Below, piece by piece: positions 1-64,000 of a stretch of DNA of 64,000 nucleotides (the first letter of the stretch is position 1; each line of letters begins with the position of its first letter). The translations under genes and the position numbers were made by a program. Location of the stretch: positions 1,054,001 to 1,118,000 of the forward strand of contig NW_026570261.1 of assembly GCF_019649055.1 (NCBI RefSeq). Reading direction: 5' to 3'. The notes under the pieces are model-generated. The model searched no databases. It saw nothing but the letters and a program-made list of their open reading frames with translations, and had not been told where the DNA came from. Origin of the DNA: Paramacrobiotus metropolitanus (lineage: Eukaryota; Tardigrada; Eutardigrada; Parachela; Macrobiotidae).

Positions 1-90
1 AAAAAACCGTCACTATTAAGAAAACCCGTTAGTCAGAAGCTACACGTTGAAATTCATTCCATCTATAGTTTCGGTTACGTCGCTTCCGTT

Positions 91-2677
91 TCAGTCGGCG
101 TAATACCCTTTCAGCAGGTGCAAGGCAAATCGACTCAATGTTGACATGTCGAGTCCTCGCAGATCCACTGCATCCCACCATGCTGAACTGTGCTCGGGGC
201 GAAAACCGCTGAAGCTGCAACGTAATAAATATTGTGCCTCTTATTATTTTTACTGTTAGTAATCTAACTCACAGTTTACAGAAGGCGCGCATAGCGCTCC
301 ATTCATCCGGATAAGCCAGCTCTTCCCTCCAGCGCGCATGCAACGCGGTGACCTTTGCGCAGATGGCCTGCGAAACATCCGGGCAGTTATCGTTAACAGC
401 GGCTAAAAAACGCTGGCGCTGTTCAGCGGCGGCTTCCGTAGAACGAAAGTGCAGATACGGAATGCAGATGGCCGATTCCGATTGCTGATTACTGGCGCGA
501 AAGGTCATCCGTTTCAGCCACGCGCCGCCGTTGGCGATCAACGGGTGGAATAAAACGGTGTTGTCAGCTGGATGCGAAGCGTTGTAGTTAACCAGCACCA
601 ATTTACTACAGACGGTCCATAAATTGCAAACTGTGTTGTATTGATAACTGCTATCCTGATTATTACGCCGCAGACACAGGAACGCATTGATCGGCGGGCA
701 GTTGGGATCGCAGCCGTCCTTGACGATGATCATTCGCACATGAATGCTCTTTTGCTCCAGAATTCTGTTCAGCATCCATAGTTTGTTGGACAAGTATCGT
801 CTCCCCTGACCAACGGTCCTTCCCCTCCCGAACAACGCCACCGTTTGCGTTTCCTGACCAATCGCGCGGTCTAGCAGCGTGACGAACTCATATTGGTACA
901 GCGGGAGTCAATGTTGAATTCTCTATCAGTGGGTCCCTGAGCGCGGAGCAAGCGGAGGTCGAGGATGTGTTTTGGCTATTGGGAAACTCTTTCAAAAAAA
1001 GTGCCCACAACGCACACACACTGCAAGGATACAGTAAGTCCGTTTTAACGATCAGTTTACCGATGGGGCTTCGACAAACACCAGTGTGCCTTCAAAATTT
1101 CAAACTTGTTTCTAGTTGTTTGTTTATCTTTAGAAGTCTACCTGCAGCATTATGTACTGTAGCCGACTTACCGACTGGTTCGTAACTTTGTGACGATATC
1201 CATGGTCAGCAGAATACATGCCATAACGGGATGCGGATGATCAGTGATGCGAATTTCACTGCCATCTGCAAAATTTTTACCCACTATCCAAATGAGCGTA
1301 AACTAGCGACCAGTTTCCATCTCCGGACGTTCAATGTGTCGGATTTAAGAGACGTAATACCATGTCCGGCATGTCGGGTAACAAAAATTTTGATTTTCCG
1401 AAAGCTGTTGTTGGAATTAGTATGGTCTGACCTCACTTCACACTACACCAGTGTCCATCTGAATTTCAGTTTTCAAAGTTACCTAGTTTTTACCTTTTTG
1501 TGTAAACTGCTGTTATCGTTTTGGCGGACTGGCGATCATCCTGCTGTGTTGCCAGTGCCTGAGTGCCTGCCACCTATCATTTTGGTCGTTGTAAACTGTA
1601 CGGATTCGGATGTTGACATTTTGCGCATTGCGCACAAGCGACATTGCCACTCAGACCACGAACGCGGTATAACGTCTAGTTAAGGGGGTCAGTACTGACC
1701 TGTTACTGTTACCTGCATTAGATTAGTAATTGGATTACTGTTACTAGTACAATACCTGCATTAGATTAGTAATTTAGTGCGACACTCTTACCATGTTGAC
1801 ACGCGTCACTGGCACACTTGTCCGTCATCACAATAATATTGGCTTCTTGGGCGTCCTGTTCACTCAGGTAGTTTTGGCAAGCTTCTTTCAGGGCATTCGC
1901 GTCCCAAAACATACTGCACCCTTCCGCATTGCCATGCACTTCGGCGCAGATGAAGGTCACTGTGTCGATTCCCGCTCGTACAAACACACGACAACCGACT
2001 TTGAAGACGTATGGAGATGTCATTGTGTGCTCCCTGTCGACGCACACGAACATACAGGTGTCGGTGTTATTCTGGAACATATCAAAGTGACAACTGGCGC
2101 CACACGGATCGCCACTGCGCAGTGCTGGCCGGCATGAACGAGCCAGATACTTGGGCATGCGGTAAACTCCACGCATCCGATGTGCTGCCTCAAAGCGGAC
2201 TGCATGTTTCCGGTAAACGAACCCGCTGGTCCCCGCGAAAAAGCTTGGTTCTTCGTCCGCCGCCGGCAGTTTTGCGACAAAAGTGGACGCGTGTACGATG
2301 CAGTTAGCAGCCGGATCCGCGGAGTTCTGGTTATACGGGCGTACAGAGAAAAACATGCGGCACAGTTTATCAAAATTGACAGCTGGTCGAAAGATCAGTG
2401 GTCCATCATCCACGTCACGCAGCGCCACGTGCATGGAAGAGGCGTATGGGCGTCTAGCGGAATAGAAATGATGTGGCCAGAAATGTTTGGAAGGGATCCA
2501 CTCGGGGCTGACTTTGAGCGAGTCGAAGTCGATGAAAAACTGATCGCCACTTATATCCTGAACGCATCCCAGCCACCATTGGCCATTGTCGCGCTGCACG
2601 AGCACCGTGTTCCCGTAATTGATCTGTCGTGTATTATGCGAACGGATTTCTCGAAAGTAGCGTGGAGTTGCATTCAT
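91..2677 (-). pseudogene. Tudor/Agenet-like plus F-box family gene, copy 1 (one broken frame)
   Basis: I infer exons at 2677-1792, 1265-1172, 1020-273 and 214-91. Exon 1 (about 295 residues) opens with a Tudor/Agenet-like stretch (NYGNTVLVQRDNGQWWLG) followed by a Cys-rich region, and ends at a phase-1 GTAAGAG donor matching its paralog at 3892. The small exon 1265-1172 encodes an F-box start (LLTMDIVTKLRTS) and joins in phase to VCALW in the next exon. The 124-bp last exon (214-91) encodes AWWDAVDLRGLDMSTLSRFA and ends GYYAD-stop, matching the paralog's last exon. Exon 1020-273 is one base off the length its two phases require, and the frame changes near position 895, so the copy is a pseudogene or carries a sequence error. 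F-box proteins generally recruit substrates to SCF ubiquitin ligases; the Tudor-like label is by resemblance only. An exon expected between 1792 and 1265 was not found. Confidence 0.6.
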
Positions 2678-3400
2678 GACGTTTAAAAATTTGGATTACA
2701 AGTTACAATCAAGCTGCACTCTGACAGTTGCTCTACCGACTGAGTCGTGACTGGGAAGTAAACTAGCTCTACCTTCAACCGTATGAACCCTTAACCCGAC
2801 ACTAGCTCAGCCAGGTGAAGCCTGGGGGTTATCTGGCAGGATGCTGGTACTCTACTGGCTCATACGGATGGGATGGGCCCTTCATATATGGTCTGGGTCA
2901 GGGCTGATAGGGCGATAAGCTTATAAGATGGCATAATATGACAACGTGTTCATGCACAGTAATATGATGTCAGCGTAAAGTCAGGTGACCTAGTGGCCCA
3001 GTTAAGTGTCCTTAAGCGAAGTAAGTGTTGCCACTGGCGAACTGTAGAGCACTGTGCTGCTAGAACGAATGATGACTCGTCCCGGACGCTGGCACAGCTC
3101 CGATGTGATTTAAACTAGGTCAGAGCTAGTTGTAAAAAAGAATCGGGACTCTATAGCTCTGTTACTATTCGTATGGTTAATCTTTGGCCACTTGCTTCCC
3201 AAGCAAGTACCAAAGGCCGACTTTTATTCCACCACGCAGTTTAATTGCATAAAAATTTTCTTATGCAGTTTAGCCTGGTTTTGTTTTTATCTTTCTCTGT
3301 CTAAATCCGAAAATCGGTTGATGTGGAAACTGGATGCTCCACAACCCTCTAGCGGATTGTAGTCTGCGGTTCTGAATTCCTGCGTTTTGCAAATCATACT
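2678..3400. other. intergenic, shared upstream region of a divergent gene pair
   Basis: No convincing coding sequence is visible. The stretch separates two paralogous genes that start outward in opposite directions, so it should hold both promoters. I do not see a clear TATA or initiator element. Confidence 0.5.
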
Positions 3401-3589
3401 CAGTGGCGCGTCTAGGGGGGTGCCAGAGCAGCCATGGCCCCCGTAACCTGGACGTCAAAAAAATTCGCAAGAGGGGGGTACGTTGCGAAATTTTTTACGG
3501 TGGAGGTCGCCGAAAAATCGAGAGAATACTCCCCCCTTTGGTATGAGTTCTCTGGCTCCCCCTCTGAAACCCGCCTAGATTCGCCACTG
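3401..3589. mobile_element. short MITE-like element with terminal inverted repeats
   Basis: The left end reads CAGTGGCGCGTCTAGG. The reverse complement of the right end reads CAGTGGCGAATCTAGGCGGG. These form imperfect inverted termini around about 189 bp without coding potential. No exact target-site duplication abuts the ends (TCATACT occurs next to the left end and a few bases beyond the right end). The superfamily is unassigned; CAGTG termini would fit hAT. Confidence 0.55.
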
Positions 3590-4796
3590 ATTATTCATAC
3601 TCGTATCTTCCGCTCTGTAATCAATTACTGCAGTGCTTGGTAAGCACGTAAGTTTTAAAACGAGCTGGTTTCTGAAAGATTCTGCTGTATTTTCCAAGAT
3701 TTTATGAATTCTTCGTCTGTTCTAGCGCAATGTATGTTTTAGTTAAGAGAAATTTAAAATACAGTGTGCCGGTCTCACTGTACTATTACCATAATTTCAG
3801 TACGGCATTCAAACAAACACGGCCAATTCCGCAGTAAGGAACGCCGAATCTGCTACAACATTTGAATCGTTCCTATGCCCGCAACCTCGACATGCCCGCA
3901 ACAATACGCTACTATCGGGAGTTGCGCTCGAATTCGCGCGAGTTGAACTATGGGAACACGGTACTAGTACAGCGCGATAACGGCCAGTGGTGGCTGGGAT
4001 ACGTGCAGGATATTGACGGCGATCAGTTTCTGGTCGATTTTGATGCCAGCACCGTCGGTGTGCAGTGGATTCACTCTAAGCATCTGTGGCCGCATCGTAT
4101 CTTATCTTGGCTAAGTAATCTTGAACCATTGCTTGTGTTACACGCAGCGGTGCGAGACGAAGCCGGTGGACCGCTTGTTTTCCGACCTGTCACCTTCATT
4201 AAGGAACTGTACTGCATATTCTGCGCAGTCACCCTGGATCAACCAAACCATGAGAATTCACAAGAAGGTCGACTCGTGCCGGTGTGCCATCTCACCGCAC
4301 AGCTGCCGGCACCAAACGATGAGGGAAGTTTTTCGGGTGGACTCAGCGGTTTCATGTACAAGAAGCATGTTATCACGTTCGACAAGGCGCATTTGTTGCG
4401 CGATATGAACTGCATCTCCAAGTTTTTGATTCGCACTTGCCAACTGCAACTTGGCCCCAACGACCCGTGCAGTGCCAGCTGCCAGTGGAACAGGACGTCT
4501 CATACGGATGAATTTCGTTTCTGGTGCAAGGGACCTCACTGTTCCACGATTATTGACTATCATTTTAATGTCGGTTGTCGTGTGTTTGTACGAGCGGGAA
4601 TCGACACGGTAACTTTTATTTGCGCTGAAGTGCATAACGACGAAGCCGGACGCAGTATGTTTTGGGACGAAGTTACTCTGCGGGAAGTTTGCCATAGCTT
4701 TCTCGCCGAACAGCTACTAAGACACTCGGCACAAGCCGACCCGATTGTGGTCAATAACATGACACCGGTCCCTTTCCAACAAGGTAAGCGCGCTTG

Positions 4797-4907
4797 TCAT
4801 CGGCAGAAAGGTTTACGGGTTAACGGTTTACGGTCAAAGAAGCCGCAGAAACCTTCCTGCCGAACTTCATAAACCTTTCTGCCGGATCCGTAAACCTTTC
4901 TGCCGGC
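4797..4907. repeat. hairpin repeat inside an intron
   Basis: An 18-bp arm (CGGCAGAAAGGTTTACGG, from about 4799) recurs inverted as CCGTAAACCTTTCTGCCG near 4886-4905. Partial extra copies (AAACCTTTCTGCCGG) lie between. It sits just 3' of the exon 1 donor of the Tudor/F-box copy 2 gene. It could be a tiny foldback transposon remnant. Confidence 0.6.
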
Positions 4908-5404
4908 TACACGCGCTCACTGTTTGCGGTGTAATAAAAGCCGTAGACGGCGACACATTCGACTTCAGCAAAATTCGGTTTCCGCCGACAGCCTTCCGCT
5001 ATCGTCAAGCTCGGCTTTTATGTTTATTCTATCACAGTATCATGAGAGCTAGGTCCCGCTCGATGAGCTAATGTTGCTGGAGCGATCACTAACTGGATAT
5101 GTTGCAGAAAGAGGTGAAATGCCCATCTTCGGCCTTCCAATTTCGATCCTTGGCAACATTTTTTTTACAATGGATGTCAATACGGAGCTGCGCATGAGCC
5201 AGTGAGTTAGCTGCAGTCGTGGGCCAATTATGGCAGGCGGCCATTGGCAGCCAAATAAATAAAATCTTTTTATTGCTCGCAAATCAAGCGCAATCGTCAT
5301 TCACTCATAGAATACGCAAGTTGGGACAAGGCTTTTTTATAATCGCAGAAACCGAATTGGACATCGTAGACCTAATAAACATTTAACTTGAGTACGGGTC
5401 AAGA

Positions 5405-6180
5405 AACGCGAAACAGGAAACGCTAAGCGCTAGTCAATATAGACTAGTGAAACAGTAAAACATGAAACACTGAAAAATGAAGTAATATTCAGGAAACAAT
5501 GAAACATGAAACGTTTCGTGTTTCATGACTCGTTTGTAGGTTTCGAATTTTTGTGATTCAGTGTTTCATTGTTTCAGGTTCCCTTTCTTGTTTGGTTTCT
5601 TAGGTTTTTAGTTCGTGCTTCCTGTTTCGTGTTTCATCACTTAAATGTCTCGTTTTGCATGTTTCATGTTTCATTGTTTCAGCTTTCTGTTCTTGTTACT
5701 TGTTAGGTTTTCGCAGGTTCCTTCTCCATGCTTTTCGTTTCACGTTTCATGTTTCATAGACTTCGCCTTCATGCTTATGTCACTGAGTTATGTGTATTTC
5801 GTGTGTTTCATGCGTTTCATGCGTTTCATGTGTTTCATGCGTTTCATGCATTCGTGTATTTCGTGTGTTTCATGCGTTTCATGTGTTTCATGCGTTTCAT
5901 GCGTTTCATGCGTTTCATGCGTTTCATTTGTTTCATGTATTTCGTGTGTTTCATGTATTTCGTGTGTTTCATGCGTTTCATGCGTTTCATGCGTTTCATG
6001 TGTTTCATGCGTTTCATGCATTCCTGTGTTTCGTGTATTTCGTGTGTTTCATGCGTTTCATGTGTTTCATGCGTTTCATGCGTTTCATTTGTTTCATGTA
6101 TTTCGTTTCATGCGTTTCATGCGATTCATGTGTTTCATGCGTTTCATGCATTCCTGTGTTTCATGTAATTGTGTATTTTA
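5405..6180. repeat. 9-bp GTTTCATGC minisatellite with inverted flank
   Basis: From about 5790 to 6170 the DNA is dozens of copies of GTTTCATGC and one-base variants (GTTTCATGT, ATTTCGTGT). All three frames stay open because the unit length is a multiple of three. To the left (5405-5515) the complementary words GAAACATGAAAC dominate, and a near-palindrome sits at about 5501-5527. The repeat lies in the intron that splits the F-box between 5201 and 6479. The Cys/Phe/Met/Arg-rich ORFs it produces are not genes. Confidence 0.9.
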
Positions 6181-7472
6181 TTGTTTGATGTTTTAGGATG
6201 CTTAGGCAGTCTAAGTTTTCTGAGGTTAAAGGTTTCACCTTTGTGCCTAAGACGTCAAACTGATCATTGTCCCAACTCAAACATTCTCTCCATTCACTGG
6301 ACCAGCGCAAAACGTTTGCCCAGTAAATGTTTGCTGCGCAGTTTTTTAAATTCGTATATTTGTATATTTCTTTGCTATTTGTTTGTATATTTGTAATATT
6401 TTGTATATTTGTATATTCAAAGATTATCGTACAGATTGCTTGTGCGGACGGAGTAACTATGCTATCCGATAATTACAGGGTGTGCGCGTTGTGGAGGGCA
6501 GTCTCGCGCGACTACGTAAGGAATCACTACATCATCTTCACTATCCCTTGTCTGTTCGCAGCGGAAGACTGGGATGGCTCGATATATTTCAATCTGCACC
6601 CTGTCATCAGCTATATTCTGGCAGCGACAATGAAGCGAGCCGCTTCCCATGAAATACGCGCACTGGCGATAGTGGACGAATTAACACCGGATGACCGCAG
6701 AAGGTGTGACCCCGATGGGGCAAACTTTCAATGGATAGCGGCAGCGATTTTCGATGTTCTGGATAAGAACAGCATCCGCCTGCCACTGATTGTCGCCAAG
6801 AACAGCTACGAAAAGGCGTCCATGGGGAGTGACTCTATAATTCCTGCAGCTGGGACCAGGTCACCGGGATGGAGTGTTTGGAGGCAGCAGACTGTCGAGA
6901 TGGATGAAGATTTGTAAACAGTTGCTGCTCATCAACTTCACCGCCTCCAATGAGACCGGCGACAGGCCTTTGCTGCTCATGTCGCACTATGGAGGCGGGC
7001 CGAAATGGCCGGACGGCGAGAATAACTTTATGCGATCGCGGGACGACGAAAATGGACGACTGGGCGTGAGTTTTCCGCTGGTGCGTTTCCGCTGCACGGA
7101 CACCGCTGCCGAACAGTGTCAGCGCTTCTTTATTGCGGCCGATAACGAATTCCCGGCCGTTACGCAGCGGGCACTGGAAAAGATCACGGCGCTGCATGCG
7201 CGCTGGGTGCGGACGTTGGCCTATCCCGAAGAGTGGACGTGGATTCGCACTTTCTTACGGGTGTAAGTATTGCTAGCTGTGTCCTTGCACATGATACGTT
7301 GAAACACGGAAATGGTTTGATTAAATGCGGGTGTTTCATGTTGAACAGGCTCAACGGCGTTGGTCCCGATGACAGTCCGCTGCACTGGGATGACGTCGAC
7401 TTACGACAGCTTGATTTATCAGGGCTGAACAAAATAACCTTCGCCGCGCTCGACGCGTACTACAAAGACTGA

Positions 7473-7799
7473 AGCATACGCCTTTCGATTAACAGTATTA
7501 CTATAGTAGAAATGTGGATGTACGCTTCAGCGATATTGAATGTTACGGCAACTGTGGCTGCAGTTGCATTTGTTCATAATAGACATCATCCTTAAAGAAC
7601 GCGATTTCGTCTTACTGCTTGCTTTCCAGAACAGTATGAATTTGTTTTTATACGCGTGCACTCTCTTAATTGTCCTCAATCTGACCTTAATTTTAAGCGA
7701 TAAAGTTCTTCCTGATTTTCTGCATGAATTAAAGCATGGCATGCGAGTCATGCGAGCATTTCTGCATGGCATGCGAGTCTTTTGGCACATGGTGTGAAG
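7473..7799. other. intergenic, no gene seen
   Basis: The region lies downstream of the Tudor/F-box copy 2 stop. It contains a short direct repeat (GGCATGCGAGTC, twice near 7738-7780) and no recognisable coding sequence. Confidence 0.5.
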
Positions 7800-8036
7800 G
7801 CGCCATTGTTGTTTTTAAAGAAATCGGGAAAAGCTTGTTTGTTCGAACTGGCGAGTCCCGATCTACCTCTTTTTTTTGTTTCAGCGGCTAAGTTTAGAGA
7901 TTTGGCGTGGTATGCTCAGTTGGTTTTGGCGACCGTTTCCGCACGCTCCAACTGGGATAATTTTTTTATTTGATTAGTGAATATTGTTTTTGTGACGCTA
8001 TCCGCTATACTCAAGGTTAATAAAGATAATTAAAGC
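7800..8036 (+). mobile_element. degraded 3' end of an RLE-type LINE
   Basis: The translation SARSNWDNFFI with stop at about 7973, preceded by a degenerate KKSGKACLFE stretch, matches the C-terminus of the LINE fragment at 22061-23135 (which ends HVNWDKFFI). The short 3' tail ends near AATAAAGATAATTAAAG. Only the last 60 or so residues are recognisable, and the internal frame is eroded. Confidence 0.6.
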
Positions 8037-9381
8037 TGTACCAAACAGTGCCATGACTCGTCCCATCGATGCGTTAGCTTGGGAAGCTGTTTCTGGCGAC
8101 ATCGCAACAAAAATTCAAGTGAATTACTGCTCAGAAAATGCATACTTCTAAAGATAATGCATAAAGGCTGGACTGGAATTTTCAGGGAGATCAGCTAATA
8201 TATAATACTCTGTACATGCGCGACACGATTCGGCAGGGAAACAGAACGCTTTGCCGCCAACTTGTGGTGTCACCAGGGGTATTCACGGTATACCGGTATG
8301 CCGTATTCTGCGTTGGTACAGTAGACAGAAGATTTTGCTTCCGAGCGGTGTTTTTCTGTACATAACACCATAACTGAACCGCACTAATGTAATTTGTTGT
8401 CCAAATCAATAATGTTTGCGCGAGCTGAATGAGAATTATTTTTTACTATTGGTTGCACTATTTATTACTATTGGTTGCACTTTTTAACTACAGTATGCTG
8501 TTTTCATTCCAATCGAAAACACTCCGTCAGGAAGGGAAAAATGGTTAAATGGTTAAATGGTTGGGTGATCTGCTGATCGTACTCATTTGTTTCCAGTAAA
8601 AAATTTGATTAAAACTAAATAAATTTTTAATTATGAAAGATAATTCCAGTAAAAATTTGATTGAAATAATTATTACAGTTTTATCTGCGCCAGGATGCAT
8701 CAGAAACATGGCGTATTTAATGTATCAGTTTGAATGGATCGCAAAAAGGCGGAGAATATTCTTGACCTACCATATTATAACATTTTGCTGCAATATCCGC
8801 TCAACTTTTTATGATATCTGTCACAGTCACAAGCTTAACTACCACCTGAATACGTCGGGAAAATGGCAATTAACGCTCGGCAACACCGCCATAGCCGTTA
8901 TCTTCTCTTCCTGTTAATTCAAGTCGCAGTAGCCTAGTTTTGACTGGAAACACATTATTACCACACAAGCTTGTTATCAGCTGCGTACAGCGCAGTGCCA
9001 GTGATGACATCAACAAATCCATGTGTTACTGTTTGCGTGGCGCATCGTGCTTATCACCGTAATAAACAACTGCTCAGTGATCAACATGTCGCAGTGAGCG
9101 CCACGCAGACACCTGATAACGCGTCCGACATGGCGCAATCACTAGCTGCACCTAATTAAAGTGCATCATTGTGCGCCAGCTCTGAGCTCATACTTCCGGG
9201 ACAGCGTGAACATATTGTTGCGACGTGAATAACTACTTCTGTATATAAACAAGGCAAACGCCACAGGAAATATTCATATTCGCAACTAGTCTTGATATTT
9301 TTAAACTTTTGTATATTAGACAACTTGTTTTATGGTCATACAATTCTGCCTTTAAGTTGCTTTCACACTGCGTATGAAGAA
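8037..9381. other. intergenic, no gene seen
   Basis: This is AT-rich DNA with no ORF that resembles a known family. A short tandem duplication (ACTATTGGTTGCACT) lies near 8445-8485. The final 150 bp form the upstream region of the vWA/CUB/ZP gene; TATATAAAC at about 9242 is a possible TATA-type element. Confidence 0.45.
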
Positions 9382-12300
9382 ATGGGGCGCTACGCCTGTT
9401 TCCTGACGTTGTTGCTTGTCAGTTGTATGGGCATCGCTGTATTCTCACAAGAGGAAGGCCAAGAATTCCGTTATGCCGGCAGTGATGCCACGGTGTACGA
9501 GGAAGGCAACGGTGACGATGTGGTCCGTGCCGTTATGGAGAAACTGACCAGCGTCTGTAAGTGCTTCTTATCGCTGCCAGTGCGGTTTGAATTCTTAATA
9601 AAGCTTCTTATTTTTAGGCATCTTTAAAAAGGATAAACAAATGATACGGACCATCGCGCTAGCGGCGTCGAACGACGGGACCAAACCCGGAACATTCCGT
9701 CCAGGTTATCATGGTGGAATCTGGCAGGTGGGTTGTGGATAATTTCCGAACATTCAAGACCTCTCGAGTATTAAATTTTTGTGTTTTTTTTTTCCAGGTG
9801 GACGAAACAGTCTTTCAGTCCACGAAGGATTATTCCCTGAGTTATCTGTGGCGTCGCTTCAACAGCGCTTTCAACATCGACTGGCCCACGGTGCAGTGGC
9901 GCGATTTACGGAAGCCGTTGTATTCGGCGCTGGCGGCGCGTCTGGCTTTGGCCATGGTTGCTGATGAAAACAACAACGATATGTAAGAACCCACAACAGA
10001 TTGGTGGTATTCAGCCAATGATTTTAGAAAGTCAGAATTTTTGCCGATTATAGTGAGAATTCGCTGCCGTGGGATACGTACAGCCAAGCCAACATGTGGA
10101 TCCACGCGCTCGGTTTATCCGGTGACCTCGGCGCGTACCATCAGATGTACCAAAATGCTGTCCAACAGTTGCGCAATATTTCCCGTACGAGCGATCTTTT
10201 TCAGCCCCTGAGAACGAAATTTTGTTGTAAACTGACACTCGTTTTCTTATTTCCATATTATTATGAGCAGGTTGCAAATCCGTCGGTGCGGATATCGCTT
10301 TCGTTGTCGACGGATCCGGCAGTATCGGATCGGAAAACTTCCAGCACACCCTCAATTTTGTCAAAGAAGTGAGTTATCTCGGTGCTCAGCAATGGCACAA
10401 AATTAAAAAAGAATAATTAAACAGTATGTAAAAGGATAATAAAAGTTTAAGTAACATACATATTGCCACATTAATAATTATTCAGCTAAAAATATTTTTC
10501 ATACATGATAATATACGTATTACTCTAAAACCTAAATAGATATAATACCGTTGCCTTATTTCACAATATGGATAGACATTGTAAAGACACGCATAAAGGT
10601 CACTGAAGACAATCGAATTAAGAATTCGCCAAATTAATTCAGCATGAGCAGGACTACTTAAATTCCTAAGCTGAATACTGGAAATCGCACGCTACAGGTT
10701 ATTAGCCGACTGAACATCGGACCCCAAAGCAACCAGGTGGCTCTGGTCCAGTACTCTGACTATGCGCAGGCTGAATTTCATCTCAACACATATTCGACAA
10801 AAGAGCAGGTTGGTCCTTAGTAATTTCAAGTGGTACTAGAACAGGACGCCCACTCACTGGTTTGCCGTTGTAGGTCTTGCAGAAAATCTCATCGGGCATC
10901 TTTTATCAGGGCGGCGGAACTGCTACTGATTCCGCATTGCAGCAGTTGCACCAGAACGTCTTTACCGTCGCCAACGGTGCCCGTCCCCAAAAAGCCATAC
11001 CACAATTTGGTAAGGCGATAACCGAGTGTGTCTTCGTCGCTTCTGATTGGTAGATAATCGCGGTTTTTTTGTAGTTATAAATTTTTATTTATTTACGTAG
11101 TTATGTAATTGACTAATGGCGTCCTATGTTTACAGCGGTCCTTTTCACTGACGGCGCCGCCAATGATAACGTCGCGGCGCAAACGGAAGCCAGCCGGGTT
11201 CACAGCAAAAACATTACGCTGCTATCCGTCGGAATTGGCGGCTGGATTACCGAAACTGAATTAACTGGATACGCTTCAAATCCAAGTGCGACATTACTCA
11301 TCCGGCACATATTTTAGAAAATATAACGTCAACGCAAATAACCATTGCAGAATGCCAGAACACCTACCACCTTCAGGGATTTGCGGATATGGCGCAAACG
11401 TTTGCTTTCGAACTGGAACAGCGTAGCTGTGACGGTACGAGCATTAATACTGCTTAGAATGGCAAAGTACGGAGCAACAATTAAAAACCACCTTTTTCTG
11501 CGTAGGTCCTGGTTTCGTGGTCCCCTTGCCCGTAGACCCGCTAGTTCCGCCCACACCCATCACCATCGTTCTGCAGCCGGGTCAAGAACAGTACATCTGC
11601 TTCATAATCCCGGTTGTTAAAGGCGCGACCATCGTTCTCAACGGCACATCAGGGACCTTGCTCGCCTACATTTCCTTCTCCGTCACTAAGCCCAGTGCAG
11701 AGTTCTACGACCATAAGATGTCGGCGGCCGCTGGGCAAATCGTGAGTGCTTTTCAAAGAACCAGACATTCATTAGTCGCGAGCTCTTACGGACGTTCTGG
11801 GTGATAGGTAACCTTGTACCTGACTCCGGCGATTATCACGTCGTACGTTGGACCCCTCGTGCAAGACGCCCGTGTCTGTATCACTCTGGCGGTAGGCTCG
11901 AATGCCACTGCGACCGGGGAAACCCTGATCCATGAAGGCGCCGTGGACTGTGGTGCGGAAGAGCGCGACATGCGTGATAACGATGTCATGACCCTTACCA
12001 GCCCGGGTTTCAACAGCCTGACCAACCAGCCAGCCGGGTACCGCGGCGGCCTCAACTGCGTGTGGAAGATCAACACTCCGGCCTGGACGACCCTGGAGCT
12101 GACCGTCAACTACTTCAATCTCAACGAGAATTTCGACGAAGAGCCCGGCTGGAACTGCCACGAACAGGACAAACTGGTGGTGGAGACCCAGGGCGCGGTG
12201 CAGCCCGGCGGGTATCTGTGCGCCCAGCGACCCACTGGATGGAAGTTTCCGGTGACACGGGCGCTGAACACGACATTCATTACCTTCACGAGCCGGGTGG

Positions 12301-13569
12301 CGGCGCCGCGGGAGTTCGGGTTCAGTGTGACGGTGCGGGCGATCGGGCGGCATCGGTTGGACTGCAATATCACCGAGATCCAGCTGCAGATGCAGAAGAA
12401 GTTCCTGCCGCTGCAGATGCCGGTGCATCGGTATCATCTCCTGGACACTTCCTGTATGGCACGGGATGGCGGTGCCTTGATCCATATGAATACGGGCTAC
12501 GATCGATGCGGTACCATTCGAAGCGTATGTAACGAACACAGCCACCTTGAAAATAAAATTTTAGAAATGTGAGGAACCTTTTATCTAGAGCGTTCAATTT
12601 GCAGATGAACGACGAGAACTTGTACTTTACCAACCAAGCAAGTGCACCCACTTTCCCGTCCTGTTCCAGTGCCGGCGCCTGTATCGATGTGCCGCAAGTG
12701 GACATTCCGTTCCAGTGCAAACTGGAGCGCAAAGTTAAACCGTTGAGCGGAGTGTACAACATGCCGGAAGAGTTGTTCCCGCGGACCACGCTGGTGGACC
12801 GGCCGTTGCTAGAAGGCAACATTGACGTCGCTGTCAAGTATGAATCTGATGTTTTAATGGTTCGATTGAGTAAAATCGGTTGTTAAGATGTAGAAAAAAT
12901 CATGGGTTCTTTAAACAGATTGGATCTGGCTCGTGATATCGGCTTTTCTCCGGCCGAAATCGCTAACCCCAGTTTCCATGACTTTGACTTTCAAGGCAAC
13001 CGCGTGTATTTCCGCGTGGAGGGACGCCGTCGACGCGGCAGTGCGACGACGTTCGTCGTCCAGGCCGATCAGTGCTGGACAACGCCGACACCGGATAAGA
13101 ACAATCCGGAACGCTTCGACATTGTTCTTAACGGGTACGTTTGAAGAACCCAGGTTTTCAAAGCCCTGAAGTTCGCGCCGATTTTCGCATTTCAAAGAGA
13201 GCAGCGTGTGTTCAACGTGACGAAATGTGTATCTTGCTTTATAGTTGTCCAGTGTATCATCGAGACACAAATCTGGAATATAAGCGTCACGACGGCTTCG
13301 GTGATCATCAGGATGTCTTCAGCGTGAAGGCTGTCTACTTGAACGAGACCAGACCTCTGCAGCTGCATTTCCACTGCATTGCACGCGTGTGCAACGTCGG
13401 ACTGGACCATCATCTGTGCAATAAAGGATGCGTCGACCCGGTCAATCTGCCAGTACGCAATGCGGCGCCGGTGACGGAGAAGAGCGAAGCCGCCATGCAG
13501 CGTACCGCGCAGCTGGGCTACGTTAGCTTCGGCGGTAAACACGCCGTCCAAGGAGAACTTCGGAGCTGA
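9382..13569 (+). CDS. secreted lysozyme-like module / vWA / CUB / ZP domain protein
   Basis: I read fourteen exons with consistent phases: 9382-9556, 9618-9727, 9798-9982, 10054-10184, 10271-10368, 10698-10808, 10874-11009, 11136-11285, 11318-11434, 11506-11741, 11808-12524, 12605-12837, 12919-13134 and 13245-13569. The ATG at 9382 starts a hydrophobic signal peptide (ACFLTLLLVSCMGIAVFSQ). Exons 2-4 encode a module (RPGYHGGIWQVDETVF, RKPLYSALAARL, SLPWDTYSQA) that I know from invertebrate vWA proteins and that looks lysozyme-like. Exons 5-9 encode a vWA domain with a complete MIDAS: DGSGS, a TATDSA threonine, and FTDGAAND. Exon 11 carries a CUB domain (LTSPGFNSL, GLNCVWKINTPAW, DKLVV) and begins the ZP domain (YHLLDTSC, RCGTIRS). 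The last exons complete the ZP with paired Cys (FHCIARVCN, CNKGC). No transmembrane segment follows. A role in extracellular matrix or cuticle is inferred. A partial paralog lies at 59468-61404. Confidence 0.85.
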
Positions 13570-13703
13570 CGCAGTTAACGTCGTTTGATAATTTGTACAA
13601 ATACTAATATGGTGGTTCCCATTACTCCTCTGTGCTAGAACAGCATTCTCACATAATGTATAAATGTTTGTAGATGGTTAGTAAAAGTCTCGAGATACGA
13701 TAA

Positions 13704-13709
13704 AATAAA
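13704..13709 (+). promoter_or_regulatory. candidate polyadenylation signal
   Basis: A perfect AATAAA lies 135 bp after the stop codon of the vWA/CUB/ZP gene, a reasonable 3' UTR length here. Confidence 0.5.
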
Positions 13710-15096
13710 GAACGGCAAATTACTTGCTCAAATTAATCTAAATTAATTTCATCTTGAATGACTCACATGTGTATCGTACTCGCTCGAACAAATATCGCAG
13801 ATGCTCGTTTCATGACTCCGCAATCCGCATACGACCAGTGACTGATAATGGCGCAGCAGGACGATTGTTTCTTCGATAAATTAAAAGAAATTTTACTGCT
13901 GTGACTTACTCTGTTTTTGTTGCGAAGTTTATTTGATGTGACTGGCTTGTGCTAATAAAACCATGTACCAATACAGTGCTACACGTGACGGCGATGTACG
14001 TCGTTACTGCTCACTACAAGCCGATAAACAAGAGCTTCTCGCTGCTCAACAAAACATTGTCGTCTGGCGCGGCGGTGGCAGAACATAGCTGCGCTGTGAC
14101 GGCAGTGTGCTCCTCTGCTCACCACCAACCCGCGGGGGGGATGCTGAATCCGCAGCACTTGCAGCAGGCGCGTGGTTATATGCTGCCGATGAGTGCCGAG
14201 CAACTGACCACGGGATGCTGATGTTCCCGTCGCCATCGCTCTCCCTTTCAGAGGAATTACGACAGCGCCTGCAAGCCGTCCTTTTCCATCGGTTGCGACG
14301 GCGCGATACTTTGTATCGCTGTCGTATCCGATTTAGCAGGTGTACAGTACTGTGTTACCGCTTAGCAACGTATCTATGCAAGCATGATGTTGATGAGCAG
14401 AAGACCAGTTAGTTGTACTCATTCGGAAAGTAATAAAAATATTACTTTATGGCAAGTACTTCACAGCAGGCTATTGCCTGCGGTACTTGAAGTCGATGGC
14501 GACCCTTGCACCGCTGCGCTGGCCAATTTGTACAATTAATGAATTTCTACTAGACTAAACATATCAAGATGCTGAATGTCAGCTGAGCTTTGTTGCGCGG
14601 CCCTGCATTCTGTGCTAAATGCTGCCAGATATATTCACTATTCAGCCAGAGCGACCAGCGGCTAAATCCTGCGCTTGGCGAGGTCCTTGGCGTTCGTAAA
14701 CAACGGACGAACGGTCGAACGAACGGTTACTGATCAGAATTTAATTCGTAACTAGAGAATAATTCGTTCGTGATAATTCGTTCGTAACTAATTTAATTCG
14801 TTCGTGACGCTGTAGAGAGGATGTGATCATGCGGGTGACTGTGAAGCAGCTCCGTGCCCAACTGATCCTGGCTAACTTTCTCACATCGCCACCGAAGCTC
14901 AAAACTGTACACAACGACCGCCCACACACCGCTGATTACATCGTTGGCTTTATCGCCGGCCAATCAAATAAAACAGAAAATTACTGGAATTCATTAAACA
15001 CTTGTCATAATACGCAAAACTGGTATACATCGTGCTATTCAACGATGACCAACATTTCATAATATGCCTGTGTACATTATACCTAAACGCAACAAC
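13710..15096. other. intergenic, no recognised gene
   Basis: ORFs at 13949-14221 and 14107-14412 overlap, are not similar to anything I know, and are probably chance. A hairpin (AAGTACTTCACAGCAGGC with its near complement) lies at about 14453-14492. A run of AATTCGTTCGTGA variants lies at 14690-14815. Confidence 0.45.
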
Positions 15097-18000
15097 TCAT
15101 CCTCCGCCGGGTGTGTGTCCGGAGGCGCGCTCACATTCAGCTCTCCATGCGTAAATTGTTTTATTCGACACGCCCGTACATTTCAGAATGCGGGCGATGG
15201 CTACGGCTTCCTTGGGGTACATACGATACACCCCGACCACTTCTGCTTTCTCTTCGCGGGTAAACGTGCGCCCGCGACGATTACGTAAGCCTGGACGAAG
15301 CATCCCCTCCAGCACGCCAGGGCGGGGCTTAGTGCCCTTTTTGGGTCGCCCACGGGGGAACGGTTGGACTGGTTCCCCCTTCAATCTGGCGTCCTGCCGA
15401 CCCGCGGCCTTCACAAGATGCTGCAGCTGCAACGATAAACACGCCTATTAACCCGGTTCGGAGCGATAACGAGTCAGGGACGTACGCAGAGGCCCTCCAG
15501 CCGCTTCAGCTCCGCTTTGCAGTTGTACACATTCCCCTTCTCGCCCACCACCGTCACAACGTCGGTGTCCTCGTCGACGCGGACCGGGAAGTGGATTTTG
15601 ACCTGGAAGCGGTCTTCCAGCTGCTTCAAACTGGTGCGATTGTCGCCGATGATGCAGGCGTGGATGCGGCTGTCCAGGGGCACCTCCACGCGCGCCTTCC
15701 TTTTCTGCACAACGGACACCAATAAGAAGGTTAAACTAAGTTCGTATTTTTCTGTTATAGTTTAGCGTGTTTTTTTCTTCAAATTGGCTCTAAGCAGGGC
15801 GCAATCCGAGGGAAACCGAGAAACGGCTGAAAAAGGCGCCGATGGGGGAATCGAACCCCGGCTACGTCGTTAGATCCGCGTACGCAGTACCACTGCACCA
15901 CGGCGCAACACGTTGAAGTCCTTTGAAAGATTTTGTCGCTGTACGTGAGCCGCTTCTCCGCTCACATGGTGTATTGTGGCATTGATTTGATCAATAAAGT
16001 TATAGAGCTCGTATTAAATCTCGGAGAAAAAATCTGCCGATGGAGGGAATCGAACCCACACCCTCCATACTCTAGGGCCGAGAGAGGCACCACCAGGCTG
16101 TCGTTATAGCATAGAAATTGTATTGAAAGGTTTTATCGCACAGAGAGTCTGCTTCTCTGATACCAACGCCATTACATTCCGCAGCGCTGCTACCGACCAA
16201 GCATCGCTCCTTTCCTCACCTCGACCTCGATAAGGGTCTGGATGTGAGCGCGCGCCGCGTGCGCCTTCTCCTCTAGCCCGATAATGACGATCTTGTCGGC
16301 GTTCTCGGCGGCCGCATCGGCCCGTGGGAACTGCAGCTCCACCTGGAACTCGTCGCGCAGCCGCTTGACGTGGACGCGCTGGCCGAGCAGCTGGAAGTGC
16401 AGCTGGGGATCTACGCGCATCTCCACGCGATACTCTCGCCGCGCCTGCAGATGAAACAAGCACAAATCACTCCACCAGCACTAACGCCACCATACGCCTG
16501 CATACCCGCCCGTCCTTCAGTCGGTTCAGCTCCTTGACGCGCGCCGCCAGCTCCTCCTTGGCCGCGTCCACGTTGCGGCGCAGCCCGCGGATCGTGATGA
16601 CGCCGCTCCGCTCGGTCGCGTCGGGAATGTTGATGTGGACCTTGAAAGCATCCATCAGCTGGCGGATGTTGGTGCCCGCCTCCCCGATGATGCTGCTGTG
16701 GTAGTCGATCGGCACCGCCATCTCCTCCACCACCGGCTCCAGATCCTGTTCAGCAACCGCGCAGAAATGTACTTGAAGGCGTAAAATCCCATAGCTACCA
16801 GTACACATCAGCTGCCGCACAATCAATTTCAACAGGCTGTACCTCAAAATCAACCTCGGCAATCTTGTAGTCCGACTGGTAGGCACTGATGTCCAACGAA
16901 CAGTCGGAGAGCACTTGGATGCCGGTGGGGGTGACGCCCACGGTGCATTTGAGCAGCGCCACCAGTTCGCCTTCCTTCTCATACAGTACCGGAAATCCCA
17001 GCAGGATACCGTGATCCACGCACTCCTGGGCGGACCGGCGCGCCGTTTTCTCGTTGTCAAAGTGGCGCAGTGAAAAGCCGGACGTTCCATACTTCTCATA
17101 AGCTGCAGCGAGGAACTCTAAACAATCCATGCAATACAGTCAACAAACGCACACCGCATCAACCTTAACAAGTGCAGTACGGGAAGGCAAAACTGCAAAA
17201 GGCTCTTCTGCCAACAACTACCCATAAGTGGATGACAAATAACACGGTTATCGGGCAGTGGTTAAATAATTTGCACTGAGCGCGAAGCGCGGGGTGCTGC
17301 AATAAGCCTTCGTCAAGAGCATAAAATTTGACTGACGCCACGAAGAGCGTACGTCACGCTTTTCCAATTACACAATCCCAATACCTTTTTCCAGTGGTAT
17401 TGGCGCTCGCGCTCATGCAATAATGTGGTTCGCAACCACTGCTAGTATAATTTTTACAAGTTTGTATAAGCAGGATTATGGGAGTACGTACTGCAGAACA
17501 CATTGACAATGCACAGGACACGTGGAAGAGGGAACTACACTGCATATGTCGTACTCACTCTTCGCACTACGGGACACAGAGCGAGGTAGCGAAGCGGAGG
17601 GGTCGGTCCGGCGGTAGATGTTGGCGTCCGTGTCAAGATATTCGTAAGCTAGCCCTTCGCCGGTGCTGACCAACACCTCCAATTCAGCCACTTCGTTGAC
17701 GTGGAATTGGGTTTTTCTCTCGGGCAGCAGGTGCATGAGCTTGCAGTGGAAGCCCGCCACTATCGACTCCACTAACTGCTTGACTTGACCATACTACCAA
17801 GAGGCAAGAGCATAAGCATCATTATCAGCTGCCAATGTTCAACTACCCAGTACAACAGGCATACGCACATCCCATGGAACTCCGCCTTTAATCAGCCGTG
17901 TGTAGGCTTCCATAGCAGCGTGTGTCGCCAGCATGACGTCCGCCGGGCGTCCCCTCGCGGGATTGCCCTGCAGTTCAATCACAAATGTTAAAACGATGCT

Positions 18001-19008
18001 CTTAAAGCATCTCAAGTGGAATTGCCTATACAGCAAGCGATTGTTCAGGTTGGAAAAGGATGCGGGGTCACGAAGCAGCTATGACTACGATTACCAGAAT
18101 CGCGAAGCACCAGTTCACTGTGCGGTTAGATCGCAGGCCTAAATGTAATAGAACGTCCCGTACAAACGGAAAAGAAAACTCAAATTAGGTTTAGAAAAAG
18201 AATGGGGTGGGCTCGTGCAAAACAGTTCTCTGGCTGTTCTTGCAGCTTTTTACAACATGTCACGAAGTCGACACCCACTGAAAACCGAAACCGTAAAAAC
18301 GAACTATGAAATACTGCAACTCACCGTCGTAGCACCGACTACTTGTGAATACCCGACACAGGCGACGCATCCGTCAATGTGAACGGCCAGTTCGCTGGAG
18401 AGAACAAACACGGCTCAGTGATTAAGAACACGCGGATAAAAAGGAGCTCCATACATCTTGACAAGATCTCCGTGCTCCAGCAGACGGTCCTTGTCGCTCT
18501 TGAAGGGGGAAAAGTAGCAGACACAATGGTTGACGCTGATGCTGGTTGGAAACGCCACCCCTGTCAAATGTCCATACATGCTATTCCAAACCACAGCGCT
18601 GTGCGCTAAAACCCCACCTTTGTACAGATGCTTCTCTTCCTTGAAGACCAACGAGGTCTCCGCAATGATCATGCCATCAGCCGCTTCGCACATCTCCCGC
18701 ACGGACTGACTGGGCACGCATCTCTGCAGGACGCTTCCAACAACCTCTGCAATCAAAGAAAAATCTGGCGATTTTTGTACTTCTACTACGCATAAAGAAT
18801 GCAACGAGCTCAAAACAGGCCACGGAAATCCTAAGTCCGACTTGGTTATGATGTTTTCAGGACGCACACTGGACGGGGAAGGACCACTCGAGCAGCGCGC
18901 GTTAAATGCGTAGGGTGCAGACTTACTGGATGCGATTTGGCCTGCTGTTTGGTACTTGTGCTTTATACTCATATTCGTCACAATAGGGATGTCTGAGGAC
19001 GAGGACAT
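15097..19008 (-). CDS. EBP1/PA2G4-like creatinase fold joined to three vigilin-type KH domains and an AT-hook/HTH tail
   Basis: I read eleven exons: 19008-18927, 18746-18618, 18560-18455, 18394-18325, 17967-17869, 17793-17559, 17117-16807, 16745-16506, 16444-16220, 15704-15486 and 15426-15097. Every junction agrees in phase. Exons 1-7 give a PA2G4/EBP1-like protein: VAFPTSISVNHCVCYFSP, GDLVK, IELAVHIDG, VSTGEG, YEKEGELVALLKCTVG. The insert PA2G4 normally carries before its VSSGEG segment is missing. Exons 8-10 each encode one KH domain most like the last three of vigilin (VPIDYHSSIIGEAGTNIRQL; VDPQLHFQLLG; VPLDSRIHACIIGDNRTSLK). The KH13-like GxxG loop is altered (LLGQRVHV), which may weaken RNA binding. 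The last exon adds an AT-hook (RGRPKKG) and a helix-turn-helix-like segment (FTREEKAEVV...SNKTIYAW) reminiscent of transposases. Both parent families bind RNA or ribosomes. Whether one mRNA spans all exons is inference from phase; two adjacent gene remnants remain possible. Confidence 0.7.
15835..15906 (-). tRNA. tRNA-like gene in an intron (anticodon unclear)
   Basis: On the minus strand a box A-like TGGTGCAGTGGT and a box B GGTTCGATTCC are correctly spaced. The ends pair as GCGCCG/CGGCGC, the D stem as GCAG/CTGC, and a TTTTT Pol III terminator follows at once. The region between the D and T arms is 20 nt with only a TACG/CGTA stem, so the anticodon arm is not canonical and I do not assign an amino acid. 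It lies in the intron between exons 15704-15486 and 16444-16220 of the composite EBP1-KH gene, on the same strand. It may be a real tRNA, a pseudogene or a tRNA-derived SINE head. Confidence 0.5.
16034..16100 (-). ncRNA. second tRNA-like sequence with Pol III terminator
   Basis: The minus strand holds a T-arm with box B (GGGTTCGATTCCC), a 3' end ATCGGC like that of the sequence at 15835-15906, and then TTTTTT. The 5' half pairs poorly and box A is weak. ATGGAGGG and CCCTCCAT form an alternative hairpin around the T-loop. This is probably a decayed tRNA or tRNA-derived element. Confidence 0.35.
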
Positions 19009-19787
19009 TTTCGAAAAAAAGGGATCGTAGAATTCACAGGTGAAAAGAGACTAAACCGAGTAATATGCGTATAAAAACAGAAAAGCAAACCAAAAACTGT
19101 AGAACTTCGTAAGAATTCCAGTGTCAGAATTTGCCAATTTGGACAGTGTTACGACTGTTATCAGCGTAATACTGTACTGCAATGGCATTTAATATGGCAG
19201 TCGATTGCAGACTTCTAGCTCGCTTCCTGGGGGGTTGACAGAACACCTCGTGTGGGGAGAAACATCGATAAAATTAAAATTGGTTCTGCCTTCGCATACA
19301 GAACCAATTTGCCGAAAAGTTTAAGTTATGGCAGCAACTCGCAGTATTTTTCCACGCGACTGCATCGTGATTAAATTTTATTCAACAAGGGAGTCTAGCT
19401 TGAGCTATTAGTTTTCTTACGGAAAAACGCGTAAGCAGTTAAGCGTTTTCCAAAAAATCGCCGTGTCCGGACGCCCTTAAATGCGATTGTTATGGAACTT
19501 TATGCCGGCTGCCGACTTCTGTAACGGAATCACCTACAAAATTATGCCGGCGTGATTGTACACTTGCGCTGGTCACTACAATACAGTTTATTTCATGGCA
19601 AATAGAATTATAGAGTTGTCTACCCAATGCGCAAGCTTACAGTCTTATCGCAACGCAGCCTTGATCACGTGAAACGTTGCATGCCGCTCAATGCCGGCGA
19701 AGTGGCCTGGCGTTAACATTGAAACTGTATAAAAAATGTGTCGGCTGTGAAGCAGTTGACACGTCTAATGTCATAAAAAGTCCTTTA
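19009..19787. other. intergenic, no gene seen
   Basis: This is the upstream region of the minus-strand EBP1-KH gene. A short inverted pair (AAAATTGGTTCTG / CAGAACCAATTTG, about 19275-19312) forms a hairpin. No coding signal was recognised. Confidence 0.45.
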
Positions 19788-20420
19788 TATTTATTGAACG
19801 ATTGTTTCGACCTCCGGAAGCTGTGATTAAGAAAATAATTAAAATCAGATGATCCAGGGTCGCAATCAGAGCCCCTGTGCGGCGAACGCAGTGTGGGCAG
19901 TAAGTCAGGCGCTTATTGTTACGTCTGAATGGGCCGCATGTGACGGCAGCCGCAATAATTCAGAAACACCGGCGGCCGCATTGATCTCGCTGACAGCCGC
20001 AGTCCACTGGACTATTAAGTTTAAGCTCTACCCCATGCTATCTAGAGCAAAGATAATCCCGGGGAAAAGGGATGCCGCAAGTTTCTGCCCGACAACAAGC
20101 AGCTCGTGCTCGGAACTGTTAACGCTTAGACGCACCTTGTTGTTGTGATTGAACATATCGTAACCGACGTAGTTGACAGTGTACAGATAAATTCTGCTTT
20201 CTTTTCTATCTCTTTTTCATCATATTTGGAGAAACGATGGATGAACAATCTTTACGCGCGTTGATTAGCCGAGCAATCTTAAGTCTTCATGGTCGCGAAC
20301 AGTTCCATCGTGGAGGATTGTTACGATGATTTGGAATACTGGCGAAACTACGATGAAAGGGTCCAGCCATCGCTGGAACTGGAAAAACAGTGGTAAATGT
20401 TGCCTGATAAAGATTGTTGC
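19788..20420 (+). repeat. duplicated upstream block of the forkhead unit (copy 1)
   Basis: The sequence from TTTCGACCTCCGGAAGC onward is closely similar to 26316-26970. Both blocks precede a forkhead exon 1, so the whole unit was duplicated. This copy contains the start of a small ORF (ATG at 20237) that is frameshifted by a 5-base loss relative to the intact ORF at 26789-26953 and stops after about 30 codons. Confidence 0.75.
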
Positions 20421-20802
20421 GGTGCACTGTACCTTCGGTGCAGTCTTTTATAAGAAATCGTTTTCGCAGTAGTGTTTTCGCACTAGTGTATTTGAAAACT
20501 GCAATGAACATTGGCTGTACGGTACAGCCTGTACTGCACAGCCTTTACGGTTGAAGCTAATTTATTATGTACTGGCACTCTTTATCTAGGTATCCCCTGT
20601 TACAAAATATTTTTGACATAAGCAGTTTTTTTATGAGACTGTACGATTCCATTAATGCGTACCAGGTGCAGACGCGCAATTATAAGCTGCACGTAAACTG
20701 ATATCGAAGAAAAAAGTGCGCTAGGGTTGCAGTACAGTATTTATTTATGTGTTGGCAGTTTCATATTCCCTTTATTGCACTGGATAGGCCCATACGGGCC
20801 GG

Positions 20803-21125
20803 CACACCGACATTTCCTAACGACTTTTTGCTGACCGACGAAACGATGACCCGACGGTTTGTTGAACGACTAATCGCTGAACAACATCTCGCTGAACGAC
20901 TTTTTGTGAACACCGACAAGTTGCTGACGACATTCTACTGATTTGACAAACCCAAGAAACCTAAGGAAAAACAACAAGAAGTTAAGAAAATTCAAAAACC
21001 AACGTATCGAACCGAAAAGCTAGTTGTCTGTCAGCAAAAATATTTATACAAAACGTCGATCAACAAATTACCAGAAAAGCAAGTAGTCGATCGGCGAGTT
21101 GTAAGATCGTCAAATTGGCGTGCTA
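20803..21125. mobile_element. MITE-like repeat (inverted relative to the copy at 38823)
   Basis: The left end CACACCGACA and the right end (reverse complement GTAGCACGCCAATTTGACG) form imperfect inverted termini. The interior repeats motifs such as GACTTTTTGCTGACCGACGA and AACACCGACAAGTTG. The same sequence in reverse orientation occupies 38823-39216. The element is absent from the equivalent place in the duplicated forkhead unit at 26.3-27.5 kb, which marks it as an insertion. No transposase is present. Confidence 0.65.
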
Positions 21126-21495
21126 CCGCAACGGGCCACGCGACCTTTTATCCCGTGAATATTGGACAAAATTTCAAAAAGAAAATCAGTTTTTCCACAA
21201 AATGCATTTTAAAAAGAGAGGATATCTGTGACACTGGTTTAGCGATCCAGTAGTACGAAATAACAAACAGCATTAAAAATCAAAGTGTGCCCCGCCCGAT
21301 GAGAGGAAGGCTCGTGATCAATGCCCGGCAAGGGGGACGCAGCGCTCGAACCTGAAAATGGTGCAAATCTATAGGGCGGGTACAGTAATCAAGACGGATT
21401 TGGTAAATAGTTGTACAGTATGTTGTAGTGTATGTACAGAACACATCAAAATTGCCAAAACAATTAACGTGTATTACGAATAATTTTTGGACCCC

Positions 21496-24400
21496 ATGAA
21501 CGTGCGGATGATTGATAGGGATTCGCTTAACCCTGTGGAGAAGTCGGCGATGCCTTTCCCGGAGGCAGCTTTACCACCAGCGGCATCGCCAGCGGGGACG
21601 GATACGGTTTTCCCGCAGCCACAAAATGCGGTTGCCGCATTGTGGGACTTTCACGAGATTCCCGACGAGATAATACTCTTTCTGAATTCATCCCAACCAG
21701 GTCAACCTTTGCCAAGGCTGACACCGGCGTTTGAGCAACAACAGCAGATACCGTTGATTCACAGCTCAATGGTGGCCGGTCCAGTACGGCAGCCCAATCC
21801 GGCAGCGAACGAAGAATCCAGTGCTATGAGTGCCGTCCAAGCCAATAAAGACAAGCGGGGACTCCTGAGCGGGCAAGGGATAAAAGGGGATGAAAGGATG
21901 AGCTACAGGGCCACAATCTTCAAAGCGATCATCGAATCGCCGCACAAACAGCTGACCTTAAGCGAGATCTACGCGCACATTCTCAACCAGTACCCGGTAT
22001 TGTGCGCCAATAGGAAAGGATGGCAGGTACAAGCGCCAATAGGAAAGGATGGCAGGTACAGGCTACGCTACCCGTTGCCAAAGGGGGTTTGGGTGTTCGA
22101 CGAGCGAAAGCATTGGCTCCTTCTGCCAATTTGGCTTCCATGTTTGCGACTCGTCCGTTAACATCTCAGATCTTTCAAGGCAGCAGCGAGCAGCTGGTCA
22201 GCGATGCGTGTGAACACTGGAAACTGGAGTCCGCATGTGATGAGTTACCGTTAGATTTGGCTCGTGTTCATCAGTGTGTATGGGATAATGCTGTCATACA
22301 GAAGGATGCTGATGTTTTGTGGAATAATGTTGGCGGCAATAAGCGAGCTGAAGCACGTATGAGAGCAGTTAGCACAAAATACGCCGGAGCCTGGCTCAAT
22401 GCTCTTCCCGCGAAAGTTTTCGGCAACTTCCTGGATGATCAGACTTTCCGCATTTCTGTTGGCCTGTGGCTTGGTGCTAAGATTGTGGAGCAGCATTCGT
22501 GTGCCAGATGTGGTAAAGAGGTCGCGGAAAACGGATACCATGGGCTAGCGTGCAAGAAGTGCATCGGGAGAAGGGAACGTCATAACGGCATTAACGATAT
22601 CATATTGCGAGCACTATGTAATGCCGGCATTGAGTCATACCCGGAGCCTATTGGCTTTTTGCGCGAAAACGGAAAACGCCCGGATGGAGCTACGCGTTGG
22701 AAGTGGTACCGCGGGCAGCCATTAGTATGGGACGTTACTTGCAGAGACACGATGGCGGATTCATACATCGACGCGACCTCAAAGTGTGCTGGCGCTGCCA
22801 TGAACTGGCATGCCGGGAGAAGATTGGAAAATACAAGTCGCTTACTGATCGCTGTAATTTTGTCGCCTTTGCATGTGAGACTTTTGGCACTTGGTGTGAG
22901 ACCGGCATTGTAACGTTAAAGGAGATCGGTAAGAAGTTGTTTTTAAGGACGGGTGAGAGTCGCTCTACTTGTTTTCTGTTTCAGCGTTTAAGTTTGGAGA
23001 TTATGCGTGGTAATGCAATGAGTGTATTGTGCACGGTCCCTTCCCATGTTAATTGGGACAAATTCTTCATTTGATCATGTTTGTTGGGCGAAGCTCGCCT
23101 TGCACATATTGAGAAATTAAAGCAAAAAAAAAAAAGTAAATTAATTATACGAGTAAATCGGCTTGCTTAGGTTCTAGAGTTATTTTTCGTTTTTGGTTTG
23201 CACTCAAAATGGGGATTGCCGCTTAGCTATCCAACTAGGTGTACAAGCTTGCCCGGTAATTTCTGAGAATCAATACAGCGATTTACACAAATTTGCGTGT
23301 TACGCCGAACCCCACAATACGGCGCGCCACGCCACACTGTTTAAACTCGTAACTTGCATTTGGCTGGCTGGTGGCTTGCTACACGTCATATAATTTTATG
23401 GGAATGATAGTAAGAAGAAAATTCCTGGCGGAAGATGGCTAGAAAATTATCGGTGCAGTAAGCGATAATCTAACTGCGGAGCGCATTCAGAAATTTTGAT
23501 AAACGTACCAGTGAATGATGGAGTAGTGAATTAAGTGGCCCTGATTATAAGCGCAAACTTCGCGCTAGCTGTACCTTTACGTAGGAAATTACTGGACAAG
23601 CTTGTAGTGCTGTCACCTTGTGATAAGAAAGTATATCTGCGTTCCGGAAATTAGTAACCAACGTTTTGCATTAATTATTGCATTATACAAAGTTATATAC
23701 AAGCCTGGTCCCGTGAAAACGATTGACTTTACAGAACACCGTCCGTAAAAACTTCAGCAAGAACCAGTGCTTCGTGAAAATTCCACGAGTATCCCCCCAA
23801 GGAAACGGTCAGTTAACAGCGAGAGAGCGTAAGTAAATTGTACATTTCGAATTTTCTGCCCGACAGATCGTGCCGGCCCGGCATGAATGCAGAAACTAAA
23901 CAACCAGTAATCAAACCGGTTTTCTACCAAAGTACCTATGCGTTGTTAATTATGTAGGCTATCAATGGACTATACATCCACATTTCATGGACTTGTACGA
24001 GGGCGGGGATTATCGCAGACGGCAATCCGCGAAGCTAGCCCCTCACCAGACTGGCGCTCCCAACATGGCGGCATTTCCCCCCAACATCTCGTGTGATAAC
24101 CCACGTTTCTCGCCTCTCTCTGACACCAGACCGTCGCGCACTGCGTGGCCATTGAGTCCCACTCAATCACGATGTTTTTCGACCACTTCCCATCCATCCA
24201 GTGAGATTATTCGGCCTTCTGGCACATGGTTTCCGCCGTGCGCCGCCACACTCGAGCACAAGGAAACAGCAACGTCGGCTGATAGCGCAAAGCTATCCGA
24301 ATCGCTACGTCCGGCCGATCGGCCTCCGGTCGAAGAATGCAGTCCGATACGTGTCGCCCCAGCCAGCAAATACAAGCAGGTGTCGCTGAGCTATGTGGCC

Positions 24401-25603
24401 ATGATTTTCAAAGCCATCAACGAATCACCGAAGAAGCAGTTGACCTTAAGCGAAATCTACGCACACATGCTCAAGCAGTATCCGGCGTTCTGTGCCAGCA
24501 CGAAAGGATGGCGGGTTATTGTGATGCATGGCAACGGGTGCCATTGCAATGTCCTGTTATATACGTATGTGGTATTTGTAATTGTATGTTTGTGTATTTA
24601 GTTGGTTAGTTATCAAAAGAGCACGACGCTCACGTTGTGACAGTAACGTAGGCGCTTGCTAAAGTTGTAAAGTGGTTTTCCGTTTCTTGGTATGCGCCCA
24701 AAACATGCGGGGTGCCGCTTAGTTGGCTAACTGGATATAGCGCTGCGTTAAGAAAAGTAAATTTAAATTCCGCAAGTAGTACCCATTGTTTTGCGCTTAT
24801 TATTGCATTAATATTATTACAAGCCTGTACCGTAAAAATGACTGTCTTACAGACCACTGTCCGTTACAATCTCAGCGCGACCCGACACATCGTTAGAACT
24901 CCTAGAATCTCTGGCGCGAAACAAGGAAAAGGTCAGTTAACAGCGCGAGAGCACCAGTAAATTGTACATCTCCAATTTTCAGCACCATAGCTTTTGCGAA
25001 TTAGTACAGCGAGTCAGCGAATACAGAACCGAGTATCCAACCGGTTTGCGCCGAAGCACCTATGCGTACTTTTTTGTAGTCTGGCTCTGGACTATCGCTT
25101 TGGACTGTCAGGACATGTACAAAGACAGGGATTATAACATACGGCTAGACGGGAAGCCATCAACTAACCTGGTTAGTGCTCCTAACATGGCGTCATTTCC
25201 TCCCAGCATCTCATGTAGTAACCCACATTTCTCGCTGCAACACCACCACATTTCCCAATACAGCACCTGGCCACAGGGCATCGAGTGGAGAGAGAGCCAC
25301 ACGCCGTCGGCAAGGCTTCCGCCCACTTGCCAACCATCCACAAATGTTCTTCGGCATTCCGGCGCATCGTTTCCGCCGGGCGCCACCGCGGCTCCGCATC
25401 AGATGAGGCTACCATCACCATGGTTTCCTGATTGGGTGGCACGGTACTGCACGCCCCTCCCTGGCTATACGGCCACGAATGCATGCAGTTCCGGGAATAT
25501 CGTGCCGGGTTGGACTGGATTGCCCGCCGGAGCGCCGCCCGCGGGATGCTTTCCCCGTCGCTATCCCGGATGTCGATGGCCGCTGAACGTTACCAGAATC
25601 TAA
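21496..25603 (+). CDS. forkhead gene with two winged-helix domains fused through one exon (copies A and B)
   Basis: Inferred exons are 21496-22026, 23735-23807, 23958-about 24518, 24853-24931 and 25080-25603. Exon 1 encodes an N-terminal tail and the first half of a forkhead domain (IFKAIIESPHKQLTLSEIYA), split after KGWQ. Exon 2 supplies the recognition helix and strand region (NTVRKNFSKNQCFVKIPR). Exon 3 completes the domain (GYQWTIHPHFMDLYEGGDYR) and then continues in the same open frame into the first half of another forkhead domain (SLSYVAMIFKAINESPKKQ). This joins to exon 24853 (TTVRYNLS) and the last exon (WLWTIALDCQDMYKDRDYN). The donor after the second half-domain (TGGCGG|GTTATT) is weaker than the TGGCAG|GTA of other copies. 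Intron 1 contains a LINE. Forkhead proteins bind DNA as transcription factors; the HNLS core is altered in both halves, so binding is uncertain. The subclass is not assigned. Confidence 0.65.
22004..22060 (+). repeat. 28-bp tandem duplication at a LINE 5' junction
   Basis: The 28 bases ending GGATGGCAGGTACA occur at 22004-22031 and again at 22033-22060, immediately before LINE sequence. The first copy spans the exon 1 splice donor of forkhead copy A, so a second donor is created. Confidence 0.85.
22061..23135 (+). mobile_element. 5'-truncated RLE-type LINE in forkhead intron 1
   Basis: The translation starts at ATLPVAKGGLGVRRAKAL, inside the C-terminal part of the same retrotransposon family as 33190-35845. 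It carries a Cys-His knuckle (CARCGKEVAENGYHGLAC), the endonuclease motif RPDGA...WDVTCRDT, and the tail NAMSVLCTVPSHVNWDKFFI. One frameshift lies near 22815. A 12-base poly(A) closes the element at 23124-23135, after which sequence homologous to the forkhead intron of copy D resumes. This is a dead insertion. Confidence 0.85.
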
Positions 25604-26315
25604 ACGTGCTGTGCGGCTTAATCCCTCAACATGGTTACTAACGGACAGAATCGGAGTTAAGGTTTTTTTTGTGTAAATAACAAGTCAGGGTTCGTTAGTC
25701 ATGTTTTCAAACTCCGATACATGGATTTAAGTATAGAAGTATGTGAAATCTGAAACTGAGAATGGGCCGAGTGGAAATATTGGATTAACGTGTATAAAAC
25801 TTTGTAATAAAAGGAAACCCACAGTTTTTTTTGTGTATGAACACTTGTTATCTGTCAGACAAGTAAAAATTACCTGATTGAGAAATAACGCTGCACTGGC
25901 GACCTATCTGAAGAGTAGCGTGAAGTCTTCCAGCAAGCTGTGAATATTTCACCATTCGTAGCGTGATTTCAAATTTGCTCGGACCAAATCCACTCTTTCT
26001 TACTGGTTTGACAAACGAATTTACAAATATATTTCTTTGCCAAAACTCCGAACATCGAGTAAACAAAAGCAACTAACAGGGAAAATTAACGTCTTATCTA
26101 AGACTATGCAAATGTACTGTGTACATATATCACAAGATTTTTGTTTCCCGGACATTGTGATACTGGTTTTTTTCGGCGAGGATCCAACGAAAGTATCTGT
26201 ACATACTATGATACATACTATGATACTATGATACTCGTATCAGTTCGCCTTCTGTAAGGAACGTGATTGAAATACCACATTTCTACATGTTCTGCGATTA
26301 TAATTATTTATTTTT
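25604..26315. other. intergenic, no gene seen
   Basis: This AT-rich spacer between forkhead units holds a short run of GATACATACTAT repeats near 26205-26235. No coding sequence was recognised. Confidence 0.45.
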
Positions 26316-26970
26316 ACATTTATTGAACAATTGTTTCGACCTCCGGAAGCGGTGATTAGGAAAATACTGTAATTAAAATCAAACGAGCCAGGGGCTTAGT
26401 TAGAGCCACGTGCGGCAAACGCAGCGAGGGCAGAAAGTCAGGCGCTTATTGTTCACGTATCATGTGACGTATGAACGGGCAGCATGTGATGGCACCCGCA
26501 ATTGATTAGCAACAGCGGCGGCCGCATTGATCTCGGTGACAACCGCCGCACCTCCATTGGGCTTGAAGTTTAAAACTCCGCCCATGCTATGTAGAGCAAA
26601 GACAATGCCGGGGAAATGGGATGCCGCAAGTTTTCTGTCAGGCAACAAGCAGCTCGTACTCAGAACTGTTAACGCTTGGTAGCACCTTGTTGGTGTGCTT
26701 GAACATATCGTAGCCGACGCAGTTGACAGTGTACAGATATTTTCTCTGATTTGTTTTCTATCTCTTTTTCATCATATTTGGAGAAACCATGGATGAACAA
26801 TCTCTAGGCGCGGTGATTTGCCGAGCACTCTTGAGTCTTGATGATCGCGAATCTATCAGCTCCATCGTGCAGAATTATAACGATGATGTTGGCGATGGGC
26901 GAAACTACGATGAAAGAGTCCAACCATCACTGGAACTGGACAGACAGTGGTAAAGGGTTTCCTGATAAGG
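26316..26970 (+). repeat. duplicated upstream block of the forkhead unit (copy 2)
   Basis: This is a close copy of 19788-20420, placed before forkhead copy C. It includes an intact small ORF (26789-26953). Confidence 0.75.
26789..26953 (+). CDS. small ORF of 54 codons, unknown function
   Basis: ACCATGG at the start is a strong Kozak context. The product is acidic (starts MDEQSLGAVICRALLSLDD, ends ERVQPSLELDRQW). The duplicated copy at 20237 keeps the start and, after a 5-base deletion, the C-terminal coding sequence in another frame, so the family resemblance extends over the whole ORF. It could also be a first exon of something larger, or noncoding. No family was recognised. Confidence 0.35.
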   Translation: MDEQSLGAVICRALLSLDDRESISSIVQNYNDDVGDGRNYDERVQPSLELDRQW

Positions 26971-27496
26971 GTTGTTACAGTTGCAGTGCGTTATACACCG
27001 GTGTACCTTCGGTGCGGTTTTTTACGAGAAATGTTTTCGCAATGGTGTCTCTAGTCGCTAACAATAAGTGTTTTCTTGGTTGCGAAATTCGTAAAAGGCA
27101 ACCGATATTTTTAAAATCAGCCATTTTCCTTGAGACTGTACAATTTATCCTAGTTCAGCATTAAACAGCCAATTACTTCGCAGTAAACATATCACCATTT
27201 GTATACTGTATCTGCCCGATAGATTTGCACCACAGAGTCGGGCATACGGAAAACTGCAAGCCCAGTATACAGACTGTGCTACGTGCATACATAATTTCAA
27301 GTGATTTTCGCTGGTCATTACTTGCTACCGGCATTCTACGGCAAGGCAGCACCGGACCTGATAGTTTTGCAAATCTATCGGGCGGGTACGTTAATCAACA
27401 CGGGTGTAGTAAATAGTTGTATGTTGCTGTGTATGTACAGAACACATCAAAATCGCCATAATGAATCGCGAGTATAACGAACAATATTTGTGCCCC
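26971..27496. other. upstream region of forkhead copy C
   Basis: The last 150 bp (GTATGTACAGAACACATCAAAA and neighbours) are nearly identical to the sequence just before forkhead copy A (about 21400-21490), as expected for a duplicated promoter. The rest shows no coding signal. Confidence 0.5.
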
Positions 27497-28696
27497 ATGA
27501 ACGTGTCGATGATTGCTAGGGCTTCGCTTAAGCCTGTGGAGAAGCTAGCGAAGCCTTTCCCGGGAGCAGTTTTACCAGCAGTGACACCGCCATCGCGGAC
27601 GGATAAGATTTTCCCGCTGCCACAAAATGCGGATTCTGCACTGTGGGACTTTCACGAGATTCCCGACGAAACGACGTTCTTTTCAAATGCATCCTTACCG
27701 GGCCATCCTTTGCCGGAGTTGACACCGGCGTTTGGGCAAGAACAGCAGATACCGTTGACTCACAGCGCAATGGTGACCGGTTCAGTACGGCCGCCGAATC
27801 TGGCAGCGAGCGAAGAATCCAGTGCTATGAGTGTCGTCCAAGCCACCAAGGACAAGAGCGGCTCGCTGAGCTGGCAAGGAATAAAAGGGGATAAAAGGCT
27901 GACTTACCGGGCCATGATCTTCAAAGCGATCATCGAATCACCACAGAAACAGCTGACCTTTGGCGAGATCTACGCTCACATTCTCAAGCAGTATCCGGCA
28001 CTCTGCGCCAGTATAAAAGTATGGCAAGCACAAGTGACTGTACCAACTTGCTTATGTTCTGCCGTTGTTTTTCTATCTTTGGTCTGCGCTTAGAATATGC
28101 GGGTGGCAGGGGTACCGCTTAGTAACCTAACTGGATGTAATGCTGTAATAAACCAGTAAATTTTAATTCCGGAAATTATTACCCATTGGTTTATATTATA
28201 TATATATAATACATAAGCCTAGTCCCGTGAAAATGATTGTTTTTACAGAGCTGTGTTGGTTCAAGCCTCAGCAGGAACCGATGCTTCGTCAAAACTCAAC
28301 AAAAAATCTCCCCCCAAGGAACGGGCCAGTTTAAAGCAAGAAAGTGTACGTAAATTGTTCATTGCGGATTTTCTGCTCAGATCTTGGGCAGGAATGCAGC
28401 GACTAAAAAACCAGTAATCAAACCGTTTTGCACCAAAGTACCAATGTATTGTTAATTCTGTAGGTTGTTTATGGACTATACATCCAAACTACCTGGACCT
28501 GTACGAGGATCGAGATTATCGCCGACGGCGACCCGCGAAGCGGTCCCCTCACCACGCCAGCGTTCCCAACGTGGCGACAGTTCCCCCAACTTCTGCTGAC
28601 CCATATTTCTCGCTGCTGTCTAACACCACGGCGCAGAGCACCGAAAGGCCAACGAGCCACACGCCACCTTCCGTCCAATTATCAACCATCCAGTGA
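27497..28696 (+). pseudogene. forkhead copy C (decayed)
   Basis: Exon 1 (27497-28026) is intact and encodes the N-terminal tail and first half-domain (IFKAIIESPQKQLTFGEIYA). The donor after the first half-domain reads CAA|GCACAA instead of CAG|GTA. The middle exon around 28251-28330 is unrecognisable in frame: only fragments such as ACCGATGCTTCGTCAAAAC survive. The last exon from 28464 is open (GCLWTIHPNYLDLYEDRDYR) but stops at 28694-28696, earlier than in copies B and D. Loss of the recognition-helix exon makes a working forkhead domain unlikely. Confidence 0.75.
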
Positions 28697-31260
28697 CCTT
28701 CGTCAGCACTCCGGCGCATTGTTCCTGCCTCAGCGCTTTATGACTAAGGTACCGGCGCTTCTTAAAAGTGTGACAAGGTACTACACGCCCGCCCTGGCTC
28801 CACGGCCACGAATGCGGGCAATTCTGGGAATGCCGTGCCGGGTTGGACTGGATTGCCCACCGTAGCGCCGTCCGCGGGATATTTTCCCGGCGCTTTCCCG
28901 GATGTCGATGGTAGCGGATGGACGCCGAACATTGTTATCCAGAATTAAGTATTTGTAAAATCTGAAATTGCGAAAGAACTCAGCGGAAAAATTGAATGAA
29001 CTTGTATAAAATTTGTATAAAACTCACAGGTGTATTAAGCCTACATTTGTTTTTTTCTTTATAGAAAACTCTTGCATGGAACACAGATAAAAATTAGTTA
29101 GCCGAGTGAGAAATCAACAACGCAGTGCAAACGACGTACGACATACAGTCTTCCAAAAAGAACTGATTGTTTTCACAAGCCGTAACGTGATTTGCTGAGC
29201 CACCAAAATAGCGTTTTTTTATTGGCTTTGAAACAAGAATTCACAAATATATCTGTTTGCCATAACCTTCAAATTGATAAAACTGGAGTCAAAAAAACTA
29301 GAGAAAACTGGTTAAAAAGGGAGTGTAACTTCTGCATTTCACTAGCGATACTTTTCACTTTCCAAGAAATCTACCACAACATATTGGAACTGGGCAACGT
29401 GTTACAGCCCGACCCGGGTTCCTGCGTGCCGTGATGCTGTATTGCCGCAACAATCAGATTTCCGTATGGGGCCCCGATCTAGAATTTGTCAGACAGCGTA
29501 AGGCTACTGATGGTTTATAATGGTGAGTGACCTTTACTGACTAACAACTACAGGAACGACGCTAACCCAATCTTTCTGCTAACGCTGACCTTTTTGTAAA
29601 ATCATTCAGACTAATACTGCAGCAACATCAAGGCTAAGAAAACATCCCAGAGAACACTTTCCAAGACCAGATATTCCAGAGTTGCTAGCCATGCAAGATG
29701 ACATTAGTTCTTCTCCCTCAAGCACTTCAACAGTGATTTCTGATCCAAAATATGAAAGATGAGAGAACATCCTTTCAACTCAAAAGCACTCATTGGCAAA
29801 CCATTAGTCAACATTTTATTGATTGTTTTATGAGAGATCAAGCACATTACTAATTGGCTGACAATTTCTGGCCACTCCCTTCCGTTGCAAACCACATCAT
29901 AGTATGACTGTCCATACATAATGTACTTCTACCTGTCGTACTCGTGACAAATTGGTTAATCTGTTAAAGGTCACTGTTGACACGGATCTTACTCCGGTCT
30001 GCCACAACGTCCGCTTCAAGGTTTTGCAGTATATTCGCAACGATAAACTCACGGAGGAGGACTACAGTGCCACGACATCATTGTCCGAGCCCGTAATCTC
30101 TGGGGAAAGGTGGATCGGGATCACTTGACATGCCCGCTTGGCGCGCATTTATTTGTGAACTGTACACAGGAAAGGTAGTTTTTTCTCAGATACTGTTGAA
30201 CCAAGCGAGACCGACACTGCATTATATTCGCGGCGTTCCTGCACTTCGTTGCCGAGAATCATTAGCAAAATTCGTAAATACCTCGTTGAAACGGAAGGGT
30301 CGACAGTGTATGATGACGCAATGTACACCGAACCAAGATTCCATCGTGGTCGTTTGCCATCACGGACGAACAGTTTTATCCGAATCCAGTGCAGAAAGCT
30401 CGGTAAAACTGCATCTGACATATTATTCAGCGCCGAATGATTCTTGCTAGAAAAAGTATCGCACTTTCCTCAACCAGTTACAACAACTGCAGCCAAATTA
30501 GGCGGGCGAAAGTCTAAAAAGCGACATCCAAAATTGTCCGCGTCGAACCGGCGTTGCATTCCGGTCACATGCGATCACTTAGGTAACTTTTTCGGTTTTC
30601 ATATTCGGAAATCAGACAAGCTTTCCTAATAATAAGGAAAAATGTTGTTTGGTTCCTCATTATGTTTTGGTTCTTCAGGCAATACTGCCATAATTATGTT
30701 AATTTATGTAATACACTCTTTCATTCTATCATCGCGCGGTGAATTCATTATTCATGTATACTACGGCTTCGGTGATTCTCGTGGGTGTTTGACGATCAAT
30801 CATTGTATATGTCACGTAACTCATGTTACCCTTCAGTTAGGTACTCGTAGCGTGTCACTAACGTTTCATTCTTTGGTTAACATTCATAAAATTAAAGCAG
30901 ATTCCGCCCACAATTAATTAAGTCATTTTTGTGTATTTGGCATTTTATGTATGCTGTAACCAAAAGTAAGTACAAAGCAACATTTCAACACGTTCCGAGA
31001 TAAGACGCAAGTGACTCATTCCAGTCAGGCAGTGATGAGGCGCGCTACACTCTACAAAAGCGCGGTTAGTAAGTAGAGTAGGAGTTGACCGCTGTCAATT
31101 TTTCCCGATGGCGACAAACCTCACTTATCAGTAATGGTGCCAATGTGCAGTTAGCATTAAAGTCAATCAATCGCAGTAGCTTGTTGTACCTGTAAATATC
31201 AAAACTGCCATAATAAACCGCTCGTATTACCAGTAATATTTATCCCACACGAACGCGTCG
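28697..31260. other. long spacer with weak coding remnants
   Basis: The first 250 bp continue the noncoding 3' homology of the forkhead unit (for example GGCTCCACGGCCACGAATGC). Short protein-like stretches occur (plus strand near 29638-29757 and 29971-30128; minus strand 29919-29704), but none resembles a family I know. A repeat at about 30985-31035 (TTTCAACACGTTCCGAGAT) has a diverged copy at about 35958-36015. Confidence 0.4.
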
Positions 31261-32550
31261 ATGATGGATGGAAATTCTCTTATATCTGCGGGAAATCTGA
31301 CGATGACGTTCCCGGAAGTAGCTTTTCCAGAAGCGACATCGCCATCGGGGACGGTTACAATTTTCCCGCTCCCACAAAATGCGCTTACCGTATTGTGGGA
31401 CTATCACGAGATTCCCAAGGGGATGACGTTTTCTCCGAATCCATCTCTACCGGGTCAAAATTTGCCGGAGCTGACACCGCCGTTTGGACAAGAATACCAG
31501 GTATCGTTGACTCACAACGCAATGGTGGCTGGTTCAGCAAGGCCGCCCCATATGGCAGCGAACGAAGTATCCAGTGCGATGAGTGTCAACCCATCCAACA
31601 AAGGCAAGCGGTGCCCGCTGAGCTACCGGGCCATGATCTTCAAAGCGATCATCGAATCACCACAGAAACAGCTGACCTTTAGCGAGATCTACGCGCACAT
31701 GCTCAGGCAGTACCCGGCATTGTGCGCCAGCAGAAAAGGATGGCAGGTACTATTAGATGTATCGGCCTGCTTAAGTCCTAGAGTTATTTCTCGTTTTTGA
31801 TTTGCGCTCAAAATATGCGGATTGACGCTCGGTTACCTAACTCATAACTGGATGTAGTGCTGCAATAAAAAAGTAAATTTAAATTCCGTAATTAAGAGTA
31901 AAACCCATTGCTTTGCATCTATTATTGCAATAAATGCAAGCTAAGGCTGCTGCCGTAAAAATAATTCTTTTACAGAACAGTGTCCGTCACAATCTCAGCT
32001 TGCACCCATGCTTCGTTAGAACTCCACGAATCTCCGACAAAGGAAGCGGTCAGTCGGCGCGAGAAAGCATAAATAACTTTTATATTTCCGAATTGCCTCT
32101 ACAGATCTACCTCTATAGATCTTGAGCATGGCTATCGCGACTAAAACACCGAGAAGTCCGAACCAATTTGCACGAAAGTACTTACGGAACGTTGAATTTG
32201 TAGGCTGCCCATGGGCTATCGATCCAGACTACCTGGACATATACAAGGACGGTGATTATCATAAGCCGCGACGCATAAAGCGAGCTAATAACCGGAAAAG
32301 CGCTCCCAGCATGGCGCCAGTTCCACCCAGCATCTACTGTGACGCACCTGGCGCCGCGGCGGCGGCACATCGGCGCTTTATGATGAGACTGCCAGCGTTC
32401 CCAGATAATGGGACACCGTACTGCACGCCCAGTCCTGGCTATACGGCCACGAATGCAGGCAGTTTCGGAATTCCCGTGCCGGGATGGACTGCATTGCCAG
32501 TCGGAGCGACGTCCGCGGGGGTTATCACGCGTCGCTTTCCCGGACGTTGA
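31261..32550 (+). CDS. forkhead transcription factor, copy D (best preserved)
   Basis: Exons are 31261-31746, 31976-32048 and 32204-32550. The domain assembles as IFKAIIESPQKQLTFSEIYA (exon 1), then NSVRHNLSLHPCFVRTPRIS (exon 2, a near-canonical recognition helix), then CPWAIDPDYLDIYKDGDY (exon 3). Splice sites are standard: TGGCAG|GTACTA, TTTTACAG|AAC, G|GTCAGT, TTTGTAG|GC. The region N-terminal to the domain is rich in Pro, Ser and Thr, and the C-terminal tail is Pro/Gly/Ala-rich with repeats of PGYTATNAG type shared with other copies. Expected role: sequence-specific DNA binding in the nucleus. The ATG used by copies A and C is mutated here, so the start moves to 31261. Confidence 0.8.
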
Positions 32551-33189
32551 TGGTAGCTGCTGGACGCCGAACATTACCGGAATCTAAACGTGCTTTGCGA
32601 CTCGATTTAACAAAGTGGTTACTAACTGATATAATCGGACGATAAGGCTTTATGTGAGTAAATAGACAAGTGCAGATACCACTGACCTTGTGTTCAAACA
32701 GTGTAACAATCAACGAAGAATAATTATGTAAAAAAACAATGCAGATTCTGCACTTCGAAATGGGCTGAGCGGAAAAACTGAATTCACTTGTATCAACCTT
32801 TGTACTAAACTCACAGTTGAATTGGGCACAGTTGTTTTTTGTTTATGAACACCGTTGTACATGGCACACAAATAAAAGTCAGCCGATTTTGAAATGATTG
32901 ACGCTGTGCTAACGACCTAACCCACAGTCTTCCAAGCAAGGTTTGATAGACCCTAAGAGCATCGTGCAGCGTCCATGCTGCACGTTGGCCTTACACACTT
33001 CGCAGATTCGCAGTTTATCTTGAATCGTCGTTCCGGTTTTTTGGCGAGAAAGACGAAAGGGCACCTCTCTTTATGGCACTGGTAATTTTAATTAAAACTT
33101 TGCCAAATCAGAAATAACTCTGCCGTTCGTAACCGATCACGATCCCCGTGCGAATAATACGTTTTTAACCTCAAAATTCCCCGGAAGCC
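32551..33189. other. intergenic, no gene seen
   Basis: The sequence resembles the 3' flanks of other forkhead copies (CTGAATTCACTTGTATCAACC region, compare 28990) and then runs into the 5' end of a LINE. No gene was recognised. Confidence 0.45.
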
Positions 33190-35845
33190 GCCACTGTTTT
33201 TCACATATGTAATGCGGCCCCGATGCTCTGTGTGTATTCCAGCCGGTCATTCGGGTCGCATGCGACCGTGTTTGTTAAAAAAAGTCCGACTAAAAAAACT
33301 CGGAACTCGGTCGCACCGAGTAAACAAAGATGTACTGCGTGAAGAAGAACGTCGGGATCTACAACCGCGGCTTCCCCCTACGCCACCCCCACCTGCCCCC
33401 AAGAAGAAATCTGATCAGGAGGAGCTGGTACGTCGTGTCGGTCAGAAAATCGATGACGGCAGCATTTCTGGAGCCATGCGACTGATTCTCTCCACCGATA
33501 CCGTTGTTTCTCCTTCCCCAGATGTACTGCAAGAGCTACGAGAAAAGCACCCTCCATGTCCGCCACCGTCAGATACGGCTCCGCTCGCTCCGCCTGTAGC
33601 CGCAGCGCCACCTATAACCGCGGCGGAAGTGTTTTCTGCGATACACACTTTTCCTCGCGGTTCTGATGCCGGACCTGATGGTTTGCGTCCGCAGCACCTA
33701 CTTGACATGGTTGGCCACAAAATGAATGAGGACAGCAGTCCTCTGTGTGAAGCGCTGGCGGACGTGCTAAATTTATCAGTTACTGGAAGTTTACCAGCCG
33801 ATGTTCGTTCAGTATTTTTTGGTGGTAAATTGCTCGCCCTGAGGAAAAAAGATGGAGGTCTCCGTCCGATTGCGGTTGGATTAATTCTACGCCGCCTTGC
33901 AGCTAAGATAATATGTTACCGCGTAGCAGACCGTAACGTTCGTGGTGGAGCAGAAGCTATAGTGCATGCCACAAGAATTTTTGTTGAATCTTCTGCAGGC
34001 GAACTGACGGCAATTCTGAAAGTGGATTTCAAGAATGCCTTTAATACCATATCCAGAGAAGCCATCCTAGCCGCGGCCGAGCGTTACCTACCTGAATACA
34101 AGGCTTTCTTGCAGTCAGCGTACGGTAACCACTCTTCGCTGTTTATTGAACAATTAATTCTGTCGTCCGAATCGGGAGTGCAGCAGGGAGATCCTTTGGG
34201 CCCATTGTTATTTTGTCTCGCACTGCAGCCAGTTGTTGCATTATTGAATGCAGATCTGAATGCCTGGTTCTTGGATGACGGAACCGTGGGCGGTAAACCT
34301 GCGGTAGTAGCTTGTGTGTTTGCCCAAATCATCCTGAAAGCGCTGGAGATTGGTCTTGTGGTGAATGAGGCTAAGTGTGAACTCCACATCTCTGGAGGAA
34401 CCGAAGCGACCCGCAATGACGCCATTGCTGACTTTCAGCGCATGCACCCCAGACTCCGCATTCTGACAGATGCGGACTTCCAGCTACTAGGTGCACCGGT
34501 CTTGGATGATGCCCTTGGTCCAGCCATGGCCGAGAAAAGCTCAACACTGAAACTGGCTTGCGAGCGGTTAGAACTTTTACCCCGTCACCACGCCCTCTTC
34601 CTCCTGAAAAACTGCCTCGGAGCTCCAAAAATTATTTACATGCTCCGCTGCTGCAACGCTTGGAAACATCCGCAACAACTGTACCAGCTGGACGAAGCCT
34701 TGAGATTGTGTTTCTAGTCCTAGTGCTATGTGCGCACCAACCACGACGACTACCCGTGGTGGCGGCAGGCGACACTACCAGTGAGCAGAGGCGGTATCGG
34801 CATACGTCGAGCGGAAGAATTAGCACTCCCAGCCTTTTTGGCTTCGATTCATTCCGTATCCGACCTGCCGTCACTGCTGCTTCCTGATTACCCTGCCGTA
34901 GATGTAGATTGGAATTGTGGAAGATTAACGCACGTCTCCCAGATCTCCCCGAACCAGCTTTTCGCAAAATACAAAGAACATGGGACCTGCCGCTGTGCAA
35001 TGTTTCACTGTCTGTACTGCTGGACATCTTCCGAGACGACGAGGTCAATCGGGCCCGTATCCTGGCGCAGTCTACTCCGGAAGCTGGCATTTGGTTGAAT
35101 GCCCTACCCTCGGCACACATCGGCAACCTTCTGGACGACGATACGGTCAAGATATCAGTAGGTCTAAGACTGGGCGTTACCATCTGTGAGCCTCATCCAT
35201 GTGCTAAGTGCAATAAGCCTGTTGACGTGTATGGCCACCACGGCTTATCATGTTCTTTTTCTGCTGGGAGACACGCACGCCACGGCGGCCTGAATAGCAT
35301 TGTGTGCAGATCGATTGTTTCGGCAGGGATCCCAGCAAGGCTGGAGCCCCGTGGAACGTCACACACTTCAACTCGCCGCCCCGATGGATGCACCACATTT
35401 GCCTGGAAACGCGGGATGTGCCTTGCATGGGATGTGACCTGCGTGGACACTGTTGCTTTGTCCCACCGGAAATCCACGTCGGTCACCGCAGGTTCCGCTG
35501 CCGCGCAAGCCGAGGACAAGAAAGTGCATCTGTATGCGTATCTGAATGGCAGATACATTTTCGTACCGCTAGCGTTCGAAACACTTGGCCCATGGGGAAA
35601 GTCAGCTACCATATTGGTAAAAGAAATCGGCAAGCGACTACAACTTCACACAAGTGAACCTCGCTCCCATGAGTTCCTTCGTCAACGGCTGTCTCTGGAG
35701 ATTCAGCGAGGTAACGCCACTTCCGTACTCGGAACAATGGAGGAGCGATAGCGTTAAATGAGATTTTGTTACTGTGATTGACTGTTTTTGATCTGTGTTC
35801 AGTGTATCGTACCTGTATTTTATGAAATAAAACTAACATTCAGTA
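33190..35845 (+). mobile_element. nearly full-length but decayed RLE-type LINE
   Basis: A zinc-finger remnant (FHICNAAP) precedes a reverse transcriptase ORF at 33212-34717: FFGGKLLALRKKDGGLRPIA, VDFKNAFNTI, GVQQGDPLGPLLF, and a catalytic FLDD. The frame shifts near 34720 and again near 34910. The ORF 34909-35751 then gives a Cys-His knuckle (CAKCNKPVDVYGHHGLSC) and a restriction-like endonuclease (RRPDGCTTFAW...WDVTCVDT...FETLG). Finger, RT, knuckle, then RLE is the order known from R2-type non-LTR elements, though I cannot name the clade. An AATAAA tail ends it at about 35845. Relatives lie at 7800, 22061 and 61865. Confidence 0.85.
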
Positions 35846-37500
35846 AACAAATAGAACTGGACGGAGACGTGTTACTTCTGTTTAATGTGTTACATTTTTG
35901 ATTCCCGTACATTTAATATTAATTTCTTTCTGTGCGGATCACACGTAAAAGACGCATTTCCACACGTTCTGCGATTGGACACGGGTGACTGGTTTCAGGC
36001 AAGCAGTGTTGAGGAAGTTGGCAATTTGTTCATGTCCTATAATAATTCTATACATACTGTAGCTATTTTTCGTGCATATCGTGTACCTAATGCCCATAAA
36101 TCATAATGCTCCTCATATCATTCTCCTACTCCTGAGTCAGAATTCATACTCCTATCGGCTCTCATAATCGTAATCATGCTTTGCTCCTATTGGTCATCAC
36201 CCCTTTGTTCATAATCATGATACTTTTCTTCATCTTAATTATCATGACTGATACCTCTGCCACGAATCATACCAGTGCGCTCCTGTGCCTAATAACTATT
36301 TCTAATACATGCATCATATTTTAATTTTTGTAAATACCGTGTTTTGGTACTGACAGTAGAAGCCGTGTAGACTCTACGGCATGCATGGTATTGATGGTAA
36401 CAAGCTTTTGAACTATTCCGTAAGGACCGTACCCGCTTTTTCATGCACAGACAGCATAATATCATAGCTTGCATCCTTTTTGTGTTATTCTATAATAGTC
36501 TAAGTATATGTAACTGAACCCAGATTTTAGTGAATTTTCGTCCGACTCTAGACACATTTCAGAGGAATAAAACCTCTTTGAGTTTACAGCAGTTTAGACA
36601 ATAACCGAAATTTTCTGAAAGCATTCCGAAGAAAGTATTCCGAAAGTATTCCGAAGATTTTCTAAAAGTATTCCGAAGAATACCAAAAAAAAAATAAAAT
36701 CAACTCGATCAGGATTTTTTAGTAGAAGTACAGCAGACGTGAGTCAAATTTTATGTGTCATAATTTTCACACAAGAAAAACGGTATACTGTGGAGGAGTT
36801 ACTGAATAATATATATATGCAATACGTACGAGAAACTAACTATGCATGGCTTCCACATAACACAGTATCATCGCGTTACCGCATAAACTCCGTCCAATCA
36901 TGCAGTCTGAACGAAATTTTCTTTTGCTAATCAAATATTTCTTTTGATTCACTGTCCCATCTATCACTTTCATACAACGCATACTTTTTGGTTTTTCGTT
37001 TCTCCATGTACTTCTCAGAAACTTTTAATGGCAGTTATATACCTAATTCTCTCTTACATATACGCTGCAACAATATTAAATTAGATATAGGTTGCGATCT
37101 TTTGAATCGGATTTGAAATATTCGCTGAAGAATACAAATACAATTTTATTGAATCGAACAGTCTATCGTCAGTCGAATTTTTTTGGTAGTGGAACTCCAC
37201 TTTATCAAACTTCAAGGCGAGCCAGAATAAAGAATTTTTGTCGAATTTATAATAATATGCAACAGTACAACAGTATGCAACAGTACTACAGTACAGTTAT
37301 TTCTTATAAAAAAAGCAATAAAACCAATTGTATGTACTGTATTATATGTACCAAATTTATTTCTGCTCTTCGGTGCATCTACTAAACCCATATTACTTTT
37401 TATCATGGCATTATTTATTGTTTATAAACGGTTTTGTCTATTTTAGCGAAATGGTTAATATGGCAAGCAAATTATACACGTACTTTATACTTCTGAATTA
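35846..37500. other. AT-rich intergenic region, no gene seen
   Basis: Contents are simple-sequence-like runs (CTCCTA/ATCAT motifs at 36100-36260; ATTCCGAA repeats at 36620-36680) and a diverged copy of the repeat seen at 30985. It leads into the third F-box family gene. Whether the missing Tudor-like first exon of that gene ever lay here is not visible. Confidence 0.45.
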
Positions 37501-39522
37501 ATGTTGTCTATGTACTCTAAACTTGTACCGAAATATATGACGCTGGTGGAGGTGACGATGGCTGGGCAAGGTCGTCGCGAACTGGTCCCCGACCGACAAA
37601 TTAGAACCACAGCAGGACATCTGCACCAGGGTGGGCTGCTTTCACCGGTCCATTTCGTCATGCGGACGTGCACAGTGCCTGAAGGGTATAATCGTCTGGA
37701 GGCGTCTGTAGCGGCGTTTGTGGTCCGTCGAGTCGAGCAGAAGGCGCAGCTGCATGTTGTCGGAATTGTCAGTCTGACGATGCACTATGTGCGACGCCAA
37801 CAGGATCTGCCATTGGAAGAAGAAAAACTCGACATGGTAGGTCGCTGGCGGAGACTGACTTTTTTGTCATAAAAGTGTTGTAATGGGCTTTTACGTTCTC
37901 TCTTCCTGTAGGAGATGTTGTTCGAAGAAGAGATGAACCGCTCCGCACTTTACCGAAAAATGCTGCAGAAAAGCGCAGAATCACAGCAGGAAAGTGTCGA
38001 TGACGACGAGTTGGCCTTGCCTTTGGAAGTGTTGAAGGAAACTTTTCTGACACTGGACACCGTGGACCGCCTACGCTGCCGCCGCACCTGCCCACTGTGG
38101 GACGCGGTCCTTACTTTGCCGGAGGTCTGTCAGGATGTGTGTGTATCACGGAAGCAGCCCAGTCCGTCACTCCGCGTCAAGTGGAATTGTAACTATGCCC
38201 TGCACAACTGCCTCTTTAAGTACATCACGCCTGCTACCCGCACATTCTGCATTCGCGAGACCGGCCGGCCGGCTGTTCCTGATGATGAAACCGACATGAT
38301 CAAATTGGTTGTGGACGACACCGGCCGTCGCATCCACCGGTGCATCCTGTACCAACAGGAGATCGCCATCGTGGCAGTATTGAATAATGGCCATTGGAAT
38401 CTGAGTCTGCTGTCGGCCGATGCGCAGGTGTCCCAGCTGATGTTGTGCTGCGATAATCTGATTTGGAAGGATTATGTCCTCACATTGGTCGAGGAAGGCG
38501 CACCCGCATTCCCGATGGTGTTCCGCATTCCCGTTGCCGTTTTCACCCGGAAAAAAGTCGATGAGGCACAGATACTGGACATACTAGAGCAGCATCTCCC
38601 GCCGTTAGATGTGCAGCGCGTTGCCTGTTGCCTGGCCAATGGCATCGACAGCGCCGCGAAGGCTAACGAAGTTGCGCAGGTATCGATGTAACACGGAACG
38701 GCATATTGCTTGGGGTTTTCTTATAAACAATGCTGTCTTTGCACATCAAATTACAAGCGTAAACGTCAGTGGGTTAGCCGGTCCATTTCTATTCTTTTAT
38801 TCTGATGTGGAACTGTATTGGGGTAACACGTCAATTCGCCGACCTACAATTCGCTGGTCGACAGGTTACTGACCGACAAATTGTTAGCCGAAAATTCGCG
38901 TTGACCTACGTTTTGTCGAAATATTCTTGCCGACCGACAACTTGCTTTTCGGTTTGATACATTGGTTTTTGAGTTTTTTTTTAAATCTTGTTGTTCTTTT
39001 CTGAAGATTCTTAGTTTTCTTCCTTAGTTTTCTTTCTTACTGAAGATCTCCTGGTTTTCTCCAGTCAGCAGAATGTCGTCAACAAGTTGTCAGTGTCCAC
39101 AAAAAGTCGTTAGCGAGATTCTGCGATTTCTCGTTTCACCAAACCGTCGGGTTATCGTTTTGTCGGTCAGTAAAAAGTCGCCAGCAAGATAGTAGTCAGC
39201 GAACTGTCGGTGTGTCTTATATCAGATTTGTTAAGTTATTTTACAGATTCTCCAGGACTTTCAATCTTGCGATCCGCGTCCGTCGGCATATTATCGCGGA
39301 CACCGATGGACGGTGGCCAATGTCGCCGACCTGAAACTTGGTAAGCTGAATGGGTTCTGTCTGCGAGTGTTATGGCACTACTTGAAGGACTGGTGTCCAG
39401 CATCCGCACAGAATGACGACAAGGTACGCCCTGAACAAGCCAGCGTTTCTAGGTGCGCCTTATTGTATGACATATTGCAGGGCGGATGGCGACCGCTCGT
39501 GGTTGACGATGCATACGATTAG
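37501..39522 (+). CDS. F-box family gene, copy 3 (no Tudor-like exon)
   Basis: Exons are 37501-37836, 37912-38679, 39247-39423 and 39481-39522, all in phase 0. The last 57-bp intron is also open in frame, so retention would be tolerated. Exon 2 encodes a clear F-box (ALPLEVLKETFLTLDTVDRL, then CRRTCPLWDAVLT) and a long leucine-containing C-terminal region. The gene ends WRPLVVDDAYD-stop, resembling the DD..AYYKD end of copies 1 and 2. The first exon (GLLSPVHFVMRTCTVPEGYN) has no counterpart that I could find in copies 1 and 2. The start at 37501 is the first ATG of the open frame; a splice acceptor upstream cannot be excluded. Probable role: SCF substrate adaptor, inferred from the F-box. Confidence 0.65.
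38823..39216. mobile_element. MITE-like repeat in an F-box gene intron
   Basis: This is a reverse-orientation relative of 20803-21125. The termini are GTAACACGTCAATTCGCCGAC and the complement of TCAGCGAACTGTCGGTGTGTC, giving imperfect inverted ends. It lies wholly inside the intron 38680-39246. Confidence 0.65.
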
Positions 39523-39714
39523 CCGTTCCAGCCATGGACTCAGCAACTCCGAGTCGTTGGGTGGACTGGAACAACTGTGCTGCTTTGACAATAATTTCTA
39601 ACTGAATTCAAATTTCACATTTACGAATTTTCGCCATATACGTGCGACTGATCAGACTGATTTCTTGGTTTCCATGTATGCTTTATGCGTATAAAAGCGC
39701 ATATCTGACGTTAT

Positions 39715-39837
39715 GAACGCGATACCTCGAAGAATTTGGAACGTAGTTGTCCTCTACTGTGGCAGTTGGCCTTGAATGTTAGTCTATAACCACGCGCAGG
39801 TTTCAACTGATCGTTGCTCAATGCAGACGCTCTCCAT
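39715..39837 (+). mobile_element. decayed 3' tail of the retroelement at 40890-42090
   Basis: TTGAATGTTAGTCTATAACC and AGGTTTCAACTGATCGTTG align to the 3' tail at about 42005-42060 (TTGAACGTTTTGTCTACAACC). Only the tail survives, directly next to the left end of the foldback-like element. Confidence 0.45.
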
Positions 39838-40580
39838 AGAATGTTCAAGTTAGGACATTAGTGGTTCTATGGGAACGAACCCATAGACCAGGACACAAGT
39901 GGCTCACTTTGGTTCTGAACCAATAAAACCAAACAGTGTTTACAACGCAGCAACGGAATGAGAAGCGAAACCAATAGAACCACACAGAACCACCAATGAA
40001 CCACCACAGAACCAAGCACACACTCACTTGCCGGCACGCTGTAACACTACCACTTTACCCCGTGAACAGGTGAACCTATAGAACCGCACAGAACCACCAA
40101 TGAACCACCACAGAACCAAGCACACACTCACTTGCCGGCACGCTGTAACACTACCACTTTACCCCGTGAACCAGGTGAACCTATAGAACCACACAGAACC
40201 TCCAATGAACCACCACAGAACCAAGCACACACTCACTTGCCGGCACGCTGTAACACTACCACTTTATCCCGTGAACCAGGTGAACCTATAGAACCACATA
40301 GAACCACCACAGAACCAAGCACACACTCACTTGCCGGCACGCTGTAACACTACCACTTTACCCCGTGAACCAGGTGAACCTATAGAACCACATAGAACCA
40401 CCAATGAACCATCACAGAACCAAGCACACACTCACTTGCCGGCACGCTGTAACACTACCACTTTACCCCGTGAACAGGTGAACCTATAGAACCGCACAGA
40501 ACCACCAATGAACCACCACAGAACCAAGCGCACACTCACTTGCCGGAACGCTGTCACGCTACCACTCTACAGTACCCTTT
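39838..40580 (+). repeat. left array, about six copies of a 105-bp satellite-like unit
   Basis: CTTGCCGGCACGCTGTAACA recurs at 40027, 40131, 40236, 40330, 40435 and 40539 (the last copy carries base changes). Spacings are 104, 105, 94, 105 and 104. The unit is rich in GAACC words (CACAGAACCACCAATGAACC). Indels break any reading frame, arguing against a protein-coding role. Confidence 0.9.
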
Positions 40581-40889
40581 TTACCACGTGAGCCTTGCTG
40601 ATTGAAAATAAAAAGGAATTTCAGGAACTTCTATTTTGGGGCGAAGTTTAATCCGCCCGGTGGCCATCGTGAACTGGCTTGCGTTTTGAAAATTATCCAA
40701 AGCCTTTTCTTGATTTTAATTTTTGTCCTATTATTAGTGTCAGCGCTGTCAGGATAGTGCTACATTCCTCTCAAATTGACACATACTTCACTGAGTATGA
40801 TACAATCGATTCTACTACGAATAATAATCATAACACTACCGGCGATGTAAAGCCCTGCCAACGACTATATTATAACTCTTCGACTATTT

Positions 40890-41888
40890 TTGAATATCTT
40901 CGAAATCATGAATGTTTGTGGCTATTCTTTCGATTTCACTGGCTCAAAAGTTAACTGGGAAAAATTTATACCTGAGTTTAAGAAATTCGTTGATCATATG
41001 AAGAGTTTGGAATCGAAAATTGAAGAGCTGGCCATCGAGAATGTGGCCATCAAGGACCAGCTGAAAAACGCTCAGCTGTCCGCGTTGAATGCTGTCCCAG
41101 CAGAAAAGCAGTCTATGGACAATCTGATGTCGCCTCCTGATATCGCTGAATTAAGCAACGGAGTGCAGGAACTGTGTGAACGGGTCTATGTGATGGAATG
41201 CGGGCTCGCCACTGGTGGTGAAACGCCCATGCAGGGATGCGGTTATCTTCATGATGATGTGGTACTGGATCCTGATGTGGCGCAGGTCGTTGATGAAAAC
41301 TTTGGACTGGATCGTGGAAATTGGGAAGTTGTTCTTGACAAAAGAAAGAAACTGAAGGAAACCGGCACCCTGTGGAAACCTCGAAGAGTTGTTGTGCCAC
41401 GCCTTGGTTCGACGAAATATCCTGAATCTGCCCCAGCTGACAACGCTGGAACCCGACTGAAAGCTCCCGCTGTGTCATACACAAATGCATCTACTTCTGC
41501 ATCGTATGCAAAGGTTGCTGCTGCGAAGCGGCTGCCAAAATCCATTCGTGGAAGTCAGACCTTCAGTGGTACTGACGTGGAACCTTGCAATGAATTGGGT
41601 AAAACCCTGCAATGTAACCGAAAGCCCCACTCCGACTTTTGTGTTAGAGGCATTCCTCGCCTTGAAAACTCAAAGTTTGCCAGTGTCAAGGAGTATAATG
41701 ATTTTATCGCCAACCAACTGAAAAGTGAAGGAATTGCCACGAGATTTGTAAGTGTCTTTGTTCCCCCTCGTGGAGACAAGCGTACTGCGACGTTTGCGCG
41801 GATCGGAATATTCAAGGAAGACACCGAAAAGATCCTGCGACCTGAATTTTGGCCGTCTAATGTTTTTGTACGAGAATGGGTCTATTAA
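40890..41888 (+). CDS. ORF1-like protein of a retroelement
   Basis: The 332-residue ORF has a coiled-coil-like N-terminus (SLESKIEELAIENVAIKDQL) and a Ser/Thr/Ala-rich linker. Its C-terminal domain ends FWPSNVFVREWVY, a pattern I associate with nucleic-acid-binding ORF1 proteins of retroelements. No reverse transcriptase follows. About 200 bp downstream an AATAAA-containing tail ends the unit near 42090, so it looks like an internally deleted copy. It lies inside the foldback-like element. Confidence 0.5.
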   Translation: MNIFEIMNVCGYSFDFTGSKVNWEKFIPEFKKFVDHMKSLESKIEELAIENVAIKDQLKNAQLSALNAVPAEKQSMDNLMSPPDIAELSNGVQELCERVYVMECGLATGGETPMQGCGYLHDDVVLDPDVAQVVDENFGLDRGNWEVVLDKRKKLKETGTLWKPRRVVVPRLGSTKYPESAPADNAGTRLKAPAVSYTNASTSASYAKVAAAKRLPKSIRGSQTFSGTDVEPCNELGKTLQCNRKPHSDFCVRGIPRLENSKFASVKEYNDFIANQLKSEGIATRFVSVFVPPRGDKRTATFARIGIFKEDTEKILRPEFWPSNVFVREWVY

Positions 41889-42943
41889 ATGTACTACTGA
41901 TTATATTTGTTAAACGTTAGTGGTCTCTTCAAGATGTTTGTGACTTACCGTTATTAAAATATGACGAACTGTTTAACGTGGCTGTCTCTAATTGGGACAG
42001 CTTGTCTTGAACGTTTTGTCTACAACCTCGTGCAGGTTACTCCTGATTGTTGTAGACGTTAAGCCCATTAAACAAACAATAAATTTTTTGTCATCCGGTA
42101 AATAATCATGTAAGGTGAGTACTTGAAAGCGTTTGGCTGGAAGTCGAAGCGCGCAGATCTACCGTAAGATGCATTCGATAGCGCTTCTTAGGTAACTGTG
42201 CCGCTTACCCTTTTTAAACTAAATTTGTGCAAAATCTAGGAGCTTTGCCTGCGCTACGCACAGTAAAATGCACAAAACAAGAGTAAAATCCTAGCAGAGC
42301 AGTAAAATTTGTGAGACGAACTTGGGAGTTTATAATTGTGAGAGTTTAAATGCCTAATGAATTGGCACAGTGCCACCATCAATAGGATAAACTAGCAAAA
42401 TCCATAAAAAATAAAATTCTTAAACAATGCAGTTTGCATAATACTGTAAATCTGTCTATGTCAAAACTACCGGACACTGCCTGCACGAAATATTGACGTA
42501 TAGCACTATACACATCCGTACGTACCTCCTTATCTATATTTTATACTGTGTGCCTTCTACGTCACTGCAGTTGCTAATTATTCTATCTGTGATTCGTCTG
42601 TTCTGATCTTGATAGCGGTTTATCTCTTGCTCCTCGAAGTCTATATAAGTTCTGGTTTTTCCTGTAAACGGCAGCAGTCCTGATCATTTAAGACTGGCAA
42701 CTTATCTCTAATTTCCCTGTGTTGTGATCACGAGTTTAATGGGAATGGGATAAAGCATCTTCTGTGTTTACCGACGTTCATAGTTATTCACGGATTATAG
42801 CGTGGTTAGCACGTATGCTCGTATCTTATTTAACGTGCGTTATCTACGATCGGAAGTTAGAAGTAGCAGCACAATTGCTTAGGGATTCCTGTGTTCGTCA
42901 AGGTTCGAGTTCCCGATCAGTTTCAGTCCGTTATTCCTGTAAC

Positions 42944-43341
42944 CAGGGCCGTAGCGAGGGTATAGGCGCACTGGCGCGCGCCTACCCCTCCTCGGCCAAC
43001 TTTTGACTAATATTGGCGCCCGAAACTGGCGCACAGGCGCACGGGCGCAAAATTTCTGGATTTTTCAAAGGGCGCAGCGGGCGCCACAGGCCATGCGCCC
43101 GTGGCGCAGAGTGGACTTTGGCCGATGTGCCTTGGTCTGAGGTACGGCGATCAAGAACTATAATAATTAAACTATATTTTATATTAATTAAAGTAGTAAA
43201 GCGCGGCCTGTTTATACGGGCGCAACTGGCGCAGGCTTCGGAATTTATGGGCGCAGTGGGCTCAGACTGACCTTCGAAGCGGGCGCAAATGGCGCAGCCA
43301 AATTGCGCCTACCCCATCCCACGGACCTCGCTACGGCCCTG
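42944..43341. mobile_element. hAT-type MITE with perfect 8-bp target duplication
   Basis: The ends are CAGGGCCGTAGCGAGG and its exact inverse CCTCGCTACGGCCCTG. CCTGTAAC directly flanks both sides (42936-42943 and 43342-43349). An 8-bp duplication with CAGGG termini is typical of hAT transposons. The 398-bp interior is GGCGCA-rich and noncoding. Confidence 0.92.
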
Positions 43342-43349
43342 CCTGTAAC

Positions 43350-46204
43350 AGTTGAGTTAACAGTTTGCTCTACCGATTGAATCGTGGCTTTGAAAGTGGT
43401 AAAACCTCCTGCATTAGTACGTCACAGGCTTTCTTCACGACAAATATGGCCACCGAACTGTTCAATGATCGCCCAGTATCATAGTATGTGTTGTGCGTGT
43501 GATCGAACAACTTCTGCACTTAAATCGTACAAAAGCTTAGCCGGGAAGAAATTCTGCCAAAGAACAGCCGTTCGTCTAATAAATATATCTGCCGAACGTT
43601 CTTCTTATACGTAAATGTACTTGCCCAATATCAAATTTTTCAAATAAGCAGGCTTTCGAATGCTTTTTCAATATGGCCGAACGTAAAGGGTAAGAACTGG
43701 TAACCCATCTCTCTAATTTAATCGCAATGGAAAGCTGTAGATAAGGAAGCTGTCTGAAAAAAATGTGGCTAAACAGCACTTTTCTGGCTCAAGGAACTTT
43801 GTGGCAGATTTTCAAGAAAACTATCCATGCAGAGAATTTAAGTTCTCCCAAAATATTAAGGTAGTCTGTTGTTGAGACGGTTATCAAACGAGCAGTAGCG
43901 TATTAAGATGTACGCTAGTGCCTGCTGAGTAGTTGTCTAACGTTTTCTTTGTCATTCCTTTAGAGATTCCGGTAAAAGTAAAAATCCGTACCAGTACGCC
44001 GCAGAATTTTAGCATTATTTTTGCACCACAGTGCAAGCTAAGTACTTGTCGTCGCCATTTTTGCGCCAATAAAAACATTGCGTACCAGCCCAGCTCAAAC
44101 TCTAACTCTGATTTTGACCACTCAAACTCTGACGGCTCAAACTCTGACTCTGACCGCAGCTACTTTGACCAGGTACTAAATTTATTTAGACATTCTTAGG
44201 GATTCTCAGGTTTCATAGGTTATTCTTAGGTTTCTTAAGTTTCTTAGGCTTCTTAGGTTTCTCAGCTTTCTCTGGTTTTTTTAGGTGTATCAGGTTTCTC
44301 AGGTTTCTTAGGTTTCTCAACTTTCTCTGGTTTTTTAGGTTTTTAGGATTTTTTAGTTTCTTGTTGCGGTGAGAGTCAGACTTTGAGCAGTGAGAGTCAA
44401 ATTTTGAGCAGTCAGGGTCAGAGTTTGAGCGGTTAGCGTCTGAATCAGAGCATGAGCGCGGGCCGACGATCTTCGTACTTCATGGCTACCACATCCAAAA
44501 TTTGACAAAGACTGCTTTCCATAATAAGCCTGTTGGTAAACATGTTTCTGCTTAAACCCTAATTCACCGGTAACTGAAACTGAATGTTCGTGCACAATAG
44601 TGATTTTCACGCCAATGTTTGCAAAGCGTTTGTTCCCGCTAGAAAGATTCCGGTTGCCGGTAATTCGTTGGTTGAAGCGAGAACAAAATTTAAGTTCTGC
44701 TAAACTCTGTAATGCGACAAACTGCGAAAATTTCTTAAGTTAACTCTGGTTGCGCTACAAAGGTTATAGTGGTCGCAATTTTTAATAAACCTGTGTCCAT
44801 ACACTCCACTATTTGAAGATTCAAATCAACGCCAGGAAAGTAAACAATTCACTGGCCTTCCTTCAAATTTCAATGGAAGTACAATAATTATATTTACCAA
44901 AAAACTTGTCAGGTACTGATGTCAGTAACGCGCGCGTACGGCGGCACTGCCCACCAAATCGCAAATTTTCAGAAATGCGTTATCGGCTGATTTGTCAGCG
45001 CATTTATGCAACAGTGCAAGCAGCTTTTCTTTATTACTTTTAACTACTGCAATACCCAAGTGAGCTTCAAAATACTGCATTATCAAAGCATTACAATACT
45101 TTGGAGGTAAGCAATACTTTAAAAGTATTGTAATACGTTCAGAAAACTGTAAATGCGGTCGACGAAAATTCATTTACCGGTTATCGTCACTAAATGTCGA
45201 CACTCCGAACCGAAGAGACGGAATGTCGCCCCACCACGACGTTGATCCAACGTTTAGCTAAACCATCTTAGTTTACTGATTTTCTTAAGCTTTCTCAAGT
45301 TTTTTAGTTTTTTTAGGTTTTCCAGGGTTTCTTACCATGGAAGCAGTAACTGCGTTAGTGAGTGATAGCAGGGTTGCCATCCCACCAAGGTTTTGGAGGT
45401 GGGATGGGATGGGAATGTGAACATGAAGTGATGTGATTGGTGGCACAGACCGATAGATTGTTAATTTACTGATTAATTTCTTACATATTGTTAACAACAA
45501 AATTCTGAGCTTTTATGCTAGCTGTTTACAACAAAATCATTCGAAAAAAATGTAAGATGCAGGTCGAAAACAAAGGACGCAACTAATACACTACAGATAC
45601 AACAAGTTGACATCTGCCCAAAGTTCCAAACTAAAAACTGCACGTAACGGAATCTGGTCTCGCAGTTTTGCAGCAGTTCACAAGAAGTAAAAAGCCTTTG
45701 ACGAATTACGTACGTCAAGTACTGAATCCTATCATAACCTTCCACACTGGTCAGTGGTCACTTCAGCGTCCGAATCTTCGGCCATTTTAGGAGATATTTC
45801 TGCAACATCAAAATGCCGCCAAATCACAATTCCTTAAACGTCTCCAAGTTTTCGGAAATATTTTTGCAATAAAATCAAATCATATAATAATTATGAAACA
45901 AGTCACTCAAAGTACACTTGTGTAAGTGACTTTGCAGCTTTACGTATTTCTTGATTTGGAAACTGCTCTATCCCAGAATTTGTTAGAGATGTATGCTTTG
46001 CCGATGCGCTATAGTTTAAGCACCTGGATTCTGACATTTCATTTTTAAAAAAATATTAATACAAATTCATCCCGTCACATCACCGTACCAATCAAACACC
46101 ACATTTTGTCATCACTGCCGCAAATTTTCGGCATGATGGGATTATGAGCAGGAAGAGGGCATGATAGTGGAATTGTGTGCCGACGTGATGACAACCCTAA
46201 GTGA
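43350..46204. other. interior of the foldback-like element, no gene seen
   Basis: This is AT-rich sequence without recognisable coding content. It includes the inverted Asp/Ser-type repeat at 44095-44460 and several short direct repeats. Confidence 0.45.
44095..44460. repeat. inverted repeat around a TTTCTTAGG microsatellite
   Basis: CTCAAACTCTGACT-type repeats at 44095-44165 are answered by their complement (AGAGTCAGACTTTGAGCAGT type) at 44368-44455. Between them lies a (TTTCTTAGGTTTCTCAGG)n-like stretch. The whole could fold into a long hairpin. Confidence 0.7.
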
Positions 46205-48096
46205 TAATGGGACAGCGTGAGTGTCAGCGTGCCGGCAGGTCACACTTGGTTCTGTGGTGGTTCATTGGTGGTTCTATGTGGTTCTATAGGTTCACCTGGT
46301 TCACGGGGTAGGGTGGTAGTGTGACAGCGTGCCGGCAAGTGAGTGTGTGCTTGGTTCTGTGTTGGTTCATCGGTGGTTCTATGTGGTTCTACAGGTTCAC
46401 CTGGTTCACAAGGTAGAGTGGTAGTGTGACAGCGTGTCGGCAAGTGAGTGTGTGCTTGGTTCTGTGGTGGTTCATTGGTGGTTCTATGTGGTTCTATAGG
46501 TTCGCCTGGTTCACGGGGTAGAGTGGTAGTGTGACAGCGTGTCGGCAAGTGAGTGTGTTCTTGGTTCTGTGGTGGTTCATTGGTGGTTCTATGTGGTTCT
46601 ATAGGTTCACCTGGTTCGCGGGGTAGAGTGGTAGTGTGACAGCGTGTCGGCAAGTGAGTGTGTTCTTGGTTCTGTGGTGGTTCATTGGTGGTTCTATGTG
46701 GTTCTATAGGTTCACCTGGTTCGCGGGGTAGAGTGGTAGTGTGACAGCGTGTCGGCAAGTGAGTGTGTGCTTGGTTCTGTGGTGGTTCATTGGTGGTTCT
46801 ATGTGGTTCTATAGGTTCACCTGGTTCACGGGGTAGAGTGGTAGTGTGACAGCGTGTCGGCAAGTGAGTGTGTGCTTGGTTCTGTGTTGGTTCATTGGTG
46901 GTTCTATGTGGTTCTATAGGTTCACCTGGTTCACGGGGTAGAGTGGTAGTGTGACAGCGTGTCGGCAAGTGAGTGTGTGCTTGGTTCTGTGGTGGTTCAT
47001 TGGTGGTTCTATGTGGTTCTATAGGTTCACCTGGTTCACGGGGTAGAGTGGTAGTGTGACAGCGTGCCGGCAAGTGAGTGTGTTCTTGGTTCTGTGGTGG
47101 TTCATTGGTGGTTCTATGTGGTTCTATAGGTTCACCTGGTTCGCGGGGTAGAGTGGTAGTGTGACAGCGTGTCGGCAAGTGAGTGTGTTCTTGGTTCTGT
47201 GGTGGTTCATTGGTGGTTCTATGTGGTTCTATAGGTTCACCTGGTTCACGGGGTAGAGTGGTAGTGTGACAGCGTGTCGGCAAGTGAGTGTGTGCTTGGT
47301 TCTGTGGTGGTTCATTGGTGGTTCTATGTGGTTCTATAGGTTCACCTGGTTCACGGGGTAGAGTGGTAGTGTGACAGCGTGCCGGCAAGTGAGTGTGTTC
47401 TTGGTTCTGTGGTGGTTCATTGGTGGTTCTATGTGGTTCTATAGGTTCACCTGGTCTGCGGGGTAGAGTGGTAGTGTGACAGCGTGTCGGCAAGTGAGTG
47501 TGTTCTTGGTTCTGTGGTGGTTCATTGGTGGTTCTATGTGGTTCTATAGGTTCACCTGGTTCGCGGGGTAGAGTGGTAGTGTGACAGCGTGTCGGCAAGT
47601 GAGTGTGTGCTTGGTTCTGTGGTGGTTCATTGGTGGTTCTATGTGGTTCTATAGGTTCACCTGGTTCACGGGGTAGAGTGGTAGTGTGACAGCGTGTCGG
47701 CAAGTGAGTGTGTGCTTGGTTCTGTGGTGGTTCATTGGTGGTTCTATGTGGTTCTATAGGTTCACCTGGTTCACGGGGTAGAGTGGTAGTGTGACAGCGT
47801 GCCGGCAAGTGAGTGTGTGCTTGGTTCTGTGTTGGTTCATCGGTGGTTCTATGTGGTTCTACAGGTTCACCTGGTTCACAAGGTAGAGTGGTAGTGTGAC
47901 AGCGTGTCGGCAAGTGAGTGTGTTCTTGGTTCTGTGGTGGTTCATTGGTGGTTCTATGTGGTTCTATAGGTTCACCTGGTTCGCGGGGTAGAGTGGTAGT
48001 GTTACAGCGTGCCGGCAAGTGAGTGTGTGTTTGGTACTGTGGTGGTTCTATAGGTTCAGGACCAGTGAACCACTAGTGTCCTAACTTGGACATTCT
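46205..48096 (-). repeat. right array, about 17 copies of the 105-bp unit
   Basis: GTGACAGCGTGTCGGCAAGT recurs every 105 bp (for example 46426 and 46531). Because 105 is divisible by three, the minus strand keeps a 592-codon open frame of 35-residue Pro/Thr-rich repeats (REPGEPIEPHRTTNEPPQNQ). The array is the inverse of that at 39838-40580. Copies are far more uniform than in the left array, suggesting recent amplification. Confidence 0.92.
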
Positions 48097-50378
48097 CTCA
48101 AAATTTTTGACAGCTCGATTCCGTAACGCAAGTGGTGATGCATTATGCAATTATGAGTAATTTGTTAGAGTCCGGCAGCATAATCAGTACATGCGTTATT
48201 TAAAAGGTGTCATTTGATATATGCAGCGAGAAATGGCAAAGCTGTCGTGACATCGAGTGTCACAGATTTCTATCCCATCAACCGTTTGTCCTGGAGCCAC
48301 CTTCGGCATCAGAAACTTCCAAAGTTTCCAACAGTTTTGGACGATATTGTGTGCTATTGCGGCCTCTATAAACATAGACTCGATTATTTGCTACAAATCC
48401 ACAGTGATTGAAGCGCGGCGTGCAAAGTCTGCCAATCGCTGTCCAGGTGCCCATTTCCATTGTCAGATCGAGACGGATGCAGGAGCTGGGGATTGGGTTC
48501 TCAGCAGTCCAACCTCCCAACACGTTCAACTGGTTGTTCAGCGCAACCGTGGCAAACTGGCAACGTTCTTCCGGCAGATCAGGCAGTGCATCCCATAGGC
48601 CAGTTTTTGTATCGTAGCGCCTAACCCATCGATGGCGACCTAAGCCTGATAGATAAATTATGGTATCCCCAGAACGCACTCCACATACTCCGCTTGCGCA
48701 TTGTGATCTACAATTAACCAAGACTAACAAACAGTCGATTTGCAACGGCTGTATTTAACCGACAGAAGCATTTGGATGAATAAGGTATATGCCGGAAGCA
48801 TAAGCAAGTCCAGAATAACTTCCGTCGTGACTTGCTCGCCCAGCAATTTTTTTTTTACGATACTACGAAAAGTCCGGATCAAAATTTTCACCCGGACGGT
48901 TTTGCCGAAGAAAAATGTGTCCTAAACCTGCCCATAAAAGAAAAAAGCTGAGCGGGCAAAATTAATGGAGCAGATAATTATTTTGTAGTGTATACGTACG
49001 TATGCGTGCGATGACGTGATGTAAACGTGCTTCCATGAAAATGCCTCGTGAATGTTGTGCACGTTGCAAATGGATAGTACAAATCCATGGTGTTGCTACG
49101 TAATCTAATTTAGTTGGTTGTGTGCTGCTTTCTTGACAGGATTTATACAAGATTACATGTATGCCGTTCGTTACATATCAGATTCTTATATGGAGTGACG
49201 TTCAGAATTTTCATGCGTTAGCTTTCGCTCAGTACCATCATTCTGCCGTACAAATGGTTGGGCAATACAATCCGTTTATGGTTGGGCAATGGGGCACACA
49301 GTCCCGTCCGACAGATTCATCGCTTTGAAGGACAATGCGGAGTCATTCCCATCCCAGAAATAAACTTTTTTGTTGACTGCTACAGGACACCTTATCCAAT
49401 GTGACGTGGACGGTGGAAGAGGGTAGTACCATCGCGAATTTGCATCGTGCACGTAAGTCTCATTTTCTTTTGTGATAAGGTTTTTCGCTTGAATAACTAT
49501 TAATCCGTCGGTGTAGTCGAGTTCACTCCAAAAAATCTTCTTCGCCAGCGCAAGAGTTATTGAGCAGTTCCAAATTTTTTTCTCAATGGGATCGACGACT
49601 TGCATACGGACGTCGGACCACTGATCTCTGGCGTGGAATACCATGGCACCTTGCCGCGGAAAACGGGATTTGGCATACTCCAGCCATTTGAACACCTCAT
49701 CAGAGGACAGTCTCCTGGCGCTATCGGCATCCAGGCAACCTTGAATGCAAACTGAGATGGCAGCCGGAGTGTGCGGATTTATCACGGGAATATATCCTTC
49801 AATGACTTGAGTAGCATAACGGTGATCGCTAAAGTCACAAGTGCACTCAACCGCTGTTTCTCCTCTTTGCAACCATTTCTTGGGATCACCTGTAATAAAC
49901 TCGGACAGAACTAGCAAAATGCATCCGAAACTCCACATATCCGTTTTCTTGTCAACCGTATGCGTGGACAAACATGCTTTCAAACAAACATGGACAAACA
50001 TCAGATACAATAATGCGTAAATCAGTCAGTTAATGTAGCGTAGATCTAACCTTCAAATTAATATAAACCGTGACCATATGTACAGCGAAGTTCTTGTAAT
50101 GAATTGTAATATGTAACTGCAGACTGTGACCGTGGCTCCGCCGCAAAACTTTGTGGCAACGGCGCCCTTTGACCGCGTACAAGGCTATCCAAGGACATTT
50201 AATTTGTGGAGGTCCTCCAGGGAATTCTGACCTGGCCTTTCTTCAGCTTTTGAGCAGCTAGCATACGGATCTAACTTTTAACACACTCTAAAATCGTATC
50301 CTGGTTGACCTAGCTATAGCGAAACAACGGTGACCTTTTAATTTTTGCCTACTCCATTTGCTTGTGTAAATACTTAAC

Positions 50379-51506
50379 ATGGGTGATGATGATAATGAAG
50401 ATGAAGATTTGTCTAATTTTACTTTCGTCGAGCTAACCGATGTGTTACACGGTATCTTGGATGAATTATTCGCTGTATCCAATGGAAACACCAAACTGGG
50501 AAAACTCTTGAACAGCCACAAAGACGCCCTGCTGCAGATTCCATCGCTGCTGAAAAATCACCACATTCGCATCCATGAAGTCGCGTTGAAAGCAGAAACA
50601 GAACTGAAGACGGAAAAAGAGAAGCTTGCGAAACTACTACTCGAGGTCGACCTCCCATCGACACTGGACCAAACCCTTTCCCATGTTCCTCAGCAACCTG
50701 AATCTCGTCATGCAAATCGGACCTATGCCGAAGCGGTTAACACCAAAGCTCCGCCACAGCCTGCAAATAAAAATGTCCTGCTGCTGAAACCGAAGACCAT
50801 AGCGCCATCCAGCCGCGTCCGGAAATCTGCAACCGAGATGACGTCATTCTGTCAGACGCTCACCAACGTGCTCCCTGAAGGAATGGATTCTGCCAATATT
50901 ACCCGCATCCGACCGGCATCCGGTAAGTCTGTACTTGTTGAGTTCAAAAGTAAAGAAGATGCTGAAAAAGGCGAAACCATGTTTAACCACCATGCCGATA
51001 AGCTAGAAATATCTGTTCAGAAACCAAAGCCGCGTAAGTTCAGGATGATTGTTCGGAGAGTACCACTTAGCATGACAACGGAATCTTTCATTAATGAACT
51101 GATCTCGAAAAACCTTTCCGATCACAGCGAGGTGAAAATTGTAACTACGCTGAAAAGTAGCAAAAAGGAACGCGAAACGTACGCTATTGTTATTGACGTT
51201 GATGAGTTTTCAAGAGCCGTTCTGAATGAGAAAAGGTCGATTAAATTGGGTTGGTTTCTGTGCCCTGTTATGGACCATTTTTATGTACCGCAGTGCCTAA
51301 AGTGCTGCGAATATTTCCATGTCGAGCGCACCTGTAAGAACAAGCCGGTGTGTGCTTATTGTGCGAAAGATCACATTTCTTCCGAATGTCCTGAAAATGA
51401 TCAGTTTGATTGCATTTGCATAAACTGTCAAAAAAATGAAAAATTCTCGCAGCAAAACCACATTCGGCCTTTGCCCATGATTGGTGTGACCTTTACGTTA
51501 ATCTGA
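50379..51506 (+). CDS. LINE ORF1, Gag-like with zinc knuckles
   Basis: The 375-residue protein has an acidic N-terminus, a probable coiled coil (about residues 60-90), a central RRM-like region (MIVRRVPLSMTTESFINELI) and Cys knuckles near the C-terminus (CLKCCEYFHVERTC, CAYCAKDHISSEC, CICINCQ). This is the usual layout of nucleic-acid-binding ORF1 in Jockey/CR1 elements. The frame is intact. Confidence 0.85.
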   Translation: MGDDDNEDEDLSNFTFVELTDVLHGILDELFAVSNGNTKLGKLLNSHKDALLQIPSLLKNHHIRIHEVALKAETELKTEKEKLAKLLLEVDLPSTLDQTLSHVPQQPESRHANRTYAEAVNTKAPPQPANKNVLLLKPKTIAPSSRVRKSATEMTSFCQTLTNVLPEGMDSANITRIRPASGKSVLVEFKSKEDAEKGETMFNHHADKLEISVQKPKPRKFRMIVRRVPLSMTTESFINELISKNLSDHSEVKIVTTLKSSKKERETYAIVIDVDEFSRAVLNEKRSIKLGWFLCPVMDHFYVPQCLKCCEYFHVERTCKNKPVCAYCAKDHISSECPENDQFDCICINCQKNEKFSQQNHIRPLPMIGVTFTLI

Positions 51507-51549
51507 AAGATTCGAGAACTTTTTACAATTCTTATCGAAAAAACGGAGC

Positions 51550-54521
51550 ATGAACCCGGAACTAGAGAGAGTTCTTAGCGATACTACGAATGTTACTAAT
51601 TTCCCAAACAACAGTGCATTTTTGAAAAAAAGTCGTGACCGTAATATAAAGATCCGTTTACGATGTTGTAACGTCAATAGCGTAAAAAATAAAAGAGCCC
51701 AGGTAAAATTGTTCTGTCGCGACAGTGATGTAACCGTTTTAACCGAGACGTGGGACAAGTCATCTTACCCGGATGCATGGTTCGCTGACCTTCGGTCGTT
51801 TAATGTTTTTCGTCAGCCAAGAAAAGATGGTCATGGTGGTGTAGCAATTGTTGTTCGCAAATCGTTGAATGCTTTTCGTAGAACTGATCTGGAAGATTCT
51901 TCTCTTGAAATTGTTTGTGTTGAATCTGTAACCCTGAATATTTTTATTCTTGGTTTTTATGCTCCACCCTCCACTTGTAAATCTTCCGTTCGCACTTTAA
52001 TTGAGCATTTACGTAAGCGCTTTTCGCCGGCAATGTTTGCTAGAACTATCATTATGGGTGACTTCAATCTACCTGATATAGATTGGCATAGCAAAACAGC
52101 AGCTATGCCAGTTAGTCGGGAACTGCTACGCGCACTTAAAGAATTTAATTTGTCCCAGTTGATTAATTTTCCTACCAGGGAATCAAACTGTCTTGACCTT
52201 TGTTTGTTAAGTACTAGCTTCGTTTACGAGGCAGCCGTACCCATTTGTCCACCTTCTGTCACTAACGATCATATTGGATTTCAGTTTTGCTTAAGTGTAA
52301 AGCGTTTTAAGATAAAGATTCGATCGTTGGCAAAATGGAAAATAAACAGCGGCAACATAGCAGAGTTTACACATGCATTAACAGTACTCGATTGGGCAAA
52401 ACTTTTTCAACATGCCAATGCCGACCAGCGTGCATCCATTTTTGAAGAAACGTTCTTGAGTGTTGCTAAAACATTTTTCAAATACGAAACTGTTAAAGTA
52501 CGTGTTGGTTCACTTGAGTATCCTAAAAGTCTGAAAAAATTGCTAAGATCGCGCGATCGGGCTTTTAATCGCTACCGTAAATCCCATCGCTTTCAAGCTG
52601 AACTTAAAGAAAAGTGGAAGTCCCTGTCTAAAAAATGTGAAAAAATGACAAAACAATTTGAAAATCGAAAACTGTATGAAGTTGCAACGTCTCATCGTAA
52701 TAATCCGTCCAAATTTTGGCAATTTCTGAAATCAACAAATGATCGCTCAGCTATGCCTCCGTTACAGCAACATACTGGTGCTTTAGCGACTAACGACGTC
52801 GATAAAGCCAATATGCTGAACAACCAGTACTACGAGTCCCAGTCGAAGTGCGATGAACATTGCTTCAGAGCAGATACGGATTTATTGTGTTCAAATAATG
52901 ACAGATGGGAAATTTCTGAGCAGTTAATTTTTGAACAATTGGCAACGCTGTCCACCAAAACGTCGAGCGGAAAATTTGAAATTACAAACTATTTACTAAA
53001 AATTGCAGCTAAGTCAATAATATTACCGCTTAAGCTTGTTTTCAACGCGGCTATTAACGAAGGTAAATTTCCTTCTGTGTGGAAGCTTTCCTTTATTACT
53101 CCTATCCTGAAATCCTCAGCCGATCGCAAACTTCCAGCCAGCTACAGGCCCGTCTCGCTGTTGAATCCTGTCTCTAAGGTCTTTGAACGATGTTTAAGTC
53201 ATTTGATGCGCGATCATTTGAGTAAAAATCGCATTCTTAGAGACCATCAGTTCGCGTACCGAGAAAAAAGGTCAACAGAGTTGCAGTTGTTTATCTTCAC
53301 AAAAATTATTAACGATTTCATAACAAACGGTATCGACGTCGACGCAGTGTTTTGGATTGTTCAAAAGCTTTCGATAAAGTTTCACACGCAAGCATACTGT
53401 CCGCTTTAAATTCTATGAACTTTCCTAGCCAAATTGTTCATCTGATATCGGATTACCTAAAAGAACGTATGCAACGTGTTACGGTAGATAACGCAATTTC
53501 CGATTCAAAGCCCGTTCGCAGTGGTGTACCGCAAGGGTCAGTTCTTGGCCCACTTCTGTTTATTTGTATATTAAACTTCATTCTTAAAGCGCTTAAAAAC
53601 GGCAGTGGTCTTTTTGTCTTTGCTGATGATGTAGTAATGTTCCGTCCCTTAGCAAAAAGCAATGATAGTGAACTCCTGCAGGAAGATCTAGTGTGTGTAA
53701 AAGACTGGCTTGACGAAAAACAGTTATCTCTGAACCCGGCAAAATCTGCTCACATCCGCTTTTCGAAAAAAACTTCTGTAAAATCGGCATTTCAGTATCA
53801 GCTTAACAGTGTACCAGTTCCTTTCAGTGAACACGTGAAATATTTGGGTGTTTATGTCGACCGAAAATTAAGCTGGAAAATTAACTGTGAAAATCTGGCG
53901 AAGAAATGTAATAAGAGAATCAGTTACCTAAACCATATTTTCAAATTCAGTGATGGTGGTGCCCGTATAAAGCTTTTCAAATCTCTCGTCCTCCCTATTG
54001 TTGATTACTGTTCGTCAGTGGCGTATTGTTATTTTAAAACATCAAATGACTTGCTTGAACGTTGCCAAAAACGGTTCACAAAATCGGTTCGATTGGGAAG
54101 TGATCTCTCTAGCTATTCTGAACGGCTAGCTGAACTAAACTGGGATAACTTAAGCAAGCGTCGCTTAAAAAAGGCCTTAGAATTTATTTATAAGCTTAAG
54201 TTCTGCAAAGTTCCACTTTGTGAGCTAATGTTTGTTCCCTTGGAAATTCCCTTTTCTGCGCTTGAGTCTGTTTCAGGTCACACCCGTTCAACTGCCCGTC
54301 TCCACGACCATCCATGTCCCGTCAAACCGGCACCTACAACCATCTGCGGTACTACTGTTTTTTCGCGTTACGGATCACATGTGGACAGTCTAGCATCGAT
54401 ATGGAATGAATTGCGCCTTCCCCCCGAAGCTTACCTATCACTGACATCCTTTCAAGCTGCACTTCAGGATGTTGACTGGAGCAGTCTAACAGTGGCTAAA
54501 CGACTGCTGGAGTTTAAATAA
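51550..54521 (+). pseudogene. LINE ORF2, endonuclease-reverse transcriptase with one frameshift
   Basis: The N-terminal part is an apurinic-type endonuclease (LTETWDKS, MGDFNLPDIDW, NDHIGF). The reverse transcriptase follows (SYRPVSLLNPVSKVFER, SGVPQGSVLGPLLF, catalytic FADDVVMF, LGVYVDRKLSW). The frame breaks by one base at about 53347, just before VLDCSKAFDKV, so the two halves are read as 51550-53409 and 53352-54521. Otherwise the element is well preserved and therefore fairly young. Confidence 0.88.
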
Positions 54522-54995
54522 CTTTGTTCCTGTTTTTGCATTAAATTTTTGCTTTCTGTTTTAGATCGCTTCCGAATAAGACAATTTTTGTTCTTCGTTA
54601 GTTGTGTACGTACTGCATGTTTAAATAACCCTCTTGCCGACCTACTGTCTGTTGCCTCGAGGGGGCTGTTCGCCCCGTTGCAAATGACATTAAAGCATTA
54701 TTATTTTATTTCCATTTTAGCATCTCCGGTGATATAAAGCGTATAGTGCCGACGCAGTTTTTGACGTTCTCTTGCAAACTCATGCAATCATCTAAATCGG
54801 CAATTACCAGTTTATGTCCCTTCTCACACCGCCGAAACAACAAATTTTCTGGCTTTAGGTCGCAATGAATAATACCCTGATGGTGCAGATATCGCAGACC
54901 GGAAGCAATATGTAGTGCACTTTCCGCAATTCTGTGAGGTTCAAGTAAGATTCCTTGGTTTCGCAGTTCTTGCAAAGTCTGATTGAGATTTCCAC

Positions 54996-55438
54996 CTAAA
55001 CAAAAAACAGCAAGCATTACGAGAAAAGCTCACTGGACAACTTGAATAAGGTACAACGCATCACCATTTAAGATTGTCGATGACCATGGTATCCCTCACC
55101 AAAATAAGCGATTTGCCACCGCTGCGCTCGGCTTTGTGTGCAAGCGGTGCAGTCAGTCGCAAACCGAAATCCATGAAAACCACAATTAAATCGATTTTCA
55201 GTTTGTCTACGAATTTCTCATTTCCTTTGCTCAGAAAGCTGTACAAAATAACCGAAGTACATTTATACGAAGGTGTGCGATATCGCAGCAGTTACCATGA
55301 AAATTATTTCGCAGTTACACCTTTAGAAATTTCCACTGTTTATTAGTCGTATTACTCGTCGGCTGTCAAAAAAATTTTTTTGAACACATGAAAAGGCCGT
55401 TCGTGCAACTTTGCTTTGGAGTTTACAGACTAGCGTAC
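54996..55438 (-). other. 443-bp intron of the kinase-Kelch gene
   Basis: It is bounded by GTACGC (donor) and TTTGTTTAG (acceptor), in phase 1. No other feature is seen. Confidence 0.6.
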
Positions 55439-56092
55439 CGTCGCAGAATTCCATTACAAAAAATTCCTTCTGTGATTGTCCGCTTGTCGTCATAAGAAGG
55501 ACAGTCTGGTAATACGGCAGCACATTTTCGTGCGAAAGGCTCAGCAGTCTTGATAGCTGCTTTTGTCGGTCGGCAAAGTCTTCCTCCTCATTCAGAGTCA
55601 CGAGTTTTATTGCTACACAGCCGAGTATTGCTCCTTCACCGTTATCGTCACTTCCTATAGCCTCTGCAAGGTAAACAACCAAACCGGCCTCGACCAATAC
55701 AGGAGTATGATCGATACCAGATGTTTTGTTCCTTATCCCGCAACTCGAGTACGGGTTTTTCGTTCTCCATTTGTACAAGGTTAACGTTAAGCTGCCAAAC
55801 CCTCTGTAGTAAAGTAGAAAAGCCAACAGAAAGATATTCAGTGTACAGATAGATGTCGTTTACTAACGTACGCAGTAGTTGCACACTTATCACATACCAA
55901 AGATATAGCCTGCTTGCATGTCATAAAGCCTGACAAATAAAGTGGAAACGGAAACCAACATTCTATACGATAAGATTAGACTAAATTTCCGCGATACATC
56001 CTTCGGCTGACTCATTTATGTGCGATGCTACAAACATACGTCAGTTCATTTCTCAGTGGCAACCCGTGACATCGAAGTAGCATCAACAACAT

Positions 56093-56710
56093 TCATGGTT
56101 GGTCGCGAAACATACATGCGCCACAGTCGCCGGGTGCTGTCTTGCCAGTAGCGATGGTCAAGCAGAACAGTATGGGATCCAGTATCGGCAGCAGAGAATA
56201 CGCTGTCGCTTGGAATTGCCGAAACACCGGATATGCATAAGGCATCGATTCCGTCATCAAATAGAATATCGGCGTCGGTAACCAGCACACCGTGAATGCC
56301 ACTGTAAACATGGTAGTAACCAAAAACGGCTGCCCTGCCTTTTTCCGCAGCTGCTACACCAGCGCGGCATTATTTCCGGCTGCTCTTTTACTTCCACTTC
56401 CGTAAATAGTGCTTTACTTCCGTAAATAGTACTTCAACAGCAGGAACGGATAACACAACGGTATGAAAAACGTCAGAGCGGTTTGTGTCCAGTTTTGCAG
56501 AGGGCGTAAACCGGCATGGCGGCGCGATTTAACGAGCAGCCCTTTTCCGGACTCAGGCGATAATACAGAGCGTCCAGTATCACACCGGGTAGCTGCCACG
56601 CATGGACATAAAATACCGTAATACTGATAGAGTCTAACAATGTTGTTGTCAAACGACGCTACCAGCAGCGCAGTCACCACCATGGGAAGATACCATGGTC
56701 CCGTGTCCAC
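56093..56710 (-). pseudogene. rhodopsin-type GPCR fragment
   Basis: The minus strand encodes a likely TM5 (TALTFFIPLCYPFLLLKYYL), a basic loop, TM6 (VTTMFTVAFTVCWLPTPIFY, with the CWLP motif) and TM7 (YSLLPILDPILFCLTIATG, DPILF in place of NPxxY). TM5 and TM6 lie in different frames. A 15-bp duplication (ACTTCCGTAAATAGT) sits between them near 56396-56432. TM1-TM3 are not found. The fragment overlaps the 5' end of forkhead copy E by 16 bp. Confidence 0.6.
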
Positions 56711-58987
56711 AGAGCTCGGTTGTCAAGTCAACATTGAACGGGATTTCCAGCGAGGCAACAGCTCGTTCGGATTTGTTCTTACTGGATGAACTTATAACTG
56801 CGCTAAGTTCGGCACTTGAGCAAGGACACACGACAGCTGTTGTTAGCGCAACGGTAGCCAGATCGTTGCTCCCGGTTGATGAATCCAGCCCGATGAGTGT
56901 CGTTCAAGCCAAGAAAGACAAGCGGGTACTCATGAGCTACGTGGCCATGATTTTCAAAGCCATCATCGAATCACCGTTGCAGCAGCTGACTTTAAGCGAA
57001 ATCTATACACAGATGCTCAAGCAGTATCCGGCGTTCTGCGCCAGCAAGAAAGGATGGCAGGTAATGTAGGCGCTTGCTGAAGTTCTTAAGATCTTGTTCA
57101 ACAACAACAACTGATATGTATGATTTTCTCAAATGTCGTAACAAAGCACAGGTTTGGTGGTATGTAATTATGACTGAACTAGTGGACCCCGCGCAAACTG
57201 CGCGGAGTAAATGAGCGATGGGTTACAAAATGTGAAAGATACAAACTCACGAATACAAAATTATTTTCTAACTGGCAGGCTCCGCGGGAGTCGCGCCGAA
57301 CAAATCAGCTGTAAGTAAACTGTGTTAAGTATTGTTTCCAGACCACACCGGTATGCAATGACAGTCGAAGCTAAATTTATGTACGTTCTGTATCTGTACA
57401 AGGGTAATATGGTATTATAGTGTACAACACTTCTACTGTCATCGAATGTTTTTTCTGCAGAAATAAAACTATACCGCACGATATCGATGTTACGTATTCC
57501 GCAAACCCGTGCACAGAATGTGCAACGGCTCACAGTTTCCAACTCGTGACTAAGGCGCTTTCGTCACTGAGTTTTTCACGAGGCCTTTGCGTAAAAACGG
57601 TTCAAGATATTTTATAAATTTCGAGTGCTCTGTGATGGGTATGTCCTGCTTAACCGGTTAAGAAGCGACGGAATTCGGTTTGGGAAATTAAATATTAAAT
57701 ATGGTTCACCTGAACAACCGTATGACTACCAGTAGTGACGAAGACGCATCTCATTATTCCCATCACATAAACGCGCTCACGCTGTTCATGGAGTCCAAGA
57801 AAAGCTCCGTTCATGGACTCAACAAAAATGTGCTTAAATAAAAATTTGAATATATATTTGTGATGAATGATGTACCTGTAGACCTCTACTGATAAATTAC
57901 ATATATTCGTGAAAACGCTAAATCAAGCAAAAAATGCCTGATGACCTGTTTGTGTGTGCAAAAGTTATGATCATGCCAAAGACGGTTATAATGAGGAAAA
58001 GATTGAAGGACACGAGAAAAAAACGTGACATGACATTGGCATTACATTGGCGTGACATTACATTGGCTGTGTCTCTGTGATACCACTAAAATTTGGAATC
58101 AGGTGTCTCTGATCTGCACTAAAGGCAGTATGCTTTTTCGTTTCTTAAAACTTAATGTCTTGCAAAACCAAGTCCGCTATAATCTCAGTATCAACCACTG
58201 CTTCGTGAAAATCCCGCGGATCCCTGGCGCGAAAAATGGCAAAGGTGCGTATCAGCAATACTAAATTACTAAGAGACTTAACGTTAGAAAATTTATCCGC
58301 ATCTTTAGAACTTTTTGCACTGACTGAGTTCAGATGGTAGAAGCAGGTGAAGGTACCCCGTACTTAACGTTATGTTGACTCGGGTTAGAGCATTAACAAA
58401 ATGCCCAAAGCCCTTATGCAAATGGCTTTTACAAAAGCACTTAGCGATGGTTCGTAGGCTCCTGCTGGACCATTGATCCGGTTGCCATTGACACGTACAA
58501 AGACGGTTACAGTCAGCGACGACGACGGCCAGTGAAGCCAGGCAGCTACCGGAGGAGCCTACCTAAAGTTCCGACGTCCTCCATGAACATCTGCGACAAC
58601 GTGAATTTCTCGCGGCCGTCCAACACTTGGCTGCAGCGCACAGAGTGGCCAATGAACCCAACCCAGTTGGCATATCGTTCATCCGCTTATCCAAGCTCTG
58701 CTAATTTTCCCCTGCATCCAGGAACATCCTTCCCGCAGAGCACCGCTGGGGCCCGGCATCCGTCCTTTATGATCAGCTTTCCACCGTTTCCCAGTGGTTT
58801 CACACGTCCCTGCATGCCTAGCGCTGGCTGTACGGTCCAGAATGCCGCCAGTACGGGGAACGAAGTACCGGCGGGGACGGGATCATTCCCGAGGCAGCCA
58901 TCTATTAGACCTTTCCCGAGTTTCCTCAGTCTCTATTCCGGGCATTTCGATGACAACGGGTGGACAGAGGAGCCTGGCACTATCTAA
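56695..58987 (+). CDS. forkhead gene, copy E (acceptor of exon 2 altered)
   Basis: Exon 1 ends at 57060 (SYVAMIFKAIIESPLQQLTL then KKGWQ|GTAATG). Exon 2 spans 58166-58244 (NQVRYNLSINHCFVKIPRIP). The last exon is 58458-58987 (GSCWTIDPVAIDTYKDGYSQ with an RRRR basic cluster after it). Splice phases match the other copies, but the exon 2 acceptor reads TTGCAA instead of TTGCAG, so normal splicing of that exon would fail unless another site is used. The N-terminal tail differs from copies A, C and D and begins inside the GPCR remnant, so the true start is uncertain. The two long introns show nothing else recognisable. Confidence 0.6.
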
Positions 58988-59467
58988 TTGCGCTATGTGG
59001 TTCGACCATCCAGTTGCAGATAACAGAACTAGCCAAACTGACATACAAGATGCGGATGAAGATTTATTTGGGTGAATCGGATAAGTGAAGAAGTGGTTGG
59101 CATACAGGTTTATGCAGTTACAGTACATAACCATCGAAAAAGAGATTGGAGAAGGGGAAAGAATGGCGGTGTACAAGCAGGTCACAGAAAACTTCGATGC
59201 TAAATATTAATCTCGTTCAACGCGTTGTACTGATAGATATACAGCGTTCTCATTATTGCCTGTACGGTTGTACTACAATTTTTGACAACAACGATTTTTA
59301 ATAGTGAGGGAATTTCTGTAATCAAATTTTCTGAACACGAAAATATACATACATACAACCAGATATAATGGCGGGCAGTTACGATGACTAAGCCAGATTA
59401 TTGGTAATTATCTCAAATGATTCACAAGGCAGAACTTTGCGGAGCAATGAAGGCGGTTTTCTTACAG
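58988..59467. other. intergenic, no gene seen
   Basis: The region lies between forkhead copy E and the truncated vWA/CUB paralog. The vWA MIDAS exon (DGSGS) that should precede 59468 is not present here. Confidence 0.5.
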
Positions 59468-61404
59468 GTCATCAGCCGACTGAATATCGGACCGACCAGT
59501 AATCCGGTGGCACTGGTGCAGTATTCCGATTACGCCGGTGTTGAGTTCTTTCTAAATACGTTCCGCACGAAAGACGAGGTAGAGTGTGCTCTTAAGGAAA
59601 AATTCTTAGTGATAATTAGATCGTTCGGGCAAATCACCATGTCACATAATAAAAGGAATGCGTAATTACTAATAAGGCCATTTCTTCGTCGACATGAACA
59701 CTCACAGATTCTGCAGCGATCTTATAGAAATGCCTACTGCTGTACATCTCATATGAGTTGATACAACTGACAGTTTTTCAGGTACTGCATAGAATCGTCT
59801 CTGGGATAACTTATCAGAACCAGGAAACAGCCACCGATTTGGCTCTACTTGCGCTTCACCAAGACGTTTTCACACTGAGCAACGGCGCCCGCGCCCACAA
59901 CGCCATACCGCAGCTAGGTACGCAGAACTCGATCTGCAAATTAAATATTTATCATACTGATTTAAATGAATTGTAAATATCATCATATTAAGTTTTAGTA
60001 ATAAGCAATACTAAAACACTTTCTGCTGGCAGCGGTACTGTTTACCGATGGATACGCCAACAACGGCGACTCTGCATTGTACCAAGCCGCTGAGGTGCAT
60101 GCCAGAAACATCACCCTGATTTCCGTCGGTATTGGCAGCGGCATTAACGATCAGGAACTGATTGGTTATGCTTCACATCCGCGTAAGGAACCCTTTTACA
60201 TTGATGAATGTTACTTACTGCGCAGTCACGATATGATGTGCTGTATCCAGGGCTTCTCCGAAATGGCGGAAGCATTCGCCTTCGAACTAGAACAACGCAG
60301 TTGTACCGGTAAACGATATTGATAATTTGATGAAAGTATCTCGGTAATCTGCAGTGAACTCGGATCTTCCCATTCGGAACACGGAAATGTTGTACTGGTT
60401 CCGGAGGATCCGGAAACCGGCGAACTACCGCCGCCCATTTCCATCATCCTGCAACCCGGACAGGAACAGTACATCTGCTTCCTCGTCCAGGTCTCCAGCG
60501 GCGCCACCATTATTCTCAACGGCACAACGGGCATGTTGACCGCGTTTATCTCCTTTTCCGTCACGCAACCGAGCGAAGAGAACTTCGACCAAAAGATATC
60601 CGCAGCGGCTGGACAGATGGTAAATCTTGCTGGCCGAATTACCAGAATTCTGATTAGGGAGTATCGATACTGTAGGAAACCTTGTACCTGACTCCGACGA
60701 TCATCTCTTCTTATGCCGGACCCATTGTCGAGCAAGTACAGATTTGTGTGACATTGGCTGTTGGTTCCGCTGTCAATGGTACCGAGGGCGCGACCGGAGA
60801 GACGACCTTCGTCGAAGGGCCCGTGGAATGCGGCGCCGAAGAGCGTGACATGCAGGACAACGATGTGCTGACCATCACCAGCCCGCGCTTCAACACCGTG
60901 ACCAATCAACCAGCCGGGTACCGCGGGGGCCTCAACTGTGTCTGGAAGATCAACACGCCAGCATGGACAACACTCGAACTGACCTTCAACTACTTTAATC
61001 TCCGTGAGAACTTTGATGAAGAACCCGGTTGGAACTGCCACGCACAGGATAAACTCACGGTGGCCAGTCAGGGCGCCGTGGAACCCGGCGGGTACTTGTG
61101 CGCCCAGCGACCCAACGGATATCGGTTCCCGGTCACACGGGCGTTGAACCACACGTTCATCACGTTCACTAGTTTGGAAGCCGCGACCAAAGAGTTTGGG
61201 TTCAGTGTGACGATCAGGGCTATTGGACGGCATCGGCTGGATTGCGAGGTGACGGAGATCCAGCTGCAGATGCATAGGAAGTACCTTCCACGACAGATGC
61301 CGGTTAATCGGTATCACCTGCTGGATACCACATGTCGGGCAACCGATAAGGGTGCACTGATTCAGATGGTCACCGGTTATTATCAGTGCGGAACTATTCG
61401 CAGT
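59468..61404 (+). pseudogene. partial copy of the vWA/CUB/ZP gene
   Basis: Recognisable exons are 59468-59578 (VISRLNIGPTSNPVALVQYS), 59782-59917, 60033-60182, a segment through about 60308 (GFSEMAEAFAFELEQRSC), about 60400-60619, and 60676-61404 (CUB plus ZP start). They correspond to exons 6-11 of the gene at 9382-13569. The signal peptide, lysozyme-like module and MIDAS DGSGS exon are missing at the 5' end, and the rest of ZP at the 3' end. The intron at 60183 can only be spliced into a stop, so the frame seems to read through. The next exon does not join in phase. Introns are otherwise kept, so this arose by DNA-level duplication, not by retrocopying. CUB and ZP-N are strongly conserved. 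Confidence 0.75.
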
Positions 61405-61864
61405 GTAAGACCAGAAAATTGGAGAACATTAGTAAATGAAAAACACGAATGTAACTATTCCTACTGGCTACGTAAATAATCGATAAATTAATACAAATGT
61501 TCTATCTATTGACACATGCAAATTGTATTATCCATATATCGAACAACTTGTTCGCGCAGCGGCTTATTACCGCGCTCTATTGATTTTGCTGGGTTAACCG
61601 AAATCCAATCCTGTATTAAGCAACGAATTCAGAAATAATAACTTCCCATGATTTGGTGGATTTTATGGATTGACAATTAGCACGGACTGTTTTGTGGATT
61701 GACAATATCGACGTCGGAATGACAATTGGGCTGTTGCACAGATTACTTGGGGGAAACTTTTGTGAACCCCAGGTAATGCGGGTATGTCGTTTCACATCGT
61801 TAAACGGCACTCGTTTTCTCTGCTCTGTTTGCTGGCTTGCGGACTTCTTTTGTAGCTTCTAACT
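61405..61864. other. intergenic gap before the retrotransposon
   Basis: No exon of the ZP domain is seen. Short direct repeats (GATTGACAAT twice near 61670-61705) occur. The 5' UTR of the LINE probably starts in the second half. Confidence 0.45.
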
Positions 61865-64000
61865 ATGCCAGGAGACCAGCCAAAAGAGCCTTGCCACATA
61901 TGTGGAAAGCCCTTCACTAAAGGCGCTGGGCTCTCCAACCATGTTAAAGCCTGCGCCAAGAAAGCACCTACACAAGCTCCTGGTTCCACGTCCTCTCCAC
62001 CCGACCAACAACCCCTTCAATCCTTTTTGGCCGGGAAGCATTACGCCGTCCCTAAAAGAGTGCCGAAGTCTGTCCGACGCCTGTGTGCTCAGTCCCTGAC
62101 AGAAGTCCTCCGTACATGCATCAGAGAAAACACATCGGCGAGCTGGGCTGATTTGCTGTTGTTTGGATCAAGAGCCCTCTGCTTGCCCGCCACCAAAACC
62201 CTCCGCAAAGAATCCCTGTCCTCCATAATACGCAAAAATTTGTCGGATTTGTCTCGCCATCAACATCCTCCACGTCAACATGCTCCTCCACGAACTCAGC
62301 AGGGTGAGCTATCGAGCGAGCGCATGTCAGCCCTTGCCACATCGATGTTGCAGGACAACAACATCAGACGCGCCATTGGGCTGGTAATGGGCGACGATTC
62401 AGTAGCGCCAGTAAATGCTGAAACCCTTAAAGAGCTGCGCAACAAACACCCTTGCGAACCAGCGGATAGTTTGTATCCCCCTCCTCCCGACCAGTCTAAC
62501 GTACCGCCCTTAGTAGCACCTGCCGAAGTGCTACAAGCAGTCATGAGCTTCCCTTCGGGTTCTACCGGTGGCTTTTCGGATCTACGCCCACAACATCTGA
62601 AAGACCTCCTAGGCGGCCCGCAAGCCGAAGAAAGCGAGTTGTGCTGTGTTCTGGCTGATTTTGTTAATCATGTTTTGCAGAGAGGCGTTCCAGAGGACAT
62701 TAGACCGTTTTTCTTTGGAGCAAGGCTAATCCCCCTTGCCAAAAAAGACGGAGGAATTCGGCCAATTGCAGTTGGGGAAACGTTTCGCCGTTTGGTCTCT
62801 AAAATAATAACCCAGCGTTGTTCTGACAAGATGAAGGAGTTATGCGGCACTGTGCAGTATGGCTGTGGCACGAAAGGCGGAGCCGAAGCAATTATCCACG
62901 GGGTCCGCTCGTACCTGGAAGCTACACACGACGGAGAGCGAGTACTGGTAAAGCTGGATTTTAAAAACGCATTTAACCTTCTGAGACGGGACGCGTTATT
63001 GGAAGCCGTAAAACAGCATTTTCCCAGTTATTACGGCTATTTCTGGCAATCTTATCGTTACGCGAGCCATTTGGTTTGTGGGGAAGAAGTCTTGTCGTCC
63101 GCCCGGGGGGTGCAGCAGGGCGATCCAAGTGGCCCCTTCGGCTACAGCCTCACATCGCTACCGCTCTTCGATGGACTGGATTGCGATCTGTTTCTGGGCT
63201 TTCTTGATGATGTTACTCTGGCCGGTACCATGGAGAAAGTGATCGCCGCGATAAAAAATATTGAAGAAAAAGGGAAGAAGATGGGCCTTGAATTGAATTT
63301 CAACAAATGCGAGTTCTACCTCATCAATTCAGCTGCGGATGCGGGTAAGCCTTTGTTGGAAATATGGCCAACAATGATCCAGTTGAATCCAGATAATCTT
63401 TTCCTGTTGGGCGCACCTTTACAACCAGCCGGTTGTGCGAAATTTCTGAAGGAAAAGAAAGATCACCTATGCAAGTTTGTTCAGCGGCTCACGAAGCTAC
63501 CTGCACATTACAGTCTTTTTCTTTTAAAAAATTGCCTTAGCATCCCCAAGGTTTTATATGGCCTACGCACTGCCCGATGCTATGAATTTCCAGAGCTGTT
63601 GAAAGATTATGACAAACAACTGTGGAATGGTGTGGAACAGCTGACCAACGTAAGCATAACAGAAGCCCAATGGATGCAGATGGCTTTACCAGTTCGGCGT
63701 GGTGGATTGGGAACGCGGCGCATAGAGTCACTAGCTATTTGTGCCTTTTTGGCATCGGTGTACGCTGTGCAGCCTCTCGTTTCCAAATTTTACGCGCCAG
63801 CTGGTGAACATATGACGCAATCGGCTGTAGAAAACTGGCTTCAGGTGACACACTGCTCGCTACCAGAAGATTGTGTGCGGAAGTTTCAGTACGTGTGGGA
63901 TGTACCGATGATTGACAGGGATGTATCAAAACTGATGTTATCAACGGTTGGTAATGAGCGCGCAAGAGCCGTATTGTTGGCTGCATTTAGCAGAGATTCT
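61865..64000 (+). CDS. RLE-type LINE polyprotein, open to the window edge
   Basis: The ATG at 61865 opens an uninterrupted 712-codon frame that continues past the end of the window. An N-terminal C2HC finger (C10, C13, H26, C30; PCHICGKPFTKGAGLSNHV) is followed by a basic/Pro-rich linker and a reverse transcriptase with KKDGGIRPIAVGETFRRLV, VKLDFKNAFNLL, GVQQGDPSGP and catalytic FLDDVT (about residue 446). The ALPVRRGGLGTRR motif comes near the end. The knuckle and restriction-like endonuclease expected by comparison with 34909-35751 lie beyond the window. It is the least damaged member of the family here and could be active. Insertion close to the truncated vWA/CUB copy may explain that truncation. 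Confidence 0.9.
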   Translation, partial: MPGDQPKEPCHICGKPFTKGAGLSNHVKACAKKAPTQAPGSTSSPPDQQPLQSFLAGKHYAVPKRVPKSVRRLCAQSLTEVLRTCIRENTSASWADLLLFGSRALCLPATKTLRKESLSSIIRKNLSDLSRHQHPPRQHAPPRTQQGELSSERMSALATSMLQDNNIRRAIGLVMGDDSVAPVNAETLKELRNKHPCEPADSLYPPPPDQSNVPPLVAPAEVLQAVMSFPSGSTGGFSDLRPQHLKDLLGGPQAEESELCCVLADFVNHVLQRGVPEDIRPFFFGARLIPLAKKDGGIRPIAVGETFRRLVSKIITQRCSDKMKELCGTVQYGCGTKGGAEAIIHGVRSYLEATHDGERVLVKLDFKNAFNLLRRDALLEAVKQHFPSYYGYFWQSYRYASHLVCGEEVLSSARGVQQGDPSGPFGYSLTSLPLFDGLDCDLFLGFLDDVTLAGTMEKVIAAIKNIEEKGKKMGLELNFNKCEFYLINSAADAGKPLLEIWPTMIQLNPDNLFLLGAPLQPAGCAKFLKEKKDHLCKFVQRLTKLPAHYSLFLLKNCLSIPKVLYGLRTARCYEFPELLKDYDKQLWNGVEQLTNVSITEAQWMQMALPVRRGGLGTRRIESLAICAFLASVYAVQPLVSKFYAPAGEHMTQSAVENWLQVTHCSLPEDCVRKFQYVWDVPMIDRDVSKLMLSTVGNERARAVLLAAFSRDS

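Follow-up and report, generated by a model that had tools for sequence, protein, structure and literature searches.

A likely chimeric gene joining EBP1/PA2G4, vigilin-type KH domains and an AT-hook/HTH-like tail in the tardigrade Paramacrobiotus metropolitanus

On contig C41 of the tardigrade Paramacrobiotus metropolitanus, within a 64,000-nucleotide stretch of DNA (the window), exons resembling EBP1/PA2G4, exons resembling the last KH domains of vigilin and an exon with an AT-hook/helix-turn-helix (HTH)-like tail follow one another on the same strand. This arrangement raises the question of whether they form one gene and, if so, how it arose and what its product might do. Chimeric genes are of a known kind; here, likely intermediates coexist in one genome. 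Our analysis indicates that this locus is likely to be a real chimeric protein-coding gene, with the structure and origin proposed below.

Exon structure of the predicted fused gene

The minus strand from 19008 to 15097 was modeled as 11 phase-consistent exons encoding a 669-residue protein with no inner stop codon. All 10 introns have GT-AG borders and the phases match at all 10 junctions. The modeled protein is 100% identical to the NCBI predicted product of LOC129590662 (P0001), and it runs from an EBP1/PA2G4 body at the N terminus through three KH domains like those at the C terminus of vigilin to a final AT-hook/HTH-like tail, in agreement with the single phase-consistent frame of the original prediction. 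The features are as follows, in window coordinates:

18927..19008, minus strand: exon 1, PA2G4 part, start codon at 19008 (splice model, identical to P0001)
18618..18746, minus strand: exon 2, PA2G4 part, 129 nt, the ordinary PA2G4 length (splice model and comparison)
18455..18560, minus strand: exon 3, PA2G4 part, 106 nt, the ordinary PA2G4 length (splice model and comparison)
18325..18394, minus strand: exon 4, PA2G4 part, 70 nt, the ordinary PA2G4 length (splice model and comparison)
17869..17967, minus strand: exon 5, PA2G4 part, 99 nt versus 93 in ordinary PA2G4 (splice model and comparison)
17559..17793, minus strand: exon 6, PA2G4 part, 235 nt (splice model and comparison)
16843..17117, minus strand: exon 7, end of the PA2G4 part, 275 nt, with outgoing phase 0 (splice model and comparison)
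16746..16842, minus strand: intron 7, 97 bp, at the junction of PA2G4 and vigilin parts, GT-AG, phase 0 (splice model and alignment)
16506..16745, minus strand: exon 8, vigilin-type KH12, GXXG loop GEAG (splice model, Pfam, PDB chains, DNA match)
16220..16444, minus strand: exon 9, vigilin-type KH13, GXXG loop without its last glycine (splice model, PDB chains, DNA match)
15486..15704, minus strand: exon 10, vigilin-type KH14, loop GDNR versus GGKG in vigilin (splice model, PDB chains, DNA match)
15097..15426, minus strand: exon 11 entire, including the stop codon (splice model, identical to P0001)
15385..15426, minus strand: opening stretch of exon 11, LQHLVKAAGRQDAR, with a probable origin in the last vigilin exon (by-eye resemblance to vigilin AAGRQDAR)
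15334..15354, minus strand: AT-hook-like motif RGRPKKG in exon 11 (read from sequence; alignment of tails)
15109..15276, minus strand: helix-turn-helix-like region in exon 11 (HTH_Tnp_1 below cut-off; tail profile versus PDB 2jn6)

We take the vigilin-type domains to be numbers 12–14 of vigilin and RGRPKKG to be what is called an AT-hook. Exon 6 corresponds to two ordinary PA2G4 exons (143 and 158 nt) without their intron and without roughly 20–30 codons.

The seven PA2G4-like and three KH exons predicted earlier were recovered, but the end of the seventh was not where it had been placed. Two splice models showed that donors at 16807 and 16843 both keep the frame, so the predicted agreement in frame across the PA2G4-KH boundary stands; the donor proposed for it (16807, GAT/GTGTAC) gives way to that at 16843 (GAG/GTACAG), which is the one used in the NCBI protein. 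Closed at 16843, the 275-nt exon 7 has the length and outgoing phase found in a paralogue on contig C177 and in ordinary PA2G4. Because exon 7 ends there, intron 7 measures 97 bp (16842–16746) rather than 61; on the PA2G4 side, up to 16790, it can be aligned to the C177 paralogue.

A Pfam search of the joined product, proposed earlier as a check, bore out the domain order with one Peptidase_M24 match (E 1.6e-10) and three KH_1 stretches (E 4.1e-30), HTH_Tnp_1 being sub-threshold. Among PDB sequences, the body matched PA2G4 chains (best 6swa_t, E 5.1e-63), and the vigilin chains 2ctk, 2ctl and 2ctm were matched in that order along the protein.

A second predicted fused copy and the probable joining of the parts

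We identified a second fusion, P0002 (606 residues), on contig C177, with the same order of parts and no KH12 exon; Pfam detects two KH_1 stretches in it and three in P0001. The two proteins are 58% identical over 71% of the query by BLASTP and 71% identical over 587 aligned codons. Common to both are a deletion in the KH13 loop, the KH14 loop GDNR and a deletion in the EBP1 body, and neither coding model contains a stop or a frameshift. The presence of this diverged copy elsewhere in the genome speaks for a real joining over an annotation mistake. In C177 genomic DNA, stop codons lie between the PA2G4 and KH parts, and the frame is not continuous without splicing. Upstream of its KH13 exon there are five open codons without an ATG and then a stop, and the first methionine lies inside the KH domain; the frame of this exon therefore depends on upstream exons. 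Between the C41 and C177 copies, dN/dS (NG86, 500 bootstraps, ranges in brackets) was 0.28 (0.20–0.38) for the PA2G4 part, 0.40 (0.26–0.67) for KH13+14 and 0.42 (0.25–0.71) for the tail. Because the C177 KH13 exon has no upstream start codon while the two copies differ at a dN/dS of about 0.3–0.4, the parts of the fusion are very probably spliced together in one gene. On these sequence features, we regard a joined, spliced gene as highly likely.

Alternatively, the joint model could be an annotation chimera of two adjacent same-strand genes, in which a PA2G4 paralogue would read through exon 7 to a stop at 16797–16795 and a KH-AT-hook/HTH gene would start either within exon 8 or upstream of it. 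In both copies the frame does stay open beyond the exon 7 donor until a stop is reached, but the ordinary PA2G4 donor is preserved at the end of that exon. Only in C41 could the KH part have its own start codon, an open frame and ATGs lying upstream of the KH12 exon, whereas the C177 frame is closed as described and its KH13-14 and tail nonetheless show dN/dS below 1. Certain other PA2G4 entries (P0013, P0017) resemble annotation read-throughs, which would fit the two-gene reading. Every tail that we found, however, belongs to a PA2G4 paralogue, and two of these paralogues have no intervening KH domains; we consider the two-gene explanation very unlikely. Separate PA2G4 and vigilin genes, one part of the refuting condition named earlier, are both present in the genome (contigs C43 and C119, respectively), but the fused paralogue argues for joining.

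The earlier statement that no protein of this order has been described agrees with the sequence and literature searches made here. With 8000 candidates scored per protein search, the fusion was not found in other species: among 25 + 2 protein hits, both Pfam domains occurred only in the two P. metropolitanus proteins, and no KH domain stood beside Peptidase_M24 among the best 120 of 465 matches. Among the papers listed by our literature searches, which for one of them were 10 of 91, none dealt with an EBP1-vigilin-AT-hook/HTH fusion, and the main text of PMC11191345 contains no mention of "2G4" or "vigilin"; that paper gives DRR144969 and DRR146886 as genome and RNA-seq reads. Some other PA2G4 entries, such as P0013 and P0017, carry further Pfam domains and look like annotation read-throughs.

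Relatives of the parts and a proposed stepwise origin

The body of the fusion resembles EBP1/PA2G4 in its MetAP-like region, which spans residues 1–332, and in exons of 129, 106, 70 and 275 nt, lengths also found in this genome's ordinary PA2G4. It differs in having no lysine-rich tail, a stretch deleted from the latter half of the body and several altered ribosome contacts. Two more PA2G4 paralogues, P0026 and P0027, combine a PA2G4 body with the RGRPKK/HTH-like tail as the fusions do; unlike the fusions, they have no KH insertion and still hold the stretch deleted from the fusion bodies. Of five proteins scored against TIGR00495 (NCBIfam, EBP1/PA2G4; curated cut-off 430.05 bits), only the ordinary PA2G4 (P0003) passed, with 493 bits; P0001 (251.5), P0002 (252.4), P0026 (328.5) and P0027 (381.9) all fell below. 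In the PA2G4 tree, the four tailed paralogues lie on one side of a branch (72/73; 66% of bootstraps), and the two fusion bodies sit at the end of a fairly long branch (0.55).

The KH12-KH14 DNA is 78–82% similar to the vigilin gene of the same genome, introns included. Retroposition of the vigilin part was rejected because the match includes these introns. The match ends at 15424 in C41; in C177 it extends 72 bases into the corresponding last exon, to vigilin 363590. The fusion shares with vigilin/HDLBP/Scp160/DDP1 the last KH domains in the same order and alignable exons. It differs in its three KH domains (vigilin has fourteen), two of them with broken GXXG loops, and in another tail after GRQDA. 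The C119 vigilin gene gave 12 KH_1 matches within about 4 kb; neither P0001 (3) nor P0002 (2) has the array of about 14 KH domains typical of vigilin. In the KH14 tree, the two fusions are joined at 67/38, the C9 and C238 vigilin copies are set apart by a branch of 97/98 and the three C48 copies group with one another (98/99). We considered these secondary vigilin copies as a source of the KH block; in this tree, which carries one flagged long branch, the forks near the fusions are open. The synonymous distance between the fusions (0.42) is larger than that of either from vigilin (0.30 and 0.27).

Two unrelated parents are still present, introns are kept and the frame is joined in the predicted transcript, as would be expected of an exon-shuffling chimera. 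We consider a stepwise origin likely. A PA2G4 paralogue would have gained the AT-hook/HTH-like tail at its lysine-rich end; a piece of vigilin DNA, made up of the KH12-KH14 exons with the introns belonging to them and the beginning of the last exon, would then have entered between body and tail by way of a phase-0 intron; and the chimera would have duplicated, after which the C177 copy would have lost KH12. The proposal that the tail was gained once and the vigilin segment inserted once relies mostly on shared sequence features because tree support is low (66% of bootstraps; 67/38). The surviving set consists of PA2G4 in its ordinary form, PA2G4 with the tail, the tailed form with three KH domains, the same minus one KH, and vigilin. 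As these likely intermediates survive in one genome, the fusion steps and the possible change of role are directly testable, and P. metropolitanus can be cultured.

Predicted function

The original prediction considered a fused translation regulator plausible; the EBP1 part of such a protein would bind the ribosome and its KH domains would bind mRNA. Both parents do act on RNA or ribosomes, according to passages of PMC7005732 and PMC9117268. As described in a passage of PMC7005732, EBP1 contacts ES27L through its lysine-rich C-terminal motif, and the ribosome contacts named there include Arg243, Arg263, Ser267 and Arg271. The lysine-rich motif is present in P0003 (NKKKKAKAKK) and absent from P0001 and P0002. 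At positions 243, 263, 267 and 271, one alignment with gaps nearby gives D, K, A, E in P0001, E, K, A, S in P0002 and R, R, S, A in P0003. Position 66 is Glu or a gap in the fusions and position 258 is Pro, whereas K20, F64, K65, K72 and L257 are retained in both, and position 263 has Lys for Arg. P0003 retains R243, R263, S267, K65 and K66 and differs at 271 (Ala) and 19 (Asn). The GXXG loop of C41 KH12 is intact (GEAG), but neither copy has an unbroken loop in KH13 or KH14, and C177 has no KH12; in addition, a passage of PMC9117268 reports reduced binding of the five C-terminal KH domains of human HDLBP to one mRNA region. The translation-regulator idea is weakened because both fusions lack the lysine cluster and several ribosome contacts and have broken KH13/KH14 loops, and we now regard it as unlikely.

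These same losses of EBP1 functional residues and of two KH loops, together with the fairly long branch to the fusion bodies, might suggest a decaying chimera without function. In comparison with vigilin, the C41 KH domains give dN/dS values whose ranges extend to just above 1 (KH12, 0.48 [0.23–1.09]; KH13+14, 0.60 [0.35–1.05]), but that of C177 KH13+14 is 0.37 (0.22–0.63), and the fusion PA2G4 parts versus ordinary PA2G4 gave 0.36 and 0.31. Decay appears very improbable given coding models free of stops and frameshifts, between-copy ratios whose upper limits are 0.71 or less and 15 tail positions invariant across four paralogues.

We prefer a DNA-tethered nuclear paralogue over a translation regulator. 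The tail would tether the protein to nuclear DNA, the EBP1-fold body would be a docking site for partner proteins, corepressors for example, and the degenerate KH block would serve chiefly as a spacer for protein interaction or as a weak binder of nucleic acid and not in ribosome placement. Such a DNA-tethered nuclear function is predicted as a possibility that falls somewhat short of even. More tentatively still, a lineage-specific family may have turned ribosome-associated EBP1 into DNA-tethered nuclear proteins via the tail, with the disarmed KH block as a protein-interaction module in two members.

All four tails found belong to PA2G4 paralogues, and in their alignment RGRPKK is invariant in 4/4. 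The RGRPKKG motif predicted for the final exon was read directly from the sequence; its predicted helix-turn-helix was matched below threshold, with HTH_Tnp_1 scoring 19.1 bits on P0001 (Pfam cut-off 24.1), matching only 2/4 tails even at E 1 and giving no match for P0002 or its tail in the Pfam search. A profile of the four tails matches PDB 2jn6 (E 1e-5), and we infer that the tail is AT-hook/HTH-like and a putative DNA binder. No source of the tail outside PA2G4 paralogues was found by Pfam or by own-genome searches with the P0001, P0026 and P0027 tails; such single-tail searches are weak, the P0001 tail not recovering that of P0027 and the P0027 tail recovering that of P0026 only. Two further matches in the own-genome tail search (E 0.57 and 4.2) were judged to be chance. 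When the genome was searched with the HTH_Tnp_1 family, all 15 hits were weak, the best having E 0.09, and one was over the cut-off counting neighbours.

Structure of the fusion gene and its relatives

The genome searched comprised 169.8 Mb in 533 contigs, with the window on contig C41. Our splice model places the fusion gene at 19008–15097 on the minus strand, with 11 exons predicted to be spliced in vivo, GT-AG borders and phase agreement at all 10 junctions, and a translation of 669 residues with 0 internal stops. The protein is identical throughout to the NCBI prediction LOC129590662 of the tardigrade Paramacrobiotus metropolitanus, annotated as 'uncharacterized protein', which bears out the eleven phase-consistent exons of the original prediction. 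Exon lengths divide this protein (P0001) as follows:

Residues 1–332, minus strand, PA2G4/EBP1 part
Residues 333–560, minus strand, three KH domains
Residues 561–669, minus strand, tail

A domain search of the joined product, proposed originally as a check, agreed with this composition: Pfam returned Peptidase_M24 and three KH_1 stretches, and PDB sequences gave PA2G4 chains as well as vigilin chains 2ctk, 2ctl and 2ctm in this order. We take the KH domains to be numbers 12–14, from their position as the last three of vigilin. At the PA2G4-KH boundary the in-frame joining held, but the proposed 61-bp intron did not. Both candidate donors preserve the frame in the splice models; because the donor at 16843 is the one used in the NCBI protein and ends a 275-nt exon that recurs, equally long and in the same phase, in both the ordinary PA2G4 on C43 and the C177 paralogue, the junction intron is 97 bp.

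The search for separate parent genes found both, on C43 and C119, and the genome also holds a second fusion and two tailed PA2G4 paralogues:

C43:827329–830092, ordinary PA2G4 (P0003), nine exons
C119, vigilin gene, 12 KH_1 matches within about 4 kb
C177:136782–140597, second fusion (P0002), 606 residues, in the order PA2G4 body, KH13, KH14, tail
C43:1079889–1082852, PA2G4 with a related tail and without KH (P0026), ten-exon model 100% identical to NCBI
C48, PA2G4 with a related tail and without KH (P0027), tail match at 248189–248446

The NCBIfam EBP1 model (cut-off 430) scored 493 for P0003, 382 for P0027, 328 for P0026 and 252 for the fusions; by this cut-off the tailed genes are EBP1 relatives outside the family. 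Nor are the fusions vigilins, P0001 having three KH domains and P0002 two. No other protein with PA2G4 and KH parts appeared among the protein matches, including the 120 listed of 465 matches in one search (8000 candidates scored per search), and the fusion was not described in the open-licence literature searched (paper listings, and one paper's main text by a few words); the original statement that no described protein was known with this order therefore stands within these searches. Chimeric genes are already known as a kind, of which the PA2G4-vigilin-tail chimera is a new instance, of interest because likely intermediates survive.

Origin and constraint of the KH segment and tail

Vigilin DNA matches the C41 fusion at 16752–16162 (78%) and 15713–15424 (81%) and the C177 fusion at 139647–140294 (82%), introns included in each case. 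The vigilin introns within the matched DNA indicate that the segment arrived by DNA duplication and rule out retroposition as its source. On C177 the match extends into the last vigilin exon, up to GRQDA, and on C41 it ends at the start of the last exon, beyond which the likeness is in protein only. The 5' junction of the segment is intronic; on the evidence of C177, its 3' junction falls within an exon. Apart from the fusion genes, nine partial vigilin C-terminal KH blocks (loci L028–L036) occur elsewhere in the genome:

C48, at 271k, 297k, 397k and 416k
C9, at 376k, 418k and 425k
C238, at 35k and 95k

Simple misassembly is spoken against by the presence of diverged copies on two contigs, the C41 and C177 DNA being 74–80% alike in most of the aligned pieces and 91% alike in one of 74 bases. 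The C177 copy lacks KH12, and its frame survives since the exon borders adjoining the lost domain are in phase 0. Upstream of its KH13 exon the frame stays open for five codons, with no ATG among them, and the first Met lies inside the KH domain; a separate KH gene on C177 would thus be without a start, so that the reading frame of KH block and tail relies on the upstream exons. This argument fails for C41 alone, because ATGs stand in the open frame upstream of KH12. Between the two copies, dN/dS (NG86; ranges from 500 bootstraps in brackets) was 0.28 (0.20–0.38) for the PA2G4 part, 0.40 (0.26–0.67) for KH13+14 and 0.42 (0.25–0.71) for the tail. Against vigilin it was 0.37 (0.22–0.63) for C177 KH13+14, 0.60 (0.35–1.05) for C41 KH13+14 and 0.48 (0.23–1.09) for C41 KH12, and the ranges of the C41 comparisons make constraint on its KH block less sure.

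The tail appears to have arisen separately from the KH block. In an alignment of the four tails, RGRPKK is invariant, as are nine further positions, and P0026 retains a short exon (NKKNG) which, by eye, may derive from the lysine-rich tail. Genome searches with the tails of P0001, P0026 and P0027, which are weak single-sequence searches, gave no convincing copy beyond the four tailed genes. A profile of the four tails matched 2jn6 (Protein Cgl2762; E 1e-5), presumably a transposase-type HTH, and 8vd6 (CAP repeat; E 1.4e-4) in the PDB. The Pfam transposase HTH model scored 19.1 bits on P0001, below its cut-off of 24.1, and matched two of the four tails at E 1; no match for P0002 appears in the Pfam search.

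Three features common to both fusions suggest one ancestral KH insertion: the loss of one residue from the KH13 GXXG loop, a KH14 loop reading GDNR against GGKG in vigilin, and an EBP1-body deletion that also removed an intron. The KH13+14 synonymous distance is 0.42 between the fusions and 0.30 and 0.27 from fusion to vigilin, values that would allow, though not prove, a short shared branch of the fusions if vigilin evolves slowly; the KH14 tree pairs the fusions at only 67/38. In a midpoint-rooted PA2G4 tree the five P. metropolitanus genes cluster (100/99) apart from two sequences with the source tag 'lgn', and a branch supported at 72/73, in 66% of bootstraps, has the four tailed genes together on one side. 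The likely order is that a PA2G4 paralogue gained the tail, the KH segment was inserted into this tailed PA2G4, the chimera was duplicated and the C177 copy lost KH12.

Residue changes and possible function

According to PMC7005732, human Ebp1 sits at the tunnel exit of the ribosome and makes its contacts by Arg243, Arg263, Ser267, Arg271, loop 62–72 and a C-terminal lysine motif. P0003 retains R243, R263, S267, K65, K66 and the lysine tail, departing at 271 (A) and 19 (N). In the fusions position 243 is D/E, 263 is K, 267 is A, 271 is E/S, 66 is E or a gap, 258 is P and 19 is H/D, and both lack the lysine cluster; K20, F64, K65, K72 and L257 are retained, as is K22 in P0002. For KH domains, PMC11997328 reports no detectable RNA binding by the KHNYN domain without a GXXG loop and abolished binding on GDDG mutation in other KH domains. 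A broken loop does not prove lost binding, because a GDDG change confined to one IMP1 KH domain out of two lowered affinity only about twofold (PMC11997328).

Given the residue losses, and the chromatin roles of vigilin (PMC10011833) and nuclear repressor roles of EBP1 with Sin3A/HDAC2 (PMC8080562), we infer a DNA-tethered nuclear protein. The tail would bind DNA, the EBP1-fold body would be a docking surface for putative partners, and the KH block would act as a spacer or interaction surface. The analysis shows the gene structure, the paralogues and the residue losses, from which splicing in vivo, localisation, DNA binding and partners are predicted.

Other features of the window

Intron 9 of the fusion gene contains a repeat of about 147 bases (15966–15820, minus strand) with a tRNA-like look, in which we take GGTTCGATTCC to be B-box-like. 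Across the window neither ARAGORN nor Rfam (at the gathering threshold) detected a tRNA. At least 54 other stretches match the repeat at 94–98% identity, one of them partial (413 candidates, 40 scored), and some are paired about 363 bases apart. The remaining features are:

11808–12569, plus strand, CUB-domain match (E 8.6e-4, below cut-off)
21484–31800, plus strand, local array of four open frames, each with a partial forkhead domain, about its first half (Pfam E 1.6e-7 to 8.6e-11)
33158–34717, plus strand, reverse transcriptase frame
39969–40570, second minisatellite array, 104-base unit, by eye the reverse complement of the 105-base unit
46245–48048, minisatellite, 105-base unit, 17 copies, 96% matches
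51502–54521, plus strand, LINE-like reverse transcriptase and endonuclease domain in two overlapping frames
60676–61479, plus strand, CUB-domain match (E 2.8e-5, above cut-off)

In the larger minisatellite array (46245–48048), the minus strand has an open frame of 610 codons. The two CUB-match frames resemble each other, with nearly 50 kb between them.
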